Positions 1 through 42,472 of a DNA stretch of 42,472 nt are shown one piece after another. This DNA is from a virus: the IMG/VR virus record IMGVR_UViG_3300040808_000654, positions 1-42,472 of that record; one strand, written 5' to 3'. Both the position numbers and the translations under genes were made by a program. Under the pieces are notes generated by a model, which saw only the letters and a list, made by a program, of their open reading frames with translations, made no database searches and was not told the origin of the DNA. How positions within the stretch are numbered: position 1 is the stretch's first letter; each line of letters begins with the position of its first letter.

Positions 1-1
1 G

Positions 2-370
2 GAATACAAGGGCAAGAGCACGGATCGGTACGCTCTGACCATCACCCTTGATGACGACACCGCTGACAAGCTGGAGTCGAACGGGGTCAAGGTTCGTGAG
101 TACGACGGCAAGAAGCAGCGAAAGTTCACCTCGCAGTATGAGGTTCGCGTTGTGGATGGCACGGGCCAGCCCTTTGATGGGGAGGTGCCATACAACTCGA
201 AGGTTAAGGTGGCCTTTAAGTACGGCAATGCTGGAGAGCACGGCGTCCCGACCTACCTGAATGCTGTTCAGGTTGTTGAGGCGGCGAACGGTGGCCTGCC
301 GCCCGAGTTCAACATCGAGCCAACTCCCAAGCAGGATGACTTTGCAGAGAGTGAAGACATCCCGTTTTGA
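2..370 (+). CDS. T7 gp2.5-like single-stranded DNA-binding protein (5' truncated by window edge)
   Basis: The frame is open from the first bases of the window, so the start lies to the left. About 122 residues of the C-terminal part are present. The visible part is a beta-rich OB-fold-like segment ending in an acidic tail that closes with an aromatic residue (FAESEDIPF). This acidic tail with terminal Phe is the hallmark of bacterial SSB and of T7 gp2.5, where it recruits polymerase and helicase-primase. The protein probably coats ssDNA during phage replication. It is rightward and first in line before the CsrA-like gene and integrase. Identification rests on the tail and on general likeness to podovirus gp2.5 proteins; the N-terminal half cannot be checked. 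Confidence 0.75.
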   Translation, partial: EYKGKSTDRYALTITLDDDTADKLESNGVKVREYDGKKQRKFTSQYEVRVVDGTGQPFDGEVPYNSKVKVAFKYGNAGEHGVPTYLNAVQVVEAANGGLPPEFNIEPTPKQDDFAESEDIPF

Positions 371-377
371 GAACAAA

Positions 378-465
378 GGCTGGGGCACTCCTTGACGTGG
401 CGTCGGCCCGCGTACCCATGATGCCTGTAGAAGTGCGGGTTAAGTCGTTGACCCCAGCCGTTTTT
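378..465 (+). terminator. Nested stem-loop ending in a T tract between the SSB-like and CsrA-like genes
   Basis: GGCTGGGG at 378-385 is the exact reverse complement of CCCCAGCC at 452-459, followed by a base and TTTTT at 461-465. Inside, CCCGC at 407-411 pairs with GCGGG at 435-439. The outer stem closes an unusually large loop (66 nt). This could be a terminator for the SSB transcript, or a structured leader of the CsrA-like gene that starts 18 bases further on. Only the pairing is directly visible. Confidence 0.4.
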
Positions 466-483
466 GAGTAGTGAGCGTTAATC

Positions 484-903
484 GTGGGAGCCGACACTAA
501 ATTGAAAAGCCTGACCCTCGGAAGAGGTGTCGGTCAGTCCGTGTACATCGGCAAGAATGTTGATCAAAACAACCCCCACGGGACAGCCGATCTGCGCGTG
601 AAACTGAAAGGCATCTATAAGACAAAGAAAGGGTGCGTGGCGATATTAGAGATCACTGAGAAGGGCTGGAGCGCGTTAGAGGTGGCGCTGGCAGATGGAC
701 ACAAGGAGCCAGTCACAGTTCAGGACGTGGAGATTTATTTTACGGGGGTAAAGCAATACGTCGTAGAGGAAACTCAATGCCCGCGATGCGGGTCCGAGCA
801 AGATGGAAAGCCGGTGAGACGTATCAATGGACTTATCAGAATTAGAGCGCCTGAGAGCGCGAAAATATCAAGAGGGAACAGAATCGGGAAAAACGCCAGA
901 TAA
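484..903 (+). CDS. CsrA/RsmA-like RNA-binding protein with C-terminal extension
   Basis: 139 residues from a GTG start. Residues 10-24 (LTLGRGVGQSVYIGK) match the first strand of CsrA (LTRRVGETLMIG), residues 36-57 match the next strands, and residues 74-87 (KEPVTVQDVEIYF) match the CsrA segment around KEVxVHREEIY. CsrA dimers bind GGA motifs in mRNA leaders and block translation. Differences from bacterial CsrA (about 60 residues): an insert around residues 58-72, Asp81 at roughly the place of the RNA-contacting Arg44, and a tail with one CPRC pair (99-102). The last 77 bases overlap the next gene. It may act on host or phage mRNAs, or have lost GGA recognition. The start codon is GTG with only a weak upstream Shine-Dalgarno. 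Confidence 0.6.
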   Translation: MGADTKLKSLTLGRGVGQSVYIGKNVDQNNPHGTADLRVKLKGIYKTKKGCVAILEITEKGWSALEVALADGHKEPVTVQDVEIYFTGVKQYVVEETQCPRCGSEQDGKPVRRINGLIRIRAPESAKISRGNRIGKNAR

Positions 904-1225
904 GAAAAAAGGTGCTGCTCTCAGGGTAAAGCTGAAGCACATCGATGATCTTAACAGGCAGTTTCCGGAGCGGCGTTGGGTGACCCTACTGAGGATGCAC
1001 TTCCGACCAGTCGTCCCAGTACGACTCAATCCGGAGACGACAGAAATACTGCGAACACGCAACGGGCACGGGGACGAGGTCTGGCAGGTCGGCAGTGAGT
1101 TCATGACCAAGGACGAGGCAATCTATCTCGCCGAAAAGCTCAGGGTTGGAAAGACCCCGCCACTTTGGGGTACGATTGACGGGCGATTCGGCGACAGTTT
1201 CCTCGATGAAGAATACGGGGAGTAA
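827..1225 (+). CDS. Hypothetical protein between CsrA-like gene and integrase
   Basis: 132 residues, not recognised. The N-terminus is charged and Lys/Arg-rich (about residues 6-40), the middle is beta-like, and the C-terminus is acidic (FLDEEYGE). The ATG at 827 has GGTGAG eight bases upstream, but it lies 77 bases inside the preceding gene in another frame. No better start codon is seen before residue 60, so the overlap may be real. It ends two bases before the integrase start, so the two are probably co-transcribed and translationally coupled. A role in integration or excision control is possible from position only. Confidence 0.55.
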   Translation: MDLSELERLRARKYQEGTESGKTPDKKKGAALRVKLKHIDDLNRQFPERRWVTLLRMHFRPVVPVRLNPETTEILRTRNGHGDEVWQVGSEFMTKDEAIYLAEKLRVGKTPPLWGTIDGRFGDSFLDEEYGE

Positions 1226-1227
1226 CT

Positions 1228-2298
1228 ATGAGTAATCGCGAGAACGTCGCGTTCAGGGAGGTAGCTGAGCGCTACATCAAGCAGCCGAGCAAACGGCTAG
1301 GACGGCCCAAAAGTCCGGCGGCTAAAAAGGCTATCGAGGATGCCATCAATCGCTACGGTGATCGGCCAATCGACAGCTTCGGAGTGTGTGACGTGACTGA
1401 CTACGTCGAGGATCTACAGGAGCTTGGCTTTAAGAGTGCGACCATCAACTCTCGGTTGCGCTACTTTATTGCTGTGCTCAACTACGCGAAGAACAAGCGT
1501 GGGTTGCTCGATGCGCAACACGTCCCAGCCTTTGAGAATCTCAACACCAACGAAGATGCGCGGGAACCTAGAGTCTTAGGGGAGAAAGAAGTGCATCGTC
1601 TCCTGTTTTGCCTGCCCAAGCTTCAGTCATCCATGGCGCGGTTTGCGCTGGCCACTGGCCTGCGCGTATCGAACGTCAGGGATCTGATGTGGAGTGAGGT
1701 GCAGGACGGCATGATCAACATCAAGGCATCCAAGATGAAGGCGGGCAAGCAGTTGTTTGTGCCCATGTCTGAGGAGGCAATGAAGATCCTGCAAGAGCAG
1801 AGGGACATCCAGTCGAAGCGAGGACAGGCTCCTGAGTACGTCTTCACGAAGCGTAACGGCAAGCCTATGGGTAGCCGCACCAGCGTGACGAACGGCGTGT
1901 GGCAACGCGCCTGTGAGCGAGCAGAGGTGGGTAGCGTCAGGTTCCATGACCTGCGGCACACTTGGGCCACGCGACACGTCCTGTCTGGTACGCCACTGCC
2001 GCTGCTTCAGAAGCTAGGCGGCTGGAACAGCATGGCGATGCTGGAGAAGTACACTCATCTCAGTTCGATGGACATGAAGAACTTCGTCAACAACGGTATG
2101 TCGGTGCCGAGAAATACCTATATTCAGAACGAGAGGTCTGATAACGGTATAGAACAGGATGTTCTAAAAGAAGCGCAAGCCACAAGTGTTGCGCAAAAAC
2201 GTGCTAGTAAAATGGTGGTGGAGCTAGGCGGGATCGAACCGCCGACCTCAACACTGCCAGTGTTAGGCTCGAATTCGAGCGCAACACAAGCAGCATAG
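1228..2298 (+). CDS. int: Tyrosine recombinase (phage integrase)
   Basis: 356 residues, preceded by GGGGAG. An N-terminal SAM-like core-binding domain (about 5-95) is followed by the catalytic domain (about 115-285). The catalytic set is visible: Arg146 (ATGLRVSNVRDL), Lys169 or 171 on the beta-hairpin (KASKMKAGK), His240 and Arg243 (HDLRHTWATRH), Trp266 in place of the second His (GGWNS), and Tyr275 (MLEKYTHLS). It would recombine attP with a host attB. From residue 330 the coding sequence is antisense tRNA sequence (attP, 2216-2270), giving the GGIEPPTS peptide typical of antisense T-arm translation. The last residues would therefore change after integration. A terminator follows at 2312. 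Confidence 0.93.
   Translation: MSNRENVAFREVAERYIKQPSKRLGRPKSPAAKKAIEDAINRYGDRPIDSFGVCDVTDYVEDLQELGFKSATINSRLRYFIAVLNYAKNKRGLLDAQHVPAFENLNTNEDAREPRVLGEKEVHRLLFCLPKLQSSMARFALATGLRVSNVRDLMWSEVQDGMINIKASKMKAGKQLFVPMSEEAMKILQEQRDIQSKRGQAPEYVFTKRNGKPMGSRTSVTNGVWQRACERAEVGSVRFHDLRHTWATRHVLSGTPLPLLQKLGGWNSMAMLEKYTHLSSMDMKNFVNNGMSVPRNTYIQNERSDNGIEQDVLKEAQATSVAQKRASKMVVELGGIEPPTSTLPVLGSNSSATQAA
2186..2287. repeat. 9-bp inverted repeat flanking the attP core
   Basis: GTGTTGCGC at 2186-2194 is the reverse complement of GCGCAACAC at 2279-2287, bracketing the tRNA-derived core. A 14-bp perfect palindrome GCTCGAATTCGAGC (2267-2280) sits at the right edge of the core. These are possible integrase or excisionase sites; the function is inferred. 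Confidence 0.4.
2216..2270. other. attP: attP core: 3' part of a tRNA-Ala(GGC) gene on the minus strand
   Basis: Read on the minus strand this is the 3' portion of a tRNA: D-stem 3' strand GAGC (2267-2270), anticodon stem TAACA/TGTTG around loop CTGGCAG (anticodon GGC, Ala), five-base variable loop, perfect T-arm GGCGG-TTCGATC-CCGCC (2227-2243), acceptor strand TAGCTCC and ACCA ending at 2216. The 5' acceptor strand and a proper D-loop are missing, so it is not a tRNA gene. Phages that integrate in tRNA genes carry just such a 3' copy and restore the tRNA on insertion. The strand exchange is probably in the anticodon stem-loop. Confidence 0.85.
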
Positions 2299-2311
2299 AA
2301 CCTAACTGAAT

Positions 2312-2334
2312 AAGGCTGAAGTTAGCCTTTTTTT
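2312..2334 (+). terminator. Rho-independent terminator after integrase
   Basis: Stem AAGGCT (2312-2317) and AGCCTT (2324-2329) with loop GAAGTT and a run of seven T (2328-2334). It begins 13 bases after the integrase stop. Confidence 0.85.
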
Positions 2335-2340
2335 ATCAAT

Positions 2341-2381
2341 AGCTAGATAGGAATCTGTCGCCGCAAATCCAAGCTAGATAG
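2341..2381 (+). repeat. 10-bp direct repeats near attP (candidate arm-type sites)
   Basis: AGCTAGATAG occurs at 2341-2350 and again at 2372-2381, 31 bases apart start to start (three helical turns), 70-110 bases from the attP core. This spacing and position suit arm-type integrase sites, but there is no direct proof. Confidence 0.35.
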
Positions 2382-2413
2382 TGTTTTTTAATCATGATCA
2401 CGGGAGATAAATC

Positions 2414-2671
2414 ATGAATGTTCAGCCAATGAAAACCGCCGCAAAGCTCTGCTTTTTTCCTCAACCCAACGGTCAAATATCGGGGACCGCGTTTTTTGAC
2501 GACAGGTACGCGGCACTGGCTACCGAGAAAAGGCTGGCCGCGCTACAAGACTGGATCGACAGCCTGACAGAGATTAAAGAGATGGAAGTCATGATGAGAG
2601 ATCAGGGCAATCATCTTAGCGGAGATACCTCAGAAGGCCTTTACTGGGTAAGGAATTCAGAAGAGTCCTGA
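2414..2671 (+). CDS. Small hypothetical protein
   Basis: 85 residues, ATG with GGGAG nine bases upstream (good ribosome site). Not recognised. No signal peptide or membrane segment. The N-terminus MNVQPMK resembles that of the leftward 88-residue protein next door (MNVVPIK), and both have a similar helical stretch, so the two may be distant relatives. It ends 12 bases before the end of that convergent gene. Likely an accessory gene of the lysogeny region. Confidence 0.65.
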   Translation: MNVQPMKTAAKLCFFPQPNGQISGTAFFDDRYAALATEKRLAALQDWIDSLTEIKEMEVMMRDQGNHLSGDTSEGLYWVRNSEES

Positions 2672-2683
2672 ATTATGCGAGGG

Positions 2684-2950
2684 CTACTCTTCGGGGTAGT
2701 CCTCTTCCGCAATCTCATCCGACATCTCGAACAGGCTATCCAGACAGGCCTTCAACTCCATGCCCTGAATCGCGCTGAGTGCGGCGATGATCTCAGGCAG
2801 ATCCCAGTCACCACCATAGACCACCGCTGAGTCCATATCAGGAACATCAGTGAAGGCATAGAACTTCGTCGCCTCCCCTGAGAGAAGCATCTCTCGAAGC
2901 CTATCAAGCTGCTCGATAGCCTCCGCGTTCTTGATCGGGACCACGTTCAC
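2684..2950 (-). CDS. Small acidic hypothetical protein
   Basis: 88 residues from a GTG start that overlaps the stop of the DUF1289 gene by four bases (GTGA), which argues for translational coupling. The protein is strongly acidic with a tail EIAEEDYPEE. Not recognised. Phage early proteins of this type often bind or mimic nucleic-acid partners, but nothing specific can be claimed. It forms a two-gene leftward unit with the DUF1289 gene. Confidence 0.65.
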   Translation of the reverse strand: MNVVPIKNAEAIEQLDRLREMLLSGEATKFYAFTDVPDMDSAVVYGGDWDLPEIIAALSAIQGMELKACLDSLFEMSDEIAEEDYPEE

Positions 2951-3183
2951 CCTAGCTTTCTCGGAGTCTTCTCGACGTGACAGGTGTGGCGTATCGCGAA
3001 GTCGCGCTTAGCCAGATCGATAACGACCAGTTTCTTTTCGACGTCGGTCATCTGGTTCCACTCGGAGATCTCCTCCTGAGTGCGACCACACCCTTTACAC
3101 ACTACGTCACCAAAGATCGTTGCGGAACACCACCCATTGCAGGGGCTGTCCGACAGCGATGTTACTTCCCCATTGAGATCCAT
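2947..3183 (-). CDS. DUF1289 family zinc-binding-like small protein
   Basis: 78 residues, ATG preceded by a near-perfect AAGGAGG. Residues 13-45 follow the DUF1289 pattern: SPCNGWC, then VCKGCGRTQEEI, then W and M before EK, with four cysteines (15, 19, 29, 32) fitting a zinc site. DUF1289 proteins are small, common in Proteobacteria, and of unknown function; one on a phage suggests capture from a proteobacterial host. The gene starts a leftward two-gene unit opposed to the neighbouring rightward genes, with a promoter candidate at 3219-3244. Confidence 0.85.
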   Translation of the reverse strand: MDLNGEVTSLSDSPCNGWCSATIFGDVVCKGCGRTQEEISEWNQMTDVEKKLVVIDLAKRDFAIRHTCHVEKTPRKLG

Positions 3184-3218
3184 CTTGACCTCCTTCTGAG
3201 AACACCATCACAGCTCCT

Positions 3219-3244
3219 ATTATACAGCCAAATGGGCAGGTCAA
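3219..3244 (-). promoter_or_regulatory. Putative promoter for the DUF1289 unit
   Basis: On the minus strand a perfect -10 TATAAT (3219-3224) lies 36 bases before the DUF1289 ATG, with TTGACC at 3239-3244. The spacer is only 14 bases, short for sigma70, so the -35 may not be used. Confidence 0.5.
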
Positions 3245-3362
3245 AGCGGGTTTCGGTGATTCACATTTTTCCGCCCAAAAAATATTTTGCGGTAATTTTC
3301 ACGCCCATAAATCAATCACTTAGCTTTGTCTAATGGTCGTAATTAGGAATTTTTTTGACCAA

Positions 3363-3439
3363 TTTATGCGGGCTACAGGCCCACCAAATCCCTGTTTTTG
3401 GGGTGCAAGGCCCAGTGTTTATGCGGGTTTCAGGCCCAC
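3363..3439 (+). repeat. Pair of 22-bp operator-like direct repeats
   Basis: TTTATGCGGG-CTA-CAGGCCCAC at 3363-3384 and TTTATGCGGG-TTT-CAGGCCCAC at 3418-3439 differ at two bases. Each contains an imperfect palindrome GGGC/GGCCC. They lie 55 bases apart, just upstream of a rightward promoter candidate, so they could be repressor or activator sites. Confidence 0.6.
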
Positions 3440-3474
3440 AATCCAAGGAAAATAGGATTTCGGAAAAGTACGTT

Positions 3475-3483
3475 TGATACAAT
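3475..3483 (+). promoter_or_regulatory. Extended -10 promoter candidate
   Basis: TGATACAAT fits the extended -10 pattern TGnTATAAT with one mismatch. No good -35 is seen. It would start a leader that carries the hairpin at 3520-3548 before the 76-residue gene. Confidence 0.4.
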
Positions 3484-3519
3484 GATCACATCACGCGCAT
3501 TGTGACGTGTGAGAAAGGG

Positions 3520-3548
3520 GCCGGTGGGAGCACCACCTCCACACCGGC
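3520..3548 (+). promoter_or_regulatory. GC-rich leader hairpin
   Basis: GCCGGTG (3520-3526) pairs with CACCGGC (3542-3548), and inside it GGAG (3527-3530) pairs with CTCC (3537-3540) around loop CACCAC, leaving one bulged A. No T tract follows, so this is not a simple terminator. It sits 32 bases before the start codon of the downstream gene and may protect or regulate the mRNA. Confidence 0.55.
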
Positions 3549-3580
3549 AGAGGCATAGGAACAATCTGGAGGAAAGACCC

Positions 3581-3811
3581 ATGCCAGCACGAAATGATAC
3601 ACCCAATCGTATCCGCAAGATACCCACGCACCGCAAGGTGAAGTACCTCATGAACGAGGAGGAGTGGGCGCGGAAGATCCATGACCATTACTTCAAGCAG
3701 ACTGATGAGGCAGGTACGACTGTCTACCTGTCAGACCTCTGGGCATTCAACACCGAGATCGACAAGCTGGACATCACGCTTGGCGAGTTCCTCGACAGGG
3801 ACTGGAGATGA
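3581..3811 (+). CDS. Small hypothetical protein with structured leader
   Basis: 76 residues. The ATG at 3581 has GGAGGAAAG seven bases upstream, so it is preferred to the in-frame ATG at 3509, which lies before the leader hairpin. The N-terminus is basic (RNDTPNRIRKIPTHRKVKY), and the rest is acidic and helical (TLGEFLDRDWR at the end). Not recognised. No membrane segment. It stands alone between a promoter candidate and the convergent late operon. Confidence 0.65.
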   Translation: MPARNDTPNRIRKIPTHRKVKYLMNEEEWARKIHDHYFKQTDEAGTTVYLSDLWAFNTEIDKLDITLGEFLDRDWR

Positions 3812-3816
3812 GTTCT

Positions 3817-3839
3817 GTGGAGGCGGCGGGAGTTGAACT
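3817..3839 (-). other. tmRNA 3'-end-like fragment (possible second attachment or scar)
   Basis: The minus strand reads GTTCAACTCCCGCCGCCTCC then A, like the T-loop, 3' T-stem and acceptor strand of a proteobacterial tmRNA. The 5' T-stem strand does not pair with it, and the CCA is incomplete (CCACAG). It is not a functional tRNA or tmRNA. tmRNA genes are common phage attachment targets, so this may be an old att remnant. Confidence 0.35.
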
Positions 3840-3873
3840 GACTCCTGAAAGCTAGCAATACCGCCAAACTACA

Positions 3874-3897
3874 GGGGCACGTCTAAATTTGTGCCCC
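3874..3897. terminator. Hairpin between convergent transcription units
   Basis: GGGGCAC (3874-3880) and GTGCCCC (3891-3897) form a perfect 7-bp stem around a 10-base AT-rich loop. It lies between the end of the rightward 76-residue gene and the end of the leftward late operon. The T tracts on both sides are weak, so the terminator role is inferred from location. Confidence 0.45.
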
Positions 3898-3912
3898 CAT
3901 TTGTACCCCCAA

Positions 3913-4002
3913 TCAGTAACCCTTCTTTGCCTTCTTCTTGGGGGCCGCTTTCTTCTTGCCCTTCTTCATTCGCTTGCCTTTGCATGGCTTGCCGTCGTGC
4001 AT
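3913..4002 (-). CDS. 29-residue Lys-rich peptide
   Basis: MHDGKPCKGKRMKKGKKKAA and nine further residues: 13 Lys and one Arg out of 29. A good ribosome site (GGAGGAAG) precedes the ATG, which lies one base after the stop of the 32-residue gene. Such a peptide would bind DNA or RNA electrostatically. It is the last gene of the late operon and one of four basic proteins in tandem. No enzymatic motif. The reading frame is short, but spacing and ribosome site support it. Confidence 0.6.
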   Translation of the reverse strand: MHDGKPCKGKRMKKGKKKAAPKKKAKKGY

Positions 4003-4003
4003 C

Positions 4004-4102
4004 TCACTTCCTCCGTCTGGGTTTGGCTTTCATCTTTCCAAGGCACTTGCCCGCCTTCTTGCACTTCATCTTCGTCTTGCAACCTGCGCATGGCTTGAAC
4101 AT
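4004..4102 (-). CDS. 32-residue Cys/Lys-rich peptide
   Basis: 32 residues with 11 Lys, 3 Arg and four Cys (5, 8, 14, 20) as CAGC then C and C, which could hold one zinc. GAGGAG lies six bases before the ATG, and the start overlaps the stop of the 86-residue gene by one base (TAATG). The same coupling pattern is used throughout the late operon, which supports it as a real gene. Function unknown; a zinc-stabilised nucleic-acid-binding peptide is plausible. Confidence 0.6.
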   Translation of the reverse strand: MFKPCAGCKTKMKCKKAGKCLGKMKAKPRRRK

Positions 4103-4362
4103 TACTTGCTCCTCTTCGCAGTCTTCCTGCGTTTCCCCGACGCGGTAACGTCGTGCTTTACCTTGGCTGGCCCAGTCTTCTTTGACTTAGACCTAGCCTT
4201 CTCCGCCGCAGTCATCTTTGCTGCAACTTTTTTTGGTCGGCAGGATGGGTAGGGCCGCTTCTTTTTTTCCTTTCCAGATCGCCCACATTTCTTGCCGGTC
4301 TTGAGGTCTACCCAGTCTTCTTTAAACCATTTGGTCAGTCCGCCCTTCGGCTTGCTAGACAT
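4102..4362 (-). CDS. Basic protein with WVDLKTGKKCGRS motif
   Basis: 86 residues if started at the ATG at 4362; a GTG nine bases upstream is also in frame, but the ATG has GGGTGG at proper distance. The N-terminal 45 residues carry a conserved-looking motif (KGGLTKWFKEDWVDLKTGKK, then CGRS and YPSCRPKK) that I recognise from marine phage hypothetical proteins. The C-terminal half is a Lys/Arg/Ala/Ser tail like histone H1 tails. Probable nucleic-acid-binding protein. It overlaps the preceding 56-residue gene by a few bases. Confidence 0.7.
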   Translation of the reverse strand: MSSKPKGGLTKWFKEDWVDLKTGKKCGRSGKEKKKRPYPSCRPKKVAAKMTAAEKARSKSKKTGPAKVKHDVTASGKRRKTAKRSK

Positions 4363-4525
4363 AGGTTCCACCCCTGCGCTTGTACTCTTTGGTCAGCCAC
4401 CCAGAGGCGTAGGCTGAAGGCCAGACCTTGAACTTTTTCTTGGCCTCGGCCCTGACTCGGGCATACAGCGCCTTGTTTTTTGGCGTAGCTCCGCTTTTCT
4501 TTTTGGGCTTTGCTTTCTTGGTCAT
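4355..4525 (-). CDS. Small basic protein with KVWPSAYASGWLTKEYKRRG motif
   Basis: 56 residues from the ATG at 4525, which has AAGGAG upstream and overlaps the stop of the 157-residue gene as ATGA. The longer upstream extension of this frame antisenses real coding and is rejected. The Lys-rich N-terminus is followed by YARVRAEAKKKFKVWPSAYA and SGWLTKEYKRRGGTYV, a motif family I know from marine phages and some large viruses. Function unknown. Basic charge and neighbours suggest DNA condensation or a minor virion role. Confidence 0.75.
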   Translation of the reverse strand: MTKKAKPKKKSGATPKNKALYARVRAEAKKKFKVWPSAYASGWLTKEYKRRGGTYV

Positions 4526-4995
4526 TGGCTTGCTCCTTGGATAAAAGCAACTGTCCCCCAGATGATTCCTCCCGACACGATTAGGCCCGTTAAGATGAAC
4601 GCGATGTCGAGCCTTCGCTGCTTTGCCTTTCTTCTGCGATAGACAATCCGCTCGCGCTTGGCTCTGATGTCCTTGCGCATCTGCATCATTTCGCGATAGG
4701 TCTCGACGCCATACGCCCAAGTGATCAGTTCTCGGATCTGCTTCTCTTGCTCCTCGACTTTCTTCTTAGCGATTACAGCGTTCAGCGCTTGCTCTTCTAC
4801 GCTAGCCCCATCGAATACTTTCTTGAACAGCGGAGGATTCTCTGCCTGCTCCTCTATGTGCTTTATATCGCTAACGATCGTGAACCACTGGCCCAGCTTC
4901 TGCGCGACGTGTTCGATCTCAGACCCGCGAGCGACCATACTCTCCACCATCTTGAATGCGGTGCTAGCCATGGCGACCATACTGAGCGGGTCCAT
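4522..4995 (-). CDS. Coiled-coil protein with C-terminal membrane segment
   Basis: 157 residues. The N-terminal MDPLSMVAMASTAFKMVESM is followed by a helical coiled-coil region (about 45-125) rich in Lys, Glu and Arg. A single hydrophobic segment (about 129-152, LDIAFILTGLIVSGGIIWGT) ends the protein. It starts two bases after the stop of the giant protein gene. A related layout occurs in marine podophages near ejection genes; it may be a membrane-linked virion or lysis factor. I cannot assign a named family. Confidence 0.7.
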   Translation of the reverse strand: MDPLSMVAMASTAFKMVESMVARGSEIEHVAQKLGQWFTIVSDIKHIEEQAENPPLFKKVFDGASVEEQALNAVIAKKKVEEQEKQIRELITWAYGVETYREMMQMRKDIRAKRERIVYRRRKAKQRRLDIAFILTGLIVSGGIIWGTVAFIQGASQ

Positions 4996-4997
4996 GG

Positions 4998-7900
4998 TTA
5001 CCTCGTCGCTTCGCGGTAGCGCTTATTGAATCGGTCGAACAGCCTTTGCATTTCGGCTTCGATTTTCTGGACTTGATCGTAAGCCTTGACGGGATCTTTC
5101 TGGGTCTTTTCGATTTGCTTCTTCTGCTTTCTCAGCTTGCGAAGTTGTTTCTGGGTTTCTTTGTACAGAGGCTCAAGCCTAGCCACCGAGCCGAACTCGC
5201 GCATGAACTCAAGGCGCTCCTTGCCTGTCGTTTCTTCGGCCTCCTTAAAGACCTGCGTGGCTGAGTCTATGTAGCTGTAGTAGTCCAGCTTGTCTGAATA
5301 ATCAGACGGCTCTCCATGGAAGTATCGAACGATAGGCACGTTGGACAAAGTGATTTCTTCGTTCTCCGGACTAACCGCCTTCGCGTAGAGGTCAACTGAT
5401 CTATTGACGAATCGACCAAGGCCTCCGAAGAGATACTCTTGCACGTACTGCATTCCATCTGGCGACAGGTCTGCCCATCCAGATCGGTACTCAGATCCAC
5501 CAGTAACTTCGTTCAGCAGCTCCGCAACAAACTTGTAGTGCTCACCAGTAGATCTTTTCGACCTGTTCGAGTCTGGTATTGGCGGCTTAATCAGCGGGTT
5601 GTCTTCTATGAAGATTGGAGCGCCAAAGAAGTTTCTGTTTGTTGCGAAAGCAACGACAGGCTCAGTGATGGTCGGGGCCAGAGACCCAGCAGCTAGCGCA
5701 GCGACCTCACCAAAATCATCTGCCCGAGCTGCTGTCCCGACAAACGCAAGAGGCGGTGGGAGCAGATGGTGAGCAAATGATGCGGTGATTTCTGCGGCAA
5801 CATCAGCCTCATCTTTGGTCTCGTTCAGGTATTCCGCACCCACCCTTCCTAACGTATGGAAGAAACCGTACCCGTAAGGCATCGGAATCTGAGCGAACGA
5901 CTTGCCGTCTCCGAGCACGATGTTCCATGACATCAGATGGTCGTAGTCGGACAGATCGTTGTAGAGAGACTCGCCGTCCTCATCTTCGTCAGCGGCGTTG
6001 AGGTTGTACTCCGTGACCATGTACGCGATGAGCGCAATGCTCGCCGCGCCGATCTGAGCCTTCGTGAGACTGTCGTCAGCCGTCTTGCCTGACATGGCTT
6101 GAGCGATGTTAGCCGTGCCCTGCACCGCCGCATTAAAGAACAAGTAGAACAGGTTAAGCCCGTCAGAGATCTCGCCTTTGCGGTTAAAGTTGACCGTTAG
6201 GTTCTTCGCAAGGTTCGCGGATTTCTGTACCGACACGCCCGCCTCTCTGGCAGAGACGTAAGTGGCAAAACGGATAGCGTTCTCTGATGCGGTATTGAGG
6301 TCTTCTACGAATCGCAGTCCGCGTTTGCCTTTAGCGGTAAGAGGTCCATCCGTGACCATTGCGTACAGCGCGTCTCTTTGCTCTTCGATATCCTTTGTCA
6401 GAGTAAGTCCGGTTGGAGCACCGGCCTTCGTGTACTCGTCGTAGTAGGCGTCGTACTCGTCGTCTGCTTTACCGCCCCTGATGTTCTTCCAGTATGCTTT
6501 GGTGGCAGGGATGTACCGGCGCAGAATTTCACTCGTCAGGTTTTCGCCCTCAGTCAGTCCTCCTGCCTTGCTCTCTTCTGCAAGGTTGTACATCAGGCCA
6601 GTCTGCAAATCGCGGAACGGGTTGATCACGAACCAGCTTGGGTTCCAGTTAATCAGCATATTCCTGCGGAAGTTCTGGAACGTGCGCATCTTGTCTGTCA
6701 GCGACTTCATCAAGCCGTTCGCCGATGACATATCGTCTGCGTCGAGCTGCTGCATCACCCTGTTCAGCGCGTCATTCTTGATTTCGATGAAGACTTCGTA
6801 GCCGTCCTCTTTGACTGTCAGGAATCTAGGATCGCCGTTTTGTCGCTTGGCGATTCGCATATCAGGAGCCTTCATGCGCTGCTGAATTACGTTGCCCCTA
6901 GCGTCAGTTGCTCTGGGGTTCATCGGGTACGCATCTTCAGGGCGATAGACGGTTAGCTGGTCGCTTCCAGCTCCCGACATTTCGTCTGCCAGAGCCAAGA
7001 ACTGACGAGCAGGCTCTGCCCTTCGAGACCTGACGATCTTTTGCTCTGAGTCCGCAATAGCAAACAGGACGGGGTTTTCTGACTGAGACTGCCTGCCCAG
7101 CGCCTTGAACACCTCTTTGCCTGACAGGTTGAATCCTTTCGGTAGATTCCCTCTCGGGGGAATGTACGTCTCTCCATCCTTGGATGTCGCAAATCCTTTG
7201 AGCGGAACGTAGAACTGGTATCGATCCTGCCACGCATCAACCGTGTCTTCGTCAACCAGCCCAAAGTCCTTCATGCGCTTGCGATTTGCCGCGAGCATAT
7301 CGTAGACAATCTGCGCGGCCTGATTCATAGCCGCATTTTCCATCTCGCCTATCAGGCGCTTGGCATCTTCCGTAGACATACCGGAGCCGCCTTCTGGCAT
7401 CTCTGGGTTAATCTCAGCGATGTAATTGTTGCGCTCTTCAGCGTGTCTCGCGATGAGATAGAGGCCAAGGTCGTCTACATCTATCTCGTTCTCCCTCATG
7501 ACCTCCGCAAGGGGCGCAATGAAGTCTCTCTCAAGGTCATCCATGTCCCTTTTTTGCTTGCCGGAGTGGAGAGTTTCGCCAACGTATCCGCTTAGTTCAT
7601 CTGGCAGCTCTTTCAGCCCAAGAAACTTAGCCGCCGCCTCTTCAAATTTCTTGAGCGGAAGGTACTTGTCTTGGATTGTTCTGAGCCAAAGCTCGCCACG
7701 GGTCTCATCGTGAAGCGTGAACTCGTTATTGGCAGGCTGGCCGTTGAGAAGTTCGCCCTTGTTTGCGGCCTCCTCATGGGTATTGGTCTGGTTGGTGATG
7801 CGGCGGAACATGGGCATTCCGTCCGTCTTGATCTGCTCTGCAACTTCTGGCGGGATTCTTACCAGCCATAGGCCATTGCCTCGCCAAATTCGCTTCTCAG

Positions 7901-10900
7901 TATTCGGGTCTTGCCCCCAAAGAGGATTGTCATCGCGAACAAGCTCGTTGTCCGGCGTCATCATGACTGGATCTTCTCCAGTCAATCTTTTAAAGATAGC
8001 GGGAAGCTTGTTGTCATAGATAAAGCGATACCCCTTCTCGTATATCTCATCCCACCGATTTATTAACCGCGTAGCGTTTGAAAACGCTATTGCAGTCTTG
8101 CCTTCCATTACTGCATCACGAAGGATTCCTTTGGCAGATACATCAAGATAAGCATCGTTACGGAAGGGCGAGTCAGGTGGGGCGTTTTTAAGCCGCCGCA
8201 TTTTTCGCTCAACTTCGCCCAGATCCTCTTTAACTTTTTCAAACATCTCGGCAGTGCGAATGAACTTTTCATAGGCAGATCTGGTGTCTGCCTGCTGCTG
8301 ATTTGCAGGCTCTCCGGTAGGGGCGTAGCCAAACATTTCCTTAAATCTCGGCTCATAACCTCTGACGATGTAAGAAGGCGTATAAAGAAAATCATCGATA
8401 AATTTTTCTACCGCAGATTCTGATACGTCGAACTCTCCAACAAAATAATCAGAGTTAAATTGAGTCATTCCGTAGCGAACGCCTAAGTCTCCGAGGGCCG
8501 CTTCCAGTGCCGTTCTTCCGTCTACCCCCGAATCAGGCTCATTGGCCCTTCTTAATTGTCGGAGGACTATCTCTAAGCCCTGATTTGATAGGTATTTGCC
8601 TATCATTTTCTCGAAAGCATGGATTCTTTCAGCATCGTCTTTAGTCTCCGTCCTGTCGGATGGAAACCTCCTTCCCGCAGCCGCGTCAGACGCATCTACA
8701 AGAGCCTCAAGGTCTCTGCTGTAAGCAAAGATCGCTCCCTCTCTGTCGCGCTTGAACCGTTCCTGATCCTGCGTAAGCTCTTCTATCGCGACCGCATCGA
8801 ACGGAGATCCGGCTTCCCTGATGGCGTTGTGCCAATCGGACTGGTTTTCTTCAATAGCCAGCGCTTCGCCAAAGGGCGTTTCGCGATCAGTCGCAAGAAC
8901 ATTGAACAGCGTGTTGTACCCGAAATGCCCTCCGTCAAATTTATTGTCCGGAGCGAGCCTGTTGTATCCGAGGGTGATTATCTTTTCTCGGTATCTAGTG
9001 ATGGTTCTGGGATCTATTTTCAGATGCCCAAAAAATTCAGTATCTCCAGAGTCAATCCCGCCTAATCCTTCCTCCGTGGCATAAACCTCAAAAGCTTCTA
9101 TGGCATCGTCAAGACTATAAACAACGTCAAACAGCTCATTGCCATTGTTAAGGGTGCCTGTGAATCCACCGCCCTCAGAACCTCTAATCTCCCCTATGTC
9201 GTCATCTCTTCTGCCATTTACTATGGAGTAGACAACCTGCTCAAAATAGGGGTCAGCCATGTAGTCTTCTTCAGCTACTTGCCAAGCTATGTCATTTAGC
9301 TCGTCTTCAAACTGCGCCTGTAATGTCTGATTAAGATCCATGCCTCGGCTATCGAAATACTCTGCGAGATCAGAAGCACTAAACATTGGATTAAGGCCTG
9401 AGTCCAAACCAAGAGAATCCCCAAGCCTGTCCTCCAAGTATTCTGTAAGAGCAAATCTATGGTTTGCCACTAGCTTGCGAAGAGTCTCTCCCGACCCATA
9501 GTCATCCCACTCGTTGCTCCGCATTGAATACTGAATGTCGTCCCAGAGATGCTCGTAATACTCAAATCCATCAAGAATATTACGCTCACCAAGCATGATT
9601 TCGGCTGCTCCGATGCCGGAGTACCTGACGTATTCTTCTAGGTCAGGAGCAGAATCTTGGAAGTAGTCAATTATTTCTTCCTTAGTGAACGTATCTGCTG
9701 GCCTACCGGACATCTCTGCAAGCTGACTTATGTCGAGCCGATATAGCGTAGCTCGGTTGAGCTCCATCATCAGCTCGCGAATAGGGACGTTGTCTCTTTC
9801 TTCGCCGTCGCCCTTCCTGCTTATCTCCGAAGCGAGGAACGCCTGATCTCGCAAGGTTTCTAATTTTTCTTTTGTAACCTCTGGACGAGGATCCGAGTCT
9901 TTAAAGTTGGAGAAGTAATCCGTCAGCAACGAAACGATCCTGACTCCTTTTCCTGCGGGGGTTAAATCCTCACCAGCCTCGCGCATCTCTTTTTCGACCC
10001 GCTCATGTACGCGATTAACGTAAAACGTCTTGACCACATCATCATCGTTCATTGACTCTGGATCAGTAAGGAGCTGCTTTATCTTGGAGAACTTCGCCTC
10101 TTCTTTTTTAAGGCCGCGCCCAGTCAAAAATGACAAGATCCGGTCGCCCTTGACACGGCCTTCTGGGTTCTTTTTGGAAGGCTGAAATATTTTATCGCCC
10201 GCATCAATTACCATCTGCTCAGCATTGCTGTAGAGACCCAACTGATCTCGGGCTGCTCTATCCTTGACGCGGCTGAGCATTGGCTGACCGTCCTGACGAG
10301 CCTGATTGTTGTTGAAGTAATCTTCGCGAGCATTCTTAGCAATGAACGCAATGTCGCTCGCCCGCATCTTGGACAATCTTGCGAACCCATTGCTTCGCAG
10401 CCAGTTGCGGATAGCGCCGATCACCTCTCGGATGCGAGACCTCAGAGTCTTGCCGCCCTGCTCACCCGTATAGGCCAGCATTTCGCTGACCATGACGTAG
10501 TTTCTGGTTTCTTTGCTGTAGCGAGGCTGGTTGTAGGTTTCCTCGTAAGTCTTCAGGCGCTCTCTGATGCCAAGCTCATCAACGATTCGGTCGAATCCTT
10601 TCTGCCCACCCATTGCCTCGAACATTGCATTCAGCGCTTTTGAGACACTTACGTCTGAGAACATCTGATTGATACCGCCGTGAGTACCTTCATGAAGTAG
10701 CGCTCGCTCCAGTCGAGAAGCGCTTTTCATGCGGCTTTTGACAATGTAGATTTGGTTCCTATGGCTTATCGCATCAATATCAGATCCATCGGATCCCTGC
10801 TCGCGCACAAAATCCTGAAGCTCCGCCGGAAGCTGGTCGAACCTATCGACGACGTTGATGAGGTCACGGGTTTCTTGGTTCCCACCGACGACCCTGTCAA

Positions 10901-13283
10901 TAACCGTATTGAGTTCTTCGTCAGTAACGACAGGCCTGCGAGTCGCTCCTCTAGGCGCTGAGTCTCGGCGCATCATTGGAGTGTCGTCTTCCAGCATGGT
11001 GCGCACATCTTGGGCACCCATCCTGTCGTCAGCCTCTAGCATTCCTTGAACGTCAGAAGCGCCCATTCGGGGGTCCAAAATGTTCTGAACGTCAGCGGCA
11101 CCCATTCGACCATCATCGGGCTGTCGGGCAGATTCGATCTGGCTGTCTAAATCGCTAAGCTGCTGCTGTCTTCGTTCTTCCGTCTCCGAGAACTGGCGCT
11201 GAAGCGTGTCCGCCGCCTGCGGAGAGTCGGTATCGATAACAGCGCGAGTGTTTCCAGCCTCTATGACTCGGCCCTGACTGGCCTGTGTATCGACAGGATC
11301 CTGCTGTTGCGTCTGAGCCTGCGGGTTCGTAATTGTGCGGATAGCGTCACCGATTGCACTGGCTAAGGATGTGGCAACGCGGTCTGCGATATCGACATCT
11401 GCCATATCGGTCATGACAGCGGGCGCTGGAGGCGGAACTACGTCCTGCTGGGGCGTGAAGTCAGTGGGCTGAAGCACCTGCGGCTGGCCCTCCTGCGCTC
11501 TGTCGGCCAGATTCCCCTCGATATCCTGCTGAGTGGGAGCCTGAGAGAGCGTTTCTTGAGTTTCTTGCAGGGCCGTAGCGCCTTCTGCTTGAAGACGAGC
11601 GGCATCAATCTGCTGAGCCATGCGCTTTTTGAATACGCGCTCTTCGCCCGCAGTCGGGCCTTCCACAACCTCCGCTGTTACTGACTCAACCTCGCCATTT
11701 TGGTCGTAATTAGTGCTGATATATCTGAATGGCTTGTCGCCCCTGTCGGGTGACGTAAAGGTCTGGTCTTCTGCATTGAAGCGGACCCGTGAGTCGCGCT
11801 CCATTTCGACTCGATTGTCCTGACGCTCAACGCCGATATCCTGAACGCGCTGTTCTCCAGCCTCGCCTCTGGACTTGATCGTTACCTTCTCTCCGGTGGC
11901 AAAGTCGCGAACAAAGAATTTGCCGTCTTCGTCCTGCCTGAGAACGCCTTCTGCCTCACCTTGACTTACGACCTGTCCAACAAGGTTCTTGAGCTGGGGA
12001 TTGAACTCCCTTCCAAGCCGATCCGCCTCTTCACCATACTGAGCGTCCTGCTCTGGAGTCAGATCTTGGCCCATGTAGAACTGATCTGGGATGATGTTCT
12101 GAACGGCCTCAATGGAGACCGTGCGATTCATGGTCGCCATGCCTTCGTAGGCGTCTAGGTAGTCAGCGTAAGAGTCGAAGCCTGCTTGCTGAGCCTCAAG
12201 CTCCTCAGATTGCGGGGTATCGACAGGCATATTGCCTTCCGAGTCAGGCATACCACTTTGCTGCGGATCCTGCTCCTGAATCTCTGGTGCAGATCTAGGC
12301 TTGTAGAAAGCTCCGCTGATTCCGCCCATGCCGCCACCGCCGACAAGGCCAGCCGCGAAAGCGTTTAGATACTGTGATCTCTGCTGCTCTGTGGGATTAT
12401 TTAGGGCGTCGAAGAAAGACTCTCCGTAAGTCTTATAGCCACCCTGTGGGTCATTAAACATACCCACTGCGGTAGCCTGAAGCAGCTCCTGCGCGGCTTC
12501 TGTTGCCCCCTCAATGCCGCCTGTTCTTACGCCCTCGATAAAGGTTCTTTTAACTAGGCCTTTGTTGCGCAAAAGCCTGTCTGCCATTAACTCTTTGAAG
12601 GGATTGAAGGCCTCGTCTGGGAGGACTTTTTTCAAGATTGACATTGGCGCAAGGGCGTCTAGCGCACCAGCCACAATACCTGTCCCCAATGCCAGCGCCG
12701 GATCTTCTATGCCGCCACTTTCTTCGTATACGTTGGCAAATGTCTCGCCAGCGTTCATGGCGACTGAGGTGCCAAATGCGCCTGTGCCGGTTGCGAACCT
12801 TCTTAGCTTTGCGGTGCGGCGATTCTGCTCTTTCTTTACCATCGCCTTCGTAAAGGCCTCACCAGCTTTCTTCTTTACGTCACGCTCTACGCTTTCTTTG
12901 ATGAGCTTCTTCGCGCCATACTGAACTAAGCCGCCAGTTACTCCGCCGCCAAGCACTGCCGTGCCGATACTGGGCAACGCCTGACCCAGCGTGTACGTCA
13001 TCCATTGGACAGCATCTTCAGCGCCCTCAATATCTTCAACGCGCTCGAAATCACCGCCGATCTCTGCGGCTTCCTGCATCTTTTGGTTGTAGTATTCGAG
13101 GTACTCGTTTGTGGCGTCATCGTCGCCAATAGCGCTGCTAATTAGCGCTGGCAGTCCCCCGCCAAGCAGGCCTTGGGTCTGTTTTAGGCCAGACGAAAAG
13201 CCAGCAATAAACTGGGTTGAGCCTTCGTCTTCTTCCTGAAATGAGCTAGGTTGATCAGAGCCAATATAAAATGGTTTTGGCAT
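4998..13283 (-). CDS. Giant polyvalent virion protein with zincin-type metallopeptidase motif
   Basis: 2761 residues, a fifth of the window. Regions: N-terminal helices with glycine-rich hydrophobic segments (about 70-330); a Gln/Asp-rich linker (330-780) with three copies of RMGAxDVxxML (about 726-770); a zincin-like site LLHEGTHGG (His864, Glu865, His868) with a candidate third ligand Glu in SEMLAY (about 928); an ENQSDWHNA motif near 1478, like the EIQSDWHQ motif of polyvalent phage proteins; and a C-terminal segment (about 2200-2690) resembling large polyvalent protein domain LPD38 (NPFRDLQTG, MPYGYGFFHTLG, NRNFFGAPIF). The end is a basic coiled coil. Such proteins are packaged and ejected with the DNA. 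The peptidase may cut cell-wall crosslinks, host proteins or itself. It follows four ejection-type genes. Confidence 0.85.
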   Translation of the reverse strand: MPKPFYIGSDQPSSFQEEDEGSTQFIAGFSSGLKQTQGLLGGGLPALISSAIGDDDATNEYLEYYNQKMQEAAEIGGDFERVEDIEGAEDAVQWMTYTLGQALPSIGTAVLGGGVTGGLVQYGAKKLIKESVERDVKKKAGEAFTKAMVKKEQNRRTAKLRRFATGTGAFGTSVAMNAGETFANVYEESGGIEDPALALGTGIVAGALDALAPMSILKKVLPDEAFNPFKELMADRLLRNKGLVKRTFIEGVRTGGIEGATEAAQELLQATAVGMFNDPQGGYKTYGESFFDALNNPTEQQRSQYLNAFAAGLVGGGGMGGISGAFYKPRSAPEIQEQDPQQSGMPDSEGNMPVDTPQSEELEAQQAGFDSYADYLDAYEGMATMNRTVSIEAVQNIIPDQFYMGQDLTPEQDAQYGEEADRLGREFNPQLKNLVGQVVSQGEAEGVLRQDEDGKFFVRDFATGEKVTIKSRGEAGEQRVQDIGVERQDNRVEMERDSRVRFNAEDQTFTSPDRGDKPFRYISTNYDQNGEVESVTAEVVEGPTAGEERVFKKRMAQQIDAARLQAEGATALQETQETLSQAPTQQDIEGNLADRAQEGQPQVLQPTDFTPQQDVVPPPAPAVMTDMADVDIADRVATSLASAIGDAIRTITNPQAQTQQQDPVDTQASQGRVIEAGNTRAVIDTDSPQAADTLQRQFSETEERRQQQLSDLDSQIESARQPDDGRMGAADVQNILDPRMGASDVQGMLEADDRMGAQDVRTMLEDDTPMMRRDSAPRGATRRPVVTDEELNTVIDRVVGGNQETRDLINVVDRFDQLPAELQDFVREQGSDGSDIDAISHRNQIYIVKSRMKSASRLERALLHEGTHGGINQMFSDVSVSKALNAMFEAMGGQKGFDRIVDELGIRERLKTYEETYNQPRYSKETRNYVMVSEMLAYTGEQGGKTLRSRIREVIGAIRNWLRSNGFARLSKMRASDIAFIAKNAREDYFNNNQARQDGQPMLSRVKDRAARDQLGLYSNAEQMVIDAGDKIFQPSKKNPEGRVKGDRILSFLTGRGLKKEEAKFSKIKQLLTDPESMNDDDVVKTFYVNRVHERVEKEMREAGEDLTPAGKGVRIVSLLTDYFSNFKDSDPRPEVTKEKLETLRDQAFLASEISRKGDGEERDNVPIRELMMELNRATLYRLDISQLAEMSGRPADTFTKEEIIDYFQDSAPDLEEYVRYSGIGAAEIMLGERNILDGFEYYEHLWDDIQYSMRSNEWDDYGSGETLRKLVANHRFALTEYLEDRLGDSLGLDSGLNPMFSASDLAEYFDSRGMDLNQTLQAQFEDELNDIAWQVAEEDYMADPYFEQVVYSIVNGRRDDDIGEIRGSEGGGFTGTLNNGNELFDVVYSLDDAIEAFEVYATEEGLGGIDSGDTEFFGHLKIDPRTITRYREKIITLGYNRLAPDNKFDGGHFGYNTLFNVLATDRETPFGEALAIEENQSDWHNAIREAGSPFDAVAIEELTQDQERFKRDREGAIFAYSRDLEALVDASDAAAGRRFPSDRTETKDDAERIHAFEKMIGKYLSNQGLEIVLRQLRRANEPDSGVDGRTALEAALGDLGVRYGMTQFNSDYFVGEFDVSESAVEKFIDDFLYTPSYIVRGYEPRFKEMFGYAPTGEPANQQQADTRSAYEKFIRTAEMFEKVKEDLGEVERKMRRLKNAPPDSPFRNDAYLDVSAKGILRDAVMEGKTAIAFSNATRLINRWDEIYEKGYRFIYDNKLPAIFKRLTGEDPVMMTPDNELVRDDNPLWGQDPNTEKRIWRGNGLWLVRIPPEVAEQIKTDGMPMFRRITNQTNTHEEAANKGELLNGQPANNEFTLHDETRGELWLRTIQDKYLPLKKFEEAAAKFLGLKELPDELSGYVGETLHSGKQKRDMDDLERDFIAPLAEVMRENEIDVDDLGLYLIARHAEERNNYIAEINPEMPEGGSGMSTEDAKRLIGEMENAAMNQAAQIVYDMLAANRKRMKDFGLVDEDTVDAWQDRYQFYVPLKGFATSKDGETYIPPRGNLPKGFNLSGKEVFKALGRQSQSENPVLFAIADSEQKIVRSRRAEPARQFLALADEMSGAGSDQLTVYRPEDAYPMNPRATDARGNVIQQRMKAPDMRIAKRQNGDPRFLTVKEDGYEVFIEIKNDALNRVMQQLDADDMSSANGLMKSLTDKMRTFQNFRRNMLINWNPSWFVINPFRDLQTGLMYNLAEESKAGGLTEGENLTSEILRRYIPATKAYWKNIRGGKADDEYDAYYDEYTKAGAPTGLTLTKDIEEQRDALYAMVTDGPLTAKGKRGLRFVEDLNTASENAIRFATYVSAREAGVSVQKSANLAKNLTVNFNRKGEISDGLNLFYLFFNAAVQGTANIAQAMSGKTADDSLTKAQIGAASIALIAYMVTEYNLNAADEDEDGESLYNDLSDYDHLMSWNIVLGDGKSFAQIPMPYGYGFFHTLGRVGAEYLNETKDEADVAAEITASFAHHLLPPPLAFVGTAARADDFGEVAALAAGSLAPTITEPVVAFATNRNFFGAPIFIEDNPLIKPPIPDSNRSKRSTGEHYKFVAELLNEVTGGSEYRSGWADLSPDGMQYVQEYLFGGLGRFVNRSVDLYAKAVSPENEEITLSNVPIVRYFHGEPSDYSDKLDYYSYIDSATQVFKEAEETTGKERLEFMREFGSVARLEPLYKETQKQLRKLRKQKKQIEKTQKDPVKAYDQVQKIEAEMQRLFDRFNKRYREATR

Positions 13284-13293
13284 TCTTACGGCC

Positions 13294-14796
13294 TCACGGG
13301 TTGCCGAACTTTGGAGATCCTGCTGCTGACCTGTCTTCGCGAACGTCCTTTCTGGTTCTCATGCGAGATCCCTCGACGTAACCGCGACCTGCCAATAGCC
13401 TTACTAGCTCCTCTTCGGTATCCGAGGTGGGCCTGCCGTTGTCGTTTGTGGTAGCAATCAAACGCAGCATTTCAGCGTCCGTAAAGACGATTTGCGCGTC
13501 TCCCAGAGGCTTCACTCTCGACAGAAGTCGCTCTAAGGGCTGGCGTCCCTGATCTATGTACTTCTTCAGCTCCACCCTGTAGTCGGTATTGTCTCGACCA
13601 GATCCGTACAGGACCGCAGATTCCGCGTAATTGCGAATATCGGCATCAGTCATTTCTTTGTCGGGCTTGCTTTTGAAGTAAGTCCTGATGTTTCCGCTGA
13701 CGTCGGCTACCTTGGCCTCTCTCATTTGAGCTTCCATGGCCGCGACGTCTGCGTTGTATTTCGGTCTTCCGCCCTCACGATTGTTGATCATGGCGTTTTC
13801 CGCAATCGGGCGAATCCTGTTTACTTCTTGGCTTAACACGCTGAGAGACGCCACGCCGTCAAAGACTTCCTTGATCGGAGTGCTTGCCTGTCCAGCAGAA
13901 GGATTACGGTTCTCTGTCACGTCCGCCGGATAGAAATTTACTTGGTTAGTTTCTGGGTCTCTCACAGCAACAATCACTGACGCTCGTAGATTTCCCTCCT
14001 CATCAGCAGCGATTTGGTTGGTGCTGACATTCTCGACCACTGACCCTTTGTACTTTTGCGCCATAGGATTTGTAAAAGAGTCGTCAACAGTTTTCCCAAC
14101 CAAGCCGCCTCGCTTTGAGACAAAAATCTTGTCAAAAGCTTCCAGCATTACAGGGTGCGAAGGGTCGATTTCTCCAGTCTGAAACTGCCTTGAAAGCTCT
14201 GAGGTCAGGCCTGCAAGGGTCTCCTGAAAATTTGGATCCATGATCTTCAGCAGGGACATCGCGTTACCTGACGTTTGATCTCCGATCTGCACAGGCGTAT
14301 CGGTTATCTGAATTTGCTGAAGAATTTGCTCATCTGTGAACTGGCCACTATCAATCATGGAAAACACGTTTTGATATGCCGCCGCAGCCGTCTGTTGGTA
14401 CTCGTCTTTTGCCGCATTTTTATTTGCAAGAATGGCTGCGTTAGATAGACCTTCTTGCTTGAGAAGCTCGGTTTGCGCTCTTGCTTCAGCAATATCTGTG
14501 TTTTGCTGAGTGATGCCCTGCTGGAATTTTCTGGTTTCCGCCGCCGCCTCCGCCGCCGCCTCTTTGGCATCTATGTCCGCTTCAAGCTGCCTCCGGCTTA
14601 ATCCATACGCCCTGTCCAGCTTGGCCTGTGTTTCTTGAAACTGCCGCTCATCCCTAGCTGCCGCTTCAGTCAATCGGCGCTCTTCAAGAGCCATCTCTCT
14701 CTCGGTGTTGTACTGGTTTTGAACCAGACCAAATCCCTGAGTAAAGCCGTCAGCGAATCCGCCGTAAGAGGATGGGTAATATGATCTTCGAGCCAT
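13294..14796 (-). CDS. Internal virion (ejection) protein with coiled coil
   Basis: 500 residues, AGAGGT before the ATG. Residues 1-25 are Tyr/Gly/Phe-rich, followed by a long Glu/Ala/Arg/Gln coiled coil (about 30-115), then a mixed alpha/beta region and a charged C-terminus. No enzymatic motif is seen. Size, composition and location just before the giant protein match podovirus ejection proteins such as T7 gp15 in role; sequence homology cannot be shown here. Ten bases separate it from the giant gene. Confidence 0.65.
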   Translation of the reverse strand: MARRSYYPSSYGGFADGFTQGFGLVQNQYNTEREMALEERRLTEAAARDERQFQETQAKLDRAYGLSRRQLEADIDAKEAAAEAAAETRKFQQGITQQNTDIAEARAQTELLKQEGLSNAAILANKNAAKDEYQQTAAAAYQNVFSMIDSGQFTDEQILQQIQITDTPVQIGDQTSGNAMSLLKIMDPNFQETLAGLTSELSRQFQTGEIDPSHPVMLEAFDKIFVSKRGGLVGKTVDDSFTNPMAQKYKGSVVENVSTNQIAADEEGNLRASVIVAVRDPETNQVNFYPADVTENRNPSAGQASTPIKEVFDGVASLSVLSQEVNRIRPIAENAMINNREGGRPKYNADVAAMEAQMREAKVADVSGNIRTYFKSKPDKEMTDADIRNYAESAVLYGSGRDNTDYRVELKKYIDQGRQPLERLLSRVKPLGDAQIVFTDAEMLRLIATTNDNGRPTSDTEEELVRLLAGRGYVEGSRMRTRKDVREDRSAAGSPKFGNP

Positions 14797-14806
14797 AGCT
14801 GACCTC

Positions 14807-15469
14807 TTAGAAGTCGAATAGTTTGTTGAGGAGGAAGAACGCGCCCAAGCCGATGGCTAGGGGAGCGGCGACCGTGGCTAAAACAGACCCTGCTGGGGCG
14901 GCGGCGGCACCTGTTCCTGCGGCTGCGCCAGCACCTGCGCCAGTGCCAGCACCTGCCGCTGAAGCGCCTCCAACGACTCCGCCTCCAGTAGCAAGTGCGC
15001 CTGTTGGCGTAGCGACGGCTCCAGCGGCTCCTCCAGCCACAGCACCTGAACCACCAAGCGCCCCAGCCGTAGTTCCCGCTGGGCTTGCTAGTGCGCCTAA
15101 TGATGCTGGGTTTGATGCCGCAGTGAGAGCCTGACCAGCAGTCATTGGAGCACCAGCCGCAGGAGCAAGAGCTGGAGACTGGTTTACAAGAAGCTTTCCG
15201 CCAGAAAGCACTGCATCGCCAGTTAAAGCTGGAGCCTGAGATGGGGAAAACAGTCCGGAGGCGTAATTAGCTATGTCTTCTCCATACTCCCTCTGGACAT
15301 AAGCCCCACCGACGCCTAACGCGGTGCCCGCAAGCTGTGCTCTTTGAGCTTTCTCCTGCGCCAGCATTTGCTGTCTGATGGCCTCACGCTCTGCCTCTTC
15401 TTGAGACATGGCCTGAAGACCAAGCATTGCCTTATTTCGGAGATTGTCTCCGGTAGCTATTAACGTCAT
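14807..15469 (-). CDS. Ala/Gly-rich internal virion protein with terminal hydrophobic segment
   Basis: 220 residues. A charged helix (20-45, many Glu, Gln and Arg) is followed by a low-complexity Ala/Gly/Thr/Pro stretch (about 90-200) and a hydrophobic C-terminal segment (APLAIGLGAFFLLNKLFDF). The ATG overlaps the stop of the previous gene (ATGA). Podovirus ejection proteins that form the channel through the outer and inner membranes are often of this type, so a membrane-inserting role is likely but inferred. Confidence 0.6.
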   Translation of the reverse strand: MTLIATGDNLRNKAMLGLQAMSQEEAEREAIRQQMLAQEKAQRAQLAGTALGVGGAYVQREYGEDIANYASGLFSPSQAPALTGDAVLSGGKLLVNQSPALAPAAGAPMTAGQALTAASNPASLGALASPAGTTAGALGGSGAVAGGAAGAVATPTGALATGGGVVGGASAAGAGTGAGAGAAAGTGAAAAPAGSVLATVAAPLAIGLGAFFLLNKLFDF

Positions 15470-16110
15470 GAGCCTGTCCCTTGTTGTGCGCGAGACTTCA
15501 TTCCTATGGACCCGAGTCCACCCCCAAGAAGTGCGATCTTCCTGTCAACGTCTCTGTCTCTGGTGTCGTTCATGCCGCCAACCAGAGCGCTGGTCGTGGC
15601 GTTTGTGTTGTCTAGTTCCTTGCCCATAACGCCGTATCGCTCGAACTGGCGCGTGTACTGGTCTCTTGCACTCTGAGCGCCGCCCATGACAGCGTCTCTA
15701 GTGCGCTCCATGTCGCCCTCAAGAAACGTGGTGCCGGTGCGAGTAATCGTGCCCGCCAAGTAATCTTCAATCGGCGCGAAGCGAGTTAAGTAGTCTTGGG
15801 TCTGGGCGCGGATGATGTCTGCAAATAAGCGAGAAGCGCCCTCTTTGTCGTCTCCCAGATAAGCGTTTGGGTTGATTGTTCCGGTGGCTGCAAACTGTGC
15901 GGCTCTTGCCTCTTGCTCTGCGTCACCTGCCACGCCTCTGATCACATCTCCAAGTAAGCCGCCACCCGAGTAAGACTCGCCGCTCACTCCGGTAGTGGCA
16001 GGCTGGTAATTAGGCCCGTAAGTTGGAACGCCATCATCCCCAAAGTAAAACTGTGAAACCGCATCTCTGGCGTCTGGCCCTAGCTGGCCAATGAGAGTCG
16101 CAAAGTCCAT
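15466..16110 (-). CDS. Putative internal virion protein
   Basis: 214 residues, not recognised by family. It begins with a one-base overlap with the stop of the preceding gene (TGATG). An N-terminal mixed region with Gly/Ser/Tyr stretches is followed by charged helices (about 85-190) and a short Gly-rich end. No signal peptide or transmembrane segment. It belongs to the run of four genes upstream of the giant protein, which together look like the DNA-ejection module. Confidence 0.55.
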   Translation of the reverse strand: MDFATLIGQLGPDARDAVSQFYFGDDGVPTYGPNYQPATTGVSGESYSGGGLLGDVIRGVAGDAEQEARAAQFAATGTINPNAYLGDDKEGASRLFADIIRAQTQDYLTRFAPIEDYLAGTITRTGTTFLEGDMERTRDAVMGGAQSARDQYTRQFERYGVMGKELDNTNATTSALVGGMNDTRDRDVDRKIALLGGGLGSIGMKSRAQQGTGS

Positions 16111-16697
16111 CAGGGTCCGCCCTTGTCTTTCCCGAAGTAGTTAAATGCGTAGCCAGCGCCCATGCCTGCGGCAGTACCAAGTGCGTTCTGGCCCTGCATT
16201 TGATCAGCAAAATCCGTCATGGCCTGAGATCTGGCCTTGTCTTCCGCTGCTCTGGTGAGGCCGATCTGGCCCTGCATCGCCTCGCTCGCAACGCCCTGAC
16301 CCATCTTGATCACGTTCTGGACGCCACCGAGGTATCGGTCAGTGTTGTTGATGCCTGCGTCTGCGGCGAGAAGGCCTCTTGCGGTGCCAAGCTTCGAGTA
16401 CCCGTCCTGTAAGCCGCCAGAAAAACTTCCGGATGTGGGCGTCACTCCGCCCTTAGCGAGCAGTCCTGCCTGCAACTTCTGAAGCTGCGGGGAAAACTCT
16501 CGCTGTGCCGCATTAGATCCGGCGTCCATAGCCTTTTGGTACTGAGACGCATCGTCAGCCTGAAACACCTGCTGGATGTACATATCCTCCAGCGGGCGGA
16601 ATACGCTCTGGTAGCGATTGAAGTATTGAGCCGACTGCTCCGCTAACGCTCTGTATGCTGGGGTTTCATCTGGCTGTTCTCCGCCTCCACCACCCAT
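16110..16697 (-). CDS. Putative internal virion protein (P22 gp7/T7 gp14-like role)
   Basis: 195 residues, start MGGGGGEQPD after AGGAG. Helical, Gln/Ala/Gly-rich with many small residues (about 60-190) and a Gly/Ala-rich, mildly hydrophobic end (ALGTAAGMGAGYAFNYFG). Composition and position are like the small ejection proteins of podoviruses. No motif allows a firm assignment. Confidence 0.6.
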   Translation of the reverse strand: MGGGGGEQPDETPAYRALAEQSAQYFNRYQSVFRPLEDMYIQQVFQADDASQYQKAMDAGSNAAQREFSPQLQKLQAGLLAKGGVTPTSGSFSGGLQDGYSKLGTARGLLAADAGINNTDRYLGGVQNVIKMGQGVASEAMQGQIGLTRAAEDKARSQAMTDFADQMQGQNALGTAAGMGAGYAFNYFGKDKGGP

Positions 16698-16706
16698 AAC
16701 TTTCTC

Positions 16707-17111
16707 CTACAGATCTTTCCTATAAAGACTGGATACCTTTCGATATCCATGCTTTCTTGTGAGTCGCCCTATGGCGTCTATCGGGGTGACAAATTCAACA
16801 GCGTCGTGTCCCGTTTTTATGGCCAGCTCTTCCCACTCCTCGCGGTAGTGATCTGCTGTGCCGTACTCAGGGTCGTAAACAACCCAAAGCAAAAACTTGC
16901 TGATCCGCTCAAACTCGCAATACTGCGACTGAACTACAGCGAACCCCCTTTCTGTTCTGTCGCGATCCATGTACAGGAACGCTTTCTGACTCACGCAATA
17001 GGCGTAAATGTCCTCTGGGATCCACGGCGGATTGGTCGATTCTTTGACCAAAACAAGACCCTCGCGGACGGTTGGCCATACCTCTCTTATGTCAACCGGC
17101 TCCAAAGCCAT
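16707..17111 (-). CDS. GNAT-like small protein near ejection genes
   Basis: 134 residues from the ATG at 17111, which has GGAG at proper distance; the frame extends further upstream but that part has no ribosome site. The pattern (helix, WP..REGL, then beta strands RGFAVVQSQY and KFLLWVVYDP, then the helix EEWEELAIKTGH and a C-terminal RLTRKHGYRKV) fits a GNAT acetyltransferase fold, like T7 gp13 and related small proteins before the ejection genes. The acetyl-CoA loop is not clear, so catalysis is uncertain. A sigma70-like promoter lies upstream (17216-17243). Confidence 0.6.
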   Translation of the reverse strand: MALEPVDIREVWPTVREGLVLVKESTNPPWIPEDIYAYCVSQKAFLYMDRDRTERGFAVVQSQYCEFERISKFLLWVVYDPEYGTADHYREEWEELAIKTGHDAVEFVTPIDAIGRLTRKHGYRKVSSLYRKDL

Positions 17112-17215
17112 ACTTTTTCTCCGCGCACGGCAATGCCTGTGACTGGGCCACAAGCAATCCGTTGATATATAAGGAGTTTCCCGATCTGCCCCACGGGCGG
17201 GGTAATGCTTACATC

Positions 17216-17243
17216 ATCATAACGCGATGTTGCTAAAACTCAA
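17216..17243 (-). promoter_or_regulatory. Sigma70-like promoter before the ejection module
   Basis: On the minus strand TTGAGT (17238-17243), a 16-base spacer, and TATGAT (17216-17221). It lies in a gap without coding (17154-17248) at the head of the GNAT-like and ejection genes. A GC-rich hairpin (CCCC/GGGG, near 17188-17202) lies between it and the gene. Confidence 0.55.
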
Positions 17244-17248
17244 CGTAA

Positions 17249-17806
17249 CTACCACGTTATAAGGTTAAGTTCTGCCTCGGTTTCCGCCGCATTTATCTGC
17301 GCTCTCAGGCCTCTAGCCTTAACGTGACAGGCGTCAATGTGTGACGCTAGCGCCTGCCCTACCTGCTTCAATTCTGTGGCATTCAGGCTAACCGTGGAGT
17401 TATCGGACAAAGTCCATACCATTGTTAGCGTTGAATCTAACTGCGCTCTCTGAACTGCACTCATAATCCTAGACTGGCTGCGCTCATCGCACTGAAACGT
17501 GTGTGAGTTCCAATCAAATGTGCTGAACTCTTCTTGGTTTCTACAAGATTTGATGCGACTCCATGCCTGACTCTTCGCTTCATCGAGGTTCAGAACCCAT
17601 GACGCGGACGTATAATCGAAGTAATGAGCGCCAGAAGGCCTGTCACCCTTCGGCCTGATTTCTCCAGAGGAAACGTAAAAGTCATCAGGGTCGCCATCTA
17701 AATCTACCTGCAAATAGCTTCTGCCAGCCACAACAGCCGCAGTGGCATTCTTTTTGACAGAAGTAATCCGGCCATCAGGCTCGTAAAATACTGCTGCGAA
17801 TCTCAT
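17249..17806 (-). CDS. Tail-fibre assembly chaperone-like protein (DUF4376 type)
   Basis: 185 residues, overlapping the stop of the 933-residue receptor-binding gene by ATGA. The C-terminal 110 residues follow the DUF4376 pattern: a W..I...R segment, FDWNSHTFQCDERSQSRI, a WTLSDNSTVSLNATEL segment, then VGQALASHIDACHVKARGL. Such proteins follow fibre genes and help fold or attach the fibre. Partner here is most likely the preceding J-like protein. Confidence 0.75.
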   Translation of the reverse strand: MRFAAVFYEPDGRITSVKKNATAAVVAGRSYLQVDLDGDPDDFYVSSGEIRPKGDRPSGAHYFDYTSASWVLNLDEAKSQAWSRIKSCRNQEEFSTFDWNSHTFQCDERSQSRIMSAVQRAQLDSTLTMVWTLSDNSTVSLNATELKQVGQALASHIDACHVKARGLRAQINAAETEAELNLITW

Positions 17807-20604
17807 TTTTTGCTCGCCTGCACGACCATGCCAGCCTGCTCTCGTCTCCAGTAACCCTGACTGGCAGTTCCGCTATATGTTGCGTAAGCCTCGATGATAT
17901 AGCTTTCATTTTGCGCAATCGGCGAGGGAAATTCGGCAAAAGTTGCATACTGTACTTCACGCCCCGGTCTGTCTATGGCCTGCCAGACCTGACCCCTTGG
18001 AGATGCTGCGTTCCCCGAAGAGTTTATTCTGTTTAGCCTCATGAAAATGCTTTCCTGCATACCATCTTGGTGCTGACTGCCAAGCACTCCGCCAAATCTT
18101 TGCCTGCCAAAGACCAAAACTGAGTTGATGTCCTGCCATCCATCGCCCCAATCAACATTCATTCTGACGCACTCTGTCCATGCGCTGGAATTAGCGCCTA
18201 TTTTTATTTCTGTAGAGGGGGCCGCAAAGTCTTCTGAATCTGGGACGGTGATAGCATCGTCATCTATCTTCGCGGTCGTAACGCTAAGGTCTTTAATGAC
18301 TGCGCCAGATGCCTCAAAGACCCCCGTACTCCCGTTAAACTTTATGTACTTGGACGCATCGCCCATATTGAACGCGGCATAGCCATTGACGTTACCGAGG
18401 AAAAATCCAGACGCGGTCGAGTTGTAGTTACCGACTGTTTCTCCGCTGATAACTTGGGTCTTACCCTGAAAGATTGCAAAGTTGTTTTGGTTGTCTATCT
18501 GGATCTGGCCGGAGGTAATCTTTCCCGCGTTTAAGCTGCCAATTTCAGCATCGGTGATCGTTCCCTTCTCTATCGTTGCCGCAGTGATTTGGCCGTTATG
18601 GATAAACGCATCTTTAATGTAAACGCCCGCAGGAACTGTAATCGCGTCTCCGTTATCGTCATACGCTTGGTTGCCGTCTGCATCCGTTACGTTGTGCGTT
18701 GTTGTGAAGACCTTGAACGGGTAGTTGTCACCGACGTTTGAGTTCTCAGTTGCAGTTGAGTCTGCATCAGAAGTAATCGCAAACCTATCCGCCGCGACAA
18801 TGAATGCGGATCCTGTGCCTGTAGACGGCACTCCGGTGTTTGAAGTTGAGATCAAACCAAAACCAGCAACACTGCCGTTGTCATCTATCTTGATGGCGTA
18901 TTTGCCCTCTATTCCGTTAATAGATGAGTGGTGCTGCTGAAGCGTTAAGGTCTCGCTACCGACTGTGGTGGTGTAATTGGTGATCCCGCTAGAGATTGCG
19001 CTATCAGCGGCGGTCTTGGTGTAGTAGTACTGCTGGAGATTGGCTGTATTAGTGTAGTCGCCCAGCTCGTTTTGCACGTAAGTTTCACTGGCAAGCCCTG
19101 AAGTGGCTGACGCTATGGCTGAGTCAGTGTTGGTTTTGGTGTAGTAATTTTGGTTTAGGCTGGCCGTGGTGGTGTAACTACCAAGCGCGTTTGTAACATA
19201 AGTCGTGCTGGCAAGGCCTGATGTTGCGGAGGCTATCGCCGAGTCGGCACCCGTCTTGGTGTAGTAATTTTGGTTTAGGCTGGCCGTGGTCGTATAATCG
19301 CCAAGCTCGTTCTGCACGTAAGTCTCACTGGCAAGGCCTGATGTTGCGGCAGATATTGCTGTGTCTGCACCCGTTTTGGTGTAGTAGTTTTGAGTCAAGC
19401 TGGCCGTGGTCGTGTAATCGCCAAGCTCGGTTTGAACATATGACTGGGATGCTAAGTTTGTGGTCGCCGCAGCAATCGCTGAGTCAGCCCCTGTTTTGGT
19501 GTAGTAATTTTGTTGCAGGCTCGCGGTCGTAGTGTAGCTGCCAAGCTGGGTCTGCACGTATGACTGAGAAGCTAGGTTTGTCGTCGCAGCAGAAATAGCG
19601 CCATTTACGCCGCTAATCGTGTAGTAATTAGTGTTTAACTCAGAAAGTGTTGAGACGTTCTGATCTTGTGTAGCCGACACAAAGTCAACCAGATTTGTGT
19701 AGTTACCCACCTCAGTCCAGTAAGCGCTTCCTGTCGCTGGCGTTTGATTGGTGGACGCTTGAGACGCCTTCCAGATCTTACCGCTGTAGGTGACCATGTC
19801 GTTTACGGCGTAGGTCGCGGATGAACTCCAAGCGTTGATTGAGTTGAGATCTGAAATATCGCTTTGGATGCCCGTGATATCGCTTTGGATGCCCGTGATA
19901 TCGCTTTCGATGTCAGATATGTCCTGCTCTATCTGTGTGACGTCTGTCCCTGCATTACTAATAGCGGTATTCAAGCCGAGGCTGTTTACATCATCATCCA
20001 GAATGTCATCGATCAAGCCTGACACATACAGGTAGTCAATCGCAGTGGTCGCCGACGTTCCGGTTGAGCTATTAAATGCGGAGATTGCACCTAACCTATT
20101 AACCGCCCTTACCCAGTAGTAGTAAGTCGTACCACTGGCCAAACCGATGTCATGCCAGAAATGCGCGTCACCAAAATACTCATGATAGACGCCGTTTGCT
20201 TGCGCTACTGAAAGGTTATCTGCTGTGTGCCGGAAAATTTGAATCCTAGAATGGCCTCTGTATGGCGGCAAATTCCAGTTGAGAAAAATACGGCCAAATC
20301 CGCCACTGGCAGTCAAATTTGTGGGCTGTGTCGGCTGGTCTACTACACCACCGTCAGGATCGTTCGGATCTCCGCCAGCAACCACCTCTATGGTTCCGCT
20401 GTCAGTGACTAATCCAGATGCTTTTCTTAGGATGCCGGTGTCTAGCAGGTCTCTAAACGTGACCGCCCTGTCTATCAGGTTGCCGCGACGGCCAGTAAGC
20501 ACGTCCAAGTTCTCTGATACAGACTCAGCAAAACGCCGCTCCTGACCTGAGATGTCGGTCGGAACTTTAGCCAGAGATTTCCGTATTAAGGACTTTAGCT
20601 TCAT
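17803..20604 (-). CDS. Receptor-binding fibre with FN3, repeats and phage-lambda J-like C-terminus
   Basis: 933 residues. Order: N-terminal region (1-85); fibronectin III-like domain (about 93-185, with YYYWVRAVNRLGA); a trimeric coiled-coil-like stretch of seven-residue repeats (SDITGIQ, about 225-250); a carbohydrate-binding-like segment (about 258-305, WSSSATYAVNDMVTYSGKIW); about five 40-residue repeats (NYYTKTGADSAI..A, 321-530); then a part like the C-terminus of lambda tip protein J (AADRFAIT, PAGVYIKDAFIHNGQITAAT, GTITDAEIGSL) at about 590-720, and a C-terminal head. It probably binds the host surface. Lambda J domains are usual in siphoviruses; in a podovirus-type genome this is a mosaic. 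Confidence 0.75.
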   Translation of the reverse strand: MKLKSLIRKSLAKVPTDISGQERRFAESVSENLDVLTGRRGNLIDRAVTFRDLLDTGILRKASGLVTDSGTIEVVAGGDPNDPDGGVVDQPTQPTNLTASGGFGRIFLNWNLPPYRGHSRIQIFRHTADNLSVAQANGVYHEYFGDAHFWHDIGLASGTTYYYWVRAVNRLGAISAFNSSTGTSATTAIDYLYVSGLIDDILDDDVNSLGLNTAISNAGTDVTQIEQDISDIESDITGIQSDITGIQSDISDLNSINAWSSSATYAVNDMVTYSGKIWKASQASTNQTPATGSAYWTEVGNYTNLVDFVSATQDQNVSTLSELNTNYYTISGVNGAISAATTNLASQSYVQTQLGSYTTTASLQQNYYTKTGADSAIAAATTNLASQSYVQTELGDYTTTASLTQNYYTKTGADTAISAATSGLASETYVQNELGDYTTTASLNQNYYTKTGADSAIASATSGLASTTYVTNALGSYTTTASLNQNYYTKTNTDSAIASATSGLASETYVQNELGDYTNTANLQQYYYTKTAADSAISSGITNYTTTVGSETLTLQQHHSSINGIEGKYAIKIDDNGSVAGFGLISTSNTGVPSTGTGSAFIVAADRFAITSDADSTATENSNVGDNYPFKVFTTTHNVTDADGNQAYDDNGDAITVPAGVYIKDAFIHNGQITAATIEKGTITDAEIGSLNAGKITSGQIQIDNQNNFAIFQGKTQVISGETVGNYNSTASGFFLGNVNGYAAFNMGDASKYIKFNGSTGVFEASGAVIKDLSVTTAKIDDDAITVPDSEDFAAPSTEIKIGANSSAWTECVRMNVDWGDGWQDINSVLVFGRQRFGGVLGSQHQDGMQESIFMRLNRINSSGNAASPRGQVWQAIDRPGREVQYATFAEFPSPIAQNESYIIEAYATYSGTASQGYWRREQAGMVVQASKK
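19021..19640 (-). repeat. 120-bp tandem repeats inside the receptor-binding gene
   Basis: Five full units at an exact 120-base period (19021, 19141, 19261, 19381, 19501) plus part of a sixth from 19621, each starting with a form of GTAGTAATTTTG on the plus strand. Units starting at 19141 and 19261 are nearly identical. The DNA identity between units would allow unit gain or loss by recombination. Confidence 0.85.
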
Positions 20605-22382
20605 AGCTCAGCCATGGACTCCACGTACTTAACCATAGAAACGCCAGTGCGGGAGGATGAATCCGCTCTGTCGATCCTGACATCTATGTAAACTTCATTG
20701 TGCTTACTGCCGGACGGAAGGCGCTCTATCTGCTCGGCGTCTGATTCATGGCCCATGCCAAGAGAGTTGTCGGCAGTATCAAAATCTGTGGCGCGAATAG
20801 AAGCCCAGCCAGAGCGGCCCATTCCGTAAAGGGTGATAGCTCCAGCAGCCCCACCCGCACCTTCTGCGTTTATTTTCACCGCGCCGAAATTTACTGGTCG
20901 CGGAGAATAAAAGACCGAAGAGACGACCTTGGCCTCCATGAGGTCTGTGCCTTCAGCCCACTTCAGGATGTCTGTAGTGGCAGTGTTAGATGCGAGGTAA
21001 AGGGTGTCGCTTTTTAGATCGCTAAATCCCGCCGCTATCCTGCCCCACTCTCTGCCATCATTGGTGCCGTCGTCGTATGTCCCCTCCAGCCATGAAAAGC
21101 TAGGGGACTGTCCTCGGGGGTCGATCACAAAACCTGTTGACCTTAGAAAGCTGTTTACTGTTTCTGAAGTTTTTCCAAAGCCAATGTATTGGCCTTCCCA
21201 GAAAAATCCCTGCAACTCATCTTGCGCGGTAAAAGCATACTGGGACCACTGGTCCCTACTAAACACCATCTCTGTTAAGTTTCTTCCGCCAGAAGAGCTG
21301 AGCTGCATCATCCCATCAGGGGAGGGGTAGATAACCGAATCCCCCATCTCTGCAACACCTCTGGCGGATATGCAACTTTGAGGGAAGTCCAGCTCCGCTA
21401 GCGTCATACCGGCAGGGTCATTACCTGTAGCAATAGAAGGCTTGCCCTCTGTCAAAACCAAAATGCCATCAGGCAAATTTGCTAGCGCGACAATATTAAA
21501 GTTCGTTGTTAGCTGGTATTGCTCCGGCCATGCATGAGGTAAATAACGCTCGCTGAAGTAAAGGGTCTTGCCAGAGAATCCGGCAACAATGCCGTTACCA
21601 GCGTGCATGATTCCCTGCAAATCGGCAGGCGGCTCATCCCAGTCGGTGCTTGGCACTTCCTCGCCCAATCCAGAGTCTGAGGTAGAGTCAGTGAAAGCAC
21701 TGCCGCTGTTTCCAGCCGAAGTAATACTGGTCAGAACGCGGAAAACGCCGTCCTCGTCAGTTCGATAAAACCTGATATTTTGAATATTTCTGCCTGACGG
21801 TGCAGCGCCCGCCTCAACCGTTACCGTCTGATCTGAATAGACATCTACGATATCAGTGGCCGTTACCGTGGAAGGCGGACCCTCTTCGCCAAAGTTAGTC
21901 ACGTAGGTTATGGCATAGGCTCGGGATACAGGCGTTTCTGAATCTACGTTAGCCGACGTCGGGGGGCTAAGAGATACCGAGGGCGGGTTAGCTGGCTTGG
22001 GAACGCCAAGCTGATAGGGAGTAGAAAGGTTAGCGTCTGACTGACTATCTCGGACTCTCGGTGCAAGCGCTACTCCGGAGGCAACTTCTCCTGTGGTGTA
22101 AACCCTCTCAAAGGAATCATCAGGGACAGGGCTATCCATTATTGATACGAAGTCATCGAACGCCAGCCACTTGCCACCCTGAGTAAGGTAGATACGCTCA
22201 GTAGTGCCGACAAAGGAGTTGAGGTTTGCCGTGATGGATGCGGACGCTGGCTGCTTAAACGGCTTGATGTGGCCGTGGCCAAACTCAATGTTATAGGCCT
22301 CCTGCGCCATTCCGTCAGGCAGCTTCTTAGGGTCCACTTTTTCGGACATCCCGCGACAGTCTTGTATCGTGATCTCAGCCAT
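20601..22382 (-). CDS. Tail nozzle/stabilisation-like structural protein
   Basis: 593 residues. The start overlaps the stop of the 52-residue gene (TAATG), and the stop overlaps the fibre gene (ATGA). It begins like podovirus tail proteins that summarise parameters (LPDGMAQEAYNIEFGHGHI). The body is beta-rich with regularly spaced Trp/Phe/Gly motifs (ADLQGIMHAGNGIVAGFSGK, then LYFSERYLPHAWPEQ; ALANLPDGILVLTEGKP), as expected for a beta-propeller tail nozzle (P22 gp10 or T7 gp12 in role). It is probably the hub on which the fibre next to it attaches. Confidence 0.7.
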   Translation of the reverse strand: MAEITIQDCRGMSEKVDPKKLPDGMAQEAYNIEFGHGHIKPFKQPASASITANLNSFVGTTERIYLTQGGKWLAFDDFVSIMDSPVPDDSFERVYTTGEVASGVALAPRVRDSQSDANLSTPYQLGVPKPANPPSVSLSPPTSANVDSETPVSRAYAITYVTNFGEEGPPSTVTATDIVDVYSDQTVTVEAGAAPSGRNIQNIRFYRTDEDGVFRVLTSITSAGNSGSAFTDSTSDSGLGEEVPSTDWDEPPADLQGIMHAGNGIVAGFSGKTLYFSERYLPHAWPEQYQLTTNFNIVALANLPDGILVLTEGKPSIATGNDPAGMTLAELDFPQSCISARGVAEMGDSVIYPSPDGMMQLSSSGGRNLTEMVFSRDQWSQYAFTAQDELQGFFWEGQYIGFGKTSETVNSFLRSTGFVIDPRGQSPSFSWLEGTYDDGTNDGREWGRIAAGFSDLKSDTLYLASNTATTDILKWAEGTDLMEAKVVSSVFYSPRPVNFGAVKINAEGAGGAAGAITLYGMGRSGWASIRATDFDTADNSLGMGHESDAEQIERLPSGSKHNEVYIDVRIDRADSSSRTGVSMVKYVESMAEL

Positions 22383-22540
22383 TACTCTGCTTCCTGATCC
22401 CCGTCACCCCAGTGAACCACCACAAGCGCATTACATGACGAGCAGGACAAGTCTGTGATGGTCGTGTGTTCGCCGCCCTCTTCCCCTACGTCATAGTCAC
22501 TGAGCCACTTCAGCTCGCCTTCGCATTTGTAGCAGTTCAT
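22382..22540 (-). CDS. 52-residue zinc-ribbon-like protein
   Basis: Starts MNCYKCEGELKWL and ends with two more cysteines in LSCSSCNALVV: CxxC plus CxxC about 28 residues apart, a zinc ribbon. The ATG overlaps the holin stop (ATGA), and its stop overlaps the tail protein start (TAATG), so it is embedded in the coupled operon. GAGGGCG lies five bases before the ATG. Function unknown; small ribbons of this kind in phages often bind nucleic acid or a protein partner. Confidence 0.75.
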   Translation of the reverse strand: MNCYKCEGELKWLSDYDVGEEGGEHTTITDLSCSSCNALVVVHWGDGDQEAE

Positions 22541-22911
22541 TTCGCCCTCAACTTCATAATCTTGTCAGCGCCGCGAATACCGAAACTGGCGCTACAGCTA
22601 AGGAACAGCAGGTATGAAAACCAGTCCGGAAGCTTCTCCAGCTCCTGAAAGGCATCGCCTACGCGACCAATAATTTCTGGGTCATTCATTGCAACGCCCC
22701 ACATGATGCAGAGGACGGGCGCGGTTAAAATTATCGTGAACCACTCGTCTTTCCAGCTATTCGCTGACGCATCAGCCATCTTCGATTCCCAGTCAGCGTT
22801 GTTCTGGATAACCTGAAGCTTGGCTTGATGCTTGGCTTGCCGCTCCTCATGCTTATTGTTGAGGTAGCCGCCAACCAAATTTGTAATAGGGCCAATCAAT
22901 GCTTGCAACAT
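22537..22911 (-). CDS. Holin-like protein (GTA holin / 3TM type)
   Basis: 124 residues. The N-terminus has a weak hydrophobic stretch (MLQALIGPITNLVGGYL), followed by a charged helix and then SWKDEWFTIILTAPVLCIMW (about 51-70) and a last membrane segment (WFSYLLFLSCSASFGIRGAD, about 97-116). The SWKDEW motif and spacing match the holin family of gene transfer agents and marine phages. It would permeabilise the inner membrane at lysis. No endolysin is obvious next to it; lysis partners may be the DUF5675-like gene far upstream. Confidence 0.8.
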   Translation of the reverse strand: MLQALIGPITNLVGGYLNNKHEERQAKHQAKLQVIQNNADWESKMADASANSWKDEWFTIILTAPVLCIMWGVAMNDPEIIGRVGDAFQELEKLPDWFSYLLFLSCSASFGIRGADKIMKLRAK

Positions 22912-22914
22912 TTC

Positions 22915-23889
22915 TTACCCCGACTGATCTGTGGTTAATGTGCTCGGGTACGCTCTTCCTTCGCCCCAGATAATTCTTACGGCCCCTTGTCCTCCATCGG
23001 CTGCACCGGCTGCTGAATCATCTTCTGAACCAGAGCCGCCACCGCCATAATTTTTTCCTGAACCACCAGAACCTGCATTTCCACCCACAGTACCAGAGGT
23101 ATTGTCAACTCTAGTACCTGATGCGCCTTCTCCAAGCAATCCAACACCGCCTCCGCCAGCAGTTACCTTCGCTGTATAAGAGTTTACTCCTGAGTGACCT
23201 CCTCCTCCTCCGCCTGCGCCGCTAGTCGGTGCTCCAGTACCAGTTCCTCCGTTACCTCCATTTCCAGAGTAACCTCCGGCACCGCCTCCGCCTCCTGACT
23301 CATTGCCGTTGCTGCCACCGCCGCCATTGCCACCGTTGCCACCGCCGTCTGCTGTAGCATCTAAAGCGCCTCCTGCAGCAGTGCTATTAGAATTGTATGA
23401 TCCTTTTGTTCCGCCAGTACCGGCTATTAACGTAGTGCTTCCTCTTTTAACTTCACTGGTGCCGCCACTCGTTGCATCATTGTTTCCAGCCGAAGAACCT
23501 CCGCTACCACCTGCACCTACGATAACAGTTAGGGTTTCGCCAGCAGTTACGCTGATATCATTTTTCCACCCAAGGCTACCTCCTCCGCCCCCGCCGCCAG
23601 AATACCCGTTTACTCCAGACGTAGACGCAGAACCTCCACCGCCTCCGCCAACGCAGACAATGCAGACAGTGCTGACCCCCGCTGGCACCGTAAAAGTTGT
23701 GGAGCCTACTGTAGTAAAATCCTGCTGACCAACCGGCGCTACCAGACCCACCCAGTTCCCTAATTTCAGCGAAGTATATTGCTCTCGCAGTGTCCAGATC
23801 CCAGAAAACCCGCTTTGGTTAGGAGCGTTAAGCGGCCCAACTATGCGGCCATTTTTCTTAATGAAGCTGTCTACAAACTTAAACGTCAT
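22915..23889 (-). CDS. Glycine-rich adhesin-like tail protein
   Basis: 324 residues. After an N-terminal module (about 1-50) and a beta strand region (VGSTTFTVPAGVSTVCIVCV), the protein is a long run of Gly-rich blocks (about 75-300), ending in GGQGAVRIIWGEGRAYPST. Polyglycine-rich sandwich domains form receptor-binding tips in several phages. In the marine phage family of this kind the end WGEGRAYPST is characteristic. No strong ribosome site is seen before the ATG, only five bases from the previous stop, so coupling is likely. Confidence 0.75.
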   Translation of the reverse strand: MTFKFVDSFIKKNGRIVGPLNAPNQSGFSGIWTLREQYTSLKLGNWVGLVAPVGQQDFTTVGSTTFTVPAGVSTVCIVCVGGGGGGSASTSGVNGYSGGGGGGGSLGWKNDISVTAGETLTVIVGAGGSGGSSAGNNDATSGGTSEVKRGSTTLIAGTGGTKGSYNSNSTAAGGALDATADGGGNGGNGGGGSNGNESGGGGGAGGYSGNGGNGGTGTGAPTSGAGGGGGGHSGVNSYTAKVTAGGGGVGLLGEGASGTRVDNTSGTVGGNAGSGGSGKNYGGGGSGSEDDSAAGAADGGQGAVRIIWGEGRAYPSTLTTDQSG

Positions 23890-23894
23890 GGGGT

Positions 23895-24263
23895 TTAGGC
23901 GTCGTCGTATTCGTCGTAAGAAATGATGATCTCGGCGTCGCCAGACACAGAAGCACCCGCCCTGATCGTGTCGCTTTCTTCCAGATAAATCGGGTTTTCT
24001 TTGTTGACGACAACCAGCGTGGAGTCCGCAGGCACAGCAATAGTGCTGGTCAAGCGATACTGAGTCGTCGCGCTGGAATCGTAGAAGCTTACGCTTACAT
24101 CTACGTCTGCCGCGCCATCGACGTTTGAGACGATAATTGTATTTACCTTTATCAACTTGTCAGCGGGGCAAGTTAAGATGTCGGTAGTCAAAGTCGTTCC
24201 AAGCGCCGCGCCTACGGTTTTTCCATATAGGCTTGATACTTGAACAATGTTAGGTGCGGCCAT
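23895..24263 (-). CDS. Beta-rich structural protein (marine phage type)
   Basis: 122 residues, AGGAG before the ATG. Beta-sandwich-like pattern (LIKVNTIIVSNVDGAADVDV, VVVNKENPIYLEESD) with an acidic end (SYDEYDDA). This matches small structural proteins seen beside fibre genes in marine phages. The exact role is unknown; a decoration or fibre-linker protein is plausible. Confidence 0.6.
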   Translation of the reverse strand: MAAPNIVQVSSLYGKTVGAALGTTLTTDILTCPADKLIKVNTIIVSNVDGAADVDVSVSFYDSSATTQYRLTSTIAVPADSTLVVVNKENPIYLEESDTIRAGASVSGDAEIIISYDEYDDA

Positions 24264-24292
24264 GATCCATTCTCCTTTTGGCTAGCCGATAA

Positions 24293-24745
24293 CTATGGCT
24301 TGGTAGGCCAAGTTATGTTGTGGGGGAACCCTGCCTGCTGCGGCACATCTCTTAGCGCCTGTCTATACGTCGTCATTTCTGAGGACATCGTTACATCACT
24401 CAGAGCGCACCAGTCCGTTTCAGATAACTTGTCATTTCTTGTTCTGCGAGCCTCCGCTGCTTTTTTATTTTCATAATCAGCAACTTCATTCTCAGTCATG
24501 GCTACGACAGTTTTTGTCAGCGTCCACAATCCCTCTACGAGAGACGGCTGAGAAGACACAACTACCTTATGAGTGGTTGGGTCATAGTCTGGCGCAGGCT
24601 GATACCCAACCGAAAAAACGCCGTGCATCGCAAGCGTGTTGCTTGATATCTCAGCGGGAAACGAAATCGTAGAGTTATCCGAGCGAAACTTTTCAATGCT
24701 GTATGGATATTCATATACTTGGTCGTCTATAATTTTTACTAGCAT
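24293..24745 (-). CDS. Tail assembly chaperone-like protein
   Basis: 150 residues, GAGGAA before the ATG. The C-terminal half shows the phage tail-fibre chaperone pattern: ARRTRNDKLSETDWCALSD, then YRQALRDVPQQAGFPHNI and WP at the end. It would help fold the fibre encoded just upstream in the operon (24759-26372 or the adjacent fibres). It is the second such chaperone in the operon, which argues for two separate fibre systems. Confidence 0.75.
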   Translation of the reverse strand: MLVKIIDDQVYEYPYSIEKFRSDNSTISFPAEISSNTLAMHGVFSVGYQPAPDYDPTTHKVVVSSQPSLVEGLWTLTKTVVAMTENEVADYENKKAAEARRTRNDKLSETDWCALSDVTMSSEMTTYRQALRDVPQQAGFPHNITWPTKP

Positions 24746-24758
24746 CGTTTATTCCTCA

Positions 24759-26372
24759 TCAAACACCGTAGTGCCAAACACCAGCGCTTGTCTGTACGTA
24801 GAGGTTTTCTCCACGAGAATCAAAAAATATTCCGCTCACGCCAGTCGGACCTTCGTCAGTCAACGTAAGCTCTTTCGATAAAGACGCCGTGCTAATGTCC
24901 CAAGCAGTACTTAGAGCGTATTCCCAAACACTATTATTCCCGCCAACGTACATCTTCGTGCCGTCATATTTGAAAGAAACCCCGTTAGGGAAAGCAGTTT
25001 GAGTTGCAACACTAAAGTTTTGAGAATAGCTGGCGGTGGTTAAATCCCAGCCGGTAGATAAGTTGTACTCGTTTATGTCATCCCCAGTGCCGCCCACAAT
25101 GTACATCTTGGTGCCATCAGAACGAAAAAAAATGCCTGTCGGAGCTGTATCTTGGTTGCCGACTTGAAAAGTGTTGCCAGCGCTATTGGTGGAGAAATCC
25201 CAAGCAGTGCTAAAAGTCCACTCTTTTACGGTATCAGTACCAGTGCCGATCTGATAAATCGCTTTACCGTCAGGCTTAAAAAATAGTCCGGTAAGGGTTG
25301 TCTCTCCAGAATCTAACACATAACTGTAGTTATTGTAGGTCGCTGTTGTAATGTCCCACGCAGTGCTTAGGTCGTAAAAATATATGCGCCTGCCAGCAAC
25401 CTCCGTAATGTACATTACGGTGCCGTCGCTCTTAAAAAAGATATCGGAACGAGAAGAGCCTTGCGAAGTCAAGCTGAAATCTGCTGGCCCAATCTCATAT
25501 TGAGTAACTTTATCTGCACCGTTATCGGTGCAATAAAATGCACCTCCGTCTGGCCTGAAGTGAACGGACAGAACTATTCCGTTTTGGCTCAGCACGGAGT
25601 AGCTCTTTGCAAAAGTTGCTGTGCTAACGTCCCACGCAGTAGACAAGCCATATTGATGGACGGAGTCTGCCTGAAAGCCTGAGACATACATCCTAGTTCC
25701 ATCCCCACTGAAAGAGAGGCCAGTGGGAGCGGTTTCTTCGTTTGAGATATCAAAAGACTGATTGGCGCTTAGTGTTGTTACATCCCACGGAGTGCTGAAG
25801 TCGTACTCAAAAACTAAATTTTGGTTGTAATCAACTGTGTACAGTTTGCTCCCGTTAGGGCTAATAAAAAGATCATTCGCATTAGCGTTATTTGAATTGA
25901 CACTAGTAAATGTAAAACTGTCGCCGGAGTAGCTAGCGGTGCTTAAATCCCATGCAGTGCTTAGGTCGTATGCAAATACTGCGTCGTTATCATTCCCAGA
26001 TATAAAAAATTGAGTGCCATCTGGGTGGAAAACTATTCCAGATGGGCCAGTGTCTTGAGAAGAAATGGAAAACTTTGTAACGTAACTAGCGGAGCTAATA
26101 TCCCACGCATTAGTTAGGTCGTACTGATTAACATCATCTCCTGTAGTTCCAAGAACATACATTTTTGTCCCGTCCGGTTTAAACCAAATACCAGTTGGGG
26201 CGGTCTCCTGAGAAGCAACACTAAACAATCGAACATAAGAAGCGTTGTCTAAGTCCCAAGCTTCTGAGGAGTTTGCTTTCAAATAGAAATAACTTAAATC
26301 CCAAGCATTAGCATCAGGTGCCCCTTCCTTACCGCCAGCAGCCGCAATTAAAGATGCCGTTAGATTCTTCAT
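24759..26372 (-). CDS. Beta-propeller-like repeat tail protein
   Basis: 537 residues from the ATG at 26372, which overlaps the stop of the previous gene by one base (TAATG); the frame extends 17 codons upstream but without support. About ten repeats of roughly 50 residues, each with a form of PTGIxFxPDGTKMYVxG, then D.VxQYDLSTAWDISTASY. Such PDGTKMYV repeats form beta-propeller blades. One repeat (the sixth) lacks the AWD motif. It is probably a fibre head or sugar-binding protein; no catalytic residue is recognised. Confidence 0.75.
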   Translation of the reverse strand: MKNLTASLIAAAGGKEGAPDANAWDLSYFYLKANSSEAWDLDNASYVRLFSVASQETAPTGIWFKPDGTKMYVLGTTGDDVNQYDLTNAWDISSASYVTKFSISSQDTGPSGIVFHPDGTQFFISGNDNDAVFAYDLSTAWDLSTASYSGDSFTFTSVNSNNANANDLFISPNGSKLYTVDYNQNLVFEYDFSTPWDVTTLSANQSFDISNEETAPTGLSFSGDGTRMYVSGFQADSVHQYGLSTAWDVSTATFAKSYSVLSQNGIVLSVHFRPDGGAFYCTDNGADKVTQYEIGPADFSLTSQGSSRSDIFFKSDGTVMYITEVAGRRIYFYDLSTAWDITTATYNNYSYVLDSGETTLTGLFFKPDGKAIYQIGTGTDTVKEWTFSTAWDFSTNSAGNTFQVGNQDTAPTGIFFRSDGTKMYIVGGTGDDINEYNLSTGWDLTTASYSQNFSVATQTAFPNGVSFKYDGTKMYVGGNNSVWEYALSTAWDISTASLSKELTLTDEGPTGVSGIFFDSRGENLYVQTSAGVWHYGV

Positions 26373-26884
26373 TACGTGTAGCTTCCAACGTAAGCGCCAT
26401 ACAAGGTAGTGCTGACTTTCCAAAGCACCAAGGTATCGTTAGCCGTCAGGGTTGGCGCGGTGTTACCAGTAGCCGTCACCCACGTAATCGTGGGCCATGT
26501 AACGGTGTATGTCGCACCTCCATTCAGCATGAGCACAACGCTTTCACCAGACGAAAGAGAGTCCGTGAACGTCGTATTTGCGGATAAAGTTTTTGTTTGT
26601 ATCCTGCCGTTTGCCGCGTCGATATCGGTGCCGCTGAATGCGTACACCGTTTCAGTGTGGGTCGCGTAGCTCGACAAGTCGGGCGGAGTAAACGTAAACA
26701 CGCCACCCGAGTACGAAAGAGCCGACGTGCCCACTGGGTTTGTGGATATAGAAAAGTCGGTGAGAGAAATGTTGTCGTCCTCTCCGTCCCAACGAGCCTT
26801 CGTGCTGTTATATGTGTATACAGCTCCGTTGACAGTTACGGTCTGACCGTCCGTGGGGGAGTTAGGAAAATCATAAGCAGCCAT
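26372..26884 (-). CDS. Small tail-fibre protein with PPDLSSY module
   Basis: 170 residues after AAGGAG. The start MAAYDFPNSPTDGQTVTVNG is a typical fibre anchor. Residues 42-75 are a diverged copy of the repeat used five times in the neighbouring 843-residue protein (TSALSYSGGVFTFTPPDLSS). The second half is a beta-rich head (GESVVLMLNGGATYTVTWP). Probably a fibre or fibre-tip protein of the same structure. Confidence 0.65.
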   Translation of the reverse strand: MAAYDFPNSPTDGQTVTVNGAVYTYNSTKARWDGEDDNISLTDFSISTNPVGTSALSYSGGVFTFTPPDLSSYATHTETVYAFSGTDIDAANGRIQTKTLSANTTFTDSLSSGESVVLMLNGGATYTVTWPTITWVTATGNTAPTLTANDTLVLWKVSTTLYGAYVGSYT

Positions 26885-26896
26885 TCAGTATTCTCC

Positions 26897-29428
26897 TTAA
26901 CTACCGAAAAAGAAGTTCAGGGCAACATTCTTTGATACAACCAAAGCCCCAGAACCGCCGCCCGTGGGGTTCGCCTGCACCCACTGGTTGGAGTCGCCGT
27001 CGTTGTAATACACGTAGGTCTTGAGCGCGTTGGGATCGAACCAGAGGTCGCCACTGCTCGGACTGCTAGGCGCGGTTTCTGAGACGGTTACTGATGAGCC
27101 GCCGCCGCTACCGCCAGACTGGTTCACCCAATCGTAGTCTGATCCCGTCCAGCTCAGAACTTGGTTGGCGCTAGCAGTGCTGGTGTTCAAGTGGCTATCA
27201 ACACTGCTGTTGTTGTAAGAACCTCCGCTTGGAGATACCGCATCCCAACGACTGTTGGCGTTGTCCCAAGTCAGTACCTGCCCGTCTGTGGGCGTCATGG
27301 CGTTTACATCAGAGAGATCTTCGATGCTTTGGCCGCTGATGCCTGTTAAGTAGCTAGATAAATCTGGCGGCGTATAAGTGAAAGCGCCTGTGCTGTTGTT
27401 GTAGCTAAGGGCTGCTGTACCGGCGGAGTTTGTCGTAACGGAAATATCGGTAAGGGCTATACCCTGAGCTACCCAGTCGTAATCTGACCCTGTCCAGCTT
27501 AAAACTTGATTAGAGCTAGCGGTGCCAGTGTTCAGATGCGTATCGACAGCAGAATCGCTGTACGTTGAATCTATCGAATTGATCCACGCCGTACCGTTGT
27601 ATTTCAGAACCTGTCCACTAGAGGCGCTAGTGATAGTGACATCAGAAAGAGCGCCAATCGCTTCGCCGCTGATCCCAGTCAGGTACGAGCCAAGGTCACT
27701 AATCTGGCTTTCAGTAATAGACAGCGCTGCTTGATGGGTTGTTACATCGCTCTGAGTTACCGTGTAGCTTGTAAGGTAGCTAGACAGGTCTGGCGGCGTG
27801 TAGCTAAACGCGCCGGTCGAGTTGTTATAACTGAGAGCCGCAGTGCCAGCGGCATTAGTCGTCACGGACAGATCTGTCAGCGCTATGCCGCCAGCGTCGG
27901 CGGCGTTCACCCACGCAGTGCCGTTGTATTTAAGCACCTGTCCATTAGACGCTGATGTAATCGTTACGTCTGAAACGTCGTCTAGCGCTACGCTTGTTAG
28001 GTAACTGGATAAGTCTGGGGGTGTATAGGTAAACACCCCTGTAGAATTGCTGTAACTAAGAGCGGCAGTGCCAGCGGAGTTGGTTGTGACAGAAAGGTCT
28101 TGCCTGCTGATGTACGAAGTTGTCCATGCGTAATCTGTCCCGTTCCAAAAAAGGACTCCGTATTGTGGGGCAACACTTGTATTTAAATGATTGTCAACTT
28201 GATCATGTATGTAGGTGCCGATATTGGTGGCATCCCAACGGCTGTTCCCAGCATCCCACCCAAGCACATAGTTAGTTGCTCCCGTGATGGAGCTATTTAC
28301 GTCGGATAAGTCTCCGATGCTTTGACTTGAAATGCCGGTAAGGTAACTAGACAGGTCTGGTGGGGTGTAACTAAATGTACCAGTCGTATTGTTGTAGCTC
28401 AGCGCCGCCGTGCCTGCCGCATTAGTTGTGACAGAGATATCAGTTAAGGCGATGCCGCCAGATTGCGCTACCCAGTCATAGTCTGAGCCATTCCAGCTAA
28501 GGACTTCGTTTGTTGCTGCCGAACTTTGGTTTAGGTGAAAGTCTACATAGCTGTTTACATTGTTAGGCGTTATACCAACTTGCGCGTCCCACCGGCTATT
28601 TGTAGCGTCCCACCCAAGAACGTGATTACCTGATCCAGTAATAGAACTGTTTACGTCAGATAAATCTCCAATGCTCTCGTTGGTAATGCCGGTCAGATAT
28701 GTTCCAAGATCGCTAATCTGAGATTCAGTGATCGAAAGAGCGGCTTGGTGAGTCGTTACGTCGCTTTGAGTAACCGTATAGCTGGTTAGATAGCTGGATA
28801 GGTCTGGGGGCGTATAGCTAAACACCCCTGTGCTATTGCTATATGACAGTGCCGCTGTGCCTGCGGTATTGGTCGTAACAGAGAGGTCGGTCAACGCAAT
28901 ACCGCCACTCGCTGTAGCTGGCTCCCACTGACTGTTTGCATTGTCCCAAGTTAGAACCTGCCCATCAGTCGGCGCTGTCGTTGATGTATCTACATCACTA
29001 AGGTCATCAATCTGCGCGGCTCGCGGGATGATGATCTCCCCCGCCATTGCGCCGTGAGCAGAGCAGTTGTAGTAGAGCTTAGACGGCGCGTCCTGCGGAA
29101 CAACAAACTTAATCGTCCCGCTCGCAGTTCCGTTGTTGGTTACACCGTCAGAATAAGCGTTGCCCGTGCCGGTGCCAGAGACCGTCTTGATGTAAAACGG
29201 ATGACCTGTAGCATCCACTGCAAACTCGTAAGTCTTGCCTCTGTGCAGGTAAAGCGTCGGGTTACTGTCGCTATCGGTGCCGAAACCGTTGAAGACGTAA
29301 GCGCTTGAGCCGCTAGCAGTGACCGCGAAGTATCCGTCAGATGTGGCAACGTCCCACACACCGAGTGTGGCGTTATAGATGAATCCGTTGAAAAGGTCGC
29401 CGCCTGATGGGCTGTCTGGGAAGTTCAT
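26897..29428 (-). CDS. Repetitive tail fibre with cupredoxin-like domain
   Basis: 843 residues, GGAGG before the ATG. Residues 1-50 are an attachment module. Residues 55-135 look like a cupredoxin: LYLHRGKTYEFAVDATGHPF with His76, and YYNCSAHGAMAGEI with Cys122, His125 and Met128, the copper-ligand pattern. After it come five copies of a block LSVTTNxAGTAALSYxNSTG and YTPPDLSSYLT (about 170-720), separated by DLSDV and WNGSDYDWV modules. The end (about 770-843) has a fibre-tip-like SPSSGDLWFDPN segment. Similar CxxH motifs occur in marine phage fibres. Whether copper binds cannot be seen. Confidence 0.75.
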   Translation of the reverse strand: MNFPDSPSGGDLFNGFIYNATLGVWDVATSDGYFAVTASGSSAYVFNGFGTDSDSNPTLYLHRGKTYEFAVDATGHPFYIKTVSGTGTGNAYSDGVTNNGTASGTIKFVVPQDAPSKLYYNCSAHGAMAGEIIIPRAAQIDDLSDVDTSTTAPTDGQVLTWDNANSQWEPATASGGIALTDLSVTTNTAGTAALSYSNSTGVFSYTPPDLSSYLTSYTVTQSDVTTHQAALSITESQISDLGTYLTGITNESIGDLSDVNSSITGSGNHVLGWDATNSRWDAQVGITPNNVNSYVDFHLNQSSAATNEVLSWNGSDYDWVAQSGGIALTDISVTTNAAGTAALSYNNTTGTFSYTPPDLSSYLTGISSQSIGDLSDVNSSITGATNYVLGWDAGNSRWDATNIGTYIHDQVDNHLNTSVAPQYGVLFWNGTDYAWTTSYISRQDLSVTTNSAGTAALSYSNSTGVFTYTPPDLSSYLTSVALDDVSDVTITSASNGQVLKYNGTAWVNAADAGGIALTDLSVTTNAAGTAALSYNNSTGAFSYTPPDLSSYLTSYTVTQSDVTTHQAALSITESQISDLGSYLTGISGEAIGALSDVTITSASSGQVLKYNGTAWINSIDSTYSDSAVDTHLNTGTASSNQVLSWTGSDYDWVAQGIALTDISVTTNSAGTAALSYNNSTGAFTYTPPDLSSYLTGISGQSIEDLSDVNAMTPTDGQVLTWDNANSRWDAVSPSGGSYNNSSVDSHLNTSTASANQVLSWTGSDYDWVNQSGGSGGGSSVTVSETAPSSPSSGDLWFDPNALKTYVYYNDGDSNQWVQANPTGGGSGALVVSKNVALNFFFGS
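27350..28905 (-). repeat. Five imperfect ~105-bp repeats in the cupredoxin fibre gene
   Basis: Blocks near 27350, 27778, 28001, 28346 and 28791 encode nearly the same peptide (GTAALSY then TPPDLSSYLT). DNA identity is high but many differences are synonymous, which points to selection on the protein. A sixth, diverged copy is in the next gene (near 26665-26770). Confidence 0.75.
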
Positions 29429-30232
29429 TTAAAGGCCTCCAATCCTTTGGCACGTTATTTCTGCCGCCATATCGCCTGACCTGTTTGTTTCTGTTGAAGT
29501 GGCTCTGAGTACATAGGTGGTAGTGACAGGTATAAGCTTGAACCAAGTAAGCTCTTGCGGAACCGTATGATCTACATCGTCCCCGCCTAAAGTTACTCCG
29601 TCGCTAGTATTAAGAGGGTTTTGAGTTGTATAAACTGATTCGCTATATCTGTCTTGTGTTTCTAGCTTTATGTCTGCATATACCGGTTGAAAAGCGCTAG
29701 TGGTATAGGTTCCTGTGCCAATAGACATATGAACCTGAACCAACCACCATCCTTCAGCCAAAACTTTGGAAGAACCATCTAAAAACGAACTATTGCGTCC
29801 GAAATAAGCATTGTTAAGATCGCTCGCCCAAAAACCCCACGTAGCAGGCGTACTTCTGTACGCAAGGCCCATATGTCTGTTGTTTACAACGTGATTGGTG
29901 TCTCGCATTGCCCTGAACGTATTTACACCAGAGTTTAATGATGACGAACCGACTGCCACCCAAACGCCATCTGCTCCACTGTATACATACGTCACCCCAT
30001 TGCTCTCTGAGAACCAAGGTTGACCGTCGATTGGGTTTGATGGCTTTGTAGACGCAGTCTCTACAAATGAATCGGCAACTAAGTTAGCCCAAGAGCCGTT
30101 CTTTCTTATGTACTGCGTACCATCTGAAGGCGCGTCTTCTAACTTATCTGTATTTAAGTTAGAAAAGTTTGCGTCCATCTCAGTGGCGGTGAGCGGCGAC
30201 CCTTTGCCTGATACTGTGACAACGGTAGCCAT
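29429..30232 (-). CDS. Tail-fibre protein, paralogue A (shared N-terminus)
   Basis: 267 residues. The first 75 residues match the next gene upstream (GKGSPLTxTExDxNFxNLNT, DAPSDGTxYxRxxGxWA, DGxxWxSESNGVTYVY), while the C-terminal part is different and beta-rich (about 95-265). The shared part is probably a virion attachment module, and the variable part a receptor or cell-surface head. The start overlaps the upstream stop by one base (TGATG). Confidence 0.65.
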   Translation of the reverse strand: MATVVTVSGKGSPLTATEMDANFSNLNTDKLEDAPSDGTQYIRKNGSWANLVADSFVETASTKPSNPIDGQPWFSESNGVTYVYSGADGVWVAVGSSSLNSGVNTFRAMRDTNHVVNNRHMGLAYRSTPATWGFWASDLNNAYFGRNSSFLDGSSKVLAEGWWLVQVHMSIGTGTYTTSAFQPVYADIKLETQDRYSESVYTTQNPLNTSDGVTLGGDDVDHTVPQELTWFKLIPVTTTYVLRATSTETNRSGDMAAEITCQRIGGL

Positions 30233-31146
30233 CAGTCGCCCCTTACTAATTGAAATGTTAACTGCACATCTAGCTTGTCATTGCTGGTAGCGGAGCTACC
30301 GGCCTTCGCCCGTACCCTGACTCTGTTTGCAGTTAAATTTGATACAATGACAATGATGCTAATCGTTCCAGAGCCTCCCCATACCTCGTTTGCTGCCTTG
30401 CCCGCGTAACTCCTACGATCCGCAAAACTATTGCCGGTAACATTAGAGTAGCTAGTACCGCCGTCTGTTGACTGTTCTAGGCTCGCCCCTAGCGTTAGGG
30501 GACTTGCGGTTCTGCTGGTGCCATTGGTTCCGTAGAAATTAAAGTCGGCCCTGACTAACCAAGTTCCAGTTTGAGTAAAGGTAAAAACCCCAGACGATTC
30601 ACTCATATTGCCATTTATATGATTGCTTGAGCGAGTCCAACCGGAAGTTACTACAGCGTCATGCGAGCTTGAAAAGGATACGGTGCCGCTATCCCACTGC
30701 TCTATAACAGTGGCGCGATTAGTCCATTGCTGATACGTCGGGCTACTAGAGGTGCCGTCGTATACTAAAATATCTTGATCTTGAGGAGACGTAATTGATA
30801 CATCGTCTAAGTCCGTCAAATTAGACGCGCCGCCTAGCGACCCAGTCGGAGCACCAGTAGCCACCCACTGTGAAGATGTTCCATCGTCGTAATACACGTA
30901 AGTAACGCCATTACTTTCTGAATACCAAACGTCTCCATCAGATGGGGACGACGGTGCTGTGCTGGATGTTGTGATCGTGGCAGCAGCAGCAGTAACCGCC
31001 GCCCACGCACCAGACTGACGGGCATAGGTAGTTCCGTCAGATGGAGCATCCTCGATCTTGTCTGTATTCAGGTTAGTGAAATTAGAGTCCACCTCTGTGT
31101 TAGTCAGAGGTGAACCCTTTCCACTACGAGTGACAATGGTTGCCAT
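30232..31146 (-). CDS. Tail-fibre protein, paralogue B (shared N-terminus)
   Basis: 304 residues after AGGAAA. The N-terminal 75 residues are shared with paralogue A. A linker with DLDDVSITSPQDQDILVYDG follows, like the DLSDV modules of the 843-residue fibre, then a beta-rich head (about 145-304) with TWLVRADFNFYG and ISIIVIVSNLTANRVRVR, similar to trimeric C1q/TNF-like heads. Probably a receptor-binding or decoration fibre. Confidence 0.65.
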   Translation of the reverse strand: MATIVTRSGKGSPLTNTEVDSNFTNLNTDKIEDAPSDGTTYARQSGAWAAVTAAAATITTSSTAPSSPSDGDVWYSESNGVTYVYYDDGTSSQWVATGAPTGSLGGASNLTDLDDVSITSPQDQDILVYDGTSSSPTYQQWTNRATVIEQWDSGTVSFSSSHDAVVTSGWTRSSNHINGNMSESSGVFTFTQTGTWLVRADFNFYGTNGTSRTASPLTLGASLEQSTDGGTSYSNVTGNSFADRRSYAGKAANEVWGGSGTISIIVIVSNLTANRVRVRAKAGSSATSNDKLDVQLTFQLVRGD

Positions 31147-31160
31147 CGTGGTTTCCTATA

Positions 31161-31607
31161 TTAGGAAGCTGAGACCGTGATAGTCCAAGTAATGGTCATG
31201 CTGTCGTCAGCGGCCTTGGTCACAGTTCCGAAGACCGTGCGGCAGAGCATGGTTCCTGCTGAAGAGGCATTGAAAATACCGGCTTCGGTCAATGAACCAG
31301 TTCCGTCACCTGCACTCCAGCTACAGACATAAGCAATTGCATTATCTGTAACCGTGGTGCTGGTCAGGGCGTTGCGGTCCAGCTCAGTACCCAGAGTGGT
31401 ATCACCAGCCGCCGCAGCAGTAGAGCCAGTGCCCACTGCCATGTGGCTCATTACGTTCTCGCTCGTACCGCTCATGCGAGATGCAATGTAGTCCAGTCCA
31501 GTATCGACGATCAGGTTTTCAACCTTTTTCTCGTCTTTGATATTTCCGTCAGGGCCACGAACTACAATGTCCAGTGTTCCCTTCGCTTTCAGTCCATCGA
31601 TGATCAT
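31161..31607 (-). CDS. Tail-associated structural protein
   Basis: 148 residues, AAGGAT before the ATG. Pattern: KGTLDIVVRGPDGNIKDEKK, then VENLIVDTGLDYIASRMSG, and a Ser/Thr-rich beta part ending in MTITWTITVSAS. The NLIVDTGLDYIASRM segment is typical of small phage tail proteins. Exact role unknown. Confidence 0.65.
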   Translation of the reverse strand: MIIDGLKAKGTLDIVVRGPDGNIKDEKKVENLIVDTGLDYIASRMSGTSENVMSHMAVGTGSTAAAAGDTTLGTELDRNALTSTTVTDNAIAYVCSWSAGDGTGSLTEAGIFNASSAGTMLCRTVFGTVTKAADDSMTITWTITVSAS

Positions 31608-31619
31608 GGCTTATATCCT

Positions 31620-32885
31620 TTAGGTTAAGGTTCGTTTGACTCCGACAAAGTCGTCGCTGAAATAGTCAGTGCTACTGACGTAGCTCTGAGCCAGAAGAAC
31701 GCCCGTGTCGGAGCAATTAGCGGGGTCTTCTAGGGTCTTGGAGAATGCGGCGGCGTAGGCGTCCGCTGCATCGAAGGTGTTTGACTTGCTAGCGCCGACT
31801 GAAATAGCAGCGCTATCAGATGCATTGGCTGTGTTGCTTGGATTTAGGACGTTGTCTTCAACAAGAGCGAACGCATCCGAAATGTCAGCAGTGTCGGCAA
31901 TGACTTTAGAAATAGACTTAGCAAACGTGTCGGTGACTGAGGGCGTTTCCGTCTTAACAAGAGACAGAGCCAGCACAGCGTTCTCTGAAACGTCAGCCTG
32001 CTCGCTAAAGCCCTTACCGAACTCAAACAGCGGACTGTCCGTGATGCCAGCGCTGTCTGACTTCGATGGATCGACCGACTTGCCTATCTGCTCTGATACA
32101 GAAGGCGCTTCGCTGACAGGCTTACTAAACGAAGAGGCATAAGTATCTGTCGCGGACGGCGCTTCTGAGAGGGGCTTGGTATAGCCCAAAGCGGCTACGT
32201 CCGTGACGCCCGCCGTGTTTTGCTGCTCACGGTCGAGGCCATCAACCATTGTATTTGAAATGTTGTCGCTGACCGATACCGAGTCAGAGAATGATCGGTT
32301 GTAGGCCATGGCCCTGACCAGCACGTCGCTCATTCCGGCGGTGTCTGATAAGGCCTTGTCAACAACAAAAACCTGCGCGTCGGTGACGGCAGGCGTTTCG
32401 CTCGGATTCTTACCAAAAGCAGTGACGTGGGTGTCGGAACTGGTAAACGTGTCTGATACAGGTCGGCTAACAGCCTTCGCGGGAACGTCTGACAAAGACC
32501 CTGTATCTGACAGCGCCTTAGAAGCATCGTAAGTCAGAACATCCGAAATGCTTGGCGCTTCTGAAAGACCTTTGCCAAACTCAGTGCTAATTGAGTCGGA
32601 AACGGTCCCCATCGAAACCACATCGGACACGTTCTTGAACAGGTGCGCGGCGTAAAGATCGGAACTGCCTGCCGAGTCTGCAATGGCTTTTTCCACAGCA
32701 AAAGCGATAGCATCATCAAACTCGGGGCTTTCAAAGAAAGTTCTAACAAGGCCAACAAGAAGCGACCCAGAATCCAAATGCACGTTAGTCGCAACTAGGT
32801 TGCTGACTTCTACATCAGATATGGATAGCTTGCCTTGAGCCGCCATGGCCTTGAGCAAAGCACGTTGTATGCTCGCTCGAATCAT
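31620..32885 (-). CDS. Tail fibre made of ~21-residue Ser/Asp repeats
   Basis: 421 residues; start overlaps the previous stop (ATGA). After an N-terminal region (1-75), about 16 degenerate repeats of 20-23 residues run to the end, with the pattern KxLSExPSVTDxxxxxF and LSDTAGxSDxxxx. Similar repeats are found in marine podophage fibres. The period and the small polar residues suggest a beta-solenoid or trimeric fibre shaft. Highly acidic and without motif. The N-terminus would attach next to the BppU-like protein. Confidence 0.65.
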   Translation of the reverse strand: MIRASIQRALLKAMAAQGKLSISDVEVSNLVATNVHLDSGSLLVGLVRTFFESPEFDDAIAFAVEKAIADSAGSSDLYAAHLFKNVSDVVSMGTVSDSISTEFGKGLSEAPSISDVLTYDASKALSDTGSLSDVPAKAVSRPVSDTFTSSDTHVTAFGKNPSETPAVTDAQVFVVDKALSDTAGMSDVLVRAMAYNRSFSDSVSVSDNISNTMVDGLDREQQNTAGVTDVAALGYTKPLSEAPSATDTYASSFSKPVSEAPSVSEQIGKSVDPSKSDSAGITDSPLFEFGKGFSEQADVSENAVLALSLVKTETPSVTDTFAKSISKVIADTADISDAFALVEDNVLNPSNTANASDSAAISVGASKSNTFDAADAYAAAFSKTLEDPANCSDTGVLLAQSYVSSTDYFSDDFVGVKRTLT

Positions 32886-33256
32886 CCGAAGGCTTCTCTC
32901 ACTTTAAGCTTCAGCAGATCGTTGACGGTCTGAACTTCTCCGCCCTGAAACGTAGCCTCGATCTCAGCCTCAAAAACACCTGCCGTATCAAGAGTTCCGG
33001 TCGGAAAGTCAGTGCTCGCTATGCCGTTTTCAGCATCAGTCACCGTCATGGTGAGTGTCGCTTTGACTGTGGACGCGCCGATCTCTCTGATCCGCAAGCG
33101 CACAGTTGCGCCATTAAGGTCAATCGGTGCCCACGTAGAAGAGTCTTCTGGGTCTAGCGTCTGGCCGGTTGCCGCCTCAGATGCATCCTTCAGCGTGACA
33201 ACAACACGCGGAAGCGTGTCGCCCTGAACCAACTCTAGAGTGTCGGAGTACGCCAT
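32882..33256 (-). CDS. BppU N-terminal domain-like baseplate/fibre protein
   Basis: 124 residues. Residues 8-124 fit the pattern of the BppU N-terminal domain: LVQGDTLPRVVVTLKD, PIDLNGATVRLRIRE, VKATLTMTVTDAENGIAST, FEAEIEATFQGGEVQTVNDL. In lactococcal phages this Ig-like domain links the receptor-binding arm to the baseplate. Here it is free-standing, directly before the repeat fibre, and probably forms its anchor. TAATG overlap with the adaptor gene. Confidence 0.75.
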   Translation of the reverse strand: MAYSDTLELVQGDTLPRVVVTLKDASEAATGQTLDPEDSSTWAPIDLNGATVRLRIREIGASTVKATLTMTVTDAENGIASTDFPTGTLDTAGVFEAEIEATFQGGEVQTVNDLLKLKVREAFG

Positions 33257-33879
33257 TAGATAAACGCCCTCGATTTAACAGTTAGGGATCCACCGCTGTA
33301 GCCGTATTTCACTTCGCGAGTCACCTGCCCTACCCGCTGGTCAAACAGCGCTTTGTTTGATTGAGCAGCACCCATATTTGACCAAGGCTGGTTGGTCATC
33401 ATTTGCAGACGATAGATCGCGCCGTGAACAAGCGGCTCTTTGTATTCCTCACCAATCGTGTCGGGAATACTGGTCGATGACGGAGACGGCTTTACTGAGT
33501 ACAGAACCTTCAGCGTCTCGCGCTCAGAAGGCGTCGGGCCAAGATAGAAAACTGTGTTATCTCTCTGCGAGTAATACCTTGGCTTCGCCTTCTGAGTTCC
33601 GTCACCAGTTACCTCTAGCAGGCGGGTGTATGAAACCGGCGAGAGAGTCTGTCTGTTTCGATAAATATCAATTATGTGATTCAGTTCTGTCCCTGTAGGG
33701 ATCGTGACCTCGTACTCTGTAATGTTGGGGATTACGAGAAAGTCTTCAGGGTCGGGTCGATAGATATCGGTTTTGACGCAGAACTCTACCGCTGACTCTC
33801 GAAGCGCTCGCTCAATCAAAAAGTCAGGCGCTCCATGAGCCTCTGGCCTGACGTACTCTGCAATCTCCAGATAGCGCAC
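33256..33879 (-). CDS. Head-tail adaptor/connector-like protein 2
   Basis: 207 residues from a GTG start with GAGGG. Pattern: IAEYVRPEAHGAPDFLIERA then LRESAVEFCVKT (a common adaptor start), a beta segment IPTGTELNHIIDIYRN, then YYSQRDNTVFYLGPTPSER and EPLVHGAIYRLQMMTNQPWS. This matches podovirus adaptor proteins that fit below the portal. It follows another adaptor gene, so the two form the neck ring. Confidence 0.7.
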   Translation of the reverse strand: MRYLEIAEYVRPEAHGAPDFLIERALRESAVEFCVKTDIYRPDPEDFLVIPNITEYEVTIPTGTELNHIIDIYRNRQTLSPVSYTRLLEVTGDGTQKAKPRYYSQRDNTVFYLGPTPSERETLKVLYSVKPSPSSTSIPDTIGEEYKEPLVHGAIYRLQMMTNQPWSNMGAAQSNKALFDQRVGQVTREVKYGYSGGSLTVKSRAFI

Positions 33880-33881
33880 TG

Positions 33882-34559
33882 TTACGCCCTCTGCGCGTTG
33901 CGGTCAGGGTTATTTGGGCGTGGATCTGTTGCCGCGTCAGCGCGTGTCTTGATTCCCAGAGCATTGGCAAATGATTGATAGTGCATCATCGAGCGCTCAG
34001 CGTTGCCTGCGTACTCGCTGTCCTTTTGATATGCGCGATACAAAACATAATCGAGCAAGGCGTTAGCGTAGATGTCGTCCAGCGTGATCGTGGTGGTATC
34101 AGTGCTGAAGTTGGAAATAGAAATGTCTGATGGCGCAGAGCTGACTACAATTTCTAAATCGAAACTGGCAGTAGCATTCGGATAGACGTAAAAGTTCTTG
34201 GGGTTGCCTGAGTCGTAGACGAAGTGCTCTATCTTCTTAGTGCTGTCAGCAGTAGCGCTGTGCCAATCGGGCAGCGTCTCGTCCAGTATCTTTCTGTCTA
34301 TCTGAGTAACCGCACGGCCACCCACATTGCGAACAACATCAATCAGCCGCAGGTGAGTTGCTTCGAGAGTCTGCTTACTGCCAGCCGCGCAAGTGAAGGT
34401 GGTGTTGCTGGTGTTGGCGTCAGGTCGATGGAGAACCACCTCGCGCTGAGAATCATTGAAGAACTTTAGAAGCTCGTCATTTGGGAACCTGACATTAGAG
34501 GTGTCCTGAAGAATAATGCTGGCGCGATCCAACACATCTACGACTTTAGTCGTTGCCAT
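33882..34559 (-). CDS. Head-tail adaptor protein 1 (DUF6682-like)
   Basis: 225 residues, ATG with GGGAG upstream, overlapping the preceding gene by 14 bases. Pattern: VDVLDRASIILQDTSNVRFP followed by NDELLKFFNDSQREVVLHRP, then a beta region (LEIVVSSAPSDIS) and a C-terminal helix pair (YANALLDYVLYRAYQKDSEY). This layout fits podovirus adaptor proteins of the T7 gp11 / P22 gp4 kind. It would connect portal and tail. Confidence 0.75.
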   Translation of the reverse strand: MATTKVVDVLDRASIILQDTSNVRFPNDELLKFFNDSQREVVLHRPDANTSNTTFTCAAGSKQTLEATHLRLIDVVRNVGGRAVTQIDRKILDETLPDWHSATADSTKKIEHFVYDSGNPKNFYVYPNATASFDLEIVVSSAPSDISISNFSTDTTTITLDDIYANALLDYVLYRAYQKDSEYAGNAERSMMHYQSFANALGIKTRADAATDPRPNNPDRNAQRA

Positions 34560-34821
34560 TTACAGGCTCCCACTCGATCACTTCGAGGTCTGGATTGTTT
34601 GCAAAACCCTCGCTGTAAGGCCACTCGACACCAGTGACAATATTGCGAAGGGTTTTAGGAATTCGTTTCGGCAAAACTTTCTCAGGCTCCTTGCCATTTT
34701 TTCGGAGCCTATTTACCTGATCCTGCATCGCATCAAGAGTCATGCGACGGTCAAGGGTGACGTCGAACTTCTCTTTGGCTTCGATGTACAGGTCGTCCTT
34801 CTCGGTTCGTGCTTCTTCCAC
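34546..34821 (-). CDS. Small head protein after the capsid gene
   Basis: 91 residues from a GTG with GGAG. Helical: DDLYIEAKEKFDVTLDRRMT followed by LDAMQDQVNRLRKNG, a pattern met in small phage head proteins near capsid genes. The C-terminal half (WPYSEGFANNPDLEVIEWEP) is less ordered. Perhaps a decoration or head-completion protein. It lies just downstream of the strong terminator behind the capsid gene, so its level should be below that of the capsid. Confidence 0.6.
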   Translation of the reverse strand: MEEARTEKDDLYIEAKEKFDVTLDRRMTLDAMQDQVNRLRKNGKEPEKVLPKRIPKTLRNIVTGVEWPYSEGFANNPDLEVIEWEPVNGND

Positions 34822-34834
34822 GCTAATCTCCAGT

Positions 34835-34864
34835 AAGAAGAAAAGGGGGAGGAAACCCTCCCCC
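34835..34864 (-). terminator. Strong terminator behind the major capsid gene
   Basis: On the minus strand GGGGGAGG-GTTT-CCTCCCCC (34845-34864) followed by TTTTCTTCTT (34835-34844): a perfect 8-bp stem with a T-rich tail. It lies inside the late operon, nine bases after the capsid stop, so partial termination could set capsid level high relative to tail genes. Confidence 0.9.
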
Positions 34865-34872
34865 GTCAGTCC

Positions 34873-35748
34873 TTAGACCTTCCACTTACCTACAGCGAGG
34901 CAGTCAGGAGTTACGACCTTGCGACCGTAAACTTTCAGACCACGAACGCCGTCGCCGAAGGTGCTCTCAAGGCGAACGGTCTCAGTGTTGGTGAACTGAG
35001 AGGCGAACGTGATTGCCTTGGGGTGACCCGCGAGGACGTGGGTGTAGGTAGCATCAGTACCTGAAGCTGGGGTGTAGAGCAGGTTGCTCTGATAAACCGT
35101 GAAGCGGTCTACCGTACCCACCTGACCGTTACGGAGAGGCGAGGTCGCATCACCAGTCAAGTACGCTTGACGCAGCTCGCTCTGCTTGAGCAGAGAGATC
35201 ATGCTGGGAGGCAGAACGATGAAGCGTCCCTCTTCGGGGATGTTCAGCTCGTCCAGTTCCTTAGCAATGTCAAGGATGCTAGCGAGAATGTTGCTAGACG
35301 TGATCGTAGTCTGAGCGCCGATAGTGGTTGCGCCAGTTACGACGTTAGCCAGAACGTCAGTCTCGACTGCGATACGCATTTGCTCAGCGGCATCCTTGGA
35401 AGCCTCTGCCAGCATATCGATGTCGCCCTGTGCAGACAGAACGTCGTCGATCTTGAACGCATAGCTCTTAGCCTGATCGATAAGCAGCTCGACCGTGCTG
35501 GTGGTCAAGTCAGCGTAGCTGACAGTACCAGTGTAGTCGGCAATGCTTACTGCGGGAACGGTACGAATGTGTACCTTGTCGCCCTGACCAGAGATCTCGC
35601 CTTCGTAGTCGGTGTTAGAAATAGCAGGAAGTACAGACGAGCTGTAGAACTTAGCCTGCAACAGTTTTGAAAAGACTTCTGGGATGAAGCCGCCCTGATT
35701 AGCAGCGTAAGTAAACGCCGCGCCAGAGCCGTTAGCACCAATAGCCAT
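34873..35748 (-). CDS. Major capsid protein
   Basis: 291 residues, AGAGGT before the ATG. It has the usual size and place (after scaffold, before adaptors). Pattern: GGFIPEVFSKLLQAKFYSSS, ISGQGDKVHIRTVPAVS, AKSYAFKIDDVLSAQGDID, QMRIAVETDVLANVV and FIVLPPSMISLLKQSELR, matching the HK97-fold coat of marine podophages and the P22-type coat group. About 400 copies are expected in a T=7 head. No protease is seen, so cleavage is not expected to be needed. Confidence 0.85.
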   Translation of the reverse strand: MAIGANGSGAAFTYAANQGGFIPEVFSKLLQAKFYSSSVLPAISNTDYEGEISGQGDKVHIRTVPAVSIADYTGTVSYADLTTSTVELLIDQAKSYAFKIDDVLSAQGDIDMLAEASKDAAEQMRIAVETDVLANVVTGATTIGAQTTITSSNILASILDIAKELDELNIPEEGRFIVLPPSMISLLKQSELRQAYLTGDATSPLRNGQVGTVDRFTVYQSNLLYTPASGTDATYTHVLAGHPKAITFASQFTNTETVRLESTFGDGVRGLKVYGRKVVTPDCLAVGKWKV

Positions 35749-35776
35749 CGTTAAATACCTCTATGCAAGAGTTGTA

Positions 35777-36676
35777 TTAACGCCGGATTCGGTCTTGCCT
35801 CCACGCTTCCATCACTGCTTCTTGGTTCGCTTCAAAGTCCTTCAGCGACATCGCATTGATTTCCGCCCGAGACCAGATTTTTTGTCCGGCACCAGTATCA
35901 GGCTTTCTCGATTTCGGGAGCTTTGGCTCTGCCGCAGCTTTCGCCTTTTCGAGCGCCTTCTCTTGCGGCGTCGGTTGTCCGAATCCCATATCGCTCTTGA
36001 ACTTGTTCAACAGATAAACAACTTCTGGCACGTTTCCGCGCTCAGCGTAGCGTTGCATCTCGTCGCTCTGTACCTCCAGCCAGTCAGCCCAGTCTCCTGA
36101 CTCAACGATATTGTCGAGGTCAGGGTGAGCTTCCCTGATGAGAGCTATGTGCCGCTCTTGCGCTTTCGCATGGGCCTCTTGGTCTCTCATCTGCCGGAGT
36201 TGTTCAAGCTCGGCATTGGTTTCGGCAACTTGTGCTTGCGTCCTTTCCATCTGATCCAGAATTGGTGCCGCTAAGTCTGGGTACTCTTCCCTGACCTGCT
36301 TCAACTTCTCCAGATCGACGTCTTTCTCTGCAAGCTGACGCTTCAGGTTGCTCAACTCAGCCATTGTCTGCTCGTGCAAACGTCGCAGCTCTTTAGCCTC
36401 AGTTGTTGCCTGAGTCATCTTCCTTTGCGCATTCTTGTAGCGTTCGTCAGCCTTTTTCAGGGCTAACTCCGTCTCAGACAATTCGCCGCGTTCGTCTTCG
36501 ACGGGAGCCTCGACAGGTTCTTCGGCAGTATCCGTTGGCTCTTCGGGTGCCTCTGCCTCAACCTCCTGCTGAACTTCCTCTGGCGTTTCCTCTTCTTGAG
36601 GGGCCGGAACTTCACCTTTCAGTTGGGCCATTAACTCCTGTGCTTCCGCTTCAAGTTTTGCTGGATCTACTTTCAT
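35777..36676 (-). CDS. Scaffold protein
   Basis: 299 residues, AGGAA before the ATG. Acidic Glu/Pro-rich N-terminal part (20-65), long coiled coil (about 65-190), and a C-terminal basic region (about 245-299, KLPKSRKPDTG, WRQDRIRR) that would bind the capsid interior. Charge pattern, size and position directly upstream of the capsid gene are typical of podovirus scaffolds. Confidence 0.85.
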   Translation of the reverse strand: MKVDPAKLEAEAQELMAQLKGEVPAPQEEETPEEVQQEVEAEAPEEPTDTAEEPVEAPVEDERGELSETELALKKADERYKNAQRKMTQATTEAKELRRLHEQTMAELSNLKRQLAEKDVDLEKLKQVREEYPDLAAPILDQMERTQAQVAETNAELEQLRQMRDQEAHAKAQERHIALIREAHPDLDNIVESGDWADWLEVQSDEMQRYAERGNVPEVVYLLNKFKSDMGFGQPTPQEKALEKAKAAAEPKLPKSRKPDTGAGQKIWSRAEINAMSLKDFEANQEAVMEAWRQDRIRR

Positions 36677-36702
36677 CTTCCGGTTCCTATTAAGGGTGTC
36701 CG

Positions 36703-36891
36703 TCAGTCGATGCTTGGGGGTCGTATCTTCAACGACCGCTCTGCTTCGATAACCGCTTCAGCGGCTTGTTCTAGTTCGAGCACTTCACGCAGCTCAGCCA
36801 CGCGGCCCTGCTCAAACCTAAAATCGTTTTTATCCGCAGACTCTAATTTGGTCTGAGCGTCAGCCAATCGCCCCGCCAGCAACTCCATTAG
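36703..36891 (-). CDS. Small helical protein between portal and scaffold
   Basis: 62 residues if begun at the ATG at 36891, with GAGGA upstream, overlapping the portal gene end by about 32 bases. The frame extends to a TTG at 36987, which would overlap far more and is less likely. Helical (GRLADAQTKLESADKNDFRF, EQGRVAELREVLELEQAAEA), charged. Such a short gene between portal and scaffold is common in podoviruses. Function unknown. Confidence 0.55.
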   Translation of the reverse strand, partial: LMELLAGRLADAQTKLESADKNDFRFEQGRVAELREVLELEQAAEAVIEAERSLKIRPPSID

Positions 36892-38857
36892 GAGGGGCCA
36901 TTCCTCCGTCAGGGCTAAGACCTTGATCGCCCGCGCCTGACGCGGCGAGCATTTGCTGTTGCTGTAATAACGCTTGTTGCTCGGCAATTAGCTGTTCCTC
37001 AGACTTGATAACGTCAGCAGGATCGATGTCCATGCTCTGCGCGATGTCACGCAGGAGCTTGCCTCGATCTACTAGCTGAGAGTCCATGGGGTTTGAAACC
37101 AGAGAGAGGAATTGAAGAAGTCTCTGGCTCTGCACTTCTTTCTGCACAAGTGCGGTGCTACCGCGAGCTACGACCTTGAGGTCGCCCTTCGCTCGCTCAT
37201 TCGTTCCGAACTCCATATTGAAGTGGAACAATGATTCAATCATAGGGCGTATAAGGAAATCGTCAATGTTTTTGATGGTGCTTTTGAGCGCTACGTTAGC
37301 CGCTCCCATCAGCATTGAGATACCTGTCGCCGTCTTGTTCAGGCTCTTCGTTTGCTCGCCGTGAGTATAAGACGGTAAGGATGTCGTCTCGTCGGCAAAG
37401 CGCCGGAAGATCTCGATGATTTGGTTCAGGCCATTTGCGTTCGCGACAGGCTGGTAGTACCTGATCGCTGGCATTGACCCGTCTCCGCCCGAGCGTAAAA
37501 AGACTCGCCACGGATGGAGGTCGGTTGGATCCTCGCCCGCCGCGAGCAGGTCGGTGTTTACTTCCACCATCGGACCAGAAGACAGGGCCATGTTGTCGAG
37601 CCAGATACGAGTGGCCGCATTCATGGTTTGCTGTGAGTCACGCATCATGCGCGGTACGCCTACGCCCCAGAACTGGTGGGGAGTGCGCTCATACGGGAAG
37701 ATGTTGTACGGAATCCGGTAGCCCTTCACTGGATTCAGTGAGGCTTTGATGACCTTTCCTGAGACAATCCATACGTTTGCGTCAAAGTCTTGGCTGGGAT
37801 CTGCACCCTCCGGTAGCTCGACCCCAGAGTCTTTGAGGTCGTATCCGTCAATGGATCCCCAAAACTCCAGCAACTCATACCGATTCGAATCACCGTGCTC
37901 GTTAATACCAGCGATCTGGCGACGAGTCCTTTCGTGATCCTCTTCTTCATGGTTTCCTGTACGGTTGTCCCGCAACATCGCGAGAATAATTTCTGCATCG
38001 AAAGATGGCGTTTCGGCCAACTCTCGGAACTGTCTTCGCGTTAGGACATGACGGCGGAACATTCCGTGGCAGTCATCAAGACTGGTGCAGAACGGATCGG
38101 GGTAGAGATCGAAAATTGATACTGACTCAATCTCTGGCCGAACCTGCTCTTCCATGACCATAGCGTAGGTTGACCGACCCATCTCATCCTGCATCCGCTG
38201 GTAGGACTGAACTCGGTCGATCTTTACGGTGCCTGACTTGATGGCACCGGAGCCAAAGATACAGGCCTCAAGGATGGCCTCCTTCATCTTCTGCTCTGTG
38301 TTCTCTTCGATAAGCTGGTCTTCGATGTCCTTCTGCATTTCCTCAGAAGCCATCATTGCCAGTCGCTCTTCTTGTTCCTGCAATCCCTGACGGATCGCCT
38401 CTTCATTCTCTGCCAGAACCTGACGAATTACCTCTTCAGGCTGGCCTTGGCCAAGCTCGACGATGTTCTGAATCAACATCTGCTGCATCTCGGCCCGCTT
38501 GATCGGATTGATCTTGGGGCGAGGCGTAGGCTCTACGCCGAAGAATGCGTCACCACTCTGGAACAACAGGTCAACAAGCCTGCTGTATGCCGCCATAACC
38601 TTGGTGCGAGACAGGCCAACAAAGACCTTGCTGCGAGATCCAGAGGCTTCTTCTAGGCGAGCGAGAGTATTGGGGTCATACTGCCCAGAGAACTGACGCA
38701 GATCCTTGATCCACTCATCTTCAGTTTCCTTGCGGGCATCTTTGTACTCGGTAAACAAGGACTGAAGCCTTGAGCCGAGATTTTGAAGTTCGCTCTCTTG
38801 AGTGCTGTCCGGATTCTCAACATCAAACCCGACACCCTCTTCGAGGTATTCGTCCAT
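36860..38857 (-). CDS. Portal protein
   Basis: 665 residues from the ATG at 38857, chosen because it overlaps the terminase stop as TAATG like most starts here; an ATG two codons upstream is also possible. Size and features match podovirus (P22/T7-like) portals: long helices (LQSLFTEYKDARKETEDEWI), a Pro-rich middle (GYRIPYNIFPYERTPHQFWG), and a Gln/Gly-rich C-terminal barrel (EEQLIAEQQALLQQQQMLAA). Twelve copies would form the DNA gate at one capsid vertex. It sits directly after TerL. Confidence 0.85.
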   Translation of the reverse strand: MDEYLEEGVGFDVENPDSTQESELQNLGSRLQSLFTEYKDARKETEDEWIKDLRQFSGQYDPNTLARLEEASGSRSKVFVGLSRTKVMAAYSRLVDLLFQSGDAFFGVEPTPRPKINPIKRAEMQQMLIQNIVELGQGQPEEVIRQVLAENEEAIRQGLQEQEERLAMMASEEMQKDIEDQLIEENTEQKMKEAILEACIFGSGAIKSGTVKIDRVQSYQRMQDEMGRSTYAMVMEEQVRPEIESVSIFDLYPDPFCTSLDDCHGMFRRHVLTRRQFRELAETPSFDAEIILAMLRDNRTGNHEEEDHERTRRQIAGINEHGDSNRYELLEFWGSIDGYDLKDSGVELPEGADPSQDFDANVWIVSGKVIKASLNPVKGYRIPYNIFPYERTPHQFWGVGVPRMMRDSQQTMNAATRIWLDNMALSSGPMVEVNTDLLAAGEDPTDLHPWRVFLRSGGDGSMPAIRYYQPVANANGLNQIIEIFRRFADETTSLPSYTHGEQTKSLNKTATGISMLMGAANVALKSTIKNIDDFLIRPMIESLFHFNMEFGTNERAKGDLKVVARGSTALVQKEVQSQRLLQFLSLVSNPMDSQLVDRGKLLRDIAQSMDIDPADVIKSEEQLIAEQQALLQQQQMLAASGAGDQGLSPDGGMAPPNGVAGGAIG

Positions 38858-40446
38858 TACCATCCCACCACGGTGTCAACAGTTTTGAAGCGCCTGCCGA
38901 CCGACAACACTTTAGGTCGCGGCATAGAAGCCAATCCGTGGAGGGCAATGGCAAAAGCCATCACCCGATCATCATAACAGCCGTTTTGAGCATTGGTAGT
39001 CCCTTTTTCGTCAATAACATACGTGCGCAACTCTTTGATTAACTCAAGGTCTGCAATGCCAGAATCCCTCTGCCGAAGTAACGCGGCGAGGTTGTCGATA
39101 ATCAGCGGCTTGGTTTTGCTCGTTGTCAGGAAACCACCGCGCTTCGTCATTCGGTCTCCGTATGCGCCGTCCACAGAACTTTCAATAAACAGAGACGGGT
39201 AGTTCAATTCTTGCAACCGGCGGAGCGTAGTCAGTCCGTGGTTGTTTCTCTCGACAATGATGTAGGCGCTGTTGTACCGCTGGCCGATCATGCCGACGAT
39301 GTTGCCCCACTCCCACGGATCAATGTGCCCGTGGTAGCAAGCAACCTGCCTGCCACGCGAGTCCAGTACCTGCGCCACGGAGTAGTCGCCGTAGGCCAAT
39401 CCCTCCGCGACGTCCACGCCAATGACGTAGGAATCGTCTGGATTGGGCGGATACCACTCGCGATATGGGCCAGAGGAGCGCTCAGACATCCCGTCGCTGC
39501 GGAACTCACCGATAAAGTCAGGCGTGTAGCACTCCTTCTCGGCATCAGCGAGAACGTCATCCTCCACAAAACAACGACCAGACGTGAGGAACGCCTCAAT
39601 CGGGGTGGACGGATACTCCTGCTTAAAAAGGTCATGCCCGCCCAGCTCGTCCATTTTGTTGCGGCGGAACTGGAGCTGTTCATCATCCAGCCCATACTTA
39701 GCCGCCATCTGCTCCTCGTCCTTGGTCCGCTCGAAGTACGGGCGCACTGGGGCGCGGTACTCGGACATGGCATACCAAGGCACAAAGCAGGTAATCCAGT
39801 CAGTTTCCCCGCGCAGAGACTTCATGACTTGGTCATAGAACCAGCCACCCGCCCCGTTGGCGGTGGACTCAAGGATTACTTCACTGCCCTTTCCACCTAC
39901 CGTCTGTAGCAAACCGGCTACGATGTCTGCCCCCTGCGGGTAGAAGGCGACCTCCGATCCATGGACAAAGCGGTTAGTCTGTCCTCGCCCTGTCTGAGTT
40001 GATCGTGCCGTACCCACTCGATATCGCGAGTTGATCTCGTCGAAGACGAGCGTAGCGGCACTTTGACTGCTGAGTTTAGGCTTGAAAGCTTGGTGAGGAA
40101 CGCCGTCGTAGAACGAGCGCACCATGTTAAAAATCGCGTTAGTTGACTCCGCAAGGTGCGAAAGCACGAACGCATTCGCATTCCTCGTCTGCGTAATTTT
40201 CCAGAAGAATCGACCTTCCACATACGTCGAGATCCCTACCTGCCGTGCCTTCAGGATCAGGGCGCGTATCTTCCCCTGCTCCTTGAGCTGCTGCTCCAGT
40301 TGCTGGTGAACCATCTTCTGGCCATCGTTCAGGCGGAACGGAACTTGCTCGCCCTCCTTGTTGATGACCTTCAGGATGTTCTTGGCGTACACGGGGAAGT
40401 CGGATTTAAATACCCGCGCCGCCTCCATCAACTCCTGATCATTCAC
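38857..40446 (-). CDS. terL: Terminase large subunit (packaging ATPase/nuclease)
   Basis: 529 residues from a GTG start overlapping the HNH gene. The ATPase part has the Walker A variant LILKARQVGIST (63-74) and the SE coupling motif HGSEVAF (Glu165). The nuclease part has GVDVAEG (Asp345), IIVERNNHG (Glu399) and GCYDDRVMAF (Asp492, Asp493), an RNase H-like site. It would pump DNA into the prohead and cut it. No separate small subunit gene is recognised upstream; the HNH gene takes that place. Confidence 0.93.
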   Translation of the reverse strand: MNDQELMEAARVFKSDFPVYAKNILKVINKEGEQVPFRLNDGQKMVHQQLEQQLKEQGKIRALILKARQVGISTYVEGRFFWKITQTRNANAFVLSHLAESTNAIFNMVRSFYDGVPHQAFKPKLSSQSAATLVFDEINSRYRVGTARSTQTGRGQTNRFVHGSEVAFYPQGADIVAGLLQTVGGKGSEVILESTANGAGGWFYDQVMKSLRGETDWITCFVPWYAMSEYRAPVRPYFERTKDEEQMAAKYGLDDEQLQFRRNKMDELGGHDLFKQEYPSTPIEAFLTSGRCFVEDDVLADAEKECYTPDFIGEFRSDGMSERSSGPYREWYPPNPDDSYVIGVDVAEGLAYGDYSVAQVLDSRGRQVACYHGHIDPWEWGNIVGMIGQRYNSAYIIVERNNHGLTTLRRLQELNYPSLFIESSVDGAYGDRMTKRGGFLTTSKTKPLIIDNLAALLRQRDSGIADLELIKELRTYVIDEKGTTNAQNGCYDDRVMAFAIALHGLASMPRPKVLSVGRRFKTVDTVVGW

Positions 40447-40906
40447 CCTCTAACCCCTCAATGATTTGCTTGCACCACCACAACAAGTCAGCGTCTTCCC
40501 CTGAATGACGCATGAGATTCACCCTGTAGCAGACCAGTCTGACGTTGCCCTTCTCGTAACCTTTGCTCTGGTCGATCCTGTCTACCGATGCATTCAGCCC
40601 CGTCGAATCCCTCATGCGGCGGGGGTAGTAGGTCATGTGCATACCCGTAACGGCGCACTTCCCCTGTTGCTGATCCCACATCATCCGCAGATCTTCTTTG
40701 GTAATGCTTATCTCTGCCTTGCGGGTCTTGTTGTGTAACCGGCTAAATAGATAGGCCTCCGGACTAGAAGATCTGTAAGCGTTCTTTTTCACCGCATGAC
40801 AGGCGGCGCAAGTTCGCTTTCTGTAGCTCCCTTTCCCATGCAGGGGAAAATCTTTTAGTGGTTTTGTAACGCCGCATACGGTGCATTCGCGATTCTCAAC
40901 TGCCAA
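40439..40906 (-). CDS. HNH endonuclease with N-terminal zinc site
   Basis: 155 residues from a TTG start with GGGGGG upstream; a start further in would lose the first zinc pair. Cys8, Cys11, Cys33 and Cys36 form a zinc ribbon. The HNH part is SVDRIDQSKGYEKGNVRLVC (108-126) followed by RVNLM; the first His of the classic motif is replaced by Asp109, and GKCAVTGM gives another Cys. HNH proteins beside TerL often aid packaging or cohesive-end cutting. It overlaps the upstream gene by 52 bases and TerL by eight. Confidence 0.8.
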   Translation of the reverse strand: MAVENRECTVCGVTKPLKDFPLHGKGSYRKRTCAACHAVKKNAYRSSSPEAYLFSRLHNKTRKAEISITKEDLRMMWDQQQGKCAVTGMHMTYYPRRMRDSTGLNASVDRIDQSKGYEKGNVRLVCYRVNLMRHSGEDADLLWWCKQIIEGLEGE

Positions 40907-41268
40907 GGTTTACCCCCCGTGACGTCGTGAAACGCCGCCATAGCCGCCTTGGAACTCCCTACGGCTATGCGATCCCCCATCAGGGATAGACCGAGGCCAA
41001 TGCACCCGACCACGTCTGTTGGATAGTTAGCGACGTGGAGCAAAATATGAGTGCGGCCCTCGACGTTCTCGACCTCGTAACACCAGTCGAACTTCGGTGA
41101 CTCCTTCCATTTCAGCGTGTATTCGCCCAGCGGGATGCAAGACTCGAACGGCTTGTTGTCCAGCCATGGGCGCTCAATCGTGTAAAACCTGTGAAGCTGA
41201 TTTGCCGGAATGGTCATAACGCCCAACGTCCCTGTTGGGTGGTATGCAAATCTATTGATCGTAATCAT
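40855..41268 (-). CDS. DUF5675-like protein, possible peptidoglycan-active enzyme
   Basis: 137 residues; start overlaps the lipoprotein stop (ATGA). The pattern TIERPWLDNKPFESCIPLGE is that of DUF5675. HILLHVANYP (His78, Asn81) and GCIGLG (Cys89) lie in the order of L,D-transpeptidase motifs, so a cell-wall role such as lysis is conceivable; this is inference. No signal peptide. Neighbours are a lipoprotein and packaging genes. Confidence 0.7.
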   Translation of the reverse strand: MITINRFAYHPTGTLGVMTIPANQLHRFYTIERPWLDNKPFESCIPLGEYTLKWKESPKFDWCYEVENVEGRTHILLHVANYPTDVVGCIGLGLSLMGDRIAVGSSKAAMAAFHDVTGGKPWQLRIANAPYAALQNH

Positions 41269-42143
41269 TGGCAGTTGATCGATACGTTGCCATCAACATC
41301 GGTCGTGGCAGTGCAGTTCTTCTGCGCATCGAGAATGGTCTGAATCGCGGACTGATAATCCGCCCAGACACTGCTGAACAAATTATTGTTCGCGGCGTCC
41401 ATGTTCAGCATATTCTCGTAGCCCGCTAGGCTGACGTTGGTGATGCCCGTCATGCCCTCAGTGCCGAGAGTCACTGCGCTGTTCATGCCAGCCGCGCCCA
41501 AGGTTGTGGTCGCATCCAGTCCAGCGGTGCCCATGGTTACCGTGGAGTCGAGACCGGCATTACCCAGATCCACAAGTCCGTTAATCGCGGCACCAGAGAT
41601 CGCCACATTCGAGTCGAGTCCGGCATTACCCAGATCAACCGCTCCAGTGATCCCCGCAGTGCCCAGATTCACCATGCCATTCACGAAAGGCGTGTAGTCG
41701 ATGTTGCTGGCCACCGATGCAGTCGCATCTCCCATCGTGACAAACGACCCATACAAAGCCTGCTGGGTAGTGGCATCCGCACCAATGCGGGCCAGATCTA
41801 CGTCAGCGCTGTACTTAGCCATGGTTTTCGCGGAATCCGCCTGCATCCACATCATGCCCAAGCTGGTAACTGGGGTAGCCAGAATGGATGCCCACTGAAT
41901 CGCCTGAGATTGCTGTGGCACTGGCGTGACACTAGGAGTCTGGGTAAGGGCCAAAGCCATAACCGCAGCACTTGCCGCCTGCCCGTCTCCAGCCGCCGCA
42001 ATTTTCGACAATGCCTCGAACTTCGCCTGCGATGCCAAAGCATTTGCTTCAGCCGCCTTCTGTACCGCCTCGTAATACTGGGATGTCGTAGATGAACACC
42101 CAGTCACAACCAATACCGCTAAAAATAACCCTAGTTTCTTCAT
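41265..42143 (-). CDS. Phage lipoprotein with LGNAGLDS repeats
   Basis: 292 residues, AGGGGA before the ATG. Signal peptide MKKLGLFLAVLVVTGC with lipobox VTGC (Cys16), so the mature protein is a lipoprotein. An Ala/Gln-rich helical part (17-125) is followed by about seven repeats of 11-13 residues (VDLGNAGLDSxVxISGAAI, LGNAGLDSTVTMG, AGLDATTTLG, AGMNSAVTLG; about 160-235) and a Cys-containing end (KNCTATTDVDGNVSINCQ). It may be a superinfection-exclusion or lysis lipoprotein. The repeat type suggests a beta-solenoid. Confidence 0.8.
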   Translation of the reverse strand: MKKLGLFLAVLVVTGCSSTTSQYYEAVQKAAEANALASQAKFEALSKIAAAGDGQAASAAVMALALTQTPSVTPVPQQSQAIQWASILATPVTSLGMMWMQADSAKTMAKYSADVDLARIGADATTQQALYGSFVTMGDATASVASNIDYTPFVNGMVNLGTAGITGAVDLGNAGLDSNVAISGAAINGLVDLGNAGLDSTVTMGTAGLDATTTLGAAGMNSAVTLGTEGMTGITNVSLAGYENMLNMDAANNNLFSSVWADYQSAIQTILDAQKNCTATTDVDGNVSINCQ

Positions 42144-42311
42144 GGTTTTCCCCTATTTGACGTAGAAGCCCCTGAGAAGCCGCAGGTTGAACGATGCACG
42201 GGGAGAGGTATGCCCAAGGGGAGGGGCTAGATCGTCGCTCCTGCGGCCCCACAGGGGGCAATATGAATCCAATCTAAACAGTAGTTTCAGTTTTGTATAG
42301 CTTTTTGGCAT
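42144..42311. other. Short gap before the lipoprotein gene
   Basis: 168 bases without a supported gene. On the minus strand it holds GCCCC-CTGT-GGGGC (about 42249-42262), a 5-bp hairpin, and the ribosome site of the lipoprotein gene. No convincing promoter is seen. The small overlapping frame 42049-42261 is not supported. Confidence 0.4.
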
Positions 42312-42472
42312 TTAGAACGCACTTTCCGCCACCCAAGCACCCGCGATCATGAACGTGACAATCGCAGCAGGCAGCAATAACGACAGAATCACCGCCAAAA
42401 CTATGAGGTCTTCTATTTTTTTCACTTGGTTGACTTCGCGCCCTTGCACTTCCAGCGCTTCCGCGAAAGGTT
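42312..42472 (-). CDS. Membrane protein, 5' truncated by window edge
   Basis: The frame is open to the right edge of the window: at least 52 residues. It reads EALEVQGREVNQVKKIEDLI and then a single hydrophobic helix (VLAVILSLLLPAAIVTFMIA) close to the C-terminus, ending GAWVAESAF. A GTG at the KKIEDL position could be an internal start of a 37-residue protein. Looks like a small holin, spanin or accessory membrane protein; identity not established. Confidence 0.5.
   Translation of the reverse strand, partial: PFAEALEVQGREVNQVKKIEDLIVLAVILSLLLPAAIVTFMIAGAWVAESAF

Follow-up and report, generated by a model that had tools for sequence, protein, structure and literature searches.

The giant gene and its setting

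The window, the whole 42,472-base stretch of DNA analysed here, is the IMG/VR virus record IMGVR_UViG_3300040808_000654. An open reading frame of 2761 amino acids, complete with ATG and stop codon, occupies the minus strand from position 13283 down to 4998; the plus-strand frame over 4998-13283 has many stops. The original prediction of a 2761-residue gene at 4998-13283 is borne out, and the minus strand is the sole detail that it left unstated. The giant and the cassette that it closes comprise the following features, in which L numbers denote relatives compared in this work.

4998..13283, minus strand: giant polyvalent LPD38 protein, 2761 amino acids (open reading frame; PF18857, E = 6.9e-35; phrog_14770, phrog_616 and phrog_10691), the final and largest gene of the ejection cassette
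5010..7721, minus strand: constant, family-defining C-terminal module, residues 1855-2758 (25-35% identity to other viruses' giants)
5328..5966, minus strand: LPD38 domain, residues 2440-2652 (PF18857, E = 6.9e-35)
7794..9293, minus strand: QSDW domain, residues about 1331-1830 (QSDW at 1481-1484; PPDSPFR; W...YD.KL), conserved in relatives
10014..10271, minus strand: small conserved domain, residues 1005-1090 (LYSNAEQ...), common to QSDW-bearing relatives
10284..10961, minus strand: predicted gluzincin-type metallopeptidase domain, residues 775-1000 (17-member alignment, AlphaFold, Foldseek, dN/dS)
10482..10484, minus strand: Glu934, predicted third metal ligand, invariant in 17 homologues and placed on the model's second conserved helix
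10680..10694, minus strand: HEGTH, residues 864-868, with two predicted metal ligands and the general base Glu865, invariant in 17 homologues
10977..11111, minus strand: tandem short motif (D)RMGAxDVQxMLExD, three copies, from sequence (four copies in L007, three diverged copies in L008)
10962..12278, minus strand: low-complexity linker, residues 336-774, from sequence
12294..13241, minus strand: Gly-rich N-terminal module, residues 15-330, hydrophobic at 197-217 (profile, hydropathy)
13294..14796, minus strand: phrog_601 cassette protein, 500 amino acids, adjacent to the giant on its upstream side (gene order as in L003 and L002)
14807..15469, minus strand: phrog_594 cassette protein (phrog match, gene order)
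15466..16110, minus strand: phrog_596 cassette protein (phrog match, gene order)
16110..16697, minus strand: phrog_611 cassette protein, also a weak match to phrog_8003, a virion structural protein

The N-terminal module is a candidate membrane or ejection module. The (D)RMGAxDVQxMLExD repeats sit just before the zincin and, outside L007 and L008, are absent from the other relatives checked; they are possibly a docking motif. Right after the stop codon of the giant begins a 157-amino acid protein (4522-4995, minus strand) that is charged and coiled-coil-like and has a C-terminal hydrophobic segment.

The virus encodes an SU10-type portal and adaptor and a phrog_267 capsid protein, which mark it as the podovirus that had been proposed, as well as a terminase and an integrase. 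The integrase is found on the plus strand within positions 1-4500, together with a gene-poor stretch, and no early or replication genes were recognised among the window proteins examined. Accordingly, the linear record probably represents part of a temperate phage genome. A genome scan for possible hosts returned five loci only, four of them on metagenome-assembled (MAG) contigs of mostly marine bacteria, which is too weak to name a host. Elsewhere in the window, a 933-amino acid fibre-like protein (17803-20604) carries 120-bp tandem repeats at 19050-19596 (minus strand), and matches a lambda J-type Ig domain and, weakly, CBM_5_12.

The cassette order phrog_611-596-594-601-giant is identical in PhiR5_2, a Stx-type phage, and in Vibrio D66. 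The C-terminal module of the giant is shared with gp69 of phage JC1 (26% identity, E = 1e-48), and that protein is present in CsCl-purified JC1 virions, where it is represented by 51 unique peptides and has a score second only to that of the capsid protein (PMC9144972). Because a homologue is a virion component and the five-gene cassette is conserved, the giant is probably packaged in the virion and delivered with the DNA, a reading well supported by homology and context that the description of it as an ejected protein had anticipated.

Family and modular architecture

The LPD38 match scores 121.3 bits against a gathering cut-off of 27, and the LPD38-like end that had been suspected is thus placed far over that cut-off. 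Beyond LPD38, a Pfam scan of the giant found nothing convincing. PHROGs 14770, 616 and 10691 together span residues 1855-2758, and this module is 25-35% identical to the corresponding part of giants from Vibrio phages, Stx-type podoviruses and Burkholderia phages of the Bcep22 type, as well as from one environmental phage and one virus of Methanosarcina.

The polyvalent class comprises phage polypeptides that combine several unrelated domains. The giant is of this kind, as had been proposed, given its LPD38 match and the independent histories of its zincin, QSDW and LPD38 modules. Of 69 giants, 26 carry a counterpart of its first 330 residues at their own N-termini, 28-45% identical in most direct comparisons, and among those 26 only L007 has the zincin of the window. 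Conversely, L070, L089, L091 and L094 have the window's zincin and QSDW domain and lack its N-terminal module; L085 also has both, and the 5' end of its gene is cut, so its N-terminal module cannot be judged. In L009 and L011 the C-terminal module is 56% identical to that of the window protein yet is accompanied by other HExxH motifs; one kind of C-terminal module is thus served by different zincin types. When the window protein is compared with that of L007, the zincin and the C-terminus are similar and residues 1001-1830 are saturated, a recombination mosaic. The giant is a polyvalent LPD38 protein of an already known kind, in which the C-terminal module stays constant and the enzymes of the middle part are swapped.

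The QSDW motif of the original prediction lies at residues 1481-1484, and its domain is conserved in L007, L008, L070, L085, L089, L091 and L094. By motif or profile it also occurs in L072-L075, L078, L081 and L083. None of the four carriers scanned has a Pfam match to this domain, and a literature search for "QSDW" returned plant genetics only among its ten top entries. The domain is often preceded by a small LYSxAE-type domain and diverges fast between otherwise close phages. An AlphaFold run of residues 772-1846 in one piece gave a pTM of 0.37, and the fold search was uninformative.

Two more specific assignments were considered and rejected. The window protein has no methylase or helicase match, which excludes it from the DarB antirestriction proteins, whose hallmark is an adenine methylase combined with an SF2 helicase. 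Nor is it an N4-type virion RNA polymerase, given that it has no match to a T7-like RNA polymerase domain and that the C-terminal profiles do not align.

The zincin domain

HEGTH at residues 864-868 is the sole HExxH in the giant. In searches of a phage collection, the zincin and QSDW fragments queried alone gave no matches, and relatives of both were found by scanning viral contigs with the whole protein and with alignments. A profile of the HEGTH domain detects homologues in many other giants, and these include HEXXXH forms (L035, domain E = 2.5e-20). Across 17 aligned members, which are 16-88% identical to the window sequence, the invariant columns are His864, Glu865, His868, Gly870, Glu934, Ala937 and Arg963, and none other. 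This set matches the pattern of an HExxH followed by a Glu-xx-Ala third ligand. The context of Glu934 is SEMLAY, and its helix fits the "glutamate helix" motif of gluzincins, (E,H)xx(A,F,T,S,G) (PMC7213743). The plausible third ligand that had been postulated along with the HEGTH site can thus be named as Glu934.

AlphaFold modelling on the 17-member alignment gave a core with pLDDT 71-91 and a pTM of 0.72; the final 60 residues of the construct have low confidence. The model is ordered as helix, strand, helix, two strands, the HExxH helix, more helices and the Glu helix, with HExxH and Glu934 both on helices. Its elements are H11-22, E32-35, E61-64, E67-71, H78-97 and H147-164, such that a three-stranded sheet and an N-terminal helix precede the HExxH helix. 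Iyer et al. describe an MPTase core of matching topology (PMC5512222). The top Foldseek match in the PDB is ArdC (6i89; probability 0.89, E = 0.15, which is weak alone), another gluzincin ranks fourth (probability 0.23), and no PDB match falls below E = 0.001. Among viral models, four are matched at E below 1e-3, the best at 2e-5, and those with names include helicase and large polyvalent proteins. The nearest structural neighbours of the model are ArdC and SprT-like gluzincins.

The domain is under strong purifying selection, with dN/dS of 0.11 and 0.13 for the window compared with L007 and L008, respectively. No Pfam peptidase family matches at E<=1 in the whole-protein scan. The invariant ligands, the predicted fold, the Foldseek matches and the zincin dN/dS together argue against a non-zincin fold around residue 864, one of the outcomes by which the original prediction could have failed. 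By model and alignment, the metallopeptidase domain is predicted to be real.

Zincin motifs accompany long giants

The comparative survey covered 91 non-redundant complete LPD38 giants among the matches listed, which were sampled by similarity, and scored each for an HExxH or HExxxH motif, whose presence does not prove a zincin in every protein. The motif is present in 78 of the 91 giants, compared with 2 of 91 reversed sequences and 3.8 of 91 shuffles of the same composition (about 4%), and therefore it occurs more often than chance would give. Among the matches listed, 76 of the 79 giants of at least 2000 amino acids have it (96%), versus 2 of the 12 shorter ones (Fisher p = 2.7e-9), although part of this association might simply reflect the greater number of domains of any kind, the commonest one included, in larger proteins. 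By length class, the counts are 0/4 below 1500 amino acids, 2/8 from 1500 to 2000, 11/12 from 2000 to 2500, 28/29 from 2500 to 3000 and 37/38 above 3000.

One short giant, L099 from Shewanella marina, was rejected as a zincin-less case: at 9592 its open reading frame starts inside its own zincin, where the gene is broken. The fair count for short giants is therefore 2/11. No HExxH-bearing open reading frame was found directly upstream of the other short zincin-less giants. Nine short giants have the C-terminal module without a zincin (L084, L113, L115, L118, L174, L180, L196, L199 and L205). The giant of L064 (7864), a Stx-type phage, is also broken, within its N-terminal half.

On the tree of giants, the zincin changes nine times. 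In independent pairs that differ in zincin, length differs in the same direction in about 5.5 and in the opposite direction in none, and in pairs that differ in both traits the two always change together, typically 6 to 0. The median sign-test p is 0.03, with a range of 0.03-0.125, and becomes 0.06 when pairs are chosen by length first. Two of the three long exceptions, L079 and L186, have a JAB/RadC-like H.HPSG motif, which occurs in 7 of the 91 giants overall, so perhaps another metal enzyme replaces the zincin in these two cases. From these sequence comparisons, the zincin appears to be dispensable for the delivery chassis but to accompany large cargo.

Possible roles of the zincin

The fold, the conserved ligands, the purifying selection, the family, the exchange of modules and the link between zincin and large cargo are computational results. 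Beside them stands a mechanistic reading, to which we give about an even chance: an ejected giant with exchangeable cargo, whose zincin most likely cuts in cis to free that cargo, with activity and action in cis both presumed. The C-terminal module with LPD38 and the Gly-rich N-terminal module would serve packaging and delivery. The middle of the protein (residues about 775-1830), with the gluzincin, the small domain and the QSDW domain, would be the exchangeable cargo. The giant would be packaged and then exit the virion together with the DNA. His864, His868 and Glu934 are predicted to bind a metal ion and Glu865 to activate water, and the gluzincin would most likely release the cargo domains by cutting its own chain, either while still inside the head or following entry.

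Giants that are poor in cargo and have no zincin argue against a role in packaging, DNA entry or the cell wall, and favour self-processing or release of an effector. Opening of the cell wall during DNA entry, one of the substrates originally suggested, is accordingly very improbable. Ejection proteins of other podoviruses do carry muralytic enzymes. However, no lysozyme, transglycosylase or other muralytic family matches the giant, the folds nearest to the domain are those of ArdC and SprT-like gluzincins, and small, cargo-poor relatives are without the domain, so a cell-wall hydrolase was rejected.

A role before release, in which the zincin trims or licenses the giant for packaging during assembly, is rather unlikely. 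Iyer et al. cite such processing before packaging for DdrB of phage P1, and the MPTase-containing region is needed for encapsidation of the N4 virion RNA polymerase (vRNAP), but the N4 vRNAP is packaged uncut (PMC5512222). Moreover, the nine short giants with the module and without the zincin indicate that the module itself is not zincin-dependent. We assign a similarly low probability to a fold that has been retained to bind metal or for structural reasons and is inactive as a peptidase. ArdC with a mutated metal ligand (E229A) still supports conjugation (PMC7213743), and the N4 C1 domain has an HExxH, with no activity described in the covered passages of its structure report. In the 17 aligned homologues, however, not only the metal ligands but also the general base Glu865 is invariant, down to 16% identity. 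The uncut N4 vRNAP, whose zincin is comparable, and the functional E229A mutant also weigh against the self-processing reading, since they imply that such domains can be dispensable or otherwise employed.

A host protein, for example one of restriction or another defence, might instead be cleaved in trans after ejection, which is somewhat more plausible than these two readings and still on the unlikely side. Polyvalent proteins are antirestriction-type effectors, ArdC, the closest solved structure, is an antirestriction protein, the zincin is under strong purifying selection, and zincin types differ between phages, as effectors do. However, the large giants come from very diverse viruses, and a single effector activity is unexpected in 96% of them, among the matches listed; moreover, ArdC left a tested restriction enzyme undegraded, with no protease substrate established (PMC7213743). 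Between the protein itself and a host defence protein, which had both been named as substrates, the comparative pattern leans toward self-processing; the association of zincin with cargo appears to fit self-processing best and a trans effector second.

With less confidence, the self-processing reading may be extended to LPD38 giants as a group. These would be self-processing polyproteins with a fixed chassis, interchangeable cargo and a replaceable metallopeptidase that becomes near-obligatory as cargo grows and that cuts after delivery, a generalisation that is possible but somewhat doubtful. If it is true, it helps to explain how a protein of ~300 kDa is useful after passing a narrow tail.

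Comparison with known systems

Zincins are the commonest domain of polyvalent proteins and occur in 36% of them (Iyer et al. 2017, PMC5512222). They are predicted either to process the polypeptide, whether before packaging, inside the head or following entry, or to attack proteins of the host (PMC5512222). The class to which the giant belongs and the idea of processing are thus already in print (PMC5512222), whereas the regularity between zincin and length among LPD38 giants is new here. The length and cargo pattern turns the general processing idea of 2017 into a specific, refutable prediction; the literature consulted contains no experimental test of zincin processing in LPD38 giants. Like the zincin proteins of Iyer et al., the window protein is a multi-domain giant with LPD38, an HExxH and Glu helix, a three-stranded core and a phage late-gene context. 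It differs in that its zincin matches no Pfam peptidase model (E<=1) and sits alongside a QSDW domain for which Pfam offers no model, and in having the HEXXH form in a clade that is otherwise mostly HEXXXH.

The phrog_616 giant of PhiR5_2 (2789 amino acids) shares the C-terminal module (31% identity) and the order of the five-gene cassette, and has two HExxH motifs upstream of the module. In contrast, its middle has LPD5, LPD1 and MuF_C instead of QSDW, and its N-terminus is not detectably related. The DarB-like proteins of Bcep22-type phages (BcepIL02 gp70, 4667 amino acids; JC1 gp69, 4515 amino acids) have the same C-terminal module with an HExxH zincin just before it. Sequence and record names suggest that BcepIL02 gp70 also has transglycosylase, methylase and helicase regions, whereas the window protein has none.

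ArdC of plasmid R388 (PDB 6i89) has the gluzincin fold that is predicted for the zincin and is its best, though weak, PDB match, but it is a small single-purpose protein with a single-stranded DNA-binding domain, and no sequence similarity to the window zincin was detected. The N4 vRNAP is likewise a giant ejected protein, and its recent structure shows an HExxH domain (C1) followed by a large helical domain (C2). A relation between C2 and the C-terminal module, plausible by eye, failed single-sequence and profile-profile tests, and the similarity between the zincins is marginal (hhalign probability 18%). The N4 vRNAP (L100) and the LPD38 giants have the same layout, perhaps through convergence or very remote kinship: a zincin and then a large C-terminal module, without detectable sequence homology.
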